Shown: in pieces, positions 1 through 64,000 of the stretch
Position numbering within the stretch: position 1 is the first letter of the stretch
How the letters are laid out: every line of letters begins with the position of its first letter
Notes under the pieces: generated by a model
Seen by the model: only the letters and a program-made list of their open reading frames with translations
Told to the model about the DNA's origin: nothing
Databases searched by the model: none
Made by a program: the position numbers and the translations under genes
From: a bacterium
GTDB taxonomy: Bacteria; Pseudomonadota; Alphaproteobacteria; SP197
DNA: 64,000 nucleotides
Assembly (NCBI GenBank): GCA_028821455.1
Contig: JAPPGE010000060.1
Location: 62,001-126,000, forward strand
Direction of reading: 5' to 3'

Positions 1-686
1 GCCGGTCCGTTGCCGCCACGCGCATGCCCGACCGCTTGCGCGAACGCGACGGCAACCTCGTCGACGTCCGTACCGTCAACTCGACGCCCCCAGGCACCAT
101 AGGCTTCGGCGCGTTCGGCGATTCCCCTTCCGGCAATCACCTCCTCGGCCGGCACCGAAATGGCGTAGTGGTTGTTTTCGACCAGTATGACAAGGGGGAG
201 CCGCCAAATGGCGGCCATGTTCATCGTTTCATGGAATTGCCCGGTGTTGGTGCCCCCGTCGCCCGTGATTCCAATGGCGATGCTGTCGGAGTTGTCCAGG
301 CGGCACGCATAGGCGTGACCGAGTGCAACCGGCAACGAGGATCCGACAATTCCCGTCACCGAGAACCTGTGTTCCATGTCAAACAGATGGACATGTCCGC
401 CCTTGCCCCGACTCAGGCCCGTCACCCGCTCGTAGATCTCGGCCATCATCTCTTCGAGGGGGACACCCTTTACTATCGCATGCTGGTGGCAGCGATGCGT
501 GCTCACCATCCAGTCGTCTGAGCGCAGGGCGCCCGCCATTCCTGCCGCCACCGCCTCCTGACCATCGGCCAGATGAAGCTCGCCGCGCAGTTCGCCGGTT
601 GGAATGCCCTGCGCGCAGGCTTCCTCGAACGCCCGCATGGTCACCATAAGGCGGTATCGGTCCAGCAAGGTGGGAGCATTGGACAT
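1..686 (-). CDS. Thiamine-diphosphate dehydrogenase E1 alpha subunit (pyruvate/acetoin type), partial
   Basis: This gene is missing from the ORF track because it runs off the left edge; I read it by translating the minus strand. It starts MSNAPTLLDRYRLMVTMRAF and stays open for 228 codons. It has the E1-alpha hallmarks: RGKGGHVHLFD-like region, then GDGGTNTGQFHETMNMA, the GDG...N cofactor-binding motif, followed by VENNHYAISVP. The family decarboxylates a 2-oxo acid on thiamine diphosphate together with a beta subunit, which should lie just outside the window. A ribosome site (GGAGAGG) precedes the ATG. The gene sits 185 bp downstream of the first ABC operon on the same strand, so co-transcription is possible. 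AcoA and PdhA cannot be separated from this part. Confidence 0.9.
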   Translation of the reverse strand, partial: MSNAPTLLDRYRLMVTMRAFEEACAQGIPTGELRGELHLADGQEAVAAGMAGALRSDDWMVSTHRCHQHAIVKGVPLEEMMAEIYERVTGLSRGKGGHVHLFDMEHRFSVTGIVGSSLPVALGHAYACRLDNSDSIAIGITGDGGTNTGQFHETMNMAAIWRLPLVILVENNHYAISVPAEEVIAGRGIAERAEAYGAWGRRVDGTDVDEVAVAFAQAVGHARGGNGP

Positions 687-871
687 GCCGGTCGCCCTCT
701 CCGGTCGGCATGCCGGTCCGGCGTCTTGAGTGTGTTCCGGCGGCAGCCCCGCCGTGTCACCCATCATCGGCTATCCTCCCCACGGAGTGACCGGACCATC
801 CTCACTGCGCGATTGCACATTGATCCCTTCCGAGTGTCGATCATCGTCATGGCTCTTCCGGATACCGGGTT

Positions 872-1945
872 TCAATCCCTGAGAAACCGCACCCACCTGG
901 GGTCAGGCTTGATGCCCACAAGGTCACCGGACCGGGCCACGCCATCCCCGCCAACCTCTCCTTGCACGCGAATCTCGTGAGGTCCGACGTCGACGCGCCA
1001 TATGACATGCGCCCCCAGAAAGCTTCTGTCGGTGACCTTGCCCACGATCCTGGCATCGTCGGGAGGTGTCAGACGGAGGGTTTCGGGTCGCATGCTGATC
1101 CAGCCGTTCCGCACGTCCGCAGGGATATCATCGACGAGCACCGAGACGTCGGTATCCGCTACACGCACGTGGTTTCGGTTCTCGTGATCACCGTCCACGA
1201 TCACCGGGAGGACGTTGGCATTGCCGACGAAGCTGGCCACGAAATAACAGTTCGGAGCGTGATAGACGTCCATCGGCGTCCCGCTTTGCCGGATCATTCC
1301 TTCATGCATGACAGCGATTCGATCGGACATCGCCATCGCTTCCTGCTGGTCGTGAGTCACGTAGAGGAAGGTGACGCCGGTCTCCCTGTGAATGCGCTTC
1401 AGTTCCGCCTGCATCTCCATGCGGACCTGAAGATCGAGAGCCGACAATGGCTCGTCCAGCAACAGGACGCGGGGCTGATTGACGAGCGCTCTGGCAAGGT
1501 TGACGCGTTGCGCCTGGCCGCCACTGAGTTCGTCCGAGCGCCTTCTTTCAAATCCTGCTAGGCGCACGACATCAAGCATGCCGGTCACCGTCTCGTGGAT
1601 CGAGTCTTCGGGCATCCGCCTTGACCGCAATCCGAAGGCGATGTTCTCGAAGACATCCAGGTGAGGCAGGAGCACCGGCTTCTGGAAGACCGTGTTGACA
1701 GGTCGATGGTAGGGAGGAAGCCGGGTGATGTCCTGACCGTCGAGCACCACGGTGCCATGGTCCGGCCAGTCGAACCCGGCGACGATACGAAGGAGTGTGG
1801 TCTTGCCACAACCGCTGGGGCCCAGGAGGGTGACGAACTCTCCCTCCCGGAATTCCAGGCTGACGCCGTCAAGGGCGACAACCTCCGAGAAGCGCTTGCG
1901 GACCTCCGTGACAAGGAGCCGCCCTCCCGAGTCTTGCTGCGTCAT
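872..1945 (-). CDS. ABC transporter ATP-binding protein, PotA-like (importer 1)
   Basis: ATPase of a polyamine/opine-type importer, 357 aa, the usual length. Walker A GPSGCGKTT lies near residue 42, the signature LSGGQ near 140, Walker B VLLLDEPLSALD and the switch H in YVTHDQQEAMAMSDR follow. The C-terminal ~120 residues form a TOBE-like regulatory domain, as in PotA. Its ATG overlaps the stop of the upstream permease by 4 bp (ATGA), so translation is probably coupled. It is the last transport gene of an operon read SBP, permease, permease, ATPase. Family membership is certain; the solute is not. Confidence 0.95.
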   Translation of the reverse strand: MTQQDSGGRLLVTEVRKRFSEVVALDGVSLEFREGEFVTLLGPSGCGKTTLLRIVAGFDWPDHGTVVLDGQDITRLPPYHRPVNTVFQKPVLLPHLDVFENIAFGLRSRRMPEDSIHETVTGMLDVVRLAGFERRRSDELSGGQAQRVNLARALVNQPRVLLLDEPLSALDLQVRMEMQAELKRIHRETGVTFLYVTHDQQEAMAMSDRIAVMHEGMIRQSGTPMDVYHAPNCYFVASFVGNANVLPVIVDGDHENRNHVRVADTDVSVLVDDIPADVRNGWISMRPETLRLTPPDDARIVGKVTDRSFLGAHVIWRVDVGPHEIRVQGEVGGDGVARSGDLVGIKPDPRWVRFLRD

Positions 1946-2778
1946 CCGGCATTCCTCCTGCGGCTACGTCCGGAGGATCTCGCGAAACGGTTGAAACGCG
2001 CGCCGACGAGGCCGAGGGCCCCGACCGCGGCAGTGATGCTGATCACCAGAAGAATCGTGGCCAGCGCGTTGACCGTTGGATCGCTGCCTCTTCTGAACTG
2101 TCCCCACAGCACGATGGGAATCGTACTGTCGGGGCCGATGGTAAACAGTGTGCGAACAAACTCATCCGTCGACAGCGCGAAGGCCAGGACCGCTCCGCCG
2201 ATAAGGATGGGGAAGGTAAGCGGCAGAACGATGTGCCTGAACTGACCCATCGGGGTCAGGCCAAGATCGGCGCCCACCTCCTCGTATTGCGGGTCCAGCC
2301 GGTCCAGTCCGGATCGAGCCACAATCAGAAAGTAGGGAAAGACCCACAGGAAATGGGCAACTGCCACCGTCCCGTGCGACAGGGGAACACCCACGGTATC
2401 GAAATAGGCGAGAAGAGCCAGACCGACGAACAGCGACGGCGTCGCCAGCGGCATGAAGAACAGGATGTTGCCCAGAGCGCCGAGCCTGCGGCTAGCCCGC
2501 CTGAGCCCGAGCGCCGTCATCGTTCCCAGGACCAGCGCAATGACCATGCTGATGGCTGCCAGAACGATCGTGTTCCGGAATGCGTCCATGTAGACGGTGT
2601 TGTTGAACATGCTCCGGTACCAGTGAAGTCCGATGTCCTCGAGCGGCGGTCCGAGCCTCGGTGGCCCCTGGAACGAGAACACGATGACGATCAGAACGGG
2701 TGCGAACAGGAACACGAAGACGACCGTGACAAACAGTCCCGCAAGGATGCGGTTTGCCAATGCCGGCTTTCTTCCCAT
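1942..2778 (-). CDS. ABC transporter permease, PotC-like (importer 1)
   Basis: Inner-membrane permease of 278 aa with about six hydrophobic segments, the first right after the start (ILAGLFVTVVFVFLFAPVLIV). The EAA-type cytoplasmic loop that docks on the ATPase is visible as EEVGADLGLTPMGQFRHIVLPL. It pairs with the PotB-like permease encoded 24 bp upstream. A strong ribosome site (AGGAGGAGG) supports the ATG. The C-terminus is very basic (RSSGRSRRR). Confidence 0.93.
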   Translation of the reverse strand: MGRKPALANRILAGLFVTVVFVFLFAPVLIVIVFSFQGPPRLGPPLEDIGLHWYRSMFNNTVYMDAFRNTIVLAAISMVIALVLGTMTALGLRRASRRLGALGNILFFMPLATPSLFVGLALLAYFDTVGVPLSHGTVAVAHFLWVFPYFLIVARSGLDRLDPQYEEVGADLGLTPMGQFRHIVLPLTFPILIGGAVLAFALSTDEFVRTLFTIGPDSTIPIVLWGQFRRGSDPTVNALATILLVISITAAVGALGLVGARFNRFARSSGRSRRRNAG

Positions 2779-2802
2779 CGCCTCGCCTCCTCCTGTTATC
2801 GC

Positions 2803-3714
2803 CTAGAGACGTACCGAAACCCGATGGAGCCGGGTCGCGAACAAGAGCGATGTCAAGGCGAAGTACAGCAGCGAGAAGACGGCGAGGAGCACGAGTGACA
2901 TCGCGGCTCCCATCGGAAAGTTGCCCGCTTCCGCGAATTGCTGCTGCACGAGAACGCCAACCAGCGTGCCCTTCGTTCCACCAAGAAGCTGAGGCGTCGC
3001 GAAGTCGCTCGCAGCGAGACCAAGGGTGAACATGAAGGGAGCGAGCGAAGTCGAGGCCATCAGTGGGAGAATGACACGCCGCCAGCTCATGAGTCCGGTT
3101 GCTCCCAGATCCTCGGCGACTTCAAGCACCGTACGAGGGAGATTGCGCATTGCCGCGTAGATCGCCAGCGTGACGAAGGGCAGATAGATATGCACGAGGG
3201 CGATGACCACCAGCGTGCGCGTGAAGAGCAGTTGCGGGGGCTCGGTGACTCCCAGTGATTCGATGAAGACGGTGAACACTCCGCTCGAGGTGAACAGTGC
3301 CCGCCACGCATAGATCCTGGCGAGGTAGCTCACAAACAGGGCCACGACCAGCAACACGAACAGCGGCGTCTCGAGACGGCCTGCCCGGAACCTGAGGTAG
3401 AACGCCAGCGGCAGGGCGATCACGAGGCAGATGCCCGCCACGATGAATCCCGTGACGAGTGACCGAATGATCAGCAGTCCGACGAAGGGGTCCGTCAGGA
3501 CGGTCACGAAGTTGTCGAGAGTGAAGTCCCACGTGACCGTAAACAGCCCGCCCCGTGCAAAGGCATAGGCCCCGAAAAGCAGGAGCGGTGCAACGAACGT
3601 CAGCGCAAGGGCAATGACACCGGGTGCGAGGAGAACCCAGGTTCTCCCCGCACCATACTGTCCCCCGGGCAACGAGGGGGTGCCAACTATCCGCCTGCCT
3701 TCAGTTTCGCCCAT
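2803..3714 (-). CDS. ABC transporter permease, PotB-like (importer 1)
   Basis: Permease of 303 aa with a ~25-residue hydrophilic lead and then six predicted membrane segments. The EAA loop reads EVAEDLGATGLMSWRRVILPL. It forms the heterodimeric channel with the adjacent PotC-like permease. Its first ~28 bp overlap the end of the solute-binding protein gene, which fits tight operon packing. A GTG or ATG start slightly downstream cannot be excluded. Confidence 0.93.
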   Translation of the reverse strand: MGETEGRRIVGTPSLPGGQYGAGRTWVLLAPGVIALALTFVAPLLLFGAYAFARGGLFTVTWDFTLDNFVTVLTDPFVGLLIIRSLVTGFIVAGICLVIALPLAFYLRFRAGRLETPLFVLLVVALFVSYLARIYAWRALFTSSGVFTVFIESLGVTEPPQLLFTRTLVVIALVHIYLPFVTLAIYAAMRNLPRTVLEVAEDLGATGLMSWRRVILPLMASTSLAPFMFTLGLAASDFATPQLLGGTKGTLVGVLVQQQFAEAGNFPMGAAMSLVLLAVFSLLYFALTSLLFATRLHRVSVRL

Positions 3715-4844
3715 TCACTCAACCATTCCAGATAGCCCACAACCTCGTCGGTTGTTTCGTCCGGCGGCCATGGGGTCAGAGGGCTGCGCGCCAGTGCATT
3801 GTCAAGATCGCCGTAGTCGTAAAGACTGGCGGACTTCTCATCCATCAACGGCACGGCGTCCATGTTGACGACCGCCACCTGGATGTTGGAGCCGATCGCC
3901 GCCTGGACTTCGGGCTCAAGCACCTTGTTGATGAATGCCAGAGCGGTTGCCTTGTTGTCGGAGATCTCCGGAATTGCGAAGGCCTCGACCCAGCCGATTC
4001 CGCCTTCCTTCGGTTCGACGTTCGCTGCATTGGCCCCACGATCGTTGGCCCATGCCGAGACGGGCTCCCAACCGTTGTAGGTGCACCAGATGTCACCGGA
4101 CGCCATCAGTTCGGCCACATCTCCGAACGACATACCGACCGCGGGCACCTGATCACGCATCTTGCGCATGAAATTCATGACTTCGTTGAATTCCTGCCGA
4201 TTGTAGAGCGGCGTGCTCTCAATTCCGAGCGTCCGGCCCGCGATCACCATGCCGCCATCGGGGCCACCGCCCCAGCCGACATGGCCCCTGTATTCATCCT
4301 TCAGGAGATCGAACCATGATTGCGGCGGATCGATGCGTTCCGGCAGGTAGTTCGTCACGGAACGGCCCCATGTGAACGGGACAAGAATCCAGTCGCCGTT
4401 CTCATTCTTGAAAAACCGTTCGTCGGCAAAGGTCGGATTGATCTTGTGCGAGAGCGGGACGTCGTCCGGACTGATGGGAACCACCAGATCTTCTAGCCTG
4501 CGTGCGAGGCCATTGAAAGTTCCGATCAGATCCCAGGTGACACCTCCAGGACGCCGGAGCTTGGCAATGACGTCGGCATTGGCCGAAATGTACGACGAAC
4601 GCATCGTGACCCCGGCCTCTTCCATCCACGCGTCCATGGGCTCGAGGCCCAGCATGTCGTAACCCTCGTACCAGAAATAGTCGATGTCACCACCAATGGC
4701 TCCGTCTGAGAGGCTGGCCGAAGCGAGCGACGGGACAACACTCAATCCGACGGCTGCCTGGGCCGATGCGTGAAGGAGACGGCGGCGGGAAATGGGTGAA
4801 CCGAACGATGAAACTGTCCTGATGATACCTTTGTCATCTGACAT
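3687..4844 (-). CDS. Periplasmic solute-binding protein, PotD-like (importer 1)
   Basis: The ORF track starts at 4952, but the ATG at 4844 has a good ribosome site (AGGGAGG) and removes 36 unlikely residues, leaving 385 aa. The N-terminus carries a twin-arginine-type signal (SRRRLLHASAQAAVGLS...ALA-like end SLASA), suggesting Tat export. The mature part has the fold pattern of spermidine/putrescine-type binding proteins (WYEGYDMLGLEPMDAW near the N-terminus; TWGRSVTNYLPERI mid-protein). It captures the solute for the two permeases downstream. It is the first gene of the operon and is divergent from a TetR regulator. The ligand cannot be read from sequence. Confidence 0.92.
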   Translation of the reverse strand: MSDDKGIIRTVSSFGSPISRRRLLHASAQAAVGLSVVPSLASASLSDGAIGGDIDYFWYEGYDMLGLEPMDAWMEEAGVTMRSSYISANADVIAKLRRPGGVTWDLIGTFNGLARRLEDLVVPISPDDVPLSHKINPTFADERFFKNENGDWILVPFTWGRSVTNYLPERIDPPQSWFDLLKDEYRGHVGWGGGPDGGMVIAGRTLGIESTPLYNRQEFNEVMNFMRKMRDQVPAVGMSFGDVAELMASGDIWCTYNGWEPVSAWANDRGANAANVEPKEGGIGWVEAFAIPEISDNKATALAFINKVLEPEVQAAIGSNIQVAVVNMDAVPLMDEKSASLYDYGDLDNALARSPLTPWPPDETTDEVVGYLEWLSEWAKLKAGG

Positions 4845-4914
4845 GGCGATCCTCCCTGTTGTGTTGTGTCGGGAGAAAACGACCAAGCCGCGACCCGACA
4901 CGCGAGTGCAAAAT

Positions 4915-4928
4915 AATATGGTGATATT
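4915..4928. promoter_or_regulatory. Short palindrome overlapping the importer 1 promoter (candidate TetR operator)
   Basis: AATAT-GGTG-ATATT is a perfect 5-bp inverted repeat and overlaps the predicted -10 box. It sits between the importer operon and a divergent TetR-family gene, the usual place for the operator of such a repressor. The arms are short and AT-rich, so chance occurrence is possible. Confidence 0.35.
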
Positions 4929-4952
4929 GTCTCCCTGTCGATATGTTGTCAA
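4924..4952 (-). promoter_or_regulatory. Predicted sigma70-type promoter for importer 1 operon
   Basis: On the minus strand TTGACA (4952-4947) is followed after exactly 17 nt by CAATAT (4929-4924). The -35 is a perfect consensus match. It lies 80 bp upstream of the solute-binding protein ATG, in the gap shared with the divergent TetR gene. Confidence 0.55.
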
Positions 4953-5014
4953 TCAAGCAGGCCAGTCCCGCTCCATTCGAAGCGGGAAGACGGTGTGCCG
5001 ATCGGGGGAGAGAC

Positions 5015-5671
5015 GTGTTGCCAACATCAGCGCAACGGGAGGGCGAATGGGACGATGGCCCCGGGCCCTCGGGCGCTCTGGCAAGGCAGCGCCGCTGGGC
5101 AATACTGAAAGCGGCAAGCCAGGTCATCAGCAGACGAGGTGTCCACCACACGCGACTCGTCGACATCGCGGACGAAGCCCGCGTGTCTGTCGGAATGATC
5201 CAGCACTATTTTCGGAGCCGCAACAATCTTGTCCGCGAGACCTTTCAATGGAAACTCGAGGAATCCCTTGCCTCCTACGGAACCGGTCTGCAGGACGACA
5301 GCACGGCCTGGCAACATGTCGAGAGCCTGTGCCGCATGCTGACAAGGGAACCCTTCGCGGCCATCAATTCCCTGTGGCTCGAGTTTTTCTCCCTGTGCAA
5401 CAGGGACCCGGAATTCGCCGCTCTGGGTTCGGAACTCTGGGAGCGCTGGTCAGAGCAGGTCCGGGCGGTCGTCGAAAAGGGCATCGATGACGGAGAATTC
5501 ACGACCGGTTCTTCGCCTGACGACGTGGCGGCCCGCTTCGTGTCCCTGGCTGACGGTCTTGGCATTCGCGTCCTCATCCACCACAAGGGCATGTCGATTG
5601 AACGGATGCATCAACTCCTTCTCGAAGGAGCCGCAAGGGAACTCGGCATAGCGCTGGAGCGGGCACCGTAG
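5015..5671 (+). CDS. TetR-family transcriptional regulator
   Basis: The N-terminal helix-turn-helix is clear: AILKAASQVISRRGVHHTRL, then VDIADEARVSVGMIQHYF, the classic recognition-helix pattern of TetR/BetI regulators. The rest is an all-helical ligand-binding domain ending near residue 218. The ORF track start (4943) lies inside the -35 box of the divergent promoter; GTG at 5015 (or TTG at 5018) has the strong ribosome site GGGGGAGAG and gives the normal ~218 aa. It is divergent from importer 1 and probably controls it, responding to the imported solute. The ligand is unknown. Confidence 0.88.
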   Translation: MLPTSAQREGEWDDGPGPSGALARQRRWAILKAASQVISRRGVHHTRLVDIADEARVSVGMIQHYFRSRNNLVRETFQWKLEESLASYGTGLQDDSTAWQHVESLCRMLTREPFAAINSLWLEFFSLCNRDPEFAALGSELWERWSEQVRAVVEKGIDDGEFTTGSSPDDVAARFVSLADGLGIRVLIHHKGMSIERMHQLLLEGAARELGIALERAP

Positions 5672-5778
5672 CCCGCCGGGGATTGCTGCGAGGCGCGGAG
5701 CCCAGCGTCGTGCGGCAAGGCCACATCCTTGTTGATCCGGTGAGCCCCGGGTGTCGAGTCGATTGGCGGGCGGGACGA

Positions 5779-8031
5779 TTACCCGCCGGGTTCGGCGCGG
5801 GGCAACGCGGGTGCCGGTATCACAAAGGGCTCCGGGTCGCGGAAGCGGTCGAGGACGTTGCCGAGGAGGCGGGCGACCGGATTGTCGTAGCCATTGACCG
5901 GCAGGGCCGAGCCGAAGGCGATGGACCCGGCGGAGAACACGGCCCCGCCTCCCGGGTGCTCGAAGAAGGTCATGTCGGCCCGCACCAGGGGATGGTCGTC
6001 GGCAATCACCGGCTGGTTGGAGGTGAGTTCCTCGAGCACCACCAGCATGCCGGCGGCATGCTCTTGCGAGCGGGCAACGACCAGGGCATGGGGCGGCGTG
6101 CCGAGCCGGGGGTCGGCGCGGTCGATCTCGAGACCGGCGGCGCCACCACCGACAAGTCCGGCATCACCGATGATCTCGTCGTCGATGCCGGCGAAGATGA
6201 AGCCGGCACGCGGATCATCGGCGGCCGGGGTGCGCCGGTACCAGGTAGAACGATCGAAGCCCTGGGCCGTGAAACCGATGCCGGCAAGCTGCTGCGGCGG
6301 ACGCCCGCTACGCCGCCACAGGCCACCATACTCTCCGGTGAGACTCATGAAGGATTCGCCGGCCCGCGACACCCAGGACCGGGTGCCACCCTCGGTTTTT
6401 CGGCACTCCAGGACCCCTGGAAGATCCTGCCGCAGCGCGATGCGCCAGTAGAACCCGTTGGCACCGGTGTAGATCAGCCGCCCGCCGCGGGCGAGCCAGG
6501 CCTCCAGGGCATCGAGCATGGCTGCAGTGTGGTACTCGGGGTGGCTGCCGGTGACGACAACGGAATAGCCTTCAAGCACGCCCAGCCCTTCGCCATCGAG
6601 CTCCTCGTCGGTGACGACGTCGAAGCCATCGCAGGCCTGGTCCAGCCAGGACGTGATGTGGGTATCGGCAACGAGGCCCCACACGCGCCCCTTCGGCCGG
6701 AAGTTGAGGATCGGTCGCAGGCGCGATGAGAGACTGACGCCACTGCCGTCGGAATGGGTGTCGTAGGTCGAAAGCCCGTACTCCGAATGGGCCTGCAGGA
6801 AACAGTCGTCGCGCGTCATGACGGTGGCGCGGAACTGCTTCATCTCGACGGTGTCGTTGCGGAAATGCCGGCCTGAATTGGCATAGGCCATGTAGGTGGC
6901 CGTGGGCATGAGGAAACAGACGTCCGATGTCCTCCGGCCGCGGGGCGGCACGACGGCGAAGGGAATGAAGTCCTCGGCGTCCCCGGCCGTGACATGAAGC
7001 GCGTGGATGGCGCTCGGCGTGCCTTCGGGCACCTGCCAGACGTGACTTGCCGGCCACCCGGCATCATGGACGTCGTCATCGTGAAAGTGGATCGCGGCGT
7101 AGTCTTCGGGCCGGTGGCGCCAGGACATCTCGCGACCGCTCCAGGCAGCACCGGTCACGGCGCGTTCGGGAAGGTGAACGAGTGTGCCGTGGTGGCCATG
7201 TCCGGACACGTCCTCGATGGTGAGCGTGCCGATGCCGCGCGAGAAGTCCCAGGCGGCCAGGATGGCATCACGGATCGCCGGTGCGGCCGGACGAGCCCCG
7301 GCGATGATGACCTCGTCGGTTGTGAAGGCGCGGCACGCTACCCGCGGCGCCTCGATCCGGCCGTTGAGGCAGCCGGCATGGTAGCCACGGCCGTCCCCGG
7401 CATCACGATGCCAGGCGGCCATCAGCCAGCGGGTCGTCCGCAGCACTGGCGAGAATGGAATTGCGACCTGGCGAAGCACAAGGCGGCCGGTGTCGAGCGC
7501 CTGCTGGAGAAGGCACAGCGTGCCCAATTCCGGATCAAGGGAGGCGGCAACGCGATACCAGGCGCCCGCCACCATGGCCTCACCCGTTGTGGCAGCGACG
7601 CTGGCGTGTCCGTTCCCGGCCACCAGGCCCGCGGCGCCGTCGTCGCCGACAACGAGGCTGGCGCCGGTGTGGTCACTCTCGGACCAGGTGCCGATGACGC
7701 CCTGGCGTCCCTTCTCCGGCGTGGTCGGCATGACCAGTGCCTGGAGCGTGAAGGCACGCGCAGGGACGAGGTGTGACGAGGCCGGAACGACGGCGTGCGA
7801 ACCGGCATGGATGACGTGGGCCCTGCCCTGGTGGAGGCCGCTCACCGGCGTCTCGACCGGGACGCTCCTGAACGGTGCGCCGACGGGATTGTCGTCCGCC
7901 GAGTGGAGACGGACGATGCCGGCGCGGTAGGTGGCGGGACCGTCGCAGCTCACATGGAAGCTGATACTCTCCCCGGGCCTCACCGACATCCTGTCCGCAT
8001 AGCCGTTGAGTGGCCGTAATCCTGGTTCCAT
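5779..8031 (-). CDS. N,N-dimethylformamidase large-subunit-like amidohydrolase (copy 1)
   Basis: This 750-aa protein matches the large (beta) subunit of N,N-dimethylformamidase in length and architecture: an N-terminal beta-sandwich/LamG-like part (FTLQALVMP, TLCLLQQALDTGRLVLRQ) and a C-terminal catalytic part. From memory, Paracoccus DMFase binds one iron through two Tyr and one Glu (about 399, 440, 521). Equivalent candidates here are Tyr383 (TYMAYAN), Tyr423 (LSTYDTHSDGSG) and Glu499 (TGSHPEY), with nearly the same spacing. No small-subunit gene is adjacent. The ATG has ribosome site GGGAGG. It is divergent from an aldehyde dehydrogenase across 77 bp. A paralogue lies at 25-27.5 kb. The family is confident; the amide substrate is not known. 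Confidence 0.85.
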   Translation of the reverse strand: MEPGLRPLNGYADRMSVRPGESISFHVSCDGPATYRAGIVRLHSADDNPVGAPFRSVPVETPVSGLHQGRAHVIHAGSHAVVPASSHLVPARAFTLQALVMPTTPEKGRQGVIGTWSESDHTGASLVVGDDGAAGLVAGNGHASVAATTGEAMVAGAWYRVAASLDPELGTLCLLQQALDTGRLVLRQVAIPFSPVLRTTRWLMAAWHRDAGDGRGYHAGCLNGRIEAPRVACRAFTTDEVIIAGARPAAPAIRDAILAAWDFSRGIGTLTIEDVSGHGHHGTLVHLPERAVTGAAWSGREMSWRHRPEDYAAIHFHDDDVHDAGWPASHVWQVPEGTPSAIHALHVTAGDAEDFIPFAVVPPRGRRTSDVCFLMPTATYMAYANSGRHFRNDTVEMKQFRATVMTRDDCFLQAHSEYGLSTYDTHSDGSGVSLSSRLRPILNFRPKGRVWGLVADTHITSWLDQACDGFDVVTDEELDGEGLGVLEGYSVVVTGSHPEYHTAAMLDALEAWLARGGRLIYTGANGFYWRIALRQDLPGVLECRKTEGGTRSWVSRAGESFMSLTGEYGGLWRRSGRPPQQLAGIGFTAQGFDRSTWYRRTPAADDPRAGFIFAGIDDEIIGDAGLVGGGAAGLEIDRADPRLGTPPHALVVARSQEHAAGMLVVLEELTSNQPVIADDHPLVRADMTFFEHPGGGAVFSAGSIAFGSALPVNGYDNPVARLLGNVLDRFRDPEPFVIPAPALPRAEPGG

Positions 8032-8108
8032 GCCACCTCCCTGGGGGACTTGAGGGGTCGGGGATGATTCCTACAATGGCACCGGAGCAGACCATGGGGA
8101 AAGAGATC

Positions 8109-9617
8109 ATGACGGTGACAGATACGTTCAGGGACCTGTCGGGCCAGGTGTACATGGATGGCCGCCTGCGCCGCAGCGAGTCGAGCGATGGGTTCGATGC
8201 CATCGACCCGGCAACCGAAGCGGTCAATGGCGAACTGGCCTTCGCCACGGTTCACGAGGTCGACGAGGCCGTCGCCATCGCCCGGCGCGCCCAGAAACAG
8301 TGGGACCGCATGAACGGCCTCAAGCGATCCGAGGAACTCCACGAGGTGGCGCGCCGGCTGCGGAAGAGCACGCCGCAACTCGCCGAGGCCCTGACCCGGG
8401 AAATGGGCAAGCCGTACAAGGAATCGGCGGATGAAGTGGAGTGGACCGCGACCGCCTTCGACTACTATGCGGAAGTCTCGCGCCACGAGGCAGGTCGCGT
8501 CGTCGGTCCGGTGGTCGACGGGGACTTTCATGTCGTCACCAAGTCGCCCCTGGGCGTGGTCGGCATCATCCTTCCCTTCAATTTCCCCTATGTGCTGTTC
8601 GGCTGGGAAGCCGGCGCCGCACTCGGCGCCGGCAATGCGGTCATCCTCAAGCCATCGGAACTGACGAGCTTTTCCTCGCTCATGATGATGGAGTGTTTCG
8701 ACCACCTGCCGACCGGTCTTGTGCAGTGCCTCACCGGGGCCGTCGAGACGGGCAAGGCCCTGGTCGGTCATGACGAGGTCGACGGGGTGGCCTTTACCGG
8801 GTCGATTCCCGCCGGACAGGCCGTCGCCCAGACCTGTGCCTCCTCCTTCAAGCGCTGTCTCATAGAAGCAAGCGGCAACGACCCCTTCCTGGTGATGCCG
8901 TCGGCCGACATGTCCATGGCCACCCAGGGCGCGGTGTTCGGCGCCTATCTCAATTGCGGACAGGTGTGCGCCGCCGCCGAGCGCTTCTATGTCCACGATT
9001 CCGTGCACGACCGCTTCGTCGACGAGGTCACGCGTCTGACGCGTCAGCTGCGCATTGGCAACGGTCTCGACAAGGTGGACATGGGACCGATGGCCGCCCA
9101 GCGCGAGCGTGACCGCTACGAAGGCATGCTCGCACGGGCCATCGACGAAGGTGCGACCGTGGTCACCGGTGGCGGCCGCCCGGAGGGTTTCAACCGCGGC
9201 TACTACTGCGATGCGACCATTCTCACCGAGTGCACGCCGGACATGGAGATCATGAACAACGAGAGCTTCGGCCCGGTGATGCCCATCTGTCGGGTCGGCA
9301 GTTTCGACGAGGCTCTCGAACACGCCAACAACTCGCGCTACGGGCTTGGCTCCTTCGTCTTCACCAACGATCTCTGCGAAACCATGCGGTCCATCAACGA
9401 GATCGAGGCGGGCATGACGTGGATCAACGCCACGGCCCTTCTCGACAACGATGCCGGACCCTTTGGCGGGCGCAAGATGTCGGGAACCGGCCGCCAGTTA
9501 GGCAGCGAGGGGATCGACCAGTTCCGCCACACCAAGCTCACCATGATCGATCACGAGAACAAGCCCGCGGACTTCTGGTGGTTCCCGTACAAGGACGAGG
9601 AGGCCTATCCCGGCTGA
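8109..9617 (+). CDS. NAD(P)-dependent aldehyde dehydrogenase
   Basis: Aldehyde dehydrogenase superfamily, 502 aa from the chosen ATG. Motifs in order: LPFNFPY (cofactor/oxyanion region), FTGSIPAGQAVAQ (Rossmann loop), catalytic Glu in EASGNDPFLVM and nucleophile Cys in NCGQVCAAAERFYV, then ESFGPVMPI. The ORF track start at 8010 would overlap the divergent DMFase gene; the ATG at 8109 has GGGGAAAGAG upstream and a family-like N-terminus. It oxidises an aldehyde to the acid in the cytoplasm. Context with the DMFase homologue suggests an aldehyde released from an amide or amine, but this is inference. Nothing follows for 186 bp. Confidence 0.93.
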   Translation: MTVTDTFRDLSGQVYMDGRLRRSESSDGFDAIDPATEAVNGELAFATVHEVDEAVAIARRAQKQWDRMNGLKRSEELHEVARRLRKSTPQLAEALTREMGKPYKESADEVEWTATAFDYYAEVSRHEAGRVVGPVVDGDFHVVTKSPLGVVGIILPFNFPYVLFGWEAGAALGAGNAVILKPSELTSFSSLMMMECFDHLPTGLVQCLTGAVETGKALVGHDEVDGVAFTGSIPAGQAVAQTCASSFKRCLIEASGNDPFLVMPSADMSMATQGAVFGAYLNCGQVCAAAERFYVHDSVHDRFVDEVTRLTRQLRIGNGLDKVDMGPMAAQRERDRYEGMLARAIDEGATVVTGGGRPEGFNRGYYCDATILTECTPDMEIMNNESFGPVMPICRVGSFDEALEHANNSRYGLGSFVFTNDLCETMRSINEIEAGMTWINATALLDNDAGPFGGRKMSGTGRQLGSEGIDQFRHTKLTMIDHENKPADFWWFPYKDEEAYPG

Positions 9618-9803
9618 TCCCGCCAACAAAGAGCAAACGCGCAGCCGGGGCGGCCTTTCGCTTCTTCATCCAAGGCGTCTTGAAAACGGCGACACTCAAC
9701 GGGGACTGGACGGGAAAAGTCTGCGCCAACTGCCGAAACGCTCCGACCGGTTCCGTCAGGAGCGAGGAAACTGGTCGCGCCAGCGTCAGGTGCAGTCACC
9801 GCG

Positions 9804-10076
9804 TCACCCAATGGCGGCGATTGCTTTTGCCGCGAAATGGCATGCAATCCATCGACGATGCGCCACGAACTCCCGCACCGTCAGTCCGACATCGCGCGCG
9901 ATGCAGCGCAGCAGGACCGGGGACGCGTCACGCCCACCATGCACAGGCACCGTCGTCATCCGTCCGTCCGGGTGGCGAAAGCGCTTGTGAGAATCGCGCT
10001 GGCGAATCTCCATGAATTCGAGTTTCGCGAGTACGGCCATGACCTCTCGCGGCTTGAGGACGGGAACGGAAGGCAC
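9804..10076 (-). CDS. hicA: HicA-family mRNA interferase toxin
   Basis: 90 aa with the double-stranded-RNA-binding-like HicA fold: KPREVMAVLAKLEF at the start, the catalytic His in the segment RQRDSHKRFRHPDGR, then TVPVHGG and the C-terminal LLRCIARDVGLTVREF helix. HicA toxins cleave mRNA. The start of the gene is 6 bp after the stop of the HicB-like antitoxin. The C-terminal ~15 residues (CHFAAKAIAAIG) extend past the usual end. Confidence 0.85.
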   Translation of the reverse strand: MPSVPVLKPREVMAVLAKLEFMEIRQRDSHKRFRHPDGRMTTVPVHGGRDASPVLLRCIARDVGLTVREFVAHRRWIACHFAAKAIAAIG

Positions 10077-10082
10077 CCGTCT

Positions 10083-10292
10083 TCAAGACACCATGACGAT
10101 CTGCGTGCCAACGAATTCGCCCACCATCGGGGGAACCCCCTCCTCAAGGATCATGGCGATGACTTCCTTGAGATTGTCGTTGAGTTCCTCAAGGGACTCA
10201 CCCTGGCTGTGCGCTCCGGGGAAACCCGGAACGTAACCGACATAGAGGCCCGTGTCCGGACAACGTTCGACAACGGCGGTGTAGCTCTGCAC
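10083..10292 (-). CDS. hicB: HicB-family antitoxin
   Basis: The ORF track calls 138 aa from 10499, but homology to HicB covers only the last 69 residues, starting at an in-frame GTG (VQSYTAVVERC). The protein shows the HicB partial RNase H-like fold: DTGLYVGYVPGFPGAHSQGES then LEELNDNLKEVIAMILEEG. It binds and neutralises HicA and usually autoregulates. Gene order is hicB then hicA. No clear ribosome site precedes the GTG, so a longer product is not ruled out. Confidence 0.82.
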   Translation of the reverse strand: MQSYTAVVERCPDTGLYVGYVPGFPGAHSQGESLEELNDNLKEVIAMILEEGVPPMVGEFVGTQIVMVS

Positions 10293-10563
10293 TGCTGGAG
10301 GCCCGGTCAAGAAGTGCGAGACGCCATTCCAGCGGAGTTCGAACCCGATGACAGCATCCCTGTTTTCGGCACCCTTGCCGGGGAGGGGGGCCTCCTGTGC
10401 GGCGCCAGCTTTGTGGTGTCGGTAGAATTCTGACGGACCCGCACACAGCATCTCTCTCCAGACATGGATATGGGACGGTTGTATCCACCCACATGCCACC
10501 AGTCCGTTTGCTGACCGGCAGCTTCCGTTCGCCTGGCACTCGAAGGCTGAGCATCACATGAAT

Positions 10564-11721
10564 TCAGAGAGCACGGGGTACTGCGCATGACAACGCGTTT
10601 TCGGCGATCATGCGTTCCTCGTCTGTAGCGATGACGTGGGCTGATGGTTGGCCGTTCGTGATCGTGGACGCATGGCGGACGTTGGCATCCTCGTCCAGTT
10701 GAAGGGAAAGCCAGCCGAGTGCCTCGACCACTGCCGCCCTGACAGGCGCCGCGTTCTCGCCGATGCCGCCGGTGAAAACGAGGGCATCGAGGCCACGGGT
10801 CGCCGTGATCGCGGAACCGATTTCGAGAACGAGCCTGTCGATGAACATGGCGACGGCAAGGGCCGCCTTCTCATCGCCGCTGGCCAGCAGCGTGCGCATG
10901 TCGGGCGAGATTCCAGAGACACCGAGCAGTCCCGAATCACGGTTGAGCAGGCGGTCGACGGCGTCAGCATCACCGCCGTGGCGGGCAACGAGCCACAGCA
11001 CGGCGCCGGGATCGAGCCTGCCCGGACGACGGCCCATCACCAGACCGTCGAGAGGCGTGAACCCCATGGAGGTGAAGACCGAAACGCCGTCGACGAGGCC
11101 GGCAATGCTGCAACCGTTGCCGAGATGACAGATCACCGTGCGCCTCGGCATGGTCGTCCCGGTGGTGCGGGCGAAGCGGGCGACGACGGACTGATAGGAA
11201 AGGCCGTGAAAACCGAAGCGCCGCAGTCCCGCATCGGCGAATTCTCGTGGCAAGGCCATCAGCTGACGTACCTCGGGGATCGTGCGGTGAAAGGCAGTAT
11301 CGAATGATGCGACCTGCGGAATTCCGGGCAGCGCCGTCGCGAGTGCCCTGATTCCGGCGAGGTTGTGCGGCTGGTGCGAGGGCGCCAGGATCGACAGCGT
11401 CTCGATTTCCTCCATCACGTCTGCATCGATCAGCGTCGGTCCGGCAAAGCACGTGCCGCCATGCACCACGCGATGACCAGCCACGGCAATGTCTCCGCAT
11501 TCCGGAAGAATGACCGAGTCGAGGAGGAAGCCGATAACGGCACCGTGGCCGGCAAGGTCGCCGGGAAGAATCGCATCCGTCCTGCCTTCGAGCAGGAGCC
11601 GAGGCTCGAGGCCTTCGGCGATGTTCTCCACCTGGCCCCGGAACAAAGGGGTGAGATCATCCTCGAAAACACAGAAGCGGACCGACGAAGACCCGCAGTT
11701 GAGCGCCAGCACCTGCCTCAT
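10564..11721 (-). CDS. ackA: Acetate/propionate kinase
   Basis: 385 aa, close to the family norm of ~400. All ASKHA signatures are present: LALNCGSSSVRF at the N-terminus, GHRVVHGG, FDTAFH, LGNGCSIAGL (phosphate loop), MGRRPGRLDPG and TGGIGENAA near the C-terminus. It interconverts acetyl phosphate + ADP and acetate + ATP. It is divergent from xsc, whose product is acetyl phosphate, so the two may form one pathway: sulfoacetaldehyde to acetate with ATP gained. Propionate or butyrate kinase activity cannot be excluded. No phosphotransacetylase gene is in the window. Confidence 0.95.
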   Translation of the reverse strand: MRQVLALNCGSSSVRFCVFEDDLTPLFRGQVENIAEGLEPRLLLEGRTDAILPGDLAGHGAVIGFLLDSVILPECGDIAVAGHRVVHGGTCFAGPTLIDADVMEEIETLSILAPSHQPHNLAGIRALATALPGIPQVASFDTAFHRTIPEVRQLMALPREFADAGLRRFGFHGLSYQSVVARFARTTGTTMPRRTVICHLGNGCSIAGLVDGVSVFTSMGFTPLDGLVMGRRPGRLDPGAVLWLVARHGGDADAVDRLLNRDSGLLGVSGISPDMRTLLASGDEKAALAVAMFIDRLVLEIGSAITATRGLDALVFTGGIGENAAPVRAAVVEALGWLSLQLDEDANVRHASTITNGQPSAHVIATDEERMIAENALSCAVPRAL

Positions 11722-11833
11722 GGTTGCTCCCGGGCGACACCGCCGTCATCTTGCGATTCTCTGCCGCAGCGGTCTACAAGGTGAGTGGCGCCCCGGGGCG
11801 CGTCTCCTTCTCCCAGGGAAAGGTTGGCCCACC

Positions 11834-13603
11834 ATGAAAATGACCACGGAAGAAGCCTTCGTGAAGGTGCTGCAAAGGCACGGTATCCGGCACTGCTTCG
11901 GGATCATCGGATCCGCGTTCATGCCGATCTCCGATCTCTTTCCCAAGGCCGGGATCACCTTCTGGGACGTGGCCCATGAGGCGAACGCGGGGTTCATGTG
12001 CGACGGCTACACCCGCGCCTGCGGCGAGATCGCCATGTGCATCGGCCAGAACGGACCGGGCATCACCAATCTCGTCACGCCCGTGAAGACGGCCTACTGG
12101 AACCATACGCCCATGCTCCTGGTCACTCCCCAGGCGGCCAACCGGACGATCGGCCAGGGCGGCTTTCAGGAAGTTCCGCAGATGGCTCTCTTCGAGGACA
12201 TGGTCTGCTACCAGGAAGAGGTCCGGGACGCGTCGCGCATCGCCGAGGTTCTCAACCGGGTGATCGAACAGGCGCTGCGGCGCTCGGCGCCGGCCCAGAT
12301 CAACGTGCCACGCGACATCTGGACCGCCGAGGTCGATATCGAGCTTCCCGACACGGTGGAACTTGAACGCCAGGGCGGCGGAGAGAAGTCCATCGCCGAG
12401 GCGGCGCGTCTCCTGTCGCAGGCGAGGTTCCCGGTGATTCTCTCCGGCGCCGGCGTCGTCATCGGCGATGCCATCGACGACTGCGTCCGCCTGGCCGAAC
12501 GCCTCTCGGCACCGGTCTGTTCGGGCTACCAGCACAACGACAGCTTTCCGGGATCCCATCCCCTTGCCGTCGGACCCCTTGGCTACAACGGGTCGCGGGC
12601 AGCGATGGAACTCATCGCCAGAGCCGATGTCGTTCTGGCTCTCGGAACGCGTCTCAATCCATTCTCCACCCTGCCGGCCTATGGCATCGACTACTGGCCG
12701 CGAGATGCGGCCGTCATCCAGGTCGACATGAACCCCGACCGCATCGGACTCACCAAGAAGGTCAGCGTGGGCATCTGCGGCGATGCCGGGATCGTGGCGC
12801 GCGGCATCCTCGACCATCTCTCGCCCGGCGCCGGTTCGAAGGGCCGCGACGAGAGGAAGGCGCTGATCCACCAGACCCGCTCGGCATGGCTGCAGGAACT
12901 CGCCAGCATGGACCATGAGGACGACGACCCGGGAACCTCGTGGAACGCTGATGCGCGGACACGCGAACCACAGAGAATGTCGGCACGCATGGCCTGGAGG
13001 GCGATCCAGGCAGGTCTGCCCGGGGATGCCATCATCTCCACAGATATCGGCAACAACTGCGCCGTCGGCAACGCCTATCCGACCTTTGAGGAGGGCAGGA
13101 AATACCTCTCCCCCGGCCTCTTCGGACCCTGCGGGTATGGTTTCCCGGCCATTCTCGGGGCCAAGATCGGCTGTCCCGACGTGCCGGTCGTCGGCTTTGC
13201 AGGCGACGGCGCCTTCGGCATCTCCATGAACGAAATGACGTCATGCGGCCGGGAGGGCTGGCCTGCCACCACCATGGTGATCTTCCGCAACTACCAGTGG
13301 GGCGCGGAAAAGCGCAACACGACACTGTGGTACGACAACAATTTCGTCGGCACGGAACTCAACCCGGGCCTGTCCTATGCCAGGGTGGCCGAGGGATGCG
13401 GTCTCAAGGGTGTCCAGGTGGCGACCATGGATGAGCTCGCGGATGCCATCAGGCAAGGTTGCGCCGCCCAGCGAGACGGCGTCACCACCTTCATCGAGGT
13501 GCTGCTCAACCAGGAACTGGGCGAGCCCTTCCGCCGCGATGCCATGAAGAAGCCGGTCGTGGTCGCCGGCATCGACGCCAACGACATGCTGGCGATGGGA
13601 TGA
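11834..13603 (+). CDS. xsc: Sulfoacetaldehyde acetyltransferase
   Basis: 589 aa from the ATG at 11834, which follows AGGGAAAGG; the ORF track start at 11489 reads back into ackA. The N-terminus MKMTTEEAFVKVLQRHGI and the blocks FGIIGSAFMPISDLFPKAGI, PGITNLVTPVKTAYWNHTP and NRTIGQGGFQEVPQMALFED are near-diagnostic of Xsc. The thiamine-diphosphate motif GDGAFGISMNEM is in the C-terminal third. The enzyme converts sulfoacetaldehyde and phosphate to acetyl phosphate and sulfite in the cytoplasm. The divergent acetate kinase could use the acetyl phosphate. No taurine aminotransferase, isethionate dehydrogenase or sulfite exporter is in the window. Confidence 0.93.
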   Translation: MKMTTEEAFVKVLQRHGIRHCFGIIGSAFMPISDLFPKAGITFWDVAHEANAGFMCDGYTRACGEIAMCIGQNGPGITNLVTPVKTAYWNHTPMLLVTPQAANRTIGQGGFQEVPQMALFEDMVCYQEEVRDASRIAEVLNRVIEQALRRSAPAQINVPRDIWTAEVDIELPDTVELERQGGGEKSIAEAARLLSQARFPVILSGAGVVIGDAIDDCVRLAERLSAPVCSGYQHNDSFPGSHPLAVGPLGYNGSRAAMELIARADVVLALGTRLNPFSTLPAYGIDYWPRDAAVIQVDMNPDRIGLTKKVSVGICGDAGIVARGILDHLSPGAGSKGRDERKALIHQTRSAWLQELASMDHEDDDPGTSWNADARTREPQRMSARMAWRAIQAGLPGDAIISTDIGNNCAVGNAYPTFEEGRKYLSPGLFGPCGYGFPAILGAKIGCPDVPVVGFAGDGAFGISMNEMTSCGREGWPATTMVIFRNYQWGAEKRNTTLWYDNNFVGTELNPGLSYARVAEGCGLKGVQVATMDELADAIRQGCAAQRDGVTTFIEVLLNQELGEPFRRDAMKKPVVVAGIDANDMLAMG

Positions 13604-13612
13604 CGGGCGTGT

Positions 13613-14593
13613 TCAGCCGGATGACGACCGGAGCGCCGGCGAGCGGGCCATGAGGCAGAGGAAGTCCTGGGCCAGCGTGGCCCCGGCGAGCGCCGTGATC
13701 TCCCCGACATCGTAGATCGGCGCCACCTCCACGAGATCGGCGCCGATCACCGAAAGTCCCGACAGTCCGCGCAGGACTTCACGGGCCTGGTGGGACGTCA
13801 GGCCACCGCAGACCGGTGTCCCCGTTCCCGGGGCAAAGGCTGGATCGAGACAATCGATGTCGAAGGTGAGATAGGCCTTCCTGTCGCCGACGATGCGGCG
13901 GACCTCCTCGATGACCGCATCGGTGCCGTGACGGTGAACGAACGGAGCATCGAAGATGTTGAATCCCATGGTGTCGGGATTAGGGGTTCTCAGCCCGATC
14001 TGCACCGATGTCTCAGGATCGACAAAGCCCTGGCGGGTGGCGTGCCAGAACATGGTGCCGTGATTGACGCCGTCCTCGTGCTCGTCGGGCCAGGTGTCGG
14101 AATGGGCGTCGAAATGAATAAGCGACAGCGGCCGGCCGTAGCGCTTGGCGTGGGCCCTCAACAAGGGCCACGTGATGAAGTGATCGCCTCCCAGCGACAG
14201 CACCATGACGTCCTGTTCCAGCATCCACGCAACATAGTTCTCGATGGTCTCCGGAATTGTGGCCGGCATGGAGAAGTCGAAAGGAAGATCTCCGTGATCG
14301 GCGATCCTCATTTCGGCCACGGGGTGAAAGTCCCAGCCGTAGACCCGTCTCTCGAATGCAAGACCTGTCGATGCGGCGCGAATGCCGCGAGGGCCGAAGC
14401 GGGTGCCCGGACGGTTGGTCGTCGCCGTGTCAAAGGGAACGCCAAGCACGGCGACATCGACGTCGCCGAGGTCCTTGCGGTAGGGCCTCCTCAGGAAACT
14501 CGTCACGCCGGCGTAGGTAATTTCCTCGGGGAAGGACTTCAGGTCATTTGCCGTGATCGCGTGGTCGCCCCTGAACATGTCTGACCCGGTCAT
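13613..14593 (-). CDS. Agmatinase-family ureohydrolase
   Basis: Arginase/agmatinase superfamily with both manganese sites complete: SLGGDHF, HFDAHSDTW and TFDIDCLDPAFAPGTGTP. The family releases urea (or a related amide) from guanidino compounds such as agmatine or guanidinobutyrate. The ORF track begins at a GTG (14623); ATG at 14593 has GGATGGAAG at suitable distance and gives ~326 aa; ATG 14602 is also possible. It ends 9 bp from the convergent xsc gene. Downstream of a DUF5680 protein and a deacetylase on the same strand. Substrate not determinable: guanidino-acid enzymes share these motifs. Confidence 0.9.
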   Translation of the reverse strand: MTGSDMFRGDHAITANDLKSFPEEITYAGVTSFLRRPYRKDLGDVDVAVLGVPFDTATTNRPGTRFGPRGIRAASTGLAFERRVYGWDFHPVAEMRIADHGDLPFDFSMPATIPETIENYVAWMLEQDVMVLSLGGDHFITWPLLRAHAKRYGRPLSLIHFDAHSDTWPDEHEDGVNHGTMFWHATRQGFVDPETSVQIGLRTPNPDTMGFNIFDAPFVHRHGTDAVIEEVRRIVGDRKAYLTFDIDCLDPAFAPGTGTPVCGGLTSHQAREVLRGLSGLSVIGADLVEVAPIYDVGEITALAGATLAQDFLCLMARSPALRSSSG

Positions 14594-14797
14594 CGCTTCC
14601 ATCCCGCTTGATGCAGAGCACACTTACATCCGGGCGCCACGCCTGTCGAGACAGGACGGCATCCGGACATCAGCACAGGACCGGTGATGACATGGGGCAT
14701 CTCGCCGGTCGCTTGCACATCATTGCTGCGCGTGTGCTGCGCCCGGACGAGCCACCCGGCGACCAGAAGGACCGTACCGAGCGCTTTCCGGGAACCT

Positions 14798-15241
14798 TCA
14801 GCCGACGATGCCGCCATGGAAGATCATGCGGTAGACGGGCGTGCCGTCATGGGTGATGGTTTCGGTCCCGCTGAAGCGGGCAAGGGTGCCTTCGACACTG
14901 TTGACGTAGCAGTACGAACCGCGGGCGAGTTGCGCCGGGCCGCGCATCAGGTGATCGCGGTCGGGCTGTCCCAGCACTTCGCGCTGGAAACTGTAGATCT
15001 CGTCCAAGGGCCTCAGGTCCGAGACGATCTCGGCCATGTAGTTCTGCATCCAGACGGCCGCGCCGTCCCGCCACACGATCTCGTGGCCGCCGTAGGGGTT
15101 GGACCCTGCGTAGCGATCGCGGTACCGCCAGTTTCCGGAGTCGAAGACCATGTGCCAGGTTCCGTCCCCGACGTCGGTGCCGTCCGGGATCGCGTAGGTC
15201 TCGCGCCGGGCCATCACAAGGAAATCGATCAGGTCGTTCAT
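14798..15241 (-). CDS. DUF5680-like protein of unknown function
   Basis: 147 aa from the second ATG (15241), which has GGGAAGG 7 nt upstream. The core WRYRDRYAGSNPYGGHEIVWRDG and VWMQNYMAEIV is the pattern I associate with DUF5680, a small soluble domain of unknown function sometimes attached to regulators. No signal peptide or membrane segment. It lies 54 bp downstream of the deacetylase gene on the same strand, so it is probably co-transcribed with it. I see no catalytic motif. Confidence 0.7.
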   Translation of the reverse strand: MNDLIDFLVMARRETYAIPDGTDVGDGTWHMVFDSGNWRYRDRYAGSNPYGGHEIVWRDGAAVWMQNYMAEIVSDLRPLDEIYSFQREVLGQPDRDHLMRGPAQLARGSYCYVNSVEGTLARFSGTETITHDGTPVYRMIFHGGIVG

Positions 15242-15295
15242 GGTCTGCCTTCCCATTGTTCCGCAACTCTCGGGCGCCCGGTCTGTCGGGCCGCA

Positions 15296-16189
15296 TCACG
15301 CGCCGGTCTCTTTTTCGCCATCAAGCCTTCGCATGTGGTCCGCCGCCTCGTCGCACGTACCCCACCACACGTCGTCGCAGGCCCGCATGCCCGCCAGCAG
15401 GCGCTCCAGCATGACAAGCCGGCCCGGCCGGCCCATCAGGTTGGGATGAAACGTCGTCTGAAAGAGACCGCCGAACCGGCGCAGACCGTCGAACTCCTCG
15501 CGCCAGATGGCCTCGGCCTGCGCGGCGCTCGTCAGGCTGCTGGCGCCCCCGCCGTGAAGCGAGGAACCGAACAGTGCCCAGTCGTCCAGCACCATGGAGA
15601 TCGGCAGTTCGACGAGGGTGCCGGCTCGGGTGTCCACCATGTGGGGGACGTCGCGCTCCATCAGGCTGGCATCGTAGGCCATGCCCATGGAGGCCATGAT
15701 CGACAGGGTCTGTTCGGTCACGCCCCAGCCAGGCGCGCTCCAGCCACTCGGTCGCCGCCCGGTGATGCGCTGCAGGATCTGCGTTGCGTGGTCGAAGAGG
15801 GCGCGTTCGTCGGCCTCGGTGAGACCGTAGACGTTCTCGTGCATGTAGCCATGGTGGGCGATCTCGTGCCCGTCGCCCATGATGGCCTCCATGACCGCCG
15901 GATGACGCTCGGCCACGTGGGCCGGAACGAAGAATGTCCCCGGGATTCCGAGGTCGCGGTGGAGCTCGAGGATGCGCGGCATCGCCGCCGTCAGCCCGTA
16001 GGCCGCCTCGGAAATCGCCGCGACGTGGTTCACCACGCTGCGATCCGAGGCCATCGGCCCCGCTTCGCCATCGACGTGCCAGGCGATGATCACCCCGCAG
16101 GCGGCCCCGCCGGGCCATGCGAAGTCCGGCAGCGTCCGAAAGGCGAGGTCGGGATAGGAGGGAGAACTGAGATCGATCATGTCGTGCAT
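15296..16189 (-). CDS. Polysaccharide-deacetylase-fold hydrolase (NodB/PuuE type)
   Basis: 297 aa. The metal-site Asp is in IIAWHVDGEAG and the two His in HEIAHHGYMHENV (HxxxH-like), both standard for the carbohydrate esterase 4 fold. A C-terminal segment LFQTTFHPNLMGRPGR carries another conserved His. It has no signal peptide, and members lacking one often act on small N-acyl or cyclic imide/allantoin-like substrates rather than on cell wall. With a ureohydrolase nearby, a nitrogen-scavenging role is plausible but inferred. Confidence 0.85.
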   Translation of the reverse strand: MHDMIDLSSPSYPDLAFRTLPDFAWPGGAACGVIIAWHVDGEAGPMASDRSVVNHVAAISEAAYGLTAAMPRILELHRDLGIPGTFFVPAHVAERHPAVMEAIMGDGHEIAHHGYMHENVYGLTEADERALFDHATQILQRITGRRPSGWSAPGWGVTEQTLSIMASMGMAYDASLMERDVPHMVDTRAGTLVELPISMVLDDWALFGSSLHGGGASSLTSAAQAEAIWREEFDGLRRFGGLFQTTFHPNLMGRPGRLVMLERLLAGMRACDDVWWGTCDEAADHMRRLDGEKETGA

Positions 16190-16744
16190 CCGTCAGGGAT
16201 GGGCCGGGAACGAACGGTCGTCGCACGGTCAAGAGCAGGATGCAACCCGGTTGCCACAGGCGGGCAGAGGATGCCGGTCGCTGGCGCCGAAGCGGATCTA
16301 CGGTTCGAGGAAACTGCCATTCACCACCTCGAGCGGTGTCACGATCCGATCGGTTCCGGCGCTCCGTGCGGGATCTGACTCCGGGGAAGGGTTCCCCGGG
16401 GCCAGTCCGAAATCAGGTCGTGCTCTCGTCGACCCAGACCTCCTTGTAAGGCCAGCCCGCGCCCAGCGAGAGAGTCGAACTGCCGTGACAGTTCCGGATG
16501 CCCCCGAACACGCCTTCGACGTATTTCGTGAAGAACGGCATGAAAAGGGCCTTTTGTACTCCACCTTTGATGAACCTCACGCCGCGCGCATCGTCTTTGC
16601 CCACGTGATCAACTTGGTGTTCCGGCAACTCGGTTGACCAAGTGCTTGACCAAGTCAATTGTCATGCTAGTCTTCCGGATCGAACATCCACTGCACCTGA
16701 GGTGCCTGCCCTTGGATCCTACTTGGGCAAGGAGCATGAAGATC
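16190..16744. other. Non-coding or decayed stretch
   Basis: About 550 bp between the deacetylase and the Phd-like antitoxin. Short open frames on the minus strand (for example an 81-residue one ending KEVWVDESTT) overlap each other in different frames and match nothing I recognise. The stretch may be an eroded gene. No RNA gene or clear terminator is seen. Confidence 0.4.
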
Positions 16745-16987
16745 ATGACACGACGCGTGAAAATCGGCGAAGCGAAGACTCACCTTTCCGCGCTGTTGGC
16801 CAAGGTGGAAGCGGGAGAGGATCTGGTGATCTGCCGGGGCTCTACACCAATTGCCCATGTGACAAGGGTCACCGAGGAGAGCCAGCATGCCGCGCTCGTT
16901 GCAACCATGCGCCGGGAACGGGCGAAGCAGAAACCGGTTACCACCGCCGAGATTCTGTCCTGGCGCCATGAGGGACACGCTTACTGA
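16745..16987 (+). CDS. Phd/YefM-type antitoxin
   Basis: 80 aa: MTRRVKIGEAKTHLSALLAK then VEAGEDLVICRGSTPIAHV is the standard Phd/prevent-host-death DNA-binding fold; the C-terminal tail (TTAEILSWRHEGHAY) would wrap the toxin. The chosen ATG lies 10 nt after AAGGAG; the ATG at 16736 is too close to it. The stop overlaps the ATG of the VapC-like toxin by one base (TGATG), so the two are translated together. Antitoxins of this type normally repress their own promoter. Confidence 0.9.
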   Translation: MTRRVKIGEAKTHLSALLAKVEAGEDLVICRGSTPIAHVTRVTEESQHAALVATMRRERAKQKPVTTAEILSWRHEGHAY

Positions 16988-17388
16988 TGGCGTTCGTGCC
17001 CGACGCTTCGCTGGCAGCTCAATGGGTGCTGCCGGACGAGGAGTCTGCGTTGGCCGATCTTGCCCTTGATCGACTGGTGACGGAAACCGCAATGGTACCG
17101 GGATTGTTCTGGCACGAGATGCGCAACCTCCTGTTGTCGGCTGAGCGCCGGGGGCGGATCGAGACACGTCACGTCGACAAGTCCATGGCGCGGCTTCGCC
17201 GTCTTCGCATCCGCTGCACGGATGACACCGATGACCGTGATGTCATGGAACTGGCCCGCGCCTATCGCCTTACGGCCTACGATTCGAGCTATCTGGCTCT
17301 CGCGATCCGCGAAGCCTGTGCGCTCGCGAGCCTGGACCGGCGCCTGAACGAGGCAGCAGCGGCCGAAGGCGTAACGCCGTTCGCCTGA
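16987..17388 (+). CDS. vapC: PIN-domain VapC-type ribonuclease toxin
   Basis: 133 aa with the PIN-domain acidic set: FVPDASLAAQWVLPDE (first Asp), the mid-protein Glu in PGLFWHEMRNLL, LTAYDSSYLALAI (Asp in YDSxYL) and CALASLDRRLN (terminal Asp). VapC proteins cleave RNA using a magnesium site formed by these acids. It starts at the last base of the antitoxin gene stop codon. Confidence 0.92.
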   Translation: MAFVPDASLAAQWVLPDEESALADLALDRLVTETAMVPGLFWHEMRNLLLSAERRGRIETRHVDKSMARLRRLRIRCTDDTDDRDVMELARAYRLTAYDSSYLALAIREACALASLDRRLNEAAAAEGVTPFA

Positions 17389-17460
17389 ACCGGGACATGG
17401 GTCAATCTGACGCTCCGTTCAGGCGCCGGTGCACTGAGACACATCCCGGAAACCAATGAC

Positions 17461-17842
17461 ATCAGCCTGCGGAGGCTCCTGTCGCCGCATGCCTTCCGTC
17501 GATAGACTGCGGGCTGGCGCTGGTGACGAAGGAGTGGCAATGGCGGACTTGCCGGGAACCGCGCAGGTGGCGTTCTTCAGCGGGGGCGACGCGGGAGCCT
17601 CGTGCCTCGATTACCAGGCACGCGCCGGCTTGACCGACCGCCTGCTGCTCAAGAAGAACCAACTGACCGCCGGTGTGACCTGGCATGCGGCCATCTACGC
17701 ACCGACGTTCGCGGCCGGCTGGTCGATCATGGACATGCAACACTGCTCGGCCGAACTCGAACGCCGCCTCGCTGCGGTGGTCGACCATCCGATGAACATT
17801 CGCGTGACGGAATCGTTCCGCCTGGCGCACTCCGGGCCATGA
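17461..17842 (+). pseudogene. Truncated, decayed copy of the FAD/GcvT dehydrogenase N-terminus
   Basis: The 128-residue ORF is a diverged copy of the first ~100 residues of the intact gene at 31358. Compare MADLPGTAQVAFFSGGDAGAS here with MADFPGTARVVIIGGGAVGAS there. The similarity extends ~80 bp upstream of the ATG (shared ATGCCTTCCGTCGATAGACTGC), so a DNA block of about 370 bp (17461-17832 against 31279-31649) was duplicated. The FAD dinucleotide motif GGGxVG is lost (SGGDAG) and the covalent-flavin region WHAAG reads WHAAI, so it cannot bind FAD normally. The copy ends in TGA overlapping the ATG of the next gene (ATGA). Confidence 0.85.
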
Positions 17843-19188
17843 CCAGGCTCTATCACGACGCGATGTACGATCCCGCGCGCCCGCTGGACAGCTACTGGGA
17901 GGCGAGCGCCGGTGAACCGGTGGCCGACTGCGATCCCGTCGAAGGCGACATCGAATGCGACGTCGCCGTTGTCGGAGGCGGTTTCACCGGCCTCTCGGCA
18001 GCTCTCCACCTCGCCCGCGACGATGAGGTCGCCGTCAGGGTGATCGAGGCCGTGGCACCCGGCTGGGGCGCTTCAGGCCGCAACGGCGGGCATTGCTGTT
18101 TCGGCGGCGCCGGTCTCGATCCCACCGAAATTGAGGACCGGTTCGGCGAGGAAACGGCCCGGCGGAACATCGCCGTCCAGCGCGAGGCGATTGACCTCGT
18201 CCACGATCTCGCGACCGCCAACGGACTCGATATCGACATGCAGGGCCAGGGCGAGCTCTGCGTCGGCCACAACGCCAAGGCGCTGGCCGGGCTGCGGGAC
18301 GAAGCCGCCATGTGGAAGCGCCTGGGTGGATTCGACTGCGAGATGCTGAGCGAGGGCGCCATGCGGGAGCGCATGTTCGATGCCCCCAATGTCGCGGGCG
18401 GCATGCTCTTTCCCTTCGGCTTCGGCCTCCATCCTTTGAAGTATGCCCGGGGCCTCGCCCGGCTTGCCCAGAGGCACGGCGTCAGGATTCATGGCGAGAG
18501 TCCGGTTCTGGGATGGCGGCGCGAGAACGGCCTGCACAGGCTGGAGACGCACCGCGGCTCGGTGGTGGCGCGCAAGGTTCTGATCGCAACCAACGGGTTC
18601 ACCCGCGACGGCCTCCATCCGGCCGTGGACGGCTGCCTGCTGCCAGCCATCTCCGAGATCGTCGCCACGCGGCCGCTGACCGACGACGAACTCGCGCGCC
18701 ACCGCTACCAGGCCGGCATGCCGCTCTATGACAAGAGGCCCTTGTTCGCCTATTTTCGCGTCCTGCCGGACAGGCGCATCCACATGGGCGGGGCCGGTGG
18801 CACGACCGGCAGCCCCGCATCGAAAGAGCGCTGGCGTTCCTTCCTGACCCGGCGCATCGCAGAGGTGTGGCCGGAATGGCGAGACGTGGAGGTCGAGTAT
18901 TGCTGGCGTGGATTCGTCTGCCTGTCGAAGGACAGGCTGACCCACGTCGGTGCGGTCCCGGACGATCCCGGTGTCTTCTACAGTCTGGCCTACCACGGCA
19001 ACGGAGTGGCCATGGCGACATGGTCCGGCCGGGCTGTGGCGGGCTTGATCTCGGGCCGCTCCAACCGTGCCCTGCCGGCGACCATGACCCAGCCGCTCAG
19101 ACCCTTTCCGTTTCCGGCCCTCCGCAAACTCGCGCTCTACCGCCGATACGGCGGAGGGATGCTGCGGAGCATGCTCGCACGCGGTTGA
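17839..19188 (+). CDS. FAD-dependent amine/amino-acid oxidoreductase (DadA/OrdL-like)
   Basis: 449 aa from the ATG at 17839 (MTRLYHDAMYDPARPLDSYW); the ORF track start lies inside the upstream pseudogene. It has the N-terminal FAD fold CDVAVVGGGFTGLSAALHLA, GWGASGRNGGHCC typical of gamma-glutamylputrescine oxidase-like proteins, and a C-terminal FAD segment SLAYHGNGVAMATWSGRAVAG. It should oxidise a secondary or primary amine of an amino-acid-like substrate. The start overlaps the stop of the truncated copy by 4 bp, so its translation may now depend on that remnant. Substrate unknown. Confidence 0.9.
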   Translation: MTRLYHDAMYDPARPLDSYWEASAGEPVADCDPVEGDIECDVAVVGGGFTGLSAALHLARDDEVAVRVIEAVAPGWGASGRNGGHCCFGGAGLDPTEIEDRFGEETARRNIAVQREAIDLVHDLATANGLDIDMQGQGELCVGHNAKALAGLRDEAAMWKRLGGFDCEMLSEGAMRERMFDAPNVAGGMLFPFGFGLHPLKYARGLARLAQRHGVRIHGESPVLGWRRENGLHRLETHRGSVVARKVLIATNGFTRDGLHPAVDGCLLPAISEIVATRPLTDDELARHRYQAGMPLYDKRPLFAYFRVLPDRRIHMGGAGGTTGSPASKERWRSFLTRRIAEVWPEWRDVEVEYCWRGFVCLSKDRLTHVGAVPDDPGVFYSLAYHGNGVAMATWSGRAVAGLISGRSNRALPATMTQPLRPFPFPALRKLALYRRYGGGMLRSMLARG

Positions 19189-19276
19189 TCCCGTCCCGTT
19201 GCCGCTCCGCTTTCCATTCAACGGTCAGGCTGATAACACATGCCGCGTTCGCGTCGCTGCGGCAGGGGGGCGGATC

Positions 19277-20524
19277 ATGTTCAAGGGTTCGAGTGCGAAG
19301 GAGACGAATCTCAAGTTTTGCACGCCCGAACCGGAGATCGTCTTCTCGCTGGACGAGTACTGGACGCGGCTCCGGCGCACGCGCGAGGCCATGGAGACGG
19401 CGGGGATCGACCTTCTCTATCTGACGGCGCCCGAGAGCCGCTACTACATCAGCGGCTTCAATTCCGACTGGTACCAGGCCCAGAGTCCGGAAGATTGGCA
19501 TCCCTTGAGCGGGGTTGCGGTCAAGGCGGACACCGACAGGTTCATCACCTTCGAACGGGACGTCAACGAAGTGCTCGTCCGCCTGACGACGGTGGGCCAC
19601 GACGCCCGGATCCGCGCGGGCTCGGACGAGCGTCCCATGCACCGGTTCATTGTCGATCATCTGCGCGACGAAGGGTGGCTCAAGGGCACGGTAGGGCTCG
19701 AACTCTCCAACTATCGGCCCAGTCCCGCCGTGAGCCGGATGATCGAGGTCGCTCTCGAGGAGCAGGGATGCAAGGTGGTCGACGCCACCGATCTCCTGCG
19801 CAGGATCCGATCCGTGAAGTCGCCGCAGGAACTCGCCTATGTGCGGACGGCGGCGAAGATTGGCGATATCGGGATCCGCGCGGCGATCAACTCCATGCGG
19901 CCCGGCATGACCGAGCTCGATGTCTACGCCGAGATGGTCCATGCGATGGCCAAGGCAGGCGGCGAACATTCCGGAAAGACGCCGAGTGTCGCATCGGGCC
20001 AGAAGACGCTGTGCACCGACGCACCGACAACGCGGCGCAAGATCATGCCCGGCGAGATCGTCAACATCGATATCTGCGGTTGCTACAACCGTTACCACAC
20101 CAACTTCGCCCGCACCTTCTCCATGGGCCAGCCGCACCCCGAGGTCGCCCGGCGGGTCGCGGCCTCGGCCAGGGCCTTCGATGTTCTCGCGGAAGCGATC
20201 AGGCCCGGCGTTGCCGTCAACGAGGTCACCGGCTCCGTGAAGGCCTACTACCAGGAGGCAGGCATCTGGGAGGAACGCTGGTGGGTCGGCGGCTACGAGA
20301 TGGGCATCGCGTTCCAGCCCGACTGGGTGGGACCCTATGTCTACGACCCCGATGTCGATGCGGAGGGGCGGGAGTTTGTCCCCGGCACGGTCGTCAACTA
20401 CGAGAGCGACTTCTTTCTGCCCCAGTTGGCAGGCCTCTCCCTCGTCATCGACACGATGGCGTTCAGCGAGGCGAGCGCCGAACTCCTGCACGACGTGCCG
20501 CCGGACCTCATCGTGATCGAGTGA
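19277..20524 (+). CDS. M24-family creatinase/ectoine-hydrolase-like amidinohydrolase
   Basis: 415 aa from the ATG at 19277 (ribosome site GGGGGGCGG). It has an N-terminal creatinase-type domain (LLYLTAPESRYYISGFNSDW) and a C-terminal pita-bread domain. The peptidase metal ligands are mostly changed: NIDICGCYNRYHTNFART keeps the first Asp but has Asn for the second, and the usual GHGIG His segment reads GYEMGIAF. This is the pattern of metal-free members such as creatinase and ectoine hydrolase, not of aminopeptidases. AGGEHSGKTP may hold the catalytic His. It follows the DadA-like oxidase by 88 bp, suggesting a shared N-methyl or cyclic-amide pathway. Confidence 0.82.
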   Translation: MFKGSSAKETNLKFCTPEPEIVFSLDEYWTRLRRTREAMETAGIDLLYLTAPESRYYISGFNSDWYQAQSPEDWHPLSGVAVKADTDRFITFERDVNEVLVRLTTVGHDARIRAGSDERPMHRFIVDHLRDEGWLKGTVGLELSNYRPSPAVSRMIEVALEEQGCKVVDATDLLRRIRSVKSPQELAYVRTAAKIGDIGIRAAINSMRPGMTELDVYAEMVHAMAKAGGEHSGKTPSVASGQKTLCTDAPTTRRKIMPGEIVNIDICGCYNRYHTNFARTFSMGQPHPEVARRVAASARAFDVLAEAIRPGVAVNEVTGSVKAYYQEAGIWEERWWVGGYEMGIAFQPDWVGPYVYDPDVDAEGREFVPGTVVNYESDFFLPQLAGLSLVIDTMAFSEASAELLHDVPPDLIVIE

Positions 20525-20560
20525 CGAGCGGTCGTCAGAGGCAGGACGATCGGAAGCCGC

Positions 20561-21727
20561 TCAGAGCACGCCTTCGGCCACCATCTTCTCGAACTGCTGG
20601 ATGCAGTGCTCCCAGTGGGGCGAAATGAGGGCACCCTCGTCCATCACGGGAGAGGCGAGACCCTCCTGCATGGCCTCGATCATGCCGATGTCTTCGGCGT
20701 TGATGCGCCGGTTGAGGTCCATCCAGCCCTCGACAGTCTCGGGCGTCGGATCGACGTAGTCCCAGACGTAGAGATCGAACCGTTCCCGGGTCCGGTCGGC
20801 CGCAAGCGGCACGGTCAGGATCGAGATCACCGAGTCTCCGTAGAACCCGAGCGCGAAGTTCGGAAACAGGACGAGGTAGAGTGCGCTGGAATCGAGCTGT
20901 TTGCGCGCGGCTGCGGCCCTTTGTTCCTCGAGGCTGACCGCCGCCTTCGAACCCTTGATTCTCGCGGCCGAGCCGACGACCCGGCCGTCACTGATCGCGA
21001 AGTGGGCCTCCAGCGGCTGGCCGGCGCAGGAATCCGAATGCACGCAAGGAACGTGGTAGGGCTCGATGAAGTTCTCGACGACGATCTTCCAGTTTCCCCG
21101 AACCTCGCCGAATTCGATCGTGCCGACATGCCTGAGATTCGCGAGATCGTAACCCTCGGCCCTGAAGTCCCAATCCGCCACCCTTTGCACGATGGGGGTG
21201 ACCTGCTCCTCGAACGACGCTGCCTGTCCGTCCAGATTGACCAGAAGCCAGTCGTGCCACTGGACTGCGCGCACCGGCTTCAACCCGAACGCGTTCCTGT
21301 CGAAACCGGGAGCAGACGACTTCTGGTAGCCGCCAAAATGAGGCGTCGCCCGGAGCGCTCCATCAAGACCGTAGGCCCAGCGGTGATAGGGGCAGACCAG
21401 GAGTTGGCGGTTTCTGCAGAACTCGTCCACGAGCTTGCGCCCGCGATGCCGGCAGGTGTTGTGAAATGCGTTGACCTCTCCGTTCCTGGCGCGCACGAGA
21501 ATCACCGGAATCCCCGCTACCGTCACCGGCATGACGTCGCCGGTCGCGGGGATGTCGTGAGCGTGACCGACGAACACCCACTGGCGCGGGAACAGGCGTT
21601 CGCATTCAAGCCGGAAGAACGCCTCGTCGTTGAAGGCCGACCGGGGCAGTCCGCGCGCGATGCCTTGCGCGGGCGTGAGCCGCGCGATTTCTTCGGGTCG
21701 CAGGACGCTGTCGTGTATCGCTGCCAT
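20561..21727 (-). CDS. Rieske non-heme iron oxygenase, alpha subunit (betaine/carnitine demethylase type)
   Basis: 388 aa from ATG 21727 (GAGGT 7 nt upstream); a GTG at 21754 is an alternative. The Rieske cluster motif is CRHRG ... CPYHRW near residues 85-110, and the mononuclear iron motif is NFIEPYHVPCVHSD with Asp of the second site further on. The length and motifs resemble single-component-type alpha subunits that demethylate quaternary amines (glycine betaine, carnitine, stachydrine) rather than ring dioxygenases, and no beta subunit follows. A reductase partner is not in the window. The convergent creatinase-like and DadA-like genes fit amine catabolism. Confidence 0.88.
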   Translation of the reverse strand: MAAIHDSVLRPEEIARLTPAQGIARGLPRSAFNDEAFFRLECERLFPRQWVFVGHAHDIPATGDVMPVTVAGIPVILVRARNGEVNAFHNTCRHRGRKLVDEFCRNRQLLVCPYHRWAYGLDGALRATPHFGGYQKSSAPGFDRNAFGLKPVRAVQWHDWLLVNLDGQAASFEEQVTPIVQRVADWDFRAEGYDLANLRHVGTIEFGEVRGNWKIVVENFIEPYHVPCVHSDSCAGQPLEAHFAISDGRVVGSAARIKGSKAAVSLEEQRAAAARKQLDSSALYLVLFPNFALGFYGDSVISILTVPLAADRTRERFDLYVWDYVDPTPETVEGWMDLNRRINAEDIGMIEAMQEGLASPVMDEGALISPHWEHCIQQFEKMVAEGVL

Positions 21728-21781
21728 GGCTGGGACCTCGTGGATGGAATGCACTGACTTCCCGGGCGGCGCGAAAACCCG

Positions 21782-22651
21782 TCAGCTTCGGATGTGCGGG
21801 AGCTGTGCCTGGACGATCTCGCTGTCGGATGAACCGAGCCGGTCGGCGATCGTGAAGTGATCGAGGTCCGTCGCATCCATCACTTCCGTCGGATAGCCGA
21901 GGCTTCGCCATACGGTCTCCATGGCGTGGGCCTGTCGATGGTACTCGTCAGATTCGAGCGCGCCGACCGCGATGAGAAGCGGCGTCGCGACGGTATAGGA
22001 AAGGCGCACGGGGCTGTTGCGCGCAGCCTCGGCTTCGTCCATTCCGAGCACCTCGTTCAGGTAGCACAGACGTATGGGCTCGAGATCGAAGAGGCCACTG
22101 ATGGCGCAGCCGGTCTTGACGACGTCCCGCGGCAAGCCAGGAGCGAAACTGGTCCAGTCAGTGGCGAGCAGCATCGCCACCAGATGTCCGCCGGCGGAAT
22201 GGCCCGAGACTTGAATGCGCTCCCGGTCCGCGCCGAACGCCTCGGCGTTCTCCCATGTCCAGGCGACGGCCGCCCGGTTTTGCCGCACGATCTCGTCCAT
22301 GCCGTCGCCGGGCGCAAGCGCGTAGTTGATGACGATGGTGGTGACGTCGTGAGGCACGAAGCCTCTCGCCACGTAGCTGAAATCGGACTTGTCCAGCGAT
22401 TGCCAGTAGCCGCCGTGAATGAACAGGTTGATGGCGGCGTTCGTCCCGTCTGCGGGAAAGATGTCGAGCGTCTGCTTGGGATGTTCGCCGTAGGAGACGT
22501 CTAGTTTGCCCGAGAGCGATTCGCGGGTGCGCGCGCTGTCGTCTGCCCACTTTCTGAAGTAGGCCGCGTAGTCCGGAAAGCGTTCGCGGTTGTTGTACTG
22601 GGCGTCGAGCTCCTTCCTGTCGTAAGTCCCGAAAATGGCCCGTTTCTCCAT
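21782..22651 (-). CDS. Alpha/beta hydrolase, arylformamidase-like
   Basis: 289 aa. The oxyanion-hole motif HGGYWQ near residue 80 and the nucleophile elbow GHSAGGH near 150 are those of kynurenine formamidase/esterase-type hydrolases; a C-terminal DLDHFT carries the catalytic His. The family hydrolyses N-formyl or carboxyl esters/amides. It lies 54 bp upstream of the Rieske oxygenase on the same strand and is probably co-transcribed. The true substrate could be an amide of an amine used by the neighbours; no tryptophan-pathway genes are seen. Confidence 0.85.
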   Translation of the reverse strand: MEKRAIFGTYDRKELDAQYNNRERFPDYAAYFRKWADDSARTRESLSGKLDVSYGEHPKQTLDIFPADGTNAAINLFIHGGYWQSLDKSDFSYVARGFVPHDVTTIVINYALAPGDGMDEIVRQNRAAVAWTWENAEAFGADRERIQVSGHSAGGHLVAMLLATDWTSFAPGLPRDVVKTGCAISGLFDLEPIRLCYLNEVLGMDEAEAARNSPVRLSYTVATPLLIAVGALESDEYHRQAHAMETVWRSLGYPTEVMDATDLDHFTIADRLGSSDSEIVQAQLPHIRS

Positions 22652-22885
22652 GTGCCCTCGATCTCCCTCTTGTCTCGAAGCCCCTCCACGGATTCTCGCA
22701 CCTCATTGCGCCGGACTCTAGTGACGCTTTGCATCAGACCGACGAGTCTTGTTTGTTGGTGTGACGGAGGACTGCACCCGCTGTTCCGCTCCGCGGTGTG
22801 ACCCGCCCATTACAGCCTGAGGGCTGGATTGGCTTACGACAGCCATGCGGGGAACCCATTGCTCGGAGGCCAGAAGATGACGATA

Positions 22886-24114
22886 GCACGATCGGCCGGT
22901 GACGTCCTTGAAAATCATGCGACGCTGAAGCGTGAGTGTCTCGACAGGCTGCATCTCAACGCCTACGTGCCGATGCTGCAGACGGGCGAAAGGACGGCTT
23001 GGATCTTTCGCGAAGTCCGGGGCGATCCTGTTCCCTCCTCGGCCCCTGATGGCGCCGATGGGCGGTTCGTGACAAGTCTGGGGCGCTTTGTCCGGGATCA
23101 GGATGTTGAACATGTCAGCGTCAGGAAGGGTGAGCGCCAGGACGAGTAAACACAGAAGATTTTTCGCCCCTGATCAAGTGGCGAGGGTGTGCATTACATC
23201 GGCAAGGCCCGGGAGAAGACCGGTGTGCTGCGCGCACTAGGGCGCGCTGCTCCCGTCACAGGCAAGGCGTCTCCCGAACTGGTCTCCAGCACGGCGATTG
23301 TCGATGCCTGCGACATCCACCTCGTCGTCGCCGACTCGGTTCCCGCGTCACAGAGTTCTGTTCGTACTCCCCCTACAACCCCAAGTCGTACCTCTACGGT
23401 CACGAGTATCTGAATCGGCAACTGGACAAGCGATAGGCGGCCTTCGAGGCTCTCGACAACGGCGTCCTCACGTGCGCGATCCTGTGGCCATGCAGGTTGT
23501 CGCCGGGGAGATCAATGCTTCACGGATCGACGCGCTGTTCCGCAGGTGGCTGGCGCGGCTCCCATACCCCTTCTCCAGGGGAGTCCGGGCGAGGGGGACC
23601 TGTCGGTCCTTCAGGCGGAGTGTGCTCTCACTCAGGTGTTCGACCCTCCTCTGCACGGCCGGGGTGACGGCCTTCGATGCACCGAGCCAACCCGTGGTCG
23701 TTGACGAACGTCGGTCGTTCGCCCTGCGCTTCGGCGATCCACGGATCCAGGCAGTGCTCGCAGCCACCCTGCCTTACGGCTTTCTGCCCAATGGGCTTCA
23801 ACGACCGCCAGACGAGGGAGGCGGTGACACAGCTTCTCCTCACCGACGCCGATGGCTCACACCAAGCCATCTGTGACCTGCGACGCCCGCGCCTGAGAGA
23901 CCTGATCGAGCGGATACCGTCATCCGATCGCGATCGTCTGGCCCAGGCCGGACAGAGGGTCACCCTTGCCTGGTGCCGCACCCAACCGGCGCAAACTCAC
24001 CCCCACGCTGGCGGTCGTCTTCGACCACAGGGCGCGCCCAAACTCGGGCGCCTTGTCCGCTCTCTCGATGACGAGACCGGCAAACTCCGGGACGGACAGC
24101 CCCTCGCCGCTTGA
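22886..24114 (+). pseudogene. Heavily decayed copy of a widespread uncharacterised protein family
   Basis: Successive fragments in different frames line up, in order, with a ~430-470 aa family I recall from many bacteria but that has no assigned function. Readable pieces are ECLDRLHLNAYVPMLQTGER, YIGKAREKTGVLR, ELVSSTAIVDA, FCSYSPYN ... YGHEYLNRQLDKR followed by TAG, AFEALDNGVLTCA, INASRIDALFRRWLARLPYPF, VLQAECALTQVFD, ALRFGDPRIQAVL and DLRRPRLRDLIERIP. Between VLQAEC and ALRFGD a large internal part is missing. Several frameshifts and stops rule out a working product. The rest of 22652-24198 holds no intact gene. Confidence 0.7.
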
Positions 24115-24198
24115 AGACGTTCAATCTGAGAGCTTGGTTCAACTGTGAGCCTTGGGCACGCTCAAGGAGTCTGTGCCGAGCGAATGCTCACCAAATGG

Positions 24199-25275
24199 CT
24201 ATATGACGACGAGGTGTTCGGACAGCCAGCTGAGCCAGCAAGGTTGACCCGTTTCAAGAGGATCACATCCCGCTTCGCTGTTCATGCGCGCCACGACGAC
24301 CGGATCGCCCTGCGCAAGGCGGCAGGCGAAGTAGGTGATCGGTCCGACATACGACACCTCTTCGATCTTGGCCTCGTGCCCGTTGTGTTCGGGTTCTGAG
24401 GCCAAAATCGAGATCATTTCGGGACGAATGACGGCGTTGATGCGGTCTCCCGATGACCGGGCGACCGGTGAATAGCCTCCCAGCTTCAACCCGCTCCGGG
24501 TCTCGATCTCCACCTTGTAATCGCGGCACGACGTCACGGTTGCCTCGAAACGCGTGGTCCGGCCAACAAAATCCGCAACAAAAGAACTCTCGGGGTGCTC
24601 ATACACCTCGCGCGGCTGGCCCATCTGAACAATGACCCCTTCCGACATCACGGCGATCCGGTCGGAGAGGATCAAGGCTTCCTCCTGGTCGTGGGTGACG
24701 AAGACTGCCGTGATCGAGAGTTTCTGTTGCAGGGCCCTGAGGTCGCGCTGCATGCGCTCGCGCAGCTTTCGGTCGAGGGCCGAGAGCGGTTCGTCCAGAA
24801 GCAGGATCGCGGGCTCGTAGACCAGGGCCCGCGCGAGCGCGACGCGCTGCTGCTGACCACCTGACAGCTGGCGGGGATACCGGTCAACCAGGTCGCCGAG
24901 GTCGACCAGATCGAGCACCCGTTCGACTCGTTCTTCAATTTCGCGCGTCGGGGCACCGCGGCACTCCAAGCCGAAGCCGACATTGCGTTCAACCGTCATG
25001 TGGGGCCACAGGCTGTAGCTCTGAAACACCATGCCCAGATTGCGTTTTTCGGTAGGCACGTCGTTCATGACCGAGCCACCGATCGTGATCGTGCCCCGAT
25101 CGGGATCGACGAAGCCTGCCATGACCCTCAGGAGTGTCGTCTTGCCACAGCCGCTTGGACCCAGAAGCGAGACCATTTCGCCTTCGTGGACGGTCAGCGA
25201 CAGGTCGTCGAGCGCCGTCACCTCACCGAAGCGCTTTGTGATGGAGTGCGCGACGAGTAGCTCGGTCATGGTCAT
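24199..25275 (-). CDS. ABC transporter ATP-binding protein, PotA-like (importer 2)
   Basis: 358 aa with Walker A GPSGCGKTT, Q-loop FQSYSLWPHMTVERNV, signature LSGGQQQR, Walker B ILLLDEPLSALD and FVTHDQEEALILSDR, then a TOBE-like C-terminal domain. Its ATG overlaps the stop of the DMFase-like gene by 4 bp, showing both are one translational unit. It energises the two permeases encoded further upstream in the operon. An alternative start is the second Met (MTELL). Confidence 0.94.
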   Translation of the reverse strand: MTMTELLVAHSITKRFGEVTALDDLSLTVHEGEMVSLLGPSGCGKTTLLRVMAGFVDPDRGTITIGGSVMNDVPTEKRNLGMVFQSYSLWPHMTVERNVGFGLECRGAPTREIEERVERVLDLVDLGDLVDRYPRQLSGGQQQRVALARALVYEPAILLLDEPLSALDRKLRERMQRDLRALQQKLSITAVFVTHDQEEALILSDRIAVMSEGVIVQMGQPREVYEHPESSFVADFVGRTTRFEATVTSCRDYKVEIETRSGLKLGGYSPVARSSGDRINAVIRPEMISILASEPEHNGHEAKIEEVSYVGPITYFACRLAQGDPVVVARMNSEAGCDPLETGQPCWLSWLSEHLVVI

Positions 25276-27527
25276 TCTTCCTCGTCCGGCATCTCGAAGG
25301 GGGCAGGATCAAGAAAGCGCTGGAGAACGTTGGCGGTCAGTCGCGAGACGTTGTTCCGGTAGTCGTTGTGGCACAGTGATCCGCACCAAGCGATCGAACC
25401 CGTCGAAAAGACCGCGCCGCCATTCGGTGTCTCGTAGAACACCAAGTCGGAGCGCACCATCGGATTGGCCGGATCGTCGGTCGTGGGATCGCTCACGCCG
25501 TGAAGATCGGTCGACGAGCGGGTGTAGGTCAGGGTGTGACCTTCCGACGACGCCAGGCACAGGGCGTGCGGCGGGGTGCCGAGGCCGTGATCGAACCGGT
25601 CGATCTCCCAGCCCGCGGCGCCGCCACCCTGGAGCCCGAAATCCCCGATCAGCTCGTTTTCGCCGATCCCCTCGAAGATGAAGGCGGCACGGGAGTCGAA
25701 GCTTGCCGCTTGCCGGCGGTAGTAGGATGAAAAATCAAAGCCCTGCGACACGAAGCCGTTGCCAGCAAGGAGATTGGGAGGGCGTCCAAGGCGGACCCAG
25801 TGTCCCCCGGCTTCTCCGTTGAAGGAGAGATGATACTCGCCCACGCCGTGATCCCAGGACCGCAGCCCGTCCTCGCCACGACGCATTTCCATCATGCCGG
25901 GCATGTCTGGATGGAAGGCGACACGCCAGAAAAAGCCGTTGCCACCCATGTACATCAGGCGCCCGCCGCGTTGCTGGTAGGCGTAGATCGCATCCCACAT
26001 CGCCGTCGAGAGGTATTCGGGGTGGCTGCCGGTGATAACGCACGCGTAGTCTGAGAGGAGGCCCACGCCTTCGTCGTGCAGGTCCTCGTCGGTCGCGACG
26101 TCGAACGCGAAGCCGCTCTCCTCAAGCCAGTCCACGAGGTGGAGATCGGCACTGTAACACTCCAGCCACGTGTGTTTCGGGCGGAAGTTGAGCACCGGAC
26201 GCAGCCTTGAGGTGTAACAGACCGGCGAGCCGTCGTTGTGCAGGTCGTAGGTCGAGTGTCCGATTTCGGGGTGGTCGATCATGTAATGTTCTTCGGCGCA
26301 CATGCGCGCGATGTGGTTCAGCAGCATCTCCGCGCCCTGGCTTTCGAAGTTGAAACGCCAGTTGGCATAGGCGAGATAGCTCGCTGTCGGGACCAGGAAG
26401 AGCAGTCGGGCCGTCGTCGTGTTGCGCGGCGGGCGCACGAAGAACGGCAGATAGTCTTCGGCGTCGCCTGAGACGAGCTTGGCCGCGTACCATCCGCTAG
26501 CGAGGTCATCCGGCACGGTGAACGAGAAGTCGCCATCCCATTCGCAGTCGCCGACAGCATCGTCGTTGAAATGGATGGCGGCGTACTGCTCAGGCGCAAA
26601 ACGCCAGTCCATGACGTCGCCCTCCCAGTTGTGGCCGCGCATCGCGCGCATGGGAAGGTTGACTGCCGTGCCGTGCAGGCGGTTTGGAGAAAGGTCGACG
26701 ACATCGTTCGAATTGATCGCGCGCGCGAAGTCCCAAAGCCCGACCACGGTATCGAGCAGGTGTCCCGGCACGTCGCCCGACCGCAGGGCTTCCATGTCGC
26801 TCCTCTCAAGCACGCGGTTGGCGATCGCCGGCCGCTCGATCCGTCCGTTGAAACCGCCGGTCGGCACGAAACCGGCGGCATCGTCGCAACGGCATGAAGC
26901 GCCGAACAGAAGTGGGGTCGCCGCGGTGGCCACCGGCGAGACGCGCATCGCCGCCTCGGCGAACTGGGTCTGGTCGCGGTAGCCATAGTTCTTCAGAAGT
27001 TCCTGGCGCAGCACGAGCCTGCCGTCTCGTGCGCTGAGCGTTGCCGACACGAAGTACCAGTGTCGCTGACGCAGGGGGGAGGGGATCGTCAGGCACTGGC
27101 ACTCTCCCGTTCCGTCACCCACCACCAGGGCAAGCCGTCCCTCGTCGTCGATGAACAGCCCGAATCCCGCCTCGCGTGCCTTGTCGTAGCGCGTGATGAG
27201 GCCCTGCCAGGGAATGTCGGTCAGTGTAGCGAAGACCATGGCCTGGACGGTGAAATCTTTCAGACCGTCGAGCACGGCCTCGTCCGGAACGCGCACATGG
27301 GATCCCGGGTGGATTGCTTGGAACCGCGCGTCATAGGTCCCCGTGACCGGTGTCTCGATCGGCCATTCCTTCATGCCCGGTGCTCCCGGCTGCGTGTCGC
27401 CGCAGATCACGCGCACGATCTCGGCGTGATATCGCTCCAGCGTCGGATCGCAACTCACCATGAAGTTGATCTCATCGCCGGGCTCCACGCTGATCTCGTC
27501 GCTGTAGCCAATAATCTTCTTGCTCAT
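25272..27527 (-). CDS. N,N-dimethylformamidase large-subunit-like amidohydrolase (copy 2)
   Basis: The ORF track gives 897 aa from 27965, which runs into the permease gene; the ATG at 27527 (MSKKIIGYSDEISVEPGD) leaves 751 aa, matching copy 1 and the family. The putative iron ligands are kept: Tyr387 (SYLAYAN), Tyr427 (HSTYDLHNDGSP) and Glu504 (TGSHPEY), and the N-terminal beta-sandwich is present. The gene is lodged between permease and ATPase genes of importer 2, with 20 bp and -4 bp spacing. This ties the enzyme to the imported solute: an amide that is probably hydrolysed after uptake (inference). No signal peptide is visible, so it is cytoplasmic. No small subunit is encoded nearby. Confidence 0.87.
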   Translation of the reverse strand: MSKKIIGYSDEISVEPGDEINFMVSCDPTLERYHAEIVRVICGDTQPGAPGMKEWPIETPVTGTYDARFQAIHPGSHVRVPDEAVLDGLKDFTVQAMVFATLTDIPWQGLITRYDKAREAGFGLFIDDEGRLALVVGDGTGECQCLTIPSPLRQRHWYFVSATLSARDGRLVLRQELLKNYGYRDQTQFAEAAMRVSPVATAATPLLFGASCRCDDAAGFVPTGGFNGRIERPAIANRVLERSDMEALRSGDVPGHLLDTVVGLWDFARAINSNDVVDLSPNRLHGTAVNLPMRAMRGHNWEGDVMDWRFAPEQYAAIHFNDDAVGDCEWDGDFSFTVPDDLASGWYAAKLVSGDAEDYLPFFVRPPRNTTTARLLFLVPTASYLAYANWRFNFESQGAEMLLNHIARMCAEEHYMIDHPEIGHSTYDLHNDGSPVCYTSRLRPVLNFRPKHTWLECYSADLHLVDWLEESGFAFDVATDEDLHDEGVGLLSDYACVITGSHPEYLSTAMWDAIYAYQQRGGRLMYMGGNGFFWRVAFHPDMPGMMEMRRGEDGLRSWDHGVGEYHLSFNGEAGGHWVRLGRPPNLLAGNGFVSQGFDFSSYYRRQAASFDSRAAFIFEGIGENELIGDFGLQGGGAAGWEIDRFDHGLGTPPHALCLASSEGHTLTYTRSSTDLHGVSDPTTDDPANPMVRSDLVFYETPNGGAVFSTGSIAWCGSLCHNDYRNNVSRLTANVLQRFLDPAPFEMPDEEE

Positions 27528-27547
27528 GTCTCGTTCTCCCGCCCGGT

Positions 27548-28357
27548 TCAGCGTCGCAAACCGAGGATTCGGTCCAGCCCGATCTGACGATCGACGACGA
27601 TGATGGCCAACAAGGCCAACAGGCTCATGATGGTCGAGATGGCGGCAATCGTTGGGTCCGGTCGGAACCGCATGTAGGTCAGAATTCGCACCGGCAGCGT
27701 CACCACATCGTGCCTTGACATGAAGAGCGAGACGACCGGCTCGTCGAAGGATATCAGGAACGCGAACATCAGGCTGGCAAGGATGCCCGGGATCAGGAGG
27801 GGCACCACAATGCGGCGCAGAACGCGTCCGTGGCCCGCGCCTGCGATGACCGCGGCCTCTTCCATGGCAGGGTCGAGATCGTCGTAGCTGGTAAAGCAGA
27901 TCTGGACGGCGAAGGGCAGCGACAGCACGAGGTGCGCACCGGCAATCACCAGCAGCGTGAGCCACATGGACTGGGTCACCCCCAGGCTTCCAGACAACAG
28001 CAGAAGCGCGGGGCCGTAGACGATTGTCGGCAAGATGATGGGAAAGAGCGCCAGCCCGGCCACAAACTGACGGGCGCGCCGGCGGACACGGCGCAGGCCC
28101 GTTGCCGCGACCACCGCGAGCCCCGTCGATACCAGGGCCGCGAAGGCGGCAAGCAACACGCTGATGACAAAGGACTCGGTAAACTCGTCCCGGGCAAGGA
28201 AGTTACCGTACCATTCGAGGCTGAAGCCCGAAGGCGGAAAACTCAGCATGGCTGTAGGCGAAACCGAAGCCAGTGCAACGACAAGGGTTGGCAGGAGCAG
28301 ATACAGGCTGATCACCGCGATGACGGCGAGATAGAACAGGCGTGCCAGGCGTCTCAT
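27548..28357 (-). CDS. ABC transporter permease, PotC-like (importer 2)
   Basis: 269 aa, about six membrane segments starting with LFYLAVIAVISLYLLLPTLVV. The EAA loop is AMEEAAVIAGAGHGRVLRRIVVPL. It is 6 bp downstream of the partner permease gene and 20 bp upstream of the DMFase-like gene. The family moves polyamine- or opine-type solutes across the inner membrane. Confidence 0.92.
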   Translation of the reverse strand: MRRLARLFYLAVIAVISLYLLLPTLVVALASVSPTAMLSFPPSGFSLEWYGNFLARDEFTESFVISVLLAAFAALVSTGLAVVAATGLRRVRRRARQFVAGLALFPIILPTIVYGPALLLLSGSLGVTQSMWLTLLVIAGAHLVLSLPFAVQICFTSYDDLDPAMEEAAVIAGAGHGRVLRRIVVPLLIPGILASLMFAFLISFDEPVVSLFMSRHDVVTLPVRILTYMRFRPDPTIAAISTIMSLLALLAIIVVDRQIGLDRILGLRR

Positions 28358-28363
28358 CGCGGC

Positions 28364-29212
28364 CTACGAGGCGCGGTGGCGCATCACGCGCCGCGAGATG
28401 ATTGCCAGACTCACGAGCATGGCAATCGCCAGAAGCAGCAACGTTGCGGAGACGGCCGCTGCGAAGGGATAGTTGAGCGAGCGTGTCATCAGTTGGCGGA
28501 TTAGCGTGCCCAGAACCATCACGCGGCCGCCCCCAAGGAACTCGGGCGTGATGAAGCTGCTCATCGACAGTGTGAAGACAAGAATGGACCCGCTGATGAC
28601 GCCCGGCAGACTCAGCGGCCAGATGATGCGGGTGAAGATGCGTACCTTGCCGGCGCCGGCGATCGAGGCCGCGTCCTCGAGCACCCTGTCGATGGCCTGC
28701 AGGCTTACCGCGAGAACGATAATCTGGATGGGCAGCATGATCTGGACGAGTCCGACAATGACCCCGGTCTCGTTGAACATCAGCCTCAAAGGCTTTTCGA
28801 TCAGTCCAGCATCCAGGAGCATGTTGTTGAAGAGGCCCCGCGGCGTCAGGAAGACGAGCCATCCATAGGTTCTGACGACCAGGTTGGTGAACAGCGAGGC
28901 GACGGTCACGATCATCACTGCGCGACGCACAAAGCCCGTCTCCCGCGCAATGAACATGGCCAGGGGATAGCCAAGCACCAGGCACAGGACGGTGACGTAG
29001 GCGCTGATCCTCAGCGTGTCGGTAAGCACGCCGAGGGCATAGTCGTCACGAACGAGCCGAGCGTAGTTTTCCAGCGTGAACGTATCGTCGAAGATTCCGG
29101 GTTCGAGATAGAGCGCGACGCTGACGCTCAGGAAGAACCCGACCGGCATGACGAAGAACACGACAAAGATCGAACCGAGAAGGATAACGTAACCTGTCTT
29201 GACGCTCGGCAC
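28364..29212 (-). CDS. ABC transporter permease, PotB-like (importer 2)
   Basis: 282 aa with a GTG start (VPSVKTGYVILLGSIFVVFFVMP), six membrane segments and the EAA loop VLEDAASIAGAGKVRIFTRIIWPL. The ribosome site before the GTG is weak. It pairs with the PotC-like permease just downstream. Confidence 0.91.
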   Translation of the reverse strand: MPSVKTGYVILLGSIFVVFFVMPVGFFLSVSVALYLEPGIFDDTFTLENYARLVRDDYALGVLTDTLRISAYVTVLCLVLGYPLAMFIARETGFVRRAVMIVTVASLFTNLVVRTYGWLVFLTPRGLFNNMLLDAGLIEKPLRLMFNETGVIVGLVQIMLPIQIIVLAVSLQAIDRVLEDAASIAGAGKVRIFTRIIWPLSLPGVISGSILVFTLSMSSFITPEFLGGGRVMVLGTLIRQLMTRSLNYPFAAAVSATLLLLAIAMLVSLAIISRRVMRHRAS

Positions 29213-29255
29213 GTCCGGACTCGCTTTCGGAAGACGCGTCCGATGTCGACCGGGT

Positions 29256-30359
29256 TCAGCCCATGCCGACGATCGGAATGATCTCCTGGTTCCACCTCTG
29301 GATCAGCTCGTCGCGCCTCTTGTTGATGGCGTCCCAGTCCGGCCGAACCAGGGCGTTCATCTCCTCATCACCGAACGGCATCCACGGAACGAGTTCTTCG
29401 CTCAGGGAAACCCCGCTCACGGACGGCGCCGACGCGTACTCTTCGGCGAAGATGTTCTGGGCCGACGGCGCAAGTGCATGGTGAATGAACCGTTGCGCCA
29501 GCGACGCGTTGCGCGCGTTGGCGGGAATCGCGAGCATGTTGGGAACCGCCACCATGCCTTCCTTCGGCTTGGCGAGGCGAATGGTCTCCTGTCCTGCCAG
29601 GTACATGACGTAGGCTTCGCCGTGGTACATGGGCGAGAAGGCAATTTCGCCGCGTTCGAAGATCTGCCGCACGTCGTAGTCCGACGCCATCAGCGCGGCC
29701 TGTGGTGCCACCTCGACCATGGCGGCCCAGCCTGCATCGAAATCGTTCTCGTCCCCGGTGCGCAGTTTCGCAAAGGCGGACACGACGTAGAGCGCCCAGC
29801 TGTCAATTTCCGGCACGGCGTACATTCCGGCGTTGGCGGGGTCGGCGAAGGCTCCCCACGAATCGACCGACTCAATCTGCGCACTATCGTAGACGATGCT
29901 GATGCCGCCGAAGCTCGCGGCAACGGCCTGGCCGTTTCCGTAGATGGACGTGCCGTAAGCGTTCGCGAGATTGGGTATGTCGTCCGCCGACAGCGGCATG
30001 AACATGTTCCGCGCAAAGCCGGGAAGCGCGACATCAAGATCGATGTAGAGAACGTCGAACGGTGGTGCGTCCCGGTTGGCCAGAAGCTTGGCGAACTGGT
30101 CGGTGCTGCTGCCTGGGAGGATGCTGACATCGGCGCCTGTTTCAGCAACGAGCGGATCGATGACGGCACGCTGAACGGTATCGTCCCATACTCCGCCCCA
30201 GGAACCGACAACGAGCTCGCCTTCGGCCCGGGCGGGCATCGAGGACACCCAGGGCGCCACAGCGGCGCCGGCGAGTGCGCCCAAGGTCGAACGCCGGGTC
30301 AGCGCATGGAACATTCCTGATCCCTTGGTTGTCCTGATTGGTTTCCTGAACGCTGACAT
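29256..30359 (-). CDS. Periplasmic solute-binding protein, PotD-like (importer 2)
   Basis: The ATG at 30359 follows a perfect GAGGAGG, so the first 84 residues of the ORF track entry are not translated; the product is 367 aa. The signal peptide has a twin-arginine-like start (LTRRSTLGALAGAAVAPWVS) and a cleavage-like PARA. The mature start ELVVGSWGGVWDDTVQ is typical of the group that includes opine/spermidine-type binding proteins. It heads the importer 2 operon containing the DMFase-like enzyme, so its ligand is presumably that enzyme's amide substrate or a relative. Confidence 0.92.
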   Translation of the reverse strand: MSAFRKPIRTTKGSGMFHALTRRSTLGALAGAAVAPWVSSMPARAEGELVVGSWGGVWDDTVQRAVIDPLVAETGADVSILPGSSTDQFAKLLANRDAPPFDVLYIDLDVALPGFARNMFMPLSADDIPNLANAYGTSIYGNGQAVAASFGGISIVYDSAQIESVDSWGAFADPANAGMYAVPEIDSWALYVVSAFAKLRTGDENDFDAGWAAMVEVAPQAALMASDYDVRQIFERGEIAFSPMYHGEAYVMYLAGQETIRLAKPKEGMVAVPNMLAIPANARNASLAQRFIHHALAPSAQNIFAEEYASAPSVSGVSLSEELVPWMPFGDEEMNALVRPDWDAINKRRDELIQRWNQEIIPIVGMG

Positions 30360-30686
30360 GACGAAATCCTCCTCGAGTTGGTGTTGGAGACTGCGAAGGG
30401 GCTCCAGCTTCTTGGGCACCCGCACGGCCGTCAGGCTCAAACATGTTCGTGTCAATGGCAAGTGTACGTAATCGATTGACGACGGCAAAGCACCGGCGGT
30501 CCTGTGGTGACGAACTTCAGGGCTCAGCCGGTCGCACTGCTTCCGTTCAACAGTATGCTGGTCGCAGCGACAGGGACGACTGAATCGACGGAGCGTGGCC
30601 GTTGGCGTCAAGTGTGCCCGGACTACCTGGTGTGCTGACGACCAAGAGCACCGATTCCCGTCACGAGGCCAGTCCGCACGGCAAAC
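30360..30686. other. Upstream region of importer 2, no gene seen
   Basis: This stretch should hold the promoter of the importer 2 operon. I see no convincing paired -35/-10, no palindrome of note and no coding frame that resembles a protein. Confidence 0.4.
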
Positions 30687-30797
30687 TCACGCGACAAACT
30701 TGCCCCGGTCGACCAGGATGCTCTGACCGGTGATGTTGCGCGTGAGCGGCGAGAGCAGGAAGAGGCAGAGGCCGGCAAGTGTCGTCTGGAACTATGA
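30687..30797 (-). pseudogene. C-terminal remnant of a short-chain dehydrogenase
   Basis: On the minus strand the frame reads TTLAGLCLFLLSPLTRNITG then QSILVDRGKFVA and a TGA. This is the standard SDR C-terminus (LSPLARNITGQSL-VDGG). A TAG lies just upstream in frame and no cofactor-binding N-terminus is present, so only ~33 codons survive. Confidence 0.7.
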
Positions 30798-31187
30798 GAC
30801 CGCCAAGTCACGAGGTAGAGAGAATCTCGAGCCTCTTGCAGAACCGTCGACACGACAGGATTTCTGCGCTTTACCGGCTGATTTTTCGCTGGGACGTCTC
30901 GGCTTGGGGGTCATGGCCTGATTCAGTCGGGTATCGGGCATGGCCTCGTTCCGGACATCCCTGGAAGGCCACCTGATCCACGATAACCGGACAGTCTCGT
31001 CCGCTTGGCACTTCACGGCCATGGGAAAGGACGTCACATCGCCCGTCGGCACGTCGTCGCCCCAGCACTCGATCACCGCGAGCGCGCCGCTTTGCCTGAA
31101 CACCACCGCTGCCACTTGGGCATGCTCACGAAAGGCCTTCATGTTCGCGGTCGGCACTGCGGCTCCAATTCCGTCTGCATAGCGCAT
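30792..31187 (-). pseudogene. DUF1428 family protein with degenerate C-terminus
   Basis: The first ~85 residues match the DUF1428 (YbaA-like) family: MRYADGIGAAVPTANMKAF, ALAVIECWGDDVPTGDVTSF and DETVRLSWIRWPSRDVRNE. The family is ~117-120 aa and continues with a YGGF-containing end; here the frame changes into a basic, unrelated tail (KPRRPSEKSAGKAQKSCR). A good ribosome site (AAGGAG) precedes the ATG, so it may still be translated. The function of the family is unknown. Confidence 0.68.
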
Positions 31188-31357
31188 GTCCTGCTCCTTG
31201 CGGCGCGGCGGCGGCGATGCAGTTAATCGACATCACAGATCGCCAGACGCAACCATCTCGCAGGTGCTGGCCGCAGAAATCAGCCCACGGAGGCGCTTGT
31301 CGGTGCATGCCTTCCGTCGATAGACTGCTGGCCGGCGCCGGTGATGATGGAGTAGCC

Positions 31358-33811
31358 ATGGCGGACTTTCCTGGAACCGCACGGGTGGTGATCATCGGCG
31401 GCGGCGCCGTGGGAGCCTCGTGCCTCTATCACCTGGCACGCGCCGGCTGGACCGACTGCGTGCTGCTCGAGAAGAACGAACTGACCGCAGGATCGACCTG
31501 GCATGCCGCCGGCAATGTGCCGACCTTCTCGGCCAGCTGGTCGGTCATGAACATGCAGCGCTACTCGGCCGAGCTCTACCGCGGACTCGCCGAGGCTGTC
31601 GACTACCCGATGAACTATCACGTGACCGGGTCGATCCGCCTGGCGCATTCCGACAACCGCATGCTGGAGTTCGAGAGGGTGGTCGGCATGGGCCGCTACC
31701 AGGGCATGGATGTCAGGACCTGCACGACCGGTGAACTGAAGGAACTCTATCCCTATCTCGAGACCCACGATCTCGCCGGCGGCCTCTATGATCCCTACGA
31801 CGGCGACATCGATCCTGCCCAGCTGACCCAGGCCCTGGCCAAGGGCGCGCGCGACCTCGGCGCCACCGTCGTGCGGTTCTGCTCCGTCACCGGAGTGAGG
31901 CGGATGAGCGAATGGGTGGTGGAAACCGCGCAGGGCGACATCCGCTGCCAGTACGTGGTGAATGCCGCCGGCTACCGCGCCGGAGAGGTCGGCGCCATGT
32001 TCGGCCGCGAGGTGCCGGTCGTCGCCATGGCGCACCAGTACATGCTCACCGGGGACATTCCCGAACTGAAGGCCTACACGGAAAGGACCGGACGCAAGTT
32101 GCCCCTGTTGCGCGACGTCGACAGCAGCTACTACCTGCGCCAGGAGAAGTCTGGCCTCAATCTCGGCCCCTACGAGAGAAACTGCCGCGCCCACTGGATC
32201 AGCGACGACGATCCCATGCCGGAGGATTTCTCCTTCATGCTCTATCCCGAGGATCTCGAACGCCTCGCGTGGTACATCGAGGACGCCATGGCGAGGGTGC
32301 CGTTGCTCGCCGAGGGCGGTGTCAGCCGGACCATCAACGGACCGATCCCCTATGCGCCGGACGGCAATCCCCTGATCGGTCCGATGCCGGGCGTGCCGGA
32401 CGCCTTCGAGGCCTGCGTCTTCACCTTCGGCATTGCCCAGGCGGGCGGCGCCGGCAAGGTGCTTGCCGAATGGGTGACCGAGGGCGCCACCGAATGGGAC
32501 ATGTGGTCCTGCGATCCACGTCGATTCACCGACTACGCCGACCGCGATCACGCCATCGCCAAGGGCATCGAGGTCTACGGCCACGAGTATGCCATGCACT
32601 TCCCGCATCACGCCTGGCCCGCCGGACGCGACAAGCGCGTGTCGCCGGTCCACGACAGGATCCGGGCCATGGGGGGGCAGATGGGCGCCTATGGCGGATG
32701 GGAACGCGCCAACTGGTTTGCCCGTCCTGGAGACGACACCTCCGAGGAGGCGACGCAAACCTGGGAGCGCGATGGACCCTGGTTTCCGCGGATTCGCGAG
32801 GAATGCCTCGCCGTGCGCGACGCCGTGGGCGTTCTCGATCTTGCGGGGTTCTCCTGGTTCCACCTGAAGGGCGACGGAGCGCGGGACTGGCTGCGTGAGA
32901 TGATCACGGGCGGCGTGCCGCGGGTCGGCCGCCTGGGACTGGGCTATTTTGCCGACGATGCCGGGCGGATCATCACCGAACTCTCGATCATCCGTCTCGA
33001 TGAAAACGAGATGTACCTCATCAGTGCGGGCGCCGCGCAGTGGCACGACCGCGACTGGCTGGTGAAACACCTGCCGGCACAGTCTTGCCTGACGCTGGAG
33101 AATCAGACAGGACGGCGGTGCTGCCAGATCGTTTCCGGGCCTCATGCCCGCGCCCTCATCGGTGACCTCTGCGATGCCGATCTCACCCTGCCGTGGCTCA
33201 CCTGGCAGGAGACGACGATCGCCGGAGCCCGCGTCCTGCTGATCCGGGTGTCCTATGCGGGCGCGCTTGGCTGGGAGATCCACAGCAACGCCGCCGACAC
33301 ACCCGCTGTCTACGATGCGCTGCTTGAAGCGGGACAGCGCCACGGCCTCAGGCCCTTCGGCATGTTCGCTCTCAACAGCCTGCGCCTGGAAAAGGGCTAC
33401 CGTGCCTGGAAGGCGGATCTGTCGACGGACTACACCATCCTCGAGGGCGGCCTTGAGCGCTTCGTGAAGTGGGACAAGGACTCCTTCAGGGGCAAGCTGG
33501 CCCTGGAAAACCAGCGCCAGCAGGGAGTCGCAAAGCGTTTCGCCACCATGACCGTCGAAGCCGGCGCCTATGACGCACCCTACATGTCCACCATCTGGAA
33601 GGATGACGCCATGGTCGGAGAAACCACCTCCGGCGGCTGGGGGCACCGGATCGGGAAATCCATCGCGCTCGGCATAGTGCGGCGCGATTGCGCCGAACCC
33701 GGCACCCGCCTGGAGATCGAGATGTACGGCCGCCGCTACCCGGCCACCGTTCAGCCCGACCAGCCGCTCTTCGACCCCGAGAACCTGTCACTGAAGGATT
33801 CAGGATCATGA
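31358..33811 (+). CDS. FAD/GcvT-type dehydrogenase, dimethylglycine/sarcosine-dehydrogenase-like (copy 1)
   Basis: 817 aa from the ATG at 31358 (MADFPGTARVVIIGGGAVGAS); the ORF track start is too far upstream. Residues 1-~420 form the FAD oxidoreductase with GGGAVGAS near 13 and GSTWHAAG near 48, where His would carry covalent FAD in the family. The C-terminal half is a glycine-cleavage T-like (GcvT) domain (YAGALGWEIHSNA, FALNSLRLEKGYRAW), which in relatives passes the methyl group to tetrahydrofolate. It oxidatively removes an N-methyl group. Its stop overlaps the ATG of copy 2 (ATGA), so they are co-translated. A decayed copy of its first 370 bp lies at 17.5 kb. Confidence 0.92.
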   Translation: MADFPGTARVVIIGGGAVGASCLYHLARAGWTDCVLLEKNELTAGSTWHAAGNVPTFSASWSVMNMQRYSAELYRGLAEAVDYPMNYHVTGSIRLAHSDNRMLEFERVVGMGRYQGMDVRTCTTGELKELYPYLETHDLAGGLYDPYDGDIDPAQLTQALAKGARDLGATVVRFCSVTGVRRMSEWVVETAQGDIRCQYVVNAAGYRAGEVGAMFGREVPVVAMAHQYMLTGDIPELKAYTERTGRKLPLLRDVDSSYYLRQEKSGLNLGPYERNCRAHWISDDDPMPEDFSFMLYPEDLERLAWYIEDAMARVPLLAEGGVSRTINGPIPYAPDGNPLIGPMPGVPDAFEACVFTFGIAQAGGAGKVLAEWVTEGATEWDMWSCDPRRFTDYADRDHAIAKGIEVYGHEYAMHFPHHAWPAGRDKRVSPVHDRIRAMGGQMGAYGGWERANWFARPGDDTSEEATQTWERDGPWFPRIREECLAVRDAVGVLDLAGFSWFHLKGDGARDWLREMITGGVPRVGRLGLGYFADDAGRIITELSIIRLDENEMYLISAGAAQWHDRDWLVKHLPAQSCLTLENQTGRRCCQIVSGPHARALIGDLCDADLTLPWLTWQETTIAGARVLLIRVSYAGALGWEIHSNAADTPAVYDALLEAGQRHGLRPFGMFALNSLRLEKGYRAWKADLSTDYTILEGGLERFVKWDKDSFRGKLALENQRQQGVAKRFATMTVEAGAYDAPYMSTIWKDDAMVGETTSGGWGHRIGKSIALGIVRRDCAEPGTRLEIEMYGRRYPATVQPDQPLFDPENLSLKDSGS

Positions 33812-36258
33812 CGGATCTTCCAAGCAAGGCTCGCGCCGTCATCGTCGGTGGAGGTGTCTCCGGTTCATCGGTCGCCTACCACCTCGCCAAGCTCGGCTGG
33901 CAGGACGTTGTTCTCCTCGAGAGACAGCAACTGACCTCGGGCACCACGTGGCATGCCGCCGGGCTGGTCGGACAGCTGCGGTCGGGGCAGAACATGACGC
34001 GGCTGGCGAAGTACTCGGCGGACCTCTACACCAAGCTCGAGGAAGAGACCGGTGTCGCCACCGGCATGCGCCAGAACGGCTCCATCACCGTGGCTCTCAC
34101 CAGCGAGCGACTCGAGGAGATCACCCGCACGGCCTCGCTGGCCCGTGCCTTCGGCGTTGAGGTCAACGAGATCTCGCCTGGTGAAGCCGGGAACCTCTAT
34201 CCGTGGCTCAACGTCAGCGATGTCGTGGGCGCCGTCCATCTTCCCCTGGACGGTCAGTGCGATCCGGCCAACATCGCCCTTGCCCTGGCCTCCGGCGCCC
34301 GCCAGCGAGGCGTGACCATCGCCGAAGGCGTGAAGGTGACGGACGTCCACCGGGCAAACGGGCGGGTGACGGGCGTCTCCTGGGAGTCCGAAGGTGCCAG
34401 GGGGTCGATCGCCAGCGATGTCGTGGTGAACTGCGCCGGCATGTGGGCGCGCGATCTCGGCGCACTCTCCGGAGTCAACATCCCGCTTCACGCCTGCGAG
34501 CACTTCTACATCGTCACCGAACCGGTGGAAGGACTCGGACGGCTGCCGGTCCTCCGGGTGCCCGACGAGTGGGCCTACTACAAGGAGGATGCGGGCAAGA
34601 TGATGCTCGGCGCCTTCGAGCCGGATGCCAAGCCCTGGGGCATGGAGGGCATCCCGGAGGATTTCTGTTTCGATCAGCTGCCCGAGGACATCGCCCATTT
34701 TGAACCGGTTCTCGAGAAGGCGATCAACCGCATGCCTATGCTTGCCGAGGCCGGCATCCACACGTTCTTCAACGGACCTGAGAGTTTCACGCCGGACAAC
34801 AGCTACTACCTGGGCGAAACACCGGAACTGAGGGGCTACTTCGTCGCCTGCGGCTACAACTCCATCGGCATCGTGTCGTCGGGAGGTGCCGGCATGGCGC
34901 TGGCGCAGTGGATCGAGGACGGCGAACCACCCTTTGACCTGTGGGATGTCGACATCCGCCGGGTCCAGCCCTTCCAGAGGAACCGGACCTATCTCAGGGA
35001 CAGGGTGAGCGAGTCGCTCGGACTGCTCTATGCCGATCACTTCCCCTACCGCCAGCCGCAGACCGCCCGCGGCGTGCGCCGGTCGCCGATCCACGATCAT
35101 CTGAAGGCCCGCGGAGCCTGTTTCGGCGTCGTCGCCGGCTGGGAACGGGCCAACTGGTTCGCCCGCGACGGCATGGCGCCCGAGTACCGCTACACGTGGA
35201 AGCGCCAGAACTGGTTCGGCTGCGCTCGCGAGGAGCATCTCGCGGTGAGGACGGGTGTCGGTCTCTTCGACATGACCTCGTTCGGCAAGATCCGGGCCGA
35301 GGGTGCGGACGCCGCGGCGGTCCTGAACCGCATCTGTGCCAACGAGATCGATGTCGAGACTGGACGGCTCGTCTACACCCAGTTTCTCAACCACCACGGC
35401 GGGATCGAGTGCGACTGCACCGTCACAAGGCTCTCCGAAACCGCATTTCTGATCGTCACGCCCGGGGCAACCCTGATGCGGGACCTCGCATGGCTCAAAC
35501 GTCACACGCCGGACGACGCGCGCGTTGTCTACACCGACGTCACGGCCGCAGAATCGGTCCTCTGTCTCATGGGTCCGCAATCACGAGACGTGCTCAACGC
35601 CTGTTCCCCGGCGGATCTTTCAAACGATCATCATCCCTTCGGAACCATGCGGGAAATCGAGATCGGCTACGCCATCTGCCGCGCCCACCGGGTCAGCTAC
35701 GTCGGCGAACTCGGCTGGGAACTCTATGTCAGCACCGAGATGGCGGCCCATGTCTTCGAGACGCTCGAGGAAGCAGGCCGGCCCTTCGATCTGTGTCTGG
35801 CCGGCCTCCATGTCCTCGACAGCTGCCGCATCGAGAAGGCCTTCCGGCATTTCGGCCACGACATCACGGACGAGGATCACGTGCTCGAGGCGGGTCTCGG
35901 ATTTGCCGTGCGTGTGCAGAAACCCGACTTCATCGGCCGGGACGCCGTCCTCAGGAAGAAGGACGAGGGCCTGAAACGACGCATGGTGCAATTCATGCTC
36001 GAGGATCCCGAGCCCCTGCTCTACCACAACGAGCCGATCGTGCGGGACGGCCGCATCGTCAGCTACCTGACATCGGGCAACTACGGTCACCATCTCGGCG
36101 GCGCCATCGGCATGGGCTACGTTCCCCTTGAAACAGGTGAGACTGCCGACGGTCTCCTTGCGTCCTCATACGAAATCGAGGTCGCCGGGACGAGAACCAC
36201 CGCCCGCGCCTCCCTGAGACCCATGTACGACCCCAAGTCCGAGCGTGTGCGCATGTAG
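33808..36258 (+). CDS. FAD/GcvT-type dehydrogenase, dimethylglycine/sarcosine-dehydrogenase-like (copy 2)
   Basis: 816 aa from ATG 33808, a tandem paralogue of the preceding gene with the same architecture. The FAD motif is VIVGGGVSGSSVAYHLA, the flavinylation-type segment GTTWHAAGLVGQLRSGQN and the GcvT-type C-terminal part has YVGELGWELYV and DSCRIEKAFRHFGHD. Sequence differs from copy 1 throughout, so this is an old duplication with probable division of labour (for example successive demethylations). It is followed after 10 bp by the MttB-like gene, forming a three-gene operon for methylated amines. Confidence 0.92.
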   Translation: MTDLPSKARAVIVGGGVSGSSVAYHLAKLGWQDVVLLERQQLTSGTTWHAAGLVGQLRSGQNMTRLAKYSADLYTKLEEETGVATGMRQNGSITVALTSERLEEITRTASLARAFGVEVNEISPGEAGNLYPWLNVSDVVGAVHLPLDGQCDPANIALALASGARQRGVTIAEGVKVTDVHRANGRVTGVSWESEGARGSIASDVVVNCAGMWARDLGALSGVNIPLHACEHFYIVTEPVEGLGRLPVLRVPDEWAYYKEDAGKMMLGAFEPDAKPWGMEGIPEDFCFDQLPEDIAHFEPVLEKAINRMPMLAEAGIHTFFNGPESFTPDNSYYLGETPELRGYFVACGYNSIGIVSSGGAGMALAQWIEDGEPPFDLWDVDIRRVQPFQRNRTYLRDRVSESLGLLYADHFPYRQPQTARGVRRSPIHDHLKARGACFGVVAGWERANWFARDGMAPEYRYTWKRQNWFGCAREEHLAVRTGVGLFDMTSFGKIRAEGADAAAVLNRICANEIDVETGRLVYTQFLNHHGGIECDCTVTRLSETAFLIVTPGATLMRDLAWLKRHTPDDARVVYTDVTAAESVLCLMGPQSRDVLNACSPADLSNDHHPFGTMREIEIGYAICRAHRVSYVGELGWELYVSTEMAAHVFETLEEAGRPFDLCLAGLHVLDSCRIEKAFRHFGHDITDEDHVLEAGLGFAVRVQKPDFIGRDAVLRKKDEGLKRRMVQFMLEDPEPLLYHNEPIVRDGRIVSYLTSGNYGHHLGGAIGMGYVPLETGETADGLLASSYEIEVAGTRTTARASLRPMYDPKSERVRM

Positions 36259-36268
36259 GGACCAAGCC

Positions 36269-37852
36269 ATGACCGACCGCGATTCTGCCGACACCTCTCC
36301 CCGGCGCAGCCGCCGTGGCGGAGGACGTGCCGCCCGCAAGGCCGCGCGTGCCGCGCCCTTGCCCGACAACATGAGGCCGGTGAGACCCGGCCTCGAGGGG
36401 GGCACCTACAGGCCCCTCAGCGATACCGACATGGAGAAGATCAACAACACGGCCCTTGTTGCCCTCGAGGAAGTCGGCCTCAGTGACGCTCCTCCAAGCG
36501 GTGTCGAGATTCTCACGGGAGCCGGCGCCATCGCCGGCGACGATGGCCGCATCCGCTTCCCCCGTGCCCTTGTCGAGGACATGCTCGCCATCGCGGCGCG
36601 CGACTTCACGCTTCATGGCCAGGATCCGCTCCATGACCTGCGCCCGGGAGGGTACCGCGTGCATTTCGGCACTGCCGGCGCCGCCGTCTTCGTCTACGAT
36701 CCGGCGACGCGCGAGAACCGCGAACCGACCGTCCAGGACCTCTATGATTCGGCGCGCATCGTCGATTCCCTGGACAACATCCATTTCTTCCAGCGCACGC
36801 TGACACCGCGCGACACGGTCGATCCGCGCGACATGGACCTCAACACGCTCTACGCCTGCATCTCGGGCACCACCAAGCACATCGGCACGGCCTTCACCCT
36901 GGCGGACTACGCCGCCGAGGGACTCGACATGCTCCACATGATCGCCGGATCCGAGGAGACCTGGCGGCAGCGGCCATTCGTTTCAAACTCGAACTGCTTC
37001 GTCGTGCCGCCGATGAAGTTCGCCACCGAGAGCTGCCTGGTGATGGAGACCCTGATCCGGGGCGGCATGCCGATCCTGCTGCTCTCCGCGGGCCAGGCCG
37101 GCGCCACCGCGCCCGCACCCCTTGCCGGTGCGGTCGTGCAGGCGGTAGCCGAGTGCCTTGCCGGCCTCGTCTACGTCAACGCGCTCTCGCCCGGCCATCC
37201 GGCCATCTTCGGCACCTGGCCCTTCGTCTCCGATCTGCGCACCGGCGCCATGTCCGGCGGCTCGCCCGAACAGGGACTGCTCACCGCGGCCTGCGGACAG
37301 ATGGCACGCTACTATGATCTCCCGGGAGGGTCGGCCTGCGCGATGTCCGATTCCAAGGAGATGGACATGCAGGCCGGGTACGAACGGGGTCTCGCCAATG
37401 TCATGGCCGGGCTCTCCGGACTCAATCTCGTCTACGAGAGCGTCGGCATGCATTCGTCCCTGCTGTCGCACTGTCTCGAGGCCCTTTTCGTCGACAATGA
37501 CGTCATCGGCGCCTGCATGCGCTGCGTGCGCGGCATCGAGGTCAATGACGAGACCATGGCGCTCGACACGATGAAGGAGGTGTGCCTCGGGGGCCCCGGC
37601 CACTATCTGGGCGCCGACCAGACCCTGAGGCTGATGCAGACCGAGTACGTCTACCCGACGGTCGGCGACCGCTCGAGCCCGAAGGAATGGCTGGAGAACG
37701 ACCGTCCCGATCTCGTGTCGAAGGCGATCGGACGCAAGGACACACTGCTCGCCTCCTACTATCCGGCCCACATTCCGGAAGCGACCGATACCGCCATCCG
37801 CGAGCGCTACGCCATCTTCCTCCCACGCGAGAACATGCTGCCGGCAGCCTGA
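36269..37852 (+). CDS. Trimethylamine-methyltransferase (MttB) family protein, non-pyrrolysine
   Basis: 527 aa from ATG 36269, with a very basic N-terminus (RRSRRGGGRAARKAARAA) that is common in proteobacterial members. The body matches the MttB barrel (TYRPLSDTDMEKI, SNCFVVPPMKFA, GGSPEQGLLTAACGQMARYY). There is no in-frame UAG, so it belongs to the non-pyrrolysine branch, whose characterised members (such as glycine betaine methyltransferase MtgB) demethylate quaternary amines. No corrinoid protein gene is in the window, so the methyl acceptor is unclear. It follows two GcvT-type dehydrogenases, suggesting stepwise N-demethylation. Confidence 0.88.
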   Translation: MTDRDSADTSPRRSRRGGGRAARKAARAAPLPDNMRPVRPGLEGGTYRPLSDTDMEKINNTALVALEEVGLSDAPPSGVEILTGAGAIAGDDGRIRFPRALVEDMLAIAARDFTLHGQDPLHDLRPGGYRVHFGTAGAAVFVYDPATRENREPTVQDLYDSARIVDSLDNIHFFQRTLTPRDTVDPRDMDLNTLYACISGTTKHIGTAFTLADYAAEGLDMLHMIAGSEETWRQRPFVSNSNCFVVPPMKFATESCLVMETLIRGGMPILLLSAGQAGATAPAPLAGAVVQAVAECLAGLVYVNALSPGHPAIFGTWPFVSDLRTGAMSGGSPEQGLLTAACGQMARYYDLPGGSACAMSDSKEMDMQAGYERGLANVMAGLSGLNLVYESVGMHSSLLSHCLEALFVDNDVIGACMRCVRGIEVNDETMALDTMKEVCLGGPGHYLGADQTLRLMQTEYVYPTVGDRSSPKEWLENDRPDLVSKAIGRKDTLLASYYPAHIPEATDTAIRERYAIFLPRENMLPAA

Positions 37853-37867
37853 ATTCGGCAGTTTTTT
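37838..37867 (+). terminator. Rho-independent terminator after the MttB-like gene
   Basis: CTGCCG (37838-37843) pairs with CGGCAG (37856-37861) across a 12-nt loop and is followed by six T. The left arm lies in the last codons of the MttB-like gene. It would end the dehydrogenase-methyltransferase operon before the convergent SDR gene. Confidence 0.55.
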
Positions 37868-37984
37868 CGTTGTGAAGAGGGCCTTTGCCCTGACCGCGAC
37901 CGACCGTATCAACAAGTCCGGTTGTCCTGGACCCGTGATCAACGTTTCCTCTTGCGGCGGGGCCGCCCGCACCTTGCGCCGGTG

Positions 37985-38761
37985 TCAGAACGTGGCGGTG
38001 ACGCCGCCGTCCACCACGAGGACCTGGCCGGTGATGTAGGCGGCGTCCGACGAAACGAGAAAGGCGGCAGGCCCGGCAAGATCTTCCGGACAGCCGGTCC
38101 GACCGAGCGGGATCTTGCGGTACTTCAGGTACACCGTCCTGAAGTACTCGGTATCGTGCTCGTGGCTGCCGTCGGGAAGACGGGCCATGCGGGTGTCGAT
38201 GAAGCCCGGGGCAATGGCGTTCACGGTCATTCCCCGGGGCGCCAGGTCGCAGGCAAGCGCACGGACCATGTTCACGATTCCTCCCTTGGCGCTGCTGTAG
38301 GGAAGGGAGTCGGGGGAGCCGAAAAGACCCATGATGCTCGCCGTCATGAGAATACGTCCGCCGCTTCGCTCCATGAGCGGCAGGGCGGCAAGCGTGCAGA
38401 CCAGCGCACCGTCGAGATTGGTTCGCGTCACCTTGCGGAAATGCTCGATCGTCAGGTCCCCGATCGGGCTGATATCGAGTATCGCGGCATTGTTGACGAG
38501 CACGTCGAGACGCCCGTGCTCCTCGTCGATGCTGGCGAGCGCACGCCGGCAGGCGGCCTGATCGGTGATGTCCAGGGTGACGGGAGTGGCGCGGGCCGTA
38601 TCGTCGGCCGGCAGCCGGTCGATGGCCCGTTGCGCCTCGCCGCCATCGATGTCGGCGAGGATGACGTGGCCGCCCTCCGCCAGCAGACGTGTCGCGATCG
38701 CAAGGCCGATGCCCCGCGCGGCGCCGGTGACGAGCGCCACCTGTTTCTCGAAACGTTTCAT
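37985..38761 (-). CDS. Short-chain dehydrogenase/reductase
   Basis: 258 aa from the second Met (38761; GGAAG upstream). Classic SDR: cofactor motif LVTGAARGIGLAIA, acidic residue after strand 2 (ILADIDG, favouring NAD), VNNAAIL, catalytic Tyr-Lys in LPYSSAKGG and a C-terminal YITGQVLVVDGGV. It starts 1 bp after the permease stop of importer 3, so it is the last gene of that operon and probably acts on the imported compound or an intermediate made by the enolase-family enzyme. Confidence 0.94.
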   Translation of the reverse strand: MKRFEKQVALVTGAARGIGLAIATRLLAEGGHVILADIDGGEAQRAIDRLPADDTARATPVTLDITDQAACRRALASIDEEHGRLDVLVNNAAILDISPIGDLTIEHFRKVTRTNLDGALVCTLAALPLMERSGGRILMTASIMGLFGSPDSLPYSSAKGGIVNMVRALACDLAPRGMTVNAIAPGFIDTRMARLPDGSHEHDTEYFRTVYLKYRKIPLGRTGCPEDLAGPAAFLVSSDAAYITGQVLVVDGGVTATF

Positions 38762-38762
38762 G

Positions 38763-39584
38763 TCACGTTCTTCCTTCACGAGATGTCTTCCCTGCGGGAC
38801 CGGCGTTCCGACGCCATGCCAGGGCCACCGCGACGGTCAGGAGAATCGAAAACCCGAGTATGAGGGTGACGAGGGCGTTGATCGTCGGGGTGAAGCCAAC
38901 CCGCATCATCGCATAGAGGCGCACCGGCAGGGTGGCGTCCGTTCCGCTGAGAAACAGGGTGATCATGGTCTCGTCGAAGGACAGGGCAAAGGCAAGAAGA
39001 CCGCCGGTCAGGAGCGGCATGCGCAGGTTCGGCAGTATGATGAAGCGAAAGGTCTGCATGCGGGTGGCGCCCAGGTCCAGGGCGGCCTCCACGAGGTTTC
39101 GGCTGAGGGCGTTCAGGCGTGTCAGCACGATGCGGTAGATGATGGCCGAAACGAAGAGAGTGTGGCCGACCGTGATCGTGAAAATTCCACGGCCAACTCC
39201 CGCCTCGCGGAAGTAGATGAGCAGCGAGAGGCCCGTGATGATGGGCGGCAGCAGGAAGGGCAGGAAGATCACGTATTCGAGCAATCGCGCCGAATGCCTG
39301 CCGGGCTGGGACCTGACGAGGATCGCTGCGGATGTCGCGAAGCAGGCCGCCGCCGCCACCGCGAGGCTGCCGACAAGGAGCGAGTTCCACAGAGCCTCGC
39401 CGAGTGCGTCGTTCTCGAAGAGCTTCGCGTACCAGGACAGGGAAAAGGAGTCCCAGTTCACCTTGCCGCGCCGCATTGAGAAGAAGGAAAGAAGAAAGAC
39501 AAGCAGGATCGGCAGATAGAGCGACACGTAGACCAGCACCGCGACCGCAGCGAGAGGAACGTCGATGATCCGGTTGCGCGTCAT
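38763..39584 (-). CDS. ABC transporter permease, PotC-like (importer 3)
   Basis: The 573-aa ORF track entry is an artefact: its first 300 codons lie in another frame of the upstream permease. The ATG at 39584 overlaps that permease stop by 4 bp and gives 273 aa with about six membrane segments. The EAA loop is LVEAALDLGATRMQTFRFIILP. It works with the PotB-like partner and the ATPase of this operon. Confidence 0.93.
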   Translation of the reverse strand: MTRNRIIDVPLAAVAVLVYVSLYLPILLVFLLSFFSMRRGKVNWDSFSLSWYAKLFENDALGEALWNSLLVGSLAVAAAACFATSAAILVRSQPGRHSARLLEYVIFLPFLLPPIITGLSLLIYFREAGVGRGIFTITVGHTLFVSAIIYRIVLTRLNALSRNLVEAALDLGATRMQTFRFIILPNLRMPLLTGGLLAFALSFDETMITLFLSGTDATLPVRLYAMMRVGFTPTINALVTLILGFSILLTVAVALAWRRNAGPAGKTSREGRT

Positions 39585-40432
39585 GATTGCCAGCGCGGGT
39601 TCGAGAGACGGCGCGCGATGGAGATCACCACCAGCGCGACCACCATGAGCAGGACCGAAAGCGCGGCCCCCAGCGGCCAGTTGAAGGCGAGTCCGAATTG
39701 GCTGAACACCAGCCTTCCGAATGTGAACCCTTCGATCCCGCCCACAAGTTCCGGCGCCAGAAAGTCGCCGCTGGCGAGGACAAAGGTGAACATCGCCCCC
39801 ACAATGGCGCCCGGAAGGCTGAGCGGCAGGATGACCCAGCGGAATGTCTGGATCTCGCTGGCGCCAAGATCGGCCGCAGCCTGCAGGACCTGGGGAGCGA
39901 TGCGCTCCAGCGCCACACAGATCGGCAACACCATGAAGGGCAGGAGAACGATGCTCAGCGTGATCCGCACAGCCATCAGGTTGAAGAGCAGGGCGCTCAC
40001 CGGCTCGTCGGCCACACCGAGCGCAAGCAATGCGCTGTTCAGAAGACCGTTCGTCCCGAGCACACCGCGCATCGCGTAGATCTTGATGATGTAGCTCATC
40101 AGAAGCGGGATCGCGAGAGCAATGACGAGGACGTTCCGCCAGGCGGGCGGGCGTCGCCAGATGAAGTATGCCGTGGCGTAGCCGAGCACGAAGTTGAAGG
40201 CCGAGACTTCGAAGGCCAGCAACATCGTCCGCAGGAATGTGGTCCGATAGGAGGAGTTGGAGACAATGTTGACGAAATTGTCGAATGTCGGCTCGTAGAC
40301 GATGGCGTTGTCGACCACCGGCAGGAAGCCATAGGCGAGGAAACTCGAAAGCGGGACCAGGATGAAGAGGATGCAGATGGCCCAGAGCACGATTGCGCCC
40401 GGCACATACCCGGTCATGGGCTTTCCTGTCAC
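39581..40432 (-). CDS. ABC transporter permease, PotB-like (importer 3)
   Basis: 283 aa, GTG start overlapping the ATPase stop (GTGA) with GGGGG upstream; an ATG at 40417 is an equally fair start. Six membrane segments follow, beginning GAIVLWAICILFILVPL. The EAA loop is VLQAAADLGASEIQTFRWVILPL. Confidence 0.92.
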   Translation of the reverse strand: MTGKPMTGYVPGAIVLWAICILFILVPLSSFLAYGFLPVVDNAIVYEPTFDNFVNIVSNSSYRTTFLRTMLLAFEVSAFNFVLGYATAYFIWRRPPAWRNVLVIALAIPLLMSYIIKIYAMRGVLGTNGLLNSALLALGVADEPVSALLFNLMAVRITLSIVLLPFMVLPICVALERIAPQVLQAAADLGASEIQTFRWVILPLSLPGAIVGAMFTFVLASGDFLAPELVGGIEGFTFGRLVFSQFGLAFNWPLGAALSVLLMVVALVVISIARRLSNPRWQS

Positions 40433-41553
40433 TCCTGTGCCCCCTTGACCAGCGCACAGGCGGCAGCGTCGAAACCGACTTCAAGGCGAGAACCGACTAC
40501 GGGGTGTCGGGCCGAGGGATTGCTGCGCGTCTTCATCGTCAGGACATGACGTGCCTCGGGGTGCTTCAGTTCGGTGATTGTCTCCGAGCCGACGAAGGAG
40601 ACCGAGACCACCTCGCACTCGATCCTGTTGCAGGTATCGTCGGCGGCTGGAACGAGAGCTTCGGGGCGCACGGCCAGCGCAAGCCCTTCGCGTACCTGCG
40701 GCGGAGGACCATCGACCCTCATCGTGCCGAAGGGAGTCGAGACCATTGTCGTGGCCTCCCCGGTGCTCTCGATGCGGCACGGCTCGAGAATGTTGCTCGC
40801 CCCGAAAAACGCGGCAACGAATCGGCTTTGCGGTCGATAGTAGAGATCCCTAGGCGTGCCGATCTGCTCGATGCGTCCGGACCGCATCACGCAGATGCGG
40901 TCAGACACGGTGATGGCTTCGGACTGATCGTGCGTAACGAAAACGAAGGTGATGCCGCTGCGGCGCTGCACGACTTTCAGGAACCTCTGCATCTGGCGCC
41001 GCAACGTCGCATCGAGCGCGGCGAGCGGCTCGTCGAGCAAGATAAGACGCGGTTCGCAGATCATGGCGCGCGCAAGCGCGGTCCTCTGCTGCTGTCCGCC
41101 GCTCAGTTGTGCCGGGTAGCGATCGCCTAGATCCTCAAGTTCGACGATCGCGAGTGCGTCCCTGACCCGCGCGTCCCGCGTCGTGCGGGCAACACCCCGC
41201 ACCCGCAAGCCGAACGCGACGTTTTCCCGCACCGTCATATGGGGGAAGAGCGCATAATCCTGGAAGACGGTGTTGAAGGGACGGCGGTTGATCGGCAGAT
41301 CGGCGATGTCACGTCCGTCGAACTCGATGCGTCCGGCCGTGGGTTGCTGAAACCCGGCAATCGTGCGCAGCAGCGTGGTCTTTCCCGACCCCGAGGGGCC
41401 GAGCACGGTCAGGAACTCGCCGTTCAGGACGTCCAGGTCGAGGGGGCGAATGGCCTCGAAGTCCTGGAAGCGGACACCCAGCCCGCGGATTCGCAGAAGT
41501 GGGGTCCTGTCGCCTGCCACCTCGTGCCTGCTGTCGGCGTCAGGGGCGACCAT
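40429..41553 (-). CDS. ABC transporter ATP-binding protein, PotA-like (importer 3)
   Basis: 374 aa from ATG 41553, overlapping the enolase-family gene end by 14 bp. Walker A GPSGSGKTT, signature LSGGQQQR, Walker B LILLDEPLAALD, and FVTHDQSEAITVSDR are all present, with a C-terminal regulatory domain. The order enolase, ATPase, permease, permease, SDR is one tight operon behind the solute-binding protein. Confidence 0.94.
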   Translation of the reverse strand: MVAPDADSRHEVAGDRTPLLRIRGLGVRFQDFEAIRPLDLDVLNGEFLTVLGPSGSGKTTLLRTIAGFQQPTAGRIEFDGRDIADLPINRRPFNTVFQDYALFPHMTVRENVAFGLRVRGVARTTRDARVRDALAIVELEDLGDRYPAQLSGGQQQRTALARAMICEPRLILLDEPLAALDATLRRQMQRFLKVVQRRSGITFVFVTHDQSEAITVSDRICVMRSGRIEQIGTPRDLYYRPQSRFVAAFFGASNILEPCRIESTGEATTMVSTPFGTMRVDGPPPQVREGLALAVRPEALVPAADDTCNRIECEVVSVSFVGSETITELKHPEARHVLTMKTRSNPSARHPVVGSRLEVGFDAAACALVKGAQE

Positions 41554-42709
41554 AGGCGCGCACGGCGTCCCAGTTGATCTCAACCCCGAGACCGGGCCTT
41601 GTGGGAGGCAGAATTTCGCCGTTCTTCAGAACGAGATCCTCCACGGCGAGTTCACGGCGGAGCTTTTCGATGCACAGCTGCGGGGGAAGATACTCGACAA
41701 AGGCGATCCCGGGGGTCGCGAAGGCGAGATGGGCGGTGGCGGACAGCGACACTCCCGTCTTCCAGCAGTGCGGAACCACCGGCAGGTTCCTTTCGGCCGC
41801 CATCTCGCATACCGCACGTGCCTCGCCCACACCACCAACGCGCCCGACGTCCGGCTGGACGACACCAATCCGGCCACGCTCGATCAGGTCTTCGAATTCC
41901 CAGCGGGTCGAGAGCCATTCCCCCGAGGCAATCCGGAAGGGCGCCAGAGCCGCCAGCCTGGCATGCTCGCCGAGAAAATCAGGCCAGAGCGGCGTCTCGA
42001 CAAAGTAGAGGTCGAACTCTTCCCAGTCGCGCAGGACCGACCATGCCGTCTCGGCATCACGCCACAGGTACTGGACGTCCACCATCAGCGTCATGTCCGG
42101 CCCGAGTGTCCGGCGCACCGCCGCCACGACCTCCGTGTGGCGATCGTAGCTCTCGTTCATGCCGTCGTGCGCATAGGGGCCGGCCATGGTGCATTCGGCC
42201 TTGACGGCCTTGAAACCGAGTTTCTTCGCGTTCTCGGCCGATTCGCAGAGCGCATCCCGGTAGGCCTCGAAGCTGCTGCCGGCCGGTTGCAGGGATGCAT
42301 AGGGAACAAGCGGGGTCGGACGAAGTTCACCGAGGAGCTTCCACAAAGGCTCACCCGCAATCTTTCCGGCGAGATCCTGGAGTGCCATCTCGACAGCACC
42401 AAGGGCGTGGATTACTGCGCCACGGCGTCCGTTCATCGCCGTCATCGTGTAGACGTGACTCCAGAGCGCCTCGATATCGCGAGGGTCCTTACCCTTCAGC
42501 AATTCTGTCATGCCGAGACCCATGGTGTGTGTGCCGGAAGCCTCGATGCAAGCACGCCCGATCCACGGATTGAGATCGCTCTCGCCGTAACCCTCGAGGC
42601 CCTCGTCAGTGCTGACGACGATGAGCAAGCTGTCCTGGGCCGAGGAAGTCAGACCCGGATCGACGTCGTCGGCGACCAGGACGTGACACGCGATGTCGGT
42701 AATCTTCAC
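41540..42709 (-). CDS. Enolase-superfamily enzyme (mandelate-racemase-like dehydratase or racemase)
   Basis: 389 aa from a GTG at 42709, chosen because AAGGGGGG lies 6 nt upstream; the ORF track start at 42817 adds unlikely residues. The barrel metal ligands are visible as MVDVQYLW (Asp), FVETPLWPD (Glu) and IASGEWLST (Glu). A catalytic Lys is in FKAVKAECT, and the Asp-His dyad of the mandelate racemase subgroup is in VQPDVGRVGG and VVPHCWKTG. Such enzymes abstract a proton next to a carboxylate, most often to dehydrate sugar acids. Together with the SMP-30 lactonase and SDR it suggests a lactone-acid-keto acid route, although its importer is of the polyamine type. Confidence 0.88.
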   Translation of the reverse strand: MKITDIACHVLVADDVDPGLTSSAQDSLLIVVSTDEGLEGYGESDLNPWIGRACIEASGTHTMGLGMTELLKGKDPRDIEALWSHVYTMTAMNGRRGAVIHALGAVEMALQDLAGKIAGEPLWKLLGELRPTPLVPYASLQPAGSSFEAYRDALCESAENAKKLGFKAVKAECTMAGPYAHDGMNESYDRHTEVVAAVRRTLGPDMTLMVDVQYLWRDAETAWSVLRDWEEFDLYFVETPLWPDFLGEHARLAALAPFRIASGEWLSTRWEFEDLIERGRIGVVQPDVGRVGGVGEARAVCEMAAERNLPVVPHCWKTGVSLSATAHLAFATPGIAFVEYLPPQLCIEKLRRELAVEDLVLKNGEILPPTRPGLGVEINWDAVRAYGRP

Positions 42710-42892
42710 CAGCAGTACCCCCCTTGCCGACATGCAAGTCACACGGACGGCAACCGGAATTCCGGGTGCCGTGACAACCCTGGACAGGTTACGCGATTGC
42801 GGGCCCGCCGGCCGCAAGACTCGGATTAACAGGCCCGGGCGCTACGACAAGGTGACGGGCATCCCTCGCAGCATACCCGCCACCCCCTTCTG

Positions 42893-43897
42893 TTACTGCG
42901 CGGCCTTCACCTCGTTCCAGACACTTACCCGGCGGTCGAAATCCTCAACCGGGCGGAGCCACACCAGCTTGTCGGCGTAATCGAGTCCGGGACTTTCGTT
43001 GGTCGTGTTCCCGTATCCGTTCTTTGCGGTCATGGCCGGGCCCGTCTCGCCGTTGAGATAGTGATTGACCCACTGATGGGCGCACTCGGAATCCTGCACG
43101 CCCTTGGAGAGAGCCCACGTGTCGAGCCAGCCGATGCCACCCTCGTCCGGAATGGAGTACACCACGTCGTAGCCGCGATTGGCGAGTGCGACGGTCTGGA
43201 ACTCGCCCATCGAGAACATCAGCGTTGCTTCGCTGGAATCCCACATGTTCACGCCTTCCTCGAATCCGGCGTAGTAGCTGATGAGGTATTGCTTCTGCTC
43301 GATCAGCTTCATCTTGACGGATTCGAAGTCGGCATCACTGAGATTGAATGGATCCGCGAGTCCAAGAACGATTGCCGCGTTGGTCACGTTGTTGTTGGCA
43401 TCGTCGAGCGCGAGCACGTGTCCCGCGTTCTCGGGGCTCCACAGGGCTTCCCAGGAACTGACCCCGTCCGGAAACGCTTCCTTGTCGTAAATGAGACCGA
43501 GCGAACCCCAGGCGATCGGGACTCCGTAGGTTTCGCCTCCACTCATGACTTCCGCCACCGCGCTGAACGCGGGAAGCAGGTTCGAGGTGTTGGGAATCTG
43601 CGACATGTCGAAGGGAATGATCAGACCCTGGTCGAGGTAGCGCTCGACGATCGAGGTATCGATCGAGACAAGGTCGTAGTCGGCGCCATCACTTCCCACC
43701 ATCTTGGCGAACATTTCGTCCACCGACCCGGTGTAAGCCACGTTTACCTCGCAGCCCGTGGCCGCGGTGAAGGGCTCCACCCATTCCGGTTCTGAATAGC
43801 CTTCGAAGCTGAAGAGCCGGACTTCCTGTGCCGAAGCCTGTGTGCCCGCGGCCAGAATGAGCGCCGCCGCCAGTTTCCATTCAAGCGATCGAAACAT
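42893..43897 (-). CDS. Periplasmic solute-binding protein, PotD/opine-type (importer 3)
   Basis: 334 aa with a Sec signal peptide (LAAALILAAGTQASA). The mature protein starts EVRLFSFEGYSEPEWVEPF and contains GVPIAWGSLGLIYD, typical of the spermidine/putrescine-like binding group. Its start overlaps the end of the GntR gene by 17 bp, so regulator and transporter are one transcript. It delivers the solute to the permeases encoded downstream of the enolase-family gene. A 183-bp gap separates it from that gene. Confidence 0.92.
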   Translation of the reverse strand: MFRSLEWKLAAALILAAGTQASAQEVRLFSFEGYSEPEWVEPFTAATGCEVNVAYTGSVDEMFAKMVGSDGADYDLVSIDTSIVERYLDQGLIIPFDMSQIPNTSNLLPAFSAVAEVMSGGETYGVPIAWGSLGLIYDKEAFPDGVSSWEALWSPENAGHVLALDDANNNVTNAAIVLGLADPFNLSDADFESVKMKLIEQKQYLISYYAGFEEGVNMWDSSEATLMFSMGEFQTVALANRGYDVVYSIPDEGGIGWLDTWALSKGVQDSECAHQWVNHYLNGETGPAMTAKNGYGNTTNESPGLDYADKLVWLRPVEDFDRRVSVWNEVKAAQ

Positions 43898-44612
43898 GGT
43901 TCATCTCCCAATTATCCGTTTCGTTTTGGTCCTCCGGCCGGTCTTGCGAAGACGACCACCAGCCGGCGATGTGTTCGCGCAGCACCGATGCCAGATCCGA
44001 GGGATCACCCACGGCCAGAAAACGGCGAAGTTGCTCGTGCTGCACGACGACGGCGTCGAGGTCCGGATGGCTGCGGATCTCGAGTCCGAAGATGATGAGA
44101 ACCTGGCGCGAGATGCCTTCCCAGATGCCAAGTCCCAGTGAGTGTCCTGCTACCGAAAGGGCGGCCCGGTGAAACTCGACATCGGCGCGCTGGACCTGCT
44201 CGACATGTCCATCGGCAGCGCCCTTGCGCATCACGTCCAGGGCCTTGTCGATCTCCGCGAAACGGGAGGGATCGGCGCGCAACCGGGGTATCGTCCCTGC
44301 AAGCAGCAACGTCTCTAGCGCGATGCGCACACTGCACACCTCCCGGATCTGGCGATCATCGAAGGCAGCGACCTTCCAGCCTCGACCCGGAGAGGAGTTC
44401 ACGATCCCCTGCAACCAGAGTTCGCGCATGGCCTCGCGGATCGGAACACGGCTCACGCCGAACTCCGCGGCGAGACTCTCCTCGACGAAACGGTGACCGG
44501 GCGGAAACGCCCCGATGGCGATCGCAACGATGAGCCGGTCGATGACCTCGTCGGTAACCAGGCGTCTGCGAATCGGCGTGATCGGAGCCAGCCCCTGACC
44601 TCCCGCTTGCAT
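43881..44612 (-). CDS. GntR-family (FCD-type) transcriptional regulator
   Basis: 243 aa with an N-terminal winged helix (VEESLAAEFGVSRVPIREAM, the GntR recognition pattern) and an all-helical FCD effector domain (DVEFHRAALSVAGHS, with metal-type His residues). It begins the importer 3 operon and is divergent from the SMP-30 gene, so it probably represses both until the substrate or a product binds. There is no ribosome site before the ATG, and the ATG lies inside an inverted repeat, so the mRNA may be leaderless or a later codon may be used. Confidence 0.9.
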   Translation of the reverse strand: MQAGGQGLAPITPIRRRLVTDEVIDRLIVAIAIGAFPPGHRFVEESLAAEFGVSRVPIREAMRELWLQGIVNSSPGRGWKVAAFDDRQIREVCSVRIALETLLLAGTIPRLRADPSRFAEIDKALDVMRKGAADGHVEQVQRADVEFHRAALSVAGHSLGLGIWEGISRQVLIIFGLEIRSHPDLDAVVVQHEQLRRFLAVGDPSDLASVLREHIAGWWSSSQDRPEDQNETDNWEMNHVSIA

Positions 44613-44637
44613 ACTGTCATGCTATAAGACTGTATGC
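44609..44637. promoter_or_regulatory. Inverted repeat overlapping the GntR start (candidate operator)
   Basis: GCATAC (44609-44614) and GTATGC (44632-44637) are perfect inverted 6-mers separated by 17 nt in the short gap between the GntR gene and the SMP-30 gene. The repeat covers the regulator's own start codon, as expected for an autoregulatory site. Confidence 0.4.
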
Positions 44638-44683
44638 GACAGGTAAAGCAAGATGGACGACCTTCATAGGGAAGGGGTTGAGA

Positions 44684-45583
44684 ATGCCGTTCGGGATCAT
44701 CCGCCACGTTGCTGCCGCGGCCCATCTGGGAGAGGCGCCGCTGTGGCTTCCGACGTCCGGCGTGTTCCTGTGGCTCGATCTTTACGGCCGCGAGGTGCAC
44801 CGCTTCGACCCGCAAACCGGAAGCGACCGGGTGATCGCGAGCGGCTATGCCGAGAACCTCGCGTGCCTAGTGCGCCTGAACGACGGGTTCGTGCTGCTTG
44901 TGACGGCGACGCGATTCATGCGCCTCGACCCCTCAAGCGGTGGCACTACTCCTCTGCCGGCGCCGCTCCGGCCCGCCGCAGGCACCTGCTTCAATGACGG
45001 CAAGGTCGCGCCCGACGGGGCCCTCTGGCTCGGGATTTCGGATGTCGAGGAGGTCGAGCCGACCGGTTCGCTTCACCGCGTGAGCGCCTCTGGTGTCGAG
45101 TGCATTGACCGGGGCTTTGTCGTCGCGAACGGGCCGGCGTTCTCTCCGGATGGCAGGGGCGCGTACTTCGCCGATACCGTGAGCGGCCGCATCCTCCGCT
45201 ACGCTCTCGACACCGAAGGCCGGCCCGTCGGGCGCACACTGTTCGCGGCTGTCCCGGCCGACAGGGGCATGCCCGACGGCATGACCACTGACCGCGACGG
45301 ACGCCTCTACAGCGCCCATTGGCAGGGCAACTGCATCAGCGTCCATGACGCCGGCGGCACGACGGTGGAGACGATCGCGCTTCCGGCCGCCAACATCACA
45401 TCCTGTGCCTTCGGAGGCGACGACGGCTCGCTGCTCCTTGCGACCAGTGCGGCCCGGGACGATGACGGCGGTCCCAGGTCGCCGCACGGCGATGCGTTCG
45501 TGCTCCGTGACCAGTCCAGGGGAACGCCGGAACCTGAGTTCGATCCGGCCTGGCTCGGAAGGGAACGCCCTTCGGGGCCTTGA
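44684..45583 (+). CDS. SMP-30/gluconolactonase-family lactonase
   Basis: 299 aa from ATG 44684 (GGAAGGGG upstream). Six-bladed propeller family with its calcium-site pattern: HLGEAPLW (Glu), CFNDGKVAPDGALWLG (Asn, Asp), and later PDGMTTDRDGRLY (Asp). Members open sugar or aldonic lactones. It is divergent from the GntR regulator and the importer 3/enolase/SDR operon, so it probably belongs to the same pathway. No signal peptide. Confidence 0.9.
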   Translation: MPFGIIRHVAAAAHLGEAPLWLPTSGVFLWLDLYGREVHRFDPQTGSDRVIASGYAENLACLVRLNDGFVLLVTATRFMRLDPSSGGTTPLPAPLRPAAGTCFNDGKVAPDGALWLGISDVEEVEPTGSLHRVSASGVECIDRGFVVANGPAFSPDGRGAYFADTVSGRILRYALDTEGRPVGRTLFAAVPADRGMPDGMTTDRDGRLYSAHWQGNCISVHDAGGTTVETIALPAANITSCAFGGDDGSLLLATSAARDDDGGPRSPHGDAFVLRDQSRGTPEPEFDPAWLGRERPSGP

Positions 45584-45615
45584 GTTCGCCTGCCTTGCGC
45601 AGCACCTGGCACCGG

Positions 45616-46683
45616 TCAACGATCACGATGCGTGTAGGCCCGGGTCAGGCGGTCCTTGAGGTCAGAGACGAAACCGGTCGTCAGGACGGCATCATGGGCT
45701 ATGGAATGCCAGAGTCCGACCTGGTTGACATAGGACCGCATCGTCATCAGGCCCTCCTCGAGCTGGTCCCACGTCAAGCCCATCGCCTCGGGGCGAATGT
45801 CGAGACCGATGCCCGAGATTGTATCGAGCATCTCCTCGGCTCGGTCACCGTGCAGCATCGAGCCGACGATGACGCCGAGGCACACGGGCTGGCCGTGGAG
45901 GAACTTTTTCCCTGTCAGTTTCTCCAGTGTGTAGAAGAGGAAGTGGTCGGTTCCCTCGATGTGGCGGGGGCACCACCCCGACCCGTGATAGCTCGTGCCC
46001 CATTTGAGGCCGTCGGCCAGTGCGTCGATGCCGCGGTCGTTCATGGCGCGGATGTTGTCGACGTTCTCGACGACCGTCCTGACCTTCGCCAGGGACTGCC
46101 TCGCCAGATTCCCGTCGAACCGCCACTTTTCCTCGATCTTCCCTTCCCTCTCGGCGTAGCGCCAGTCCAGAACCCCGGTGTGAAAACAGAGGATGTCGCC
46201 GATTCCCGACCAGTTCAGCGCCGGTGGGCAGCCGGCAAGAACGTCGTAGTCGATGTAGATGGCCTGCGGCACGGCCCAGCCGCGATAGACGACCCGCCCG
46301 TCGAGCCGGACTCCCGAGCGCTGGCCGTAGACGGCATTCACCGAAAGGGCCGTCGGCGCCTGGAAGAGCGGCAGGTTCAGGCGCCACGAGAAGTACTTCG
46401 CGACGTCCAGCGCCTGGCCTCCGCCAAGCCCGACGATGGCGCGCACTTCGCCGAGGCTCGCGGCCTCGCGGTCGAGGTCGGCCTGTTCGATCGACCCGCA
46501 GAAGTAGGGCCTGCAGTCGGCGCCGGCAAAATGACGGGAGAAGAGCGGCCAGAGGTCGTCCATCGTGACCACGAGGAAGGGTGGATTGACGAAATGGCGA
46601 AACTCGTCCAGCAAGCCGCGACCGAACACGGTCGGAAAGCCGTAGGCAAGATCCCGGGCGTGATCGTGAGGCAAATTGGTCAT
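45616..46683 (-). CDS. Iron-containing alcohol dehydrogenase, glycerol-1-phosphate-dehydrogenase-like (copy 2)
   Basis: 355 aa. The NAD-binding segment IVGLGGGQALDVAKYFSWRL and PLFQAPTALSVNAVYGQRSGV, and metal ligands expected in GIGDILCFHTGVLDW, GSGWCPRHIEGTDHF and FLHGQPVCLGVIVGSMLHG, fit the G1PDH/AraM-like branch of family III alcohol dehydrogenases. These reduce or oxidise polyol (phosphate) ketones. A clear paralogue (copy 1) lies in the same operon region at 49.5-50.6 kb with the same motifs. It is 96 bp downstream of the PLP-enzyme gene. The exact substrate is unknown. Confidence 0.85.
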   Translation of the reverse strand: MTNLPHDHARDLAYGFPTVFGRGLLDEFRHFVNPPFLVVTMDDLWPLFSRHFAGADCRPYFCGSIEQADLDREAASLGEVRAIVGLGGGQALDVAKYFSWRLNLPLFQAPTALSVNAVYGQRSGVRLDGRVVYRGWAVPQAIYIDYDVLAGCPPALNWSGIGDILCFHTGVLDWRYAEREGKIEEKWRFDGNLARQSLAKVRTVVENVDNIRAMNDRGIDALADGLKWGTSYHGSGWCPRHIEGTDHFLFYTLEKLTGKKFLHGQPVCLGVIVGSMLHGDRAEEMLDTISGIGLDIRPEAMGLTWDQLEEGLMTMRSYVNQVGLWHSIAHDAVLTTGFVSDLKDRLTRAYTHRDR

Positions 46684-46779
46684 CTCCCGTGCCGGAGGTC
46701 AGAGGGTGCCGCGGCGTCTCCGCCAAAGAAGGACAAACAGCCGCCCCGTTCGCCGGCACCGTTCAAGGGTCTGTCCGTG

Positions 46780-47991
46780 TTACGGGTCTGCATCTCGGTT
46801 CCCCGACCAGCCCAGGATCGCCGCCTCACGGCTGCGCTTGACATCGCTCCAGCCCTGGCGGCAGCCATCGCCCCGTGTCCGGAAGCGGTCGGCTTCCTCC
46901 CGGATTGCGGCGGCCACCAGAGCGGCTTCCGTGTCGGTCAGATTGCAGGGGTCGAGATAGAGTTCCTGTCGCTCGACGAGATCGTCGCGCACCACGATGC
47001 TGGGGGTCCTCCCGGCAAGCCGGGCGGCCAGTTCCCAGGCATGGAAACCCGCGGTCCGGGGCGCGATGGTAATGCGGACCCGGGTAATCGGGTTGCCGGT
47101 CCAGTCGGCATGGCTGGCGATGCGGACGCCAGGCATGTCAGCGAGTTCGCGCATCCAGAAGGCGACGCGTGCCTCCTCGGTCTTCCGGGCGGCTTCATGA
47201 TCGCGTTTCTCCCACAGTTCGAGTGCCGCCATGGCGCCAACGACGCTCTCCTTGCCCGCTTTCATCGTCCGCCCGATTCCACGGTGCTGAAGATAGGTGG
47301 CGCGGATGAGATCGGAGCTTCCGGCCACGATTGCGCTGGTGACTCCCGACAGGAACTTGTGGCCGGAATGGATCACCGCGGCTGCACCGAGTTCGATGGG
47401 CCGGGTCAGGTCGTACTCGGCGGCCATGTCGACGATCACCGGCACGCGATGGTCGCGGCACAGGTCGATGAAGACATCCATGGGAAGTTCGTTTTCGCGC
47501 ACGGTATGGTGCGAAACGACGTACATGGCCGCCGCCGCCCCCCCTGCCAGAGCGTCGGCCAGGTGCCAGGTTTCGCAGGCTGCAGCGGTGCCTACGGGAA
47601 CGACCTCGGCTCCGGCAAGGCGGATCGCCTGATCGATCGGCGCTCCATAGTTCACCATGTGTCCCATGGGCAACAGGACACGCCGCTCGCCGGCCACGCA
47701 AGGCAGAGCCTCGATCCTTGCAAGGTCTGCGCCGGTGAGGCACGCGGCGACCGTTTGCGTCATGGCTGCCGCGGAGCACGAAGCGATGCACCCCGCCTCG
47801 GCCCCGGTCACGCGTGCGATGACGGCGCCTGCGCGTGACTGCAGTTCGTCCATGTCGACGAAGGACGTGAGGATCCGGTCGACGCACGCACGCACGTCCG
47901 GGCGAACCCTCGAAGCGCCGATGCGCGTCATCGTCCCGGAGACGTTGATGACCGGAGTGAGCTGCCATCGGGTGAAGGGGTCGTCTGTCAT
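46780..47991 (-). CDS. SelA/DgaE-like PLP-dependent enzyme
   Basis: 403 aa, fold type I. The PLP lysine is in VIHSGHKFLSGVTSAIVAGS, preceded by VIVDMAAEYD; AGCIASCSAAAMTQTVAACL forms the phosphate-binding turn, and the N-terminus TRWQLTPVINVSGTMTRIGAS is typical of the SelA-like/D-glucosaminate-6-phosphate ammonia-lyase group. A beta-elimination of ammonia from an amino sugar acid is the best-known reaction of close relatives. Its ATG overlaps the ATPase stop (ATGA). RidA in the same operon would clear the enamine/imine such an enzyme releases. The substrate is inferred only. Confidence 0.82.
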   Translation of the reverse strand: MTDDPFTRWQLTPVINVSGTMTRIGASRVRPDVRACVDRILTSFVDMDELQSRAGAVIARVTGAEAGCIASCSAAAMTQTVAACLTGADLARIEALPCVAGERRVLLPMGHMVNYGAPIDQAIRLAGAEVVPVGTAAACETWHLADALAGGAAAAMYVVSHHTVRENELPMDVFIDLCRDHRVPVIVDMAAEYDLTRPIELGAAAVIHSGHKFLSGVTSAIVAGSSDLIRATYLQHRGIGRTMKAGKESVVGAMAALELWEKRDHEAARKTEEARVAFWMRELADMPGVRIASHADWTGNPITRVRITIAPRTAGFHAWELAARLAGRTPSIVVRDDLVERQELYLDPCNLTDTEAALVAAAIREEADRFRTRGDGCRQGWSDVKRSREAAILGWSGNRDADP

Positions 47992-49031
47992 GGAAGCCGT
48001 TCTCCGGTCGTGCTGTCGAATGCGTGCAGCCGGTCCGGCCGGAGTGCCAGTGACAACGTCTCGCCGGCACGGACCATACCGCGTATGTCGCCGCTGGTTC
48101 GAACGGTCAGGCGCGCACCACGGGCATTGCTGAGATGGACAAGCGCCTCGTGTCCGAGGTCCTCGATTCTGTTGACGCGTGCCTCGCCAATCGGGACCGC
48201 GCCTTCGGCCGACCCGATCAGGAGGTGCTCGGGCCGAATACCGAGCGTCGATCCACAGCCGCGATCGACCGTCGTTGAGGCGTCGCCGAGAAGGTCCTTC
48301 GCGTCATGGAGGTTCATGCGCGGACTGCCGATGAAACCCGCCACAAAGGTGTTCGCTGGCCGTTCGTAGAGTTCGGTGGGAACACCGACCTGCATGATCC
48401 GGCCCTGGTTCATCACCGCGATCCGATCACCCATCGTCATGGCCTCGACCTGATCATGAGTCACGTAGACCGTCGTGGTTGTCAGCTGGCGCTGCATCTC
48501 GGAGATTTCACCCCGCATCTGAACCCTGAGTTCCGCATCGAGATTGGACAGCGGCTCATCGAAGAGGAATGCATCCGGCCTGCGAATCATGGCGCGCCCC
48601 AGGGCAACACGCTGCGCCTGGCCACCCGAAAGCTGGCGAGGCTTCCGGGCGAGCAGCTCGCCGAGACCCAGCATGTCGGCGACGCGCTCGACCTCGCTCC
48701 TGACGGTGGCGGGATCGGTCTTCCTGATTCTCAGTCCGAAGGAAAGATTGTCGCGCACCGACATGTTCGGAAACAACGCGTAGGACTGGAACACCATCGA
48801 GATGTTGCGCTGGGCGGGAGAGAGATGGTTGACGCGTTCGCCGCCAATCATCAGGTCGCCCGACGAGATGGTCTCGAGACCTGCGATCATCCTGAGCGTG
48901 GTCGACTTGGCGCAGCCCGAGGGACCGACCAGTACCATGAACTCTCCCTCGCGGACGTGGAGGTCGAGGCCGGAGATGACCTTGACATCGCCGTAGCTCT
49001 TCGCGACGTCCAGAAATCGGATGTCTCTCAT
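47988..49031 (-). CDS. ABC transporter ATP-binding protein, UgpC/MalK-like (CUT1)
   Basis: 347 aa with signature LSGGQAQRVALGRAM, Walker B AFLFDEPLSNLD, YVTHDQVEAMTMGDR and a C-terminal regulatory domain (LGIRPEHLLIG) typical of carbohydrate uptake ATPases. Walker A reads GPSGCAKSTT: Ala replaces the usual Gly before the Lys. The catalytic Lys and Ser remain, so activity is expected. It overlaps both neighbours by 4 bp. Confidence 0.93.
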   Translation of the reverse strand: MRDIRFLDVAKSYGDVKVISGLDLHVREGEFMVLVGPSGCAKSTTLRMIAGLETISSGDLMIGGERVNHLSPAQRNISMVFQSYALFPNMSVRDNLSFGLRIRKTDPATVRSEVERVADMLGLGELLARKPRQLSGGQAQRVALGRAMIRRPDAFLFDEPLSNLDAELRVQMRGEISEMQRQLTTTTVYVTHDQVEAMTMGDRIAVMNQGRIMQVGVPTELYERPANTFVAGFIGSPRMNLHDAKDLLGDASTTVDRGCGSTLGIRPEHLLIGSAEGAVPIGEARVNRIEDLGHEALVHLSNARGARLTVRTSGDIRGMVRAGETLSLALRPDRLHAFDSTTGERLP

Positions 49032-49543
49032 CGGAATGCGTTCCAGTCCGGGGAAATCGAGACGATCGCATCAATCTCGACGGTGATGTTGCCGGGCAGG
49101 GATGCCATGCCAACGGCGGTGCGCGCATGCCTGCCCCGTTCGCCGAAGACATCGCAAAACAGGTTCGAGCAACCGTCGATGACCGCCGGGTGATCGACGA
49201 AATCGGGTCCGGCATTGACCATGCCGAAGACGCGTCGAATCTGCACGACGTGTTCAAGCGAGCCAAGGATTTCCCTTATCGCTGCGATCAGCACGAGCCC
49301 GGTTCTTTGCGCGTGGTGGAACGCCTCATGGACCGGAACGTCGAGCCCGACCTTGCCCGTCGCCAGCCTGCCGCATTCCAGGACCGGCCCCTGGCCCGAC
49401 AGATAGAGTGTTGTGCCTTCGATGGAGCCCAGATCGAAGTTCCCGACAGGCGCGGGGACCGGGGGGACGACATGGCCAAGTTCGGCGAGCCGCCGGTCCG
49501 CGATGCTCTCCGGTCCGGCCGTTCCGCGTCGTCGTGTGTTCAT
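49028..49543 (-). CDS. RidA/YjgF-family protein
   Basis: 171 aa, longer than canonical RidA (~130) and of the Rid7-like branch length. The core has LYLSGQGPV, the conserved FGERGRHARTAVGMASLPGNI with the Arg that binds the carboxylate in RidA, and TVEIDAIVSI. RidA proteins hydrolyse reactive enamines/imines made by PLP lyases. Its place between a G1PDH-like enzyme and the transporter ATPase, one gene away from the SelA/DgaE-like enzyme, fits exactly that role. Both ends overlap neighbours by 4 bp. Confidence 0.88.
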   Translation of the reverse strand: MNTRRRGTAGPESIADRRLAELGHVVPPVPAPVGNFDLGSIEGTTLYLSGQGPVLECGRLATGKVGLDVPVHEAFHHAQRTGLVLIAAIREILGSLEHVVQIRRVFGMVNAGPDFVDHPAVIDGCSNLFCDVFGERGRHARTAVGMASLPGNITVEIDAIVSISPDWNAFR

Positions 49544-50583
49544 GCGACAAAGGCTCCCTCGATCCTGTTTCGGGCAGCGGTCAGGAACTCTTCCGTCACG
49601 TCGAAGTCGTTGGCGATACCGTAGGCGAGGCCTTCACGCTCGACGAAGGTTCTCAGTCCGCGCATGGCTTCGAAGACGTCGCGCCACGTCACGTTCATGG
49701 CGGCAGGGCGAATGTCGAGGCCGAGACGGATCACCGCGCCAAGCAGTTCGTCCACACGCTGATCGTGCATCATGGCGCCCAGCACGAGACCCAGACACAC
49801 TGCCTGGCCGTGCAGGAACGCTTTCCCCGTTCCCGCTTCGAGGGCATAGAAGATGTAGTGCTCGATGCCTTCGATGTGGCGCGGATTCCAGCCCGCACCG
49901 TGATAGGAGGCGCCGCCCCATCTCAGGCCGTCGACCAGAATCCGGATGCCACGCGGAGAAAGCATCCTGATTTCGTCAAGTTCGGCCAGTGCCGTCTCGG
50001 CCTTCGCCAACGAGATCGCGGCGAGACTATCATCGTAAGGCCATCGCGATTCGCATTTGCCCTGGGCCTCGGCGTGACGCCAGTCCATGACGCCGGTGAC
50101 GAAGCACAGGACGTCGCCGATGCCGCCGATGTTGAGCGCTCGGGGTGCGGACCTGATGATGTCCAGATCGATGTAGACGGTCTGCGGGACCGCCCACCCG
50201 ACATACCTGACGACGCTGTTCTCCCGGACTCCCGCACGATGTCCGAAGACGGCATCGACGGAAAGCGATGTCGGAAACTGGAAGAGCGGCAGGTTGCGAC
50301 GCCAGGCGACATACTTCGCAGCATCGATCGCCTGACCACCTCCCAGACCGACAACCGAGGCGACGTCCGCAAGCGCCTCGAGATCGGCTTCCAGCGCAGC
50401 ACGTTCCATGGAACGCACCATGTAGGGCATTGCATCGTCCGGCAGGGCGTCGCGAAAGAGGGGCCAGAGATCCTCCATCGTCACGACCAGCATGGGCGGA
50501 CACACGAAGTTCGCCGCTTCGCAAAGGAGGTTGCGTCCGAAGACTGTCGTGAACTGCGGGATATCGAATTCCTTGAACGGCAT
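49540..50583 (-). CDS. Iron-containing alcohol dehydrogenase, glycerol-1-phosphate-dehydrogenase-like (copy 1)
   Basis: 347 aa paralogue of the gene at 45.6 kb. Shared blocks are VVGLGGGQAIDAAKYVAWRRNLPLF, SVDAVFGHRAGVRENSVV, GIGDVLCFVTGVMDWRHAE, GAGWNPRHIEGIEHYIFY and FLHGQAVCLGLVLGAMMHD. The metal-binding pattern of the G1PDH-like branch is complete. It follows the MalG-like permease by 3 bp and overlaps ridA by 4 bp. Two such dehydrogenases in one locus suggest sequential redox steps or epimer-specific enzymes. Confidence 0.85.
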   Translation of the reverse strand: MPFKEFDIPQFTTVFGRNLLCEAANFVCPPMLVVTMEDLWPLFRDALPDDAMPYMVRSMERAALEADLEALADVASVVGLGGGQAIDAAKYVAWRRNLPLFQFPTSLSVDAVFGHRAGVRENSVVRYVGWAVPQTVYIDLDIIRSAPRALNIGGIGDVLCFVTGVMDWRHAEAQGKCESRWPYDDSLAAISLAKAETALAELDEIRMLSPRGIRILVDGLRWGGASYHGAGWNPRHIEGIEHYIFYALEAGTGKAFLHGQAVCLGLVLGAMMHDQRVDELLGAVIRLGLDIRPAAMNVTWRDVFEAMRGLRTFVEREGLAYGIANDFDVTEEFLTAARNRIEGAFVA

Positions 50584-50586
50584 GGT

Positions 50587-51444
50587 TCAGCCCTTGACTG
50601 CGCCAAGGGACAGCCCCTTGACGATGTGTTTCTGCGCGGCGACGGCGAACAGCAGCATCGGCACGATGGCAACGATCGACGCGGCGGTCATCGCACCCCA
50701 GTCGAGCGCAGCATAGCCGCGAAAGCTCGTCACTCCGAGCGTGACCGTCTGCGCCCTGGAGAACGTCAGCCCCAGTGCGATGGCAAGTTCGTTCCAGATC
50801 CAGATGGCGTTCAGGACGGCCGTAGCGGCCATCCCGGGCAAGGTACAGGGCACGTAGATTCTCGTCAGGATCTGCCAGTTGGAAGCGCCTTCGATGCGCG
50901 CGGCCTCGTCAATGGCCGGATTGATCTCGCGGAAGAACGAACTCAGGAGCCAGATCGACAGCGGCAGGACATGCACCTGGTACATGAGGGCAAGGCCGAC
51001 ATGGGTGTCATAGAGTCCGGTCCACTGATAGAGCGAGAACATCGGAATGACGAAGAGAAATTCGGGAAGCATGTAGGCAAGGATCAGCCAGACGCCGACG
51101 AGGTTCCTGCCTCTGATCTTCATGCGGACGATGGCGTAGGCCGTCGGAATGGCGATGGCGAGCGACAGTGCCACGCCGATGGCCGTGATGATGACGGAGT
51201 TCAGGAACGTGTACTTGAACGTTTCATGGCCCCAGAGCTTGAGGTAGTTGGCGGTTGTCGGATCGAAGATCCATAGCGGAGGGCTGGCAAGGCCGTCGCG
51301 CCTGGTCTTGAGCGAGACCGTCAGCACCCAGTAAACCGGGAACAGACTGAACAGGACCATGGCGCCGGTGAAGACGTAGGCCCACGCCTTCGAGAGGCCT
51401 GTTCCCGGACCGCCGTGGAAATGCAGGGTCGTGCGCGCCGTCAT
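50587..51444 (-). CDS. ABC transporter permease, MalG/UgpE-like (CUT1)
   Basis: 285 aa with six membrane segments. The EAA loop is AIDEAARIEGASNWQILTRIYVP. The N-terminus VLFSLFPVYWVLTVSLKT is typical of CUT1 permeases for sugars or polyols. It overlaps the MalF-like gene by 4 bp. Confidence 0.94.
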   Translation of the reverse strand: MTARTTLHFHGGPGTGLSKAWAYVFTGAMVLFSLFPVYWVLTVSLKTRRDGLASPPLWIFDPTTANYLKLWGHETFKYTFLNSVIITAIGVALSLAIAIPTAYAIVRMKIRGRNLVGVWLILAYMLPEFLFVIPMFSLYQWTGLYDTHVGLALMYQVHVLPLSIWLLSSFFREINPAIDEAARIEGASNWQILTRIYVPCTLPGMAATAVLNAIWIWNELAIALGLTFSRAQTVTLGVTSFRGYAALDWGAMTAASIVAIVPMLLFAVAAQKHIVKGLSLGAVKG

Positions 51445-52322
51445 GCGTCGCGTTCACCGCGGCGCTGCAGCGCCTGCAAGGTGAGGGAAATGACGAGAAT
51501 CAGGATCGAGAACAGGATCATCGTCGCCATCGCCTTGCCGATTTGTTGATAGCTGTAGGCGGTGCGGTAGACAAAGGTCTGCACGACTTCCGTTGCCAGG
51601 GCCGGTCCGCCACCGGTCGTGCCGAAGACGATGTCGAAGACCTTCAGGGTGTCGATGGCGCGGATGATGATGACGGTGATCAACAGCGAACGGAGCATCG
51701 GCAGCTTGATGGACCAGAAGATGGTGAATTCGCTCGCACCCTCGACGCGGGCAGCCTCGACCGGCTCCGCCGGCAGGCTTCGCAATCCGGCGAGCATGAT
51801 GATGAAGACGAAGGCGGTCTGCCACCAGACATCGACCGCGACGATGGACGCCATCGCCGTGTCGGCGGCGCCATAGAATGCCGAAGGACCGAGGCCGAAC
51901 GCGCCGATCAGATGGTTGATGATGCCGAGGAAGGGATCGAACATGACCTTCGACATCAGGGCGACAACGATGCCGGAAACCATGAGCGGCAACATGATGA
52001 CCGCGCGGATGAGGTCTGTCCGGATAGCCAGTTTGTCGACCTGCACCGCGAGGTAGAACCCCAGTGCGGTCTCGATGGCTGTTGCCCAGGCGGCGAACAC
52101 CACCGTGTTCTTGATGACGCTCCAAAACTCGGCGTCGGCGAGGAGGTTGGCGTAGTTCGCCCAGCCCACCAGTTCGAACTGGTTGCCCCAGTTCCAGTTG
52201 GTGAATGACACCGCCAGTCCGAACCCGACGGGGTAGACGGAGGTGAACGCGAGAACCAGGAGACAGGGCAGGACGAACCAGAAGGCCGAGGCGCTGCCAA
52301 GGAACCTGAGCGCAGACGTCAT
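51441..52322 (-). CDS. ABC transporter permease, MalF/UgpA-like (CUT1)
   Basis: 293 aa from ATG 52322 (MTSALRFLGSASAFWFVLP; GGAGAG upstream). The ORF track start at 52478 reads into the gap before the binding-protein gene. It has the EAA loop VEAARVEGASEFTIFWSIKLP and about six membrane segments, pairing with the MalG-like permease. Confidence 0.94.
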   Translation of the reverse strand: MTSALRFLGSASAFWFVLPCLLVLAFTSVYPVGFGLAVSFTNWNWGNQFELVGWANYANLLADAEFWSVIKNTVVFAAWATAIETALGFYLAVQVDKLAIRTDLIRAVIMLPLMVSGIVVALMSKVMFDPFLGIINHLIGAFGLGPSAFYGAADTAMASIVAVDVWWQTAFVFIIMLAGLRSLPAEPVEAARVEGASEFTIFWSIKLPMLRSLLITVIIIRAIDTLKVFDIVFGTTGGGPALATEVVQTFVYRTAYSYQQIGKAMATMILFSILILVISLTLQALQRRGERDA

Positions 52323-52407
52323 GGCGCTCTCCGGACCGGAAAGCAGGATGAACTCTCCGGAAAGATGCCCCGGATGGCAGCAAGTTGCCATCCGAGACGA
52401 GGCACGT

Positions 52408-53775
52408 TCAGTTGGCGAGCATTGTCTCGAAGTCGGCCTGAGCCGAGGCGCCGGCCTCGGCAGGGTCCGCACCGCCATAGATGTCCTGAATCACATCGAC
52501 GATGCGCAGTGCGAACTCGCTCCAGCCGGCACGCTGAACGACGGAAGTCTGCGAGTTCGGCATGGCCGCTGCCACGGCTTCGACATAGGACTGCGGGAAG
52601 CTCGCCGCGTACTCGGGATCCTGCCACGTCGACAGGCGCGGGGCGCCGCCGTGCAACTTGCCGATGGCGGTCGCGTTGTCGGTGTTCGACATGTACTGGA
52701 TGAAGAGCCAGCCAGCCTCTGGCGATGCGGCGTTTTGCGGAATTCCGAAACCCCATTGCCAGTGGGCCGTATAGGGCTCACCGTCGGCGTTATCGACAGG
52801 AATGACCGAGTAACCGATCTTGCCGGCGACAGGGCTGTCGTCCGGGTTCTCGAAGCCGGGCGCGAAGAGGCTCGCGTCAATGAAGAACGCCGCACCGCCC
52901 GCCATGAAGAACTGCGAGGCGTCGGGCCAGTCCATGGCCTGGATGTTGACGGGACCGGCTTTCATCAGCTCCGCATAGTTCGCGAGGCCCCGCACGATGT
53001 CGGGATCGTTCATCTTCGGCTTCGACCAGTCGCCATCGAACCAGACGTTTTGGGGAGCGGAGCGGTCCGCCGCGCCGACCGAGTTGTTGACGAAACCGGT
53101 GACGGTATCGATCAGCGTGTCCGAACGGATGCCACGCAGCACGGCGCCTGCGATGGCGCCCCCGCTTTCCTCCTTAACCTCGCGCGCCGCAGCGATCAGT
53201 TCTGCCATCGTCGTCGGCATCTGGCCGTCGAGATACTGGTTCACGTGATCCATGTTGGCGAACAGGATGTAGGTCTCGAACGATGCCGGGATACCGTGGT
53301 ACTCCCAGCGGCCGTCGATGTCGTACCTGGTTGCATCAAGGAAGCCTGCCGGGATGTCGTCCAGATTGTAGTCCGGAGCCGTGAGATCAGCGCTGTCGAT
53401 GAAGTCCTGCAAGGAATGGACGAGGTCATTGGTGTGCTGGGTGTAGGCCGTGGAGTCCATTGGCAGGAAGTAGACGTCCATCTGCGAGTTGCCACCCGAG
53501 CCGCGCAGCGCCACTTCCATGCGGTCGAAGTAGAGATCTTCGGCCATGGTCTGCAGGGTGACGTCGATTCCGGTGTCGGCCTCGAACTGGTCGAGCACCA
53601 CACGCACGCCGTCCGTGACAGGATGTTCCGGCATCATGACCGTGATCGACTCTCCCGAAAGCTGGTCCCACGAAAATTCGGCCGCAGCAATCGTGGTACT
53701 GACGGCAAGGGCCACCGACGATGCGGTGGCCAGCTTGGCCGCCCTGACAAGGGCTCCTCGCCGAGATGTGTTCAT
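52408..53775 (-). CDS. Carbohydrate-type ABC solute-binding protein (CUT1)
   Basis: 455 aa from ATG 53775, which has the perfect ribosome site GGAGGAAAC. The signal peptide (SRRGALVRAAKLATASSVALAV ... AAA) has twin-arginine-like character. The mature protein resembles family 1 sugar-binding proteins (VVLDQFEADTGIDVTLQT; GVLRGIRSDTL-type middle; GFGIPQNAASPEAGWLF). It heads the operon and lies next to a GntR operator-like repeat 39 bp upstream. The ligand is presumably a sugar, polyol or amino-sugar acid. Confidence 0.93.
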   Translation of the reverse strand: MNTSRRGALVRAAKLATASSVALAVSTTIAAAEFSWDQLSGESITVMMPEHPVTDGVRVVLDQFEADTGIDVTLQTMAEDLYFDRMEVALRGSGGNSQMDVYFLPMDSTAYTQHTNDLVHSLQDFIDSADLTAPDYNLDDIPAGFLDATRYDIDGRWEYHGIPASFETYILFANMDHVNQYLDGQMPTTMAELIAAAREVKEESGGAIAGAVLRGIRSDTLIDTVTGFVNNSVGAADRSAPQNVWFDGDWSKPKMNDPDIVRGLANYAELMKAGPVNIQAMDWPDASQFFMAGGAAFFIDASLFAPGFENPDDSPVAGKIGYSVIPVDNADGEPYTAHWQWGFGIPQNAASPEAGWLFIQYMSNTDNATAIGKLHGGAPRLSTWQDPEYAASFPQSYVEAVAAAMPNSQTSVVQRAGWSEFALRIVDVIQDIYGGADPAEAGASAQADFETMLAN

Positions 53776-53813
53776 CGTTTCCTCCGTGTGTTCTGAAGGC
53801 CTGCTGACCAGGC

Positions 53814-53857
53814 ATTGGTCAACTGGAATTTCCGGAAACGGAAATCGGTTGACCAAT
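53814..53857. promoter_or_regulatory. Nested perfect inverted repeat, probable GntR operator
   Basis: ATTGGTCAAC (53814-53823) and GTTGACCAAT (53848-53857) are perfect 10-bp inverted arms; inside them ATTTCC and GGAAAT form a second inverted pair. The TTGGTCAAC core resembles the T-GT...AC-A type sites of FadR/GntR regulators. It is 38 bp upstream of the binding-protein ATG, ideally placed to block its promoter, and the GntR gene is transcribed away on the other side. Confidence 0.7.
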
Positions 53858-53978
53858 TGGCGCAGATGCACAACCATTTGTCAATTCCCGAGTTCGTCAC
53901 CATGTGACCATGAGGCTGCTCTCTCCGGAAAGCGTGGTGGTTCGCGTGACCGGACGACACATTTGAAAGGAACCGCCC

Positions 53979-54671
53979 GTGTCGATTGCCTTTGATGTGA
54001 CCGACCGCGTGTATCGGGAGATTCGCGATCTCCTGCGTTCGGGCGACATCCTGCCTGGCCAGAGACTGCCCAACGAGCGCAAGCTGGCCGAGATGAGGGG
54101 AGCCACCCGTACCCAGGTGCGCGACGCGCTTCTCATGCTCCAGAAGGAAGGGCTGGTCGAACGCAAGATCGGCAGCGGCACCTACCTTTCCGAGCGTGCG
54201 CCCCAGATCATCGAATTGGCAGACGCGGCGGTCCACATGTCGCCCGAGCGCTCCCACGGCTTCCATGAGACCCTGGAGGCACGGTTGCTCGTCGAACCGT
54301 CGGTTGCGGCACGTGCCGCCGAAGCGCCGACGCCGCAGTTCTGCGAGGATCTCGAGGCGGCGCTGGAACGCATCCTGGCGGCACCTACCTGGCTTCAGTT
54401 CAAGGAAGACATCTACGGGTTCTCACGCCTCTACTACGTTGAGGCGGGCAACGACTTCCTGTGCTGGACCTTTGATGAGATCGTGTCCGCCCGTCGTGCG
54501 AACAAGTTTGACGGCGGGAGTGACCAGGCACCGGTGGCCAACATTGTCCGCAAGCATTTCCACGACCGTCTGTCGAAGATTGCGGATGCCATCACGTCCG
54601 GGGACCCCCAACGGGCAAGAGCCGAAGTGGAAAGCTTCCTCGTCGCAATGGCCGCTTCATTGGCGCTCTGA
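53979..54671 (+). CDS. GntR/FadR-family transcriptional regulator
   Basis: 230 aa, GTG start with AAAGGA upstream. The winged-helix domain shows DVTDRVYREIRDLLRSGDI, LPNERKLAEMRGATRTQVRDAL and GSGTYLS, followed by an FCD-type helical effector domain (ETLEARLLVEPSVAARAAE). It is divergent from the CUT1 operon and is the obvious regulator of it through the inverted repeat at 53814-53857. The effector is probably the imported compound or a phosphorylated product. Confidence 0.92.
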   Translation: MSIAFDVTDRVYREIRDLLRSGDILPGQRLPNERKLAEMRGATRTQVRDALLMLQKEGLVERKIGSGTYLSERAPQIIELADAAVHMSPERSHGFHETLEARLLVEPSVAARAAEAPTPQFCEDLEAALERILAAPTWLQFKEDIYGFSRLYYVEAGNDFLCWTFDEIVSARRANKFDGGSDQAPVANIVRKHFHDRLSKIADAITSGDPQRARAEVESFLVAMAASLAL

Positions 54672-54714
54672 CAGAACAGCGGCACAGGGAACAGAAGGGT
54701 CCCCGGCCTCCAAA

Positions 54715-55092
54715 TCAGGGATCCCGCGACAGGCCTTCGGCTTCCAGGCGATCAAGATAGGCCTGCCAGACACTCTCCTGGTTGCGTCCGAGTTCGTGGA
54801 GATAGTTCCAGGAGTAGATGCCGGTATCGTGCAGATCGTCGAACGAGATGCGTATGGCGTAGTTGCCGACGGGCTCCACCGACATGATGCCGACATGGCG
54901 GCGCCCGGGAACGGTCTTCTTCTGGCCCGCGCCGTGGCCCTGGACCTCGGCCGAGGGGCTTTCGACACGCAGCAGTTCGGCCGGCAGCGTGACGGAAGTT
55001 CCGTCATCGAAGTCGATCTCGAGAGACTTCTGCCGCGACTTCAGGCGAATCTCCAGGGGCCGATGGCGGCTGGGATGGGCCTCGCCCTTCAC
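54715..55092 (-). CDS. DUF971 (gamma-butyrobetaine-hydroxylase-like N-terminal) domain protein
   Basis: 125 aa with the DUF971/GBBH-like N-domain pattern: [27 protein letters not shown] at the start and [21 protein letters not shown] in the middle. The domain is known as the N-terminal part of gamma-butyrobetaine hydroxylase and as a stand-alone protein linked to iron-sulfur or ParA/Mrp-type genes. The stand-alone role is not settled. Its ATG overlaps the Trm112-like gene by 4 bp. Confidence 0.88.
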
Positions 55093-55280
55093 GATTCCTC
55101 CTCATCGAGAGGCCGCGCCTCGTCGACCAGCATGATCGGGATGCCGTCCCGGATGGGGTAGGCGAGGCCCGCTTCGGCACTCACCAGTTCCTGGCGTTCG
55201 CGATCCAGGGTGAGCGGTCCCTTGGTCAGCGGGCAGACCAGGATCTCGAGAAGCCGGGGATCGACGTCGGTTCCACTCAT
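55089..55280 (-). CDS. Trm112/UPF0434-family small protein
   Basis: 63 aa from ATG 55280 (GAGAGG upstream); the ORF track version is 69 residues too long. It has [20 protein letters not shown] and [19 protein letters not shown], the Trm112 signature; the usual zinc Cys are reduced to a single Cys, as in the proteobacterial YcaR-like branch. Trm112 proteins activate methyltransferases in eukaryotes; the bacterial role is unclear. Confidence 0.9.
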
Positions 55281-55785
55281 GGCGATTGCCTCTCGCAGAC
55301 ATGTCCCGTGATGTCCATATGGTCTCCCTTGCACCCACAAACCAGGCGGACCTTGAACCGACCCCACCGGATGCACTGTTTGCCTGTATCCGTCAGTCAG
55401 CAGTGGTCCGAAGATTACTACTCGACGCGTGCACCTTGCCGCAATGGCGAAAGGAGACACTGGCAACGCTCTGCCACATCGGGCCAAGAGGCGAACCTGA
55501 TGCCCTCGCGCGACAGGACAGCGTGAGAGACATTTCGCCGATGGCTGGCGGAGCAGCAGGATGGAATCCGAACTCCAGAATCGTCATTGGGGGGTCACTG
55601 CCGGACAGGGCTGTTGTCGTCTTCCCGGCTGGCAATCTCGAGCAGGGTGGTGAGGATGCGGCTTGATCGTGGCGCCGAACGCGGACACGACCGGTGCTCC
55701 TTGCCCGGCTCGGAAGACTGTTGCAGAGTCGACTTGTCTGGACCTTCCCCGGACACCAAAACCGCAGAGCGGGGGGCTTTCTCCC
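55281..55785. other. Non-coding stretch with gene debris
   Basis: About 500 bp with no credible gene. It includes one copy of the dispersed repeat described separately. The remaining short frames are shadows. Confidence 0.45.
55594..55680 (-). repeat. Dispersed repeat, copy 1
   Basis: Minus-strand reading gives RILTTLLEIASREDDNSPVRQ-stop. Copies occur at 61213-61325 and 62913-62990. Copies 1 and 3 also share the flanking GATGCGGnTTGAnCGTGnCGCCGA. Confidence 0.6.
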
Positions 55786-56154
55786 ATGGCCGTCCACGGT
55801 GTCGACCACATCAACATCAGCACCACCAATCTCGAGCGGTGCCGCGAGTTCTACTGTGGCGTGCTGGGTTTGGAGGAGGGCTGGCGGCCGTCGTTTGACA
55901 GCGCCGGCACCTGGCTTTACGCCGGCGGCGAGCCGATTGTTCATGTCAGCGTGACCGACACGCCTCGGGACGGCCTGAGCGCGGTCGATCACGTCGCCTT
56001 CGCCGTGAAAGGGTTCGAGGCGATGAAGGCCCGTCTCGGCGAGCAGGGGATCGCCTTCGAAACCTATGACGTGCCGGATACGCCGACAAAGCAGATCTTC
56101 ATCGAGGACCCTGACGGTGTCTCGGTCGAGCTCAATTTCCGCGACGGCACCTGA
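55786..56154 (+). CDS. VOC (glyoxalase/fosfomycin-resistance-like) superfamily protein
   Basis: 122 aa from ATG 55786 (MAVHGVDHINISTTNL; GGGGGG upstream). Single VOC domain with metal ligands in VDHINI (His), VDHVAFAV (His) and DGVSVELNF (Glu). Members include glyoxalase I, FosA/B-like thiol transferases and ring-cleaving dioxygenases. Nothing nearby fixes the substrate. Confidence 0.9.
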   Translation: MAVHGVDHINISTTNLERCREFYCGVLGLEEGWRPSFDSAGTWLYAGGEPIVHVSVTDTPRDGLSAVDHVAFAVKGFEAMKARLGEQGIAFETYDVPDTPTKQIFIEDPDGVSVELNFRDGT

Positions 56155-56409
56155 TCGGGTGACCGCGGATCATTCGCATTAGGGTAGGCTTGCGGCTTCG
56201 CGGGTGACTTTTCGTTATCCACCAATCTCTTGAGAAGACGAAGTTTTTTCCGCCTGACCGGCCAGCCCTCGACAACACGCCCTGCAAGGGTTTCGAGGTC
56301 GAGGGCTGGCCGGTTTCGGTGATCTCGGGGGCGAAGACATTGTCGAGGAGGCAAGGGTGCTGGCAGACTGCGGACAGCCCGCTCCACTGCCGGCAACGGG
56401 AGGTCCGTC

Positions 56410-57357
56410 ATGAGTCGCATCGTCAGGGTAGGAGCCGCGCAGATGGGTCCCGTGGCGCGCCACGAAAGCCGCGGCGCGGTCGTCGACCGCCTGATCGCAC
56501 TGATGCGGCAGGCCGGTGAGACGGCCTGCGATCTGGTGGTCTTTCCGGAACTCGCGCTGACATCCTTCTTTCCGCGCTGGCTCATCGAGGACGAGGAGGA
56601 GATCGACTCCTGGTTCGAGGACGAGATGCCGGGTACAGAAACCGGACGCCTCTTCGACGAAGCAGAGAGACTGGGCATCGCCTTCCACCTCGGCTATGCG
56701 GAGCGCACCCGGGAGAACGGCGGTATCCACCGCTACAACACGTCGATACTCGTCGACAGTTCGGGCGGGATCATCGGCAAGTACCGCAAGGTCCACCTGC
56801 CGGGGACGGCGGAACCGATCTCGGACAATCCCGGTCAGCATCTCGAGAAGCGCTACTTCGAGGTCGGCAATCTCGGGTTTCCGGTCTTTCCCGCCTTCGG
56901 CGGTCTGATCGGCATGTGCATCTGCAACGACCGGCGCTGGCCGGAGACCTACAGGGTCATGGGCCTCCAGGGCGCCGACATGATCGTGCTCGGCTACAAC
57001 ACGCCCGTGGGACTGGACGCAGAACCGCCCGAAGCCGCGGCGTTGGCGCCGTTCCACAACCACCTGGTGATGCAGGCGGGTGCCTATCAGAACGCCTGCT
57101 GGGTCGTCGGCGTGGCCAAGGCGGGGCACGAGGAGGGTTACGACATGATCGGACAGTCGGCGATCATCGCGCCCACGGGAGAGATCGTCGCCATGTGCCG
57201 CACCTTCGCGGACGAGCTCGTCGCCCATGACTGCGATCTCGATGCGGGGAAGCACAGCCGGGACACGGTCTTCAACTTCGCGGCCCACCGGCGCACGGAG
57301 CACTACGGCCTGATCGTCGAGCGCACCGGTGTCGGTCCGCGGATGGCGCCGCCGTGA
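56410..57357 (+). CDS. N-carbamoyl-D-amino-acid-hydrolase-like nitrilase-superfamily amidase
   Basis: 315 aa, perfect ribosome site GGAGGT. The Glu-Lys-Cys triad is complete: FPELALTSFFPRW (Glu47), GKYRKVHLPG (Lys near 127) and GMCICNDRRWPE (Cys near 172); these blocks closely match N-carbamoyl-D-amino acid amidohydrolase. It would release ammonia and carbon dioxide from an N-carbamoyl compound. Its stop overlaps the GTG of the flavin amine oxidase (GTGA), so the freed amine may be oxidised next. Confidence 0.92.
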   Translation: MSRIVRVGAAQMGPVARHESRGAVVDRLIALMRQAGETACDLVVFPELALTSFFPRWLIEDEEEIDSWFEDEMPGTETGRLFDEAERLGIAFHLGYAERTRENGGIHRYNTSILVDSSGGIIGKYRKVHLPGTAEPISDNPGQHLEKRYFEVGNLGFPVFPAFGGLIGMCICNDRRWPETYRVMGLQGADMIVLGYNTPVGLDAEPPEAAALAPFHNHLVMQAGAYQNACWVVGVAKAGHEEGYDMIGQSAIIAPTGEIVAMCRTFADELVAHDCDLDAGKHSRDTVFNFAAHRRTEHYGLIVERTGVGPRMAPP

Positions 57358-58640
57358 CGGTCTGCGACACGGTGATCGTCGGCGCTGGCCTGGCAGGCCT
57401 CGTGGCCGCCCGCCGGCTGATGGAAGGCAGGCAGTCCTTGGTGGTTCTGGAGGCCCGCGAGCGGACCGGGGGACGTGTCTTCGGCATGGAACGCGGCGGC
57501 CGCGCGATCCAGCTCGGCGGCCGCTGGACGGGACCGGGACAGGACCGAATCAAGGCGCTGGCCCGGGAACTCGGGATCGGGGTGCGGGTGTCCACGACCT
57601 TCCGCGGGGAGGACGTGCTGGACGACGGTCTCCAGGTGGCCGTCCGCCGCATCGACGGCCTCGCTGACGGCGTGCCGCTGGAGGCGCCGTGGCGTGCCGC
57701 GGAGGCCGCCTCCTGGGACCGCGAAACCCTGGCGACCTGGCTCGACCGAGAGGTGGGAGGGAGTGCGGCCAGAACCCTTGCCGGACTCCTGATCGGCTTC
57801 CTCCCCGATCCTGCGGAGTGCTCCCTGCTGCATGCCTTCACCTACCTGAAATCGAACGGCGGGCTGGCCTCAATCATGGGTCTCGACGGTCCGGCCCACG
57901 ACAGCGAACTCTTCGCGGGCGGCGCCCATGCCCTCACGGATCGCCTCGGCCGTGACCTCGGGGAGCACGTCCGCCTGAACTCGCCGGTCCATCGCCTGTG
58001 CCAGGACGCCAGCGGGGTGACGGCCCAATCGGCGAGCGGAGAGGTGAGAGCCCGCCACGCCGTCGTCGCCCTGCCGCCGGTGCTCGCCGGGCGGCTCGCC
58101 TATGATCCTCCCATGCCCGCGCAGCGGGACTACCTGACGCAGCGCATGCCTATACGGGGCAAGGTGGCGTTCGCGGCGCTCTATGCAAGGCCCTTCTGGC
58201 GCGAGGCGAGGGGCACGAGAGCCGCCTCGTCGGAAAACGTCGTCGCCTGGGACGAGGGAGACGAGGGGGATCTTGCCTGCATTGGTGGTCTCTCCTCCAT
58301 CGTCCGGTCCCGCGAGATTGCCGCCCTGCCGGCTGCGGAGCGCCGTGCCGCGGTTCTCGCCGACCTTGCCGCCCTGCTGGGGCCGCTCGCCCGGGAGGTC
58401 GTCTGCTTCCACGCCATCGACTGGGCGGCGGAGCCATGGAGCAGGGGATGCAACAGTTTCCTTGCCACCGGTTGCTGGACCGCCTACGGCCCGGCTCTGC
58501 GCCCGGCCATTGGCCGGATCCACTGGGCGGGAGCGGAGTACGCGGAACGCTTCATCGGCCAGATGGAGGGCGCAGTCAGCACGGCCGAGGGTGCGGCGAA
58601 GAGAATTCTCGACGAAAGTGGAGCGACGGCCGAAGGGTGA
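57354..58640 (+). CDS. Flavin-containing monoamine oxidase family protein
   Basis: 428 aa, GTG start coupled to the carbamoylase stop. The N-terminal FAD fold is TVIVGAGLAGLVAARRLMEG followed by LEARERTGGRVFG, and the C-terminal FAD segment is IHWAGAEYAERFIGQMEGAV, both standard for amine oxidases. The substrate domain ends near residue 400. The pair suggests breakdown of a carbamoylated amine or of a hydantoin-derived product. Confidence 0.92.
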   Translation: MTVCDTVIVGAGLAGLVAARRLMEGRQSLVVLEARERTGGRVFGMERGGRAIQLGGRWTGPGQDRIKALARELGIGVRVSTTFRGEDVLDDGLQVAVRRIDGLADGVPLEAPWRAAEAASWDRETLATWLDREVGGSAARTLAGLLIGFLPDPAECSLLHAFTYLKSNGGLASIMGLDGPAHDSELFAGGAHALTDRLGRDLGEHVRLNSPVHRLCQDASGVTAQSASGEVRARHAVVALPPVLAGRLAYDPPMPAQRDYLTQRMPIRGKVAFAALYARPFWREARGTRAASSENVVAWDEGDEGDLACIGGLSSIVRSREIAALPAAERRAAVLADLAALLGPLAREVVCFHAIDWAAEPWSRGCNSFLATGCWTAYGPALRPAIGRIHWAGAEYAERFIGQMEGAVSTAEGAAKRILDESGATAEG

Positions 58641-58910
58641 GGATGTTGGTGCACTCGAGAAAGCCCCCGGCTTCGAACAGGGCCCGTTTCTCCAAGGGAT
58701 TGAAGCGGCTGGCCATGAAGAGCGCCGTCACCAGCGTTTCGTCGTTCGCCTTGCCGATCGCATCCCAATCCGCCTCGATCTGCTTCTTGTGTAAAGAACT
58801 GCTCGACGTGGGCGATGAGGGTGGTGCGTTCGATCAGGCCGGTGACGGAAACGGGCTTCATGTCGTCGGCGAAGTCCGAGTAGTCGGCTTCGATCATGCG
58901 ACGGTCCGGC
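58641..58910 (-). pseudogene. C-terminal remnant of a LON substrate-binding-domain protein
   Basis: On the minus strand IEADYSDFADDMKPVSVTGL, then IERTTLIAHVEQFFTQ, a one-base frameshift, and KQIEADWDAIGKANDETLVT, ALFMASRFNPLEKRALFEAG reproduce the C-terminal half of the stand-alone LON-domain family (COG2802-like). The N-terminal half is not found. The remaining 58911-59219 shows no gene. Confidence 0.65.
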
Positions 58911-59219
58911 CGCGCGAGAACTACATGGTCTTGGTGTCCAACCACTGTTCCCATTGCCGGCCATCATCGCGGGTGGCTCGTACTCAGATGTCCCGGGCCT
59001 CTCCCGACATCGGGTCGCTTGCGAGGTCAGCCTCCAACATCAACTCGTCCCCGAATTCACGCTGATGCTCCGCGCGGGGTGGCACCATCTCTGCCTCACA
59101 TCGGGTGTGTTGGGGCGGGTGAATGTTGCGAAGCGCTTGAGCACGGTTCGGCCATTCGGACGGCGCGGCCCTTCCGGAGAGCGGTCAGTCCCGAAGCGAG
59201 CGCAACGTGGCCGGCCGGA

Positions 59220-60269
59220 TCACCCCCCGGTTTCGAGGACACGCTCAATCCGGCCCAGATGAGCCTGCTTGACGGGCCCTTCCAGAAACGAGCCCTCGAT
59301 TGAGTTGCGGACCAAGGCGACCAAGTCATGCCGTCCGAGTTCCAGGGCCTCGGCGACAGCCACGTAGTTGTCCAGCAGATACCCGCCGAAATAGGACGGG
59401 TCGTCGGAGTTGACGGTAACCTTGAGTCCTGCGTCGAGCATGCGCTTCAGCGGGTGATGCCTCATGTCCGTGACACCGCACAGGCGGAGATTGGAGAGCG
59501 GACAGACCGTCAGCGTAATGCCCCGTTCCGCCAGACGCCGGACCAGCGCCGGATCCTCGAGTGCCCGGTTGCCGTGATCAATGCGATCGACTCCCAGCAC
59601 ATCCAACGTGTCGGCAACATAGACAGCCGGACCTTCCTCCCCGGCGTGAGCAACGAGCTTGAGCCCGGCTTCCCGGGCCGCGGCAAACAGGCGCAAGAAC
59701 TTGCCGGGCGGATTGCCCTTCTCGGTCGAATCGAGGCCGAGCCCAGCGATTCGCCCGTCTGCGATCCAGGGTTCGGCCTGACGGAATGTGGCGAAGCCGT
59801 CGTCCTCGGGCAGGTGGCGCAGAATACAGAGGATCAACAGCGAGGTGATTCCGAGTTGCTCGCGACCGTCGGCGAGCGCGGCCAGGATGCCGTCCGTAAC
59901 AGCCGCAATGGGGACGCCGCGCGCGGTATGCCCCTGCGGGTCGTAGAACACTTCGACGTGAACGGCGCCATCGGCAGCGGCGCGCTTCAGGTAGGCCATG
60001 GTGAGGTCGTAGAAATCCTCCTCCCCACACAACACGTTCATGCCCTGGTAATAGATGTCGAGGAAACTCCGGAGTTCCGTGAAGCGGTAGGCGGCCCGTA
60101 TTTCCTCCACCGAACGGAACGGGATGTCGACCCTGTTTTTTCGAGCAAGATGCATGAGCATCTCGGGCTCGAGCGAGCCCTCCAAGTGCAGGTGGAGTTC
60201 GGTCTTGGGTAGGTCGCGAAGGAATGCTCTCACGTTCTTGGTCGATCTTCTTTCGGCTGTTTCGTTCAT
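59220..60269 (-). CDS. Adenine/adenosine deaminase family protein
   Basis: 349 aa amidohydrolase with complete zinc site: KTELHLHLEGSLEPE (HxH), VAHAGEEGP (His/Glu), VDRIDHGNRAL (His) and VTVNSDDPSYFGGYL (Asp-Asp). The stretch GLDSTEKGNPPGKF and the DDPSYFGGY form favour the adenine deaminase branch over adenosine deaminase. It converts adenine to hypoxanthine (or the nucleosides). It stands alone in a region of gene debris; the ATG has a GGGGGG site. Confidence 0.9.
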   Translation of the reverse strand: MNETAERRSTKNVRAFLRDLPKTELHLHLEGSLEPEMLMHLARKNRVDIPFRSVEEIRAAYRFTELRSFLDIYYQGMNVLCGEEDFYDLTMAYLKRAAADGAVHVEVFYDPQGHTARGVPIAAVTDGILAALADGREQLGITSLLILCILRHLPEDDGFATFRQAEPWIADGRIAGLGLDSTEKGNPPGKFLRLFAAAREAGLKLVAHAGEEGPAVYVADTLDVLGVDRIDHGNRALEDPALVRRLAERGITLTVCPLSNLRLCGVTDMRHHPLKRMLDAGLKVTVNSDDPSYFGGYLLDNYVAVAEALELGRHDLVALVRNSIEGSFLEGPVKQAHLGRIERVLETGG

Positions 60270-60342
60270 CTGAGCCCCCCATCAGACAGGTGCTGCCTGG
60301 CTCCGGTTCGGCGGCCCATTCCAACTCCCGTTCCGGACCACT

Positions 60343-60450
60343 TCAATGGGGCGGGGCGAACGGCTCCGGATCGAGAATTCGCCGCACGCCATTCCCGGTG
60401 ATCTTGGCCACGTTGTTGCCATGGCCGCCGTGACACAGGCGGTTGCACCA
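60343..60450 (-). pseudogene. C-terminal remnant of a third DMFase-like gene
   Basis: The minus-strand frame reads WCNRLCHGGHGNNVAKITGN, then VRRILDPEPFAPPH and stop. The intact copy 2 ends WCGSLCHNDYRNNVSRLTAN, then VLQRFLDPAPFEMP. Only this end remains; the preceding frame joins transposase-like sequence. Confidence 0.75.
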
Positions 60451-60597
60451 TGGCCAATCCCAACTGGACTGGTCCAATTCGAAATCTAGTGAATTGACGA
60501 ACTCTCCACAAATCTGGTCGTTCGGAGGCGAAGAGCGGAGCCGTCCGGTCTGATTGGCATGAAGATCGTCTCCGGGGCTGGCGGGCGGTATCCCAAA

Positions 60598-60708
60598 TTG
60601 CCATGATTCGATGAGGAGCTGGGCCTCTTTCAAGCCTTGGAAGACCTCCCCGTTGAGGAGTTCGTCTCGAAACTGCGTGTTGAAGCTCTTGATGTATTCG
60701 TCTTTTGA
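60598..60708 (-). mobile_element. IS3-family transposase (OrfB) remnant
   Basis: DEYIKSFNTQFRDELLNGEV, then FQGLKEAQLLIESW is the conserved end of the DDE integrase domain of IS3-family OrfB (usual form: ENGYIESFNARLRDELLNGE, REAQILIESWRRHYN). It is bounded by a TAG upstream and loses homology at ESWQ. No terminal repeats are recognisable. The insertion relic lies directly beside the DMFase remnant. Confidence 0.78.
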
Positions 60709-60711
60709 CTA

Positions 60712-61212
60712 CATGGACACGCTGGCAACCCGATGGCGCGAATGAGTGCCGGACGCCGCAATTCGCTGGCATCTGACGCCTATGCGGCTACATGCGGGTT
60801 CAAGGCCCGAGATTCGGCTTCATCGATGTCTGCTTCGGCTCCTGCACCTTCTCCGATTGGGCTCGCGGGCTTGTCCGACGCCTCGCCCCGGGTCCCTGCG
60901 AGCTGTTCCTGTCCGTGCTCGCATCCAGTCTCGTCGCCATGCGCTTTCTCTTCAGCGGGCACCTGCTTCGTTGCGGAGACCCGCCAATCGGTCGCGGCCT
61001 CCGGCGTCGTGCAAAGTATCGTCGGTACACACGTTCGCACAGTGCGGCTCGGCTGAATTCGACACACGAGATCTCTGGAGGTCTCGAACAAGCCCTCAAC
61101 CAGCCATCGGCGTCTGGCCGAACGTTTGACGACAGACCGCAGTCAGCGTCAAGACTGTCTCCCGAGCGTGTCTGGCCTTTCGTTCACCGTGGCCCGTCAC
61201 TGGGAGCGTCAT
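60712..61212. other. Non-coding stretch
   Basis: About 500 bp with overlapping open frames on both strands, none resembling a protein. The acidic minus-strand frame of 103 residues has no recognised domain. No promoter or RNA gene is seen. Confidence 0.4.
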
Positions 61213-61325
61213 GTCACTGCCGAACGGGACTGTCGTCGCCTTCCCGGCTGCCGGTCTCGAGCAGGGTTGTGAGGATGCTGGCGCGCTCGAGAAAATTCCG
61301 GGCTTCGAGCAGAGCCTATTTCTCC
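61213..61325 (-). repeat. Dispersed repeat, copy 2, joined to LON-like tail
   Basis: Minus-strand reading ALLEARNFLERASILTTLLE, then TGSREGDDSPVRQ-stop. Its 61268-61325 part is about 80 percent identical to 58625-58690 in the LON remnant, so this copy looks like another tail of the same family. Confidence 0.55.
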
Positions 61326-61456
61326 TGACGTGCACCCCGCGAGCCAAGCAGGCTTTGAATGAGCCTCGCAGGGTGCGCGGCTTACCGTGTTCCCAGGCAT
61401 CCATCGGTAAAGAACCCTGTTCGGACTGACACAGAATGAACGGGGTGGCCAACCCT

Positions 61457-61504
61457 GTAACCGGCAACAAATTGGATTGTGTTACCGGTTACGTCTATGA
61501 TAAT
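61457..61504 (+). promoter_or_regulatory. Promoter with overlapping inverted repeat upstream of the 116-aa gene
   Basis: GTAACCGG (61457-61464) and CCGGTTAC (61485-61492) are perfect 8-bp inverted arms. A -10 like GATAAT (61499-61504, preceded by TAT) has TTGTGT 16 nt upstream as -35. The right arm lies between the two boxes, the usual layout of an autorepressed antitoxin-like gene. The start codon of the gene is 32 nt further. Confidence 0.55.
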
Positions 61505-61535
61505 GTGTCCGGCAACAAGCGACAGGGACACCGCA

Positions 61536-61886
61536 ATGGCATCTGCGAATGCAACTGTGAATGAACGGGTCTATCGGTCCCGCGAGCGTCGTCGACGGGC
61601 CGGCTTGAAGCGCGTGGAGGTTTATGTTCCCGCCAGTCAGGTCGACAAATTGAAGGCCTATGCTGCCCAGTTGCGCGAAGGTTCGGAGTCGGAGGCCGTG
61701 AAGAAAGCGCGAATGCTGATCGCGAAGGCGTACAAGAAGTACCGTGCAAAATGCCTCGACAACATTGACATCGAGGCCGAAAGGGCCGGGCTCGCCGATG
61801 CCGCCGTTATCGGGACCGCGCTCATGCACCGGGGAAACTCGGAAGCCTATAGCCTGGGGCGTAGGCTCGTCAGGTTGGCACGGTAA
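61536..61886 (+). CDS. Small basic protein with ribbon-helix-helix-like N-terminus
   Basis: 116 aa from ATG 61536 (AGGGA 8 nt upstream). RRRRAGLKRVEVYVPASQVD followed by KLKAYAAQLREGSESEAVKK resembles a ribbon-helix-helix DNA-binding strand-helix unit. The C-terminal half (KAYKKYRAKCLDNIDIEAER) is helical and has no recognised domain. The overlapping inverted repeat suggests it represses itself, as antitoxins do, but no toxin-like partner follows; the next 123 bp hold no gene. Confidence 0.65.
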   Translation: MASANATVNERVYRSRERRRRAGLKRVEVYVPASQVDKLKAYAAQLREGSESEAVKKARMLIAKAYKKYRAKCLDNIDIEAERAGLADAAVIGTALMHRGNSEAYSLGRRLVRLAR

Positions 61887-62009
61887 TGCCCCTCGCCGCG
61901 ATTCAGTGCAGTCCGTTGCCAGGGTCCGTCGCCCGACGTCAGCCGAAGGAGACGCAGTGCGCACCGACCCCGGGCCGTGGCCCACATGCCGGGCGGGGCC
62001 AATGGGAGT

Positions 62010-62858
62010 TCATCCGGTGTCCACCTCGATCAGCAGTCGGCAATGGTCGCTCGGTCCCCATTCGTCGATTCCGTTGAGCGCACGGACCTTGACCCCCTTG
62101 TGAAAACCACGTGACGCGAAAGCGTAGTCGAGTTGTCGGTTGGCCTTCGCCGGGCATTTCTGTTGCCGGGTGTAGTATGTCGGGACGTTCTTCGTATCGT
62201 CGGGAACGCCCGGCTGAGGCGATGCCGATGGCCTGCCGTTCGGCGCCTGCGGCCCGAGAAGTTCCAGACCGAGCGCATCGAATCGGTCCCAGACAGTGCG
62301 CTCACGACTGAACCATGGTGTGCAGCTTGTCCTGGTGTAGCAGAGGTTCAGATCGCCCGCGGCGAGAATGCGGTGTCGGGATGGGTTTGTGTAGTCGATG
62401 AAGGTCGACAGGTCGGAGAGGATGCGGTGCGCCGAAACGTCGGCGTGAATCCCCGGGCGTTTTCCCGTGTACGGGTGTGCCCTCATCCACCGCGCGTACA
62501 TGGACACGGCCACGAACGCTTTCTCCGGCCGGCTCCTCGGCGTCACGCTCGCGGCGGCTATCGTCCCGATGCCGCTCGCGCCGATATCGCACTCGCCAAG
62601 GTCGCTGAACGGCGGAATCTGTCGGAACCACTTGACCTCGACCCGATCGGACAATTGCACAACCAGCGGCCAGCGGTCGAAGAAGTGCGGATCCCAGAAG
62701 ATGTCGTTCTCGTAGTGGAACGAATGCTCTGAATCTTCGGGTGGGTTCCCGGCCTCTTGCAACAGCGCAACATCCGCCTCTCCCCGGCGCGCCATCTCTG
62801 CCAGCTCACGCCACGGCTCTGTATTCTTGGCGATGTTCCAGCTTACGATTCGGATCAT
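62010..62858 (-). CDS. Endonuclease/exonuclease/phosphatase family protein
   Basis: 282 aa, EEP fold: IRIVSWNIAKN (Asn), ALLQEAG (metal Glu), AAGDLNLCYTRT (GDLN), QLDYAFAS and GPSDHCRLL (SDH), the full catalytic series. Members cut DNA/RNA or remove phosphates. No signal peptide. It is downstream of nothing on its strand and its substrate is unknown. Confidence 0.85.
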   Translation of the reverse strand: MIRIVSWNIAKNTEPWRELAEMARRGEADVALLQEAGNPPEDSEHSFHYENDIFWDPHFFDRWPLVVQLSDRVEVKWFRQIPPFSDLGECDIGASGIGTIAAASVTPRSRPEKAFVAVSMYARWMRAHPYTGKRPGIHADVSAHRILSDLSTFIDYTNPSRHRILAAGDLNLCYTRTSCTPWFSRERTVWDRFDALGLELLGPQAPNGRPSASPQPGVPDDTKNVPTYYTRQQKCPAKANRQLDYAFASRGFHKGVKVRALNGIDEWGPSDHCRLLIEVDTG

Positions 62859-62912
62859 TCAGAAATCTCCCGTTCCCATGAACGGAAGCATGGGGGCTCT
62901 TCTGGCGTCACG

Positions 62913-62990
62913 CAGTCGGCTCGCCGAACGCCGGTTGCCGCTCTCGAGGAGGGTGGCGGGGATGCGGTTTGAACGTGTCGCCGAGCACAG
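62913..62990 (-). repeat. Dispersed repeat, copy 3
   Basis: Minus-strand reading NRIPATLLESGNRRSASRL; DNA shares GAGGAGGGTGGCGGGGATGCGGTTTGA-type sequence with copy 1. It lies between the EEP gene and hipB. Confidence 0.55.
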
Positions 62991-63084
62991 ACAATTTTGA
63001 AAGTCGCCGATCGCATACATCGCGCGCTTGAATGCGATCGACGACAAGTTTACATTGGTGGCGTTCGACGACATCCGGAACATC

Positions 63085-63375
63085 ATGAAAATCCGAACCC
63101 CCCTGGACATCGGTCTGGCCATCCGCGACGGACGGCGCAAGCTGAAGTTGAGCCAGGCCGAGCTCGCCCGCAAGGTGGGAGTCGGACGACAGTGGATCGT
63201 CACCATTGAGCACGGCAAGTCCCGTGCCGAGCTTGGTCTGGTTCTCCGCACCCTGTCCGCCCTGGATCTCCCGTTGACGATCGGTCCCGACAATCGCCGA
63301 CTTCCATTGGATGAGGATCCCGATCCGGTCGACATCGACGCGGTCGTGAATGCCGCCAGGGACGGCCGGAAGTGA
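63085..63375 (+). CDS. hipB: HipB-like helix-turn-helix antitoxin
   Basis: 96 aa from ATG 63085; the ribosome site is weak (CCGGAA). The HTH is LAIRDGRRKLKLSQAELARK followed by VGVGRQWIVTIEHGKSRAEL, typical of HipB. It binds the HipA-like kinase and represses the operon. Its stop overlaps the GTG of the next gene (GTGA). Confidence 0.9.
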   Translation: MKIRTPLDIGLAIRDGRRKLKLSQAELARKVGVGRQWIVTIEHGKSRAELGLVLRTLSALDLPLTIGPDNRRLPLDEDPDPVDIDAVVNAARDGRK

Positions 63376-64000
63376 CGGAGCCTCTTGTCGTCATTGCCGA
63401 TCGCCGGATCATGGGCGAGATCCGGCGTGACCGGCGCGGCCGCCTCACATTCGTCTACGATGATCTCTGGCGATCCATGGACACCGCCTATCCGCTTTCT
63501 CTCTCGATGCCGATTGTTGCCGCCGAACATGAGCACGCGAGGATCGAACCCTGGCTATGGGGGCTGCTTCCCGACAACCAGTTCGTTCTGGCCCGCTGGG
63601 GACAGCGGTTTCATGTATCGCCCCGCAATGTATTTGCCTTGCTCGGCGCGGTTGGCGAGGACTGCCCGGGCGCCATCCAACTGGTGCGACCGAACAGGGT
63701 TGACGATGTCATGCGGGGCGACGGTGAGCAGATCGACTGGTTGACCGAAGGCGATGTTGCCGAACGCCTGCGTATCCTGAGAAACGATCAGGCGGCGTGG
63801 CGCATGCCGCGCGACACCGGCCAGTTCAGCCTCGCCGGCGCCCAGCCGAAGACAGCGCTCATTTTCGACGGTGAGCGCTGGGGTGTGCCTTACGGTTCGG
63901 TGCCGACCACCCACATCCTGAAACCGCCTCTGGACGGACTCGACGGTCATACCGCAAATGAACACCTCTGCCTGGCGCTGGCCCGGGCGCTCGGATTGCC
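63372..64000 (+). CDS. hipA: HipA-family serine/threonine kinase toxin, partial
   Basis: Not in the ORF track because it leaves the window. From the GTG at 63372 the frame is open for 209 codons. It shows the HipA N-terminal region (WLWGLLPDNQFVLARWGQRF), the ATP-loop type FSLAGAQPKTALIFDGERWG and THILKPPLDGLDGHTANEH, which are typical of HipA. The active-site C-terminal half is outside the window. HipA kinases phosphorylate a translation factor such as glutamyl-tRNA synthetase. Confidence 0.93.
   Translation, partial: MTEPLVVIADRRIMGEIRRDRRGRLTFVYDDLWRSMDTAYPLSLSMPIVAAEHEHARIEPWLWGLLPDNQFVLARWGQRFHVSPRNVFALLGAVGEDCPGAIQLVRPNRVDDVMRGDGEQIDWLTEGDVAERLRILRNDQAAWRMPRDTGQFSLAGAQPKTALIFDGERWGVPYGSVPTTHILKPPLDGLDGHTANEHLCLALARALGL

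Follow-up and report, generated by a model that had tools for sequence, protein, structure and literature searches.

A DMFase large-subunit homologue encoded without a small subunit is predicted to be a single-chain Fe(III) amidohydrolase

Introduction

Can a homologue of the N,N-dimethylformamidase (DMFase) large subunit that is encoded without a small subunit work as an enzyme by itself, and on which amides? The large subunit of the Paracoccus enzyme (parDMFase) is inactive alone and needs its small subunit (PMC7686228). Its iron is coordinated by Y399, Y440 and E521, which are spaced by 41 and 81 residues, and H519 was shown by mutation to be essential (PMC7686228). This site of two tyrosines and one glutamate was called unique when the DMFase structure was described in 2020 (PMC7686228).

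The question is raised by a 64,000-nt stretch of contig JAPPGE010000060.1 (assembly GCA_028821455.1, positions 62,001 to 126,000), hereafter the window, which encodes two intact DMFase-like proteins, W1 and W2. An earlier note on this DNA recognized them as DMFase homologues with conserved iron-site residues and proposed that both may be single-chain enzymes acting on other amides, given that neither has an adjacent small-subunit gene. Here, we computed for W1 its homology, ligand identity, fold, small-subunit absence, residue signature and conserved gene partners. The gene at the center of this study is the following.

5779..8031, minus strand: W1, DMFase-large-subunit-like amidohydrolase of 750 aa from the branch predicted to be small-subunit-independent

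Results

W1 belongs to the DMFase large-subunit superfamily

The W1 reading frame is complete, with an ATG start and a good Shine-Dalgarno sequence (AGGGAGGTGGC). Residues 290-717 match PF20254 (DMFA2_C) with an E-value of 4.7e-84 and 283 bits (cut-off 27), and a weak Laminin_G_3 (concanavalin/laminin-G) match precedes this domain at the place where DMFase has its pentraxin domain. In the PDB, the top sequence match of W1 is N-acetyl-(R)-beta-phenylalanine acylase (8huy, 8i59 and 8i5a; 491 bits), and the Paracoccus DMFase large subunit (6lvb) scores 471 bits. The comparison with the DMFase structure that the earlier note had called for yielded a confident AlphaFold2 model (mean pLDDT 92.1, pTM 0.92), whose whole chain superposes on 6lvb with a TM score of 0.93 and an rmsd of 2.4, and which superposes on the 8huy acylase with a TM score of 0.85. 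In the superposition on 6lvb, the Ig-like, pentraxin and ThuA-like domains of the model are arranged as in DMFase. Thus, the domain match, the PDB sequence matches and the model superposition bear out the assignment of W1 as a DMFase homologue, and W1 is a member of the DMFase large-subunit superfamily (PF20254).

One W1 orthologue (93% identity) deviates at its end. In the sister genome G004 (locus L146, around 5431-8393), it stops at about residue 692-703, and ~3 kb of additional DNA lies between it and the TetR gene, as if an insertion had occurred at the end of the gene.

The iron-site residues are conserved

The parDMFase numbering was transferred to W1 by way of pAMI2 DmfA2, which is collinear with 6lvb and therefore allows the residues to be carried over. 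The codons concerned, including those of the signature residues described below, are as follows.

6883..6885, minus strand: Tyr383, predicted iron ligand corresponding to parDMFase Y399 (alignment; PMC7686228)
6868..6870, minus strand: Arg388, signature residue together with H501 and T502, with a proposed substrate carboxylate contact (alignment)
6763..6765, minus strand: Tyr423, predicted iron ligand corresponding to parDMFase Y440 (alignment; PMC7686228)
6535..6543, minus strand: His497-Pro498-Glu499, putative catalytic His (H519 in parDMFase) and predicted Glu ligand (E521) (alignment; PMC7686228)
6526..6531, minus strand: His501-Thr502, signature residues beside the Glu ligand in the HPEYHT motif (alignment)

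The candidate ligands of W1 (Y383, Y423 and E499) are spaced by 40 and 76 residues, and those of W2 (Y387, Y427 and E504) by 40 and 77. The alignment thus upholds the earlier claim that both copies keep the Tyr, Tyr and Glu residues at spacings of 40 and 76-77, and the spacings of 41 and 81 given there for the Paracoccus enzyme agree with its published ligands (PMC7686228). Both tyrosines, the catalytic His and the Glu are invariant in all 49 relatives compared, and W1 N525, which aligns with parDMFase N547, is nearly invariant among relatives. The conservation of the iron site in W1 is real, and Fe(III) binding itself is predicted.

Small-subunit genes occur in the genome beside other paralogues

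Where are the small subunits in this genome? A first profile built from four DmfA1-like proteins gave a best match of only E 1 across the window and none near W1 or W2. A 70-sequence profile, for which true matches fell below 1e-6 and noise above 2 with nothing between, had no match up to E 10 across the window. Both profiles therefore confirm that neither W1 nor W2 has an adjacent small-subunit gene. Elsewhere in the genome, the four-protein profile identified seven clear small-subunit genes, all on other contigs and each immediately preceding a large-subunit gene, and an eighth profile match (E 0.06) was unconvincing. The genome-wide search for a small subunit of ~130 aa that had been suggested earlier thus finds seven, all beside other paralogues. 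With this arrangement, a partner supplied in trans is possible for W2 and only unlikely for W1.

About ten large subunits are encoded in the genome, of which nine are intact and one seems to be divided between the ends of contigs C45 and C12. W1, W2 and the second member of a tandem pair on C45 have no small subunit of their own. W1 orthologues were present in 12 of 14 genomes of the bacterial family, and none of the 12 has a small-subunit gene nearby. The identification of the small subunits is confirmed by a fold model, whose best match is to the DMFase small subunits (TM 0.76). Against the PDB, the small-subunit profile significantly matched only DMFase entries and not the acylase entries (8huy). 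A weak resemblance to ribosomal protein S15 (sequence E 0.04) was considered and rejected, as the fold matches below E 0.001 were only DMFase small subunits.

W1 probably lies on the single-chain side of the family tree

We collected 80 loci from public genomes, sorted them by small-subunit presence and built a tree together with the acylase. Small-subunit presence is strongly clustered on this tree, requiring 7 changes versus 26 in shuffles, and no shuffle out of 500 needed so few. W1, three relatives (68-71% identity) and a 15-member acylase clade form one side of the tree (SH-aLRT 89), and an adjacent small subunit is found in 0 of these 19 members. A more careful 44-row tree recovered the acylase clade with support of 100/100 and separated W1 plus the acylase clade from the two-chain group with 89/86. 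W1 branches off between these two groups as a lineage flanked by long stems, and because support for the acylase side is only 89/86, it may instead be sister to the two-chain group.

Using a 31-sequence small-subunit profile, we searched 14 genomes that contain an acylase-clade enzyme (G153 and 13 others) and found no small subunit anywhere in any of them, whereas two control genomes that also have two-chain enzymes (G008 and G125) yielded two and one, respectively. Because all 14 genomes lack a small subunit, the acylase branch functions without it. For W1 itself, whose own genome contains small subunits, the argument comes from its clade, its signature and the 12 of 12 orthologues that lack a local copy. 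That W1 is a small-subunit-independent, single-chain protein is thus a well-supported prediction.

The absence of an adjacent small-subunit gene does not by itself indicate a single chain, because some operons pair one small subunit with two or three large subunits. The proposal that both copies are single-chain enzymes on other amides therefore holds up for W1, through its orthologues, its clade and the 14 genomes. It finds no support in W2, whose place in the tree is inside the two-chain group (100/99). A treatment of W1 and W2 as one class is ruled out by the tree.

An Arg plus His-Thr signature marks the single-chain branch

Arg occupies the alignment position of parDMFase I404, which lies five residues past the first Tyr ligand, in all 19 single-chain members (R388 in W1). 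It occurs there in 0 of 66 large subunits that have a small-subunit neighbor and in 0 of 12 other solitary copies, among them W2 (Phe). The single-chain branch also carries His-Thr at parDMFase columns 523-524, just past the Glu ligand (HPEYHT). In sequences outside the set that gave the signature, Arg, His and Thr occur together in six new single-chain members and in the W1 orthologues, versus 0 of 39 sequences with an adjacent small subunit, all 39 of which lack the Arg, although these do not amount to 39 independent tests because some are near-copies from one bacterial family. Of 105 large subunits that adjoin a small-subunit gene, none has the combination. Arg404 alone was rejected as a marker: a copy on contig C65 of genome G013 has the Arg without His523 and Thr524, and a small subunit lies 1.2 kb upstream of it. 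At the F693 column of parDMFase, W1 has Ser (S671).

Genomic neighborhood of W1

The genes beside W1 in the window are as follows.

872..4952, minus strand: PotABCD-type ABC transporter (polyamine-like binding protein, two permeases and ATPase)
4943..5671, plus strand: TetR-family regulator with a BetI-type C-terminal domain, convergent with W1
8094..9617, plus strand: aldehyde dehydrogenase of the aminoaldehyde/betaine-aldehyde type, divergent from W1, start at 8094 or 8109

As described previously, W1 is divergent from the aldehyde dehydrogenase gene, and the two starts lie about 62-77 bp apart. This aldehyde dehydrogenase neighbors W1 orthologues throughout the bacterial family. In about nine genomes, it diverges from a conserved cluster in the order M19, W1, FrhB, M81, SDR and acyl-CoA ligase. 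In family relatives, the M19 dipeptidase gene directly precedes the W1 orthologue, usually with an overlap of a few bases and otherwise touching it, and the downstream genes, which are variably complete, encode an FrhB-like protein, an M81 peptidase, an SDR, an unknown protein, an alpha/beta hydrolase and an ADP-forming acyl-CoA ligase. The sub-lineage of the window (four genomes) retains the aldehyde dehydrogenase beside W1, and in the genome of the window the M19 gene (77% identity) and the M81 gene (76%) are located away from W1, on contigs C54 and C3, respectively.

In the window, the W1 and aldehyde dehydrogenase pair is near the TetR regulator, an acetate kinase gene, a gene for sulfoacetaldehyde acetyltransferase (Xsc; 928 bits against TIGR03457) and an agmatinase-family gene, the last adjoining Xsc together with acetate kinase. 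The Xsc and acetate kinase arrangement near W1 is common to the closest sister genomes. At 10564-13603, Xsc is paired with acetate kinase and not with phosphotransacetylase, with which taurine pathways usually pair it. A HicB-like/UPF0150 antitoxin gene with a small 90-aa ORF downstream, possibly a HicAB pair, occupies 9804-10499 on the minus strand.

W2 is a member of the two-chain lineage

W2 lies within a transporter operon.

24199..30419, minus strand: transporter operon around W2
24199-25275, minus strand: ATPase of this operon
25272..27527, minus strand: W2, second intact copy of 751 aa from the two-chain lineage, with conserved iron-site residues
27548-28357 and 28364-29212, minus strand: permeases of this operon
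29256-30419, minus strand: binding protein of this operon

In the 44-row tree, W2 groups with two-chain members from Chloroflexota (100/99). Its sole close orthologue (91% identity) also lacks a small subunit, and its next relatives (54%) form part of a tandem array that is preceded by a small-subunit gene. Given that W2 is nested in the two-chain lineage, its solitude is probably secondary, and its small-subunit partner was probably lost, displaced or shared. Beside the W2 transporter operon, two adjacent DAO-GcvT fusions followed by an MTTB-family (trimethylamine methyltransferase-like) gene occupy 31307-37852, a region that looks like methylated-amine catabolism. The stretch at 17489-17833 is probably a gene remnant; it shares 68% identity with the N-terminal end of the dimethylglycine/sarcosine-dehydrogenase-like gene located at 31307-33811.

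PF20254 is expanded in the bacterial family

In 14 of 15 sampled relatives from the family of the window, PF20254 is present in 4-12 copies (mostly 8-12), compared with 0-2 copies per genome in other families of the same class and a strong match in only 11 of 399 genomes (about 3%) of a phylum-wide sample. Several family members have operons in which two or three large-subunit genes accompany a single small-subunit gene. Such operons are found on contig C10 of G006 (L150, 7358-14319), contig C1 of G008 (L152, 6632-11540), contig C45 of the genome of the window (L016, 7861-12630) and at L061; their gene content suggests mixed complexes or a shared small subunit.

Some copies have altered sites. 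The second tandem copy on Aminobacter plasmid pMDW2 (L215, 4902-7223) has Ala at the Glu ligand and no recognizable HPE motif, and a copy on contig C47 of G013 (L194, 2787-4991) has Gln at the position of the essential His; both are possibly non-catalytic partners. Two distant PF20254 proteins in the genome of the window (C52, 13376-14734, and C76, 18569-19867; open frames of 546 and 725 aa) lack the start of the domain model, are not retrieved by a sequence search with W1 and could serve as an outgroup to root the family.

Discussion

What does W1 do? We consider it reasonably likely (probability of about 0.65) that W1 is a soluble homo-oligomeric Fe(III) amidohydrolase that needs no small subunit, cleaves an N-acyl amino acid or short peptide and shares a catabolic pathway with the aldehyde dehydrogenase and the M19 and M81 peptidases. 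We infer its metal occupancy, activity, substrate class, the role of R388 and the pathway order as follows. Y383, Y423 and E499 would hold one Fe(III), H497 and N525 would belong to its second shell, and the metal would be the site of C-N amide bond hydrolysis. The homo-oligomer would be active without a small subunit, by analogy with N-acetyl-(R)-beta-phenylalanine acylase. The probable substrate class, an N-acylated amino acid or short peptide, is suggested by one named PDB enzyme and one residue. The N-acyl amino acid substrate of this solved enzyme makes an Arg that binds the carboxylate a reasonable expectation, and we propose that R388 grips it. The products would pass to the aldehyde dehydrogenase, and the wider pathway may include the M19 dipeptidase, M81 peptidase, SDR and ADP-forming acyl-CoA ligase.

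Single-chain acylases of the DMFase fold are already known from the PDB. N-acetyl-(R)-beta-phenylalanine acylase (8HUY, 8I59 and 8I5A) shares with W1 full-length homology, the fold, the iron-site residues, the Arg at the 404 column and the His-Thr past the Glu ligand, and its entries, judged by sequence, contain no small-subunit chain. W1 is nevertheless a separate lineage, with 38-39% identity to the acylase in structural alignment. Four single-chain enzymes, some of which branch close to the acylase, adjoin a class III aminotransferase gene, which fits beta-amino acid release there. W1 lacks this neighbor and has M19, M81 and aldehyde dehydrogenase partners, unlike the acylase relatives. A bolder extension, which we hold only tentatively and consider somewhat unlikely as a whole, is that W1 represents a third, hitherto undescribed lineage between the acylase and DMFase types, with the translationally coupled M19 dipeptidase as its partner in an undescribed catabolic route for N-acylated dipeptide-like compounds. 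The alphaproteobacterial family would then have made out of a rare gene a toolkit of mostly 8-12 enzymes, in part of which several catalytic subunits share one small subunit.

Could W1 instead be a two-chain enzyme? The Paracoccus large subunit is inactive alone (PMC7686228), the genome of the window has seven small-subunit genes from which W1 might borrow, and operons with one small and several large subunits suggest that sharing is tolerated. However, every W1 orthologue lacks a local small subunit, and the Arg plus His-Thr signature belongs to enzymes from genomes without any small subunit. Borrowing from another operon is thus unlikely for W1. The two-chain enzymes of the same genome (e.g., on contigs C7, C29, C45 and C56) are about 43-46% identical to W1 and share the iron site, but they have a DmfA1-like gene directly upstream and lack the signature. 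W1 also resembles Paracoccus DmfA2 (6LVB; pAMI2) in its three-domain architecture, fold, Y/Y/E ligands and catalytic His and Asn, and its fold and ligands are identical in kind to those of a DMFase proper, which would act on dimethylformamide or another small formamide. Yet W1 lacks two features of N,N-dimethylformamidase (alpha2beta2, EC 3.5.1.56), a small subunit encoded beside the large one and the F693 with which the neighboring large subunit closes the pocket: its loop at F693 is shorter, with Ser in that column, and I404 is replaced by Arg. Its neighborhood also differs, with peptidases, aldehyde dehydrogenase and acyl-CoA ligase as partners and without the LuxR-type regulator or AmiS/UreI genes found beside DMFase and DMFase-like loci. 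A role as a DMFase proper is therefore scarcely credible.

The neighborhood and the wider superfamily raise two further readings. The Xsc, acetate kinase and agmatinase-family genes close to W1, also present in the closest sisters, would suit an enzyme that cleaves an N-acyl conjugate such as N-acetyltaurine and so frees taurine or another aminosulfonate, but W1 and the aldehyde dehydrogenase are paired in family genomes without Xsc nearby. The Xsc neighborhood is thus recent and may be incidental, and we regard the taurine role as highly unlikely. It is distinctly unlikely, too, that W1 has kept the fold without being an amidase, or that it cleaves an ester or another bond. The superfamily is mostly uncharacterized, and paralogues with a changed catalytic His (Gln in L194) or Glu ligand (the second L215 copy) show where such a reading could apply; against it, W1 keeps the ligands and the His that are essential in parDMFase by mutation, and both solved relatives cleave amides.

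Thus, for the reading of W1 as a single-chain amidohydrolase, what is new is the sorting of one-chain and two-chain lineages, the residue signature, the partner genes and an expansion confined to one bacterial family. The annotation "N,N-dimethylformamidase" of such genes does not equate to degradation of dimethylformamide. The signature predicts the chain type, and R388 is a candidate substrate determinant that lends itself to testing. What the small subunit is for, and which natural amides are cleaved, become directly testable questions.
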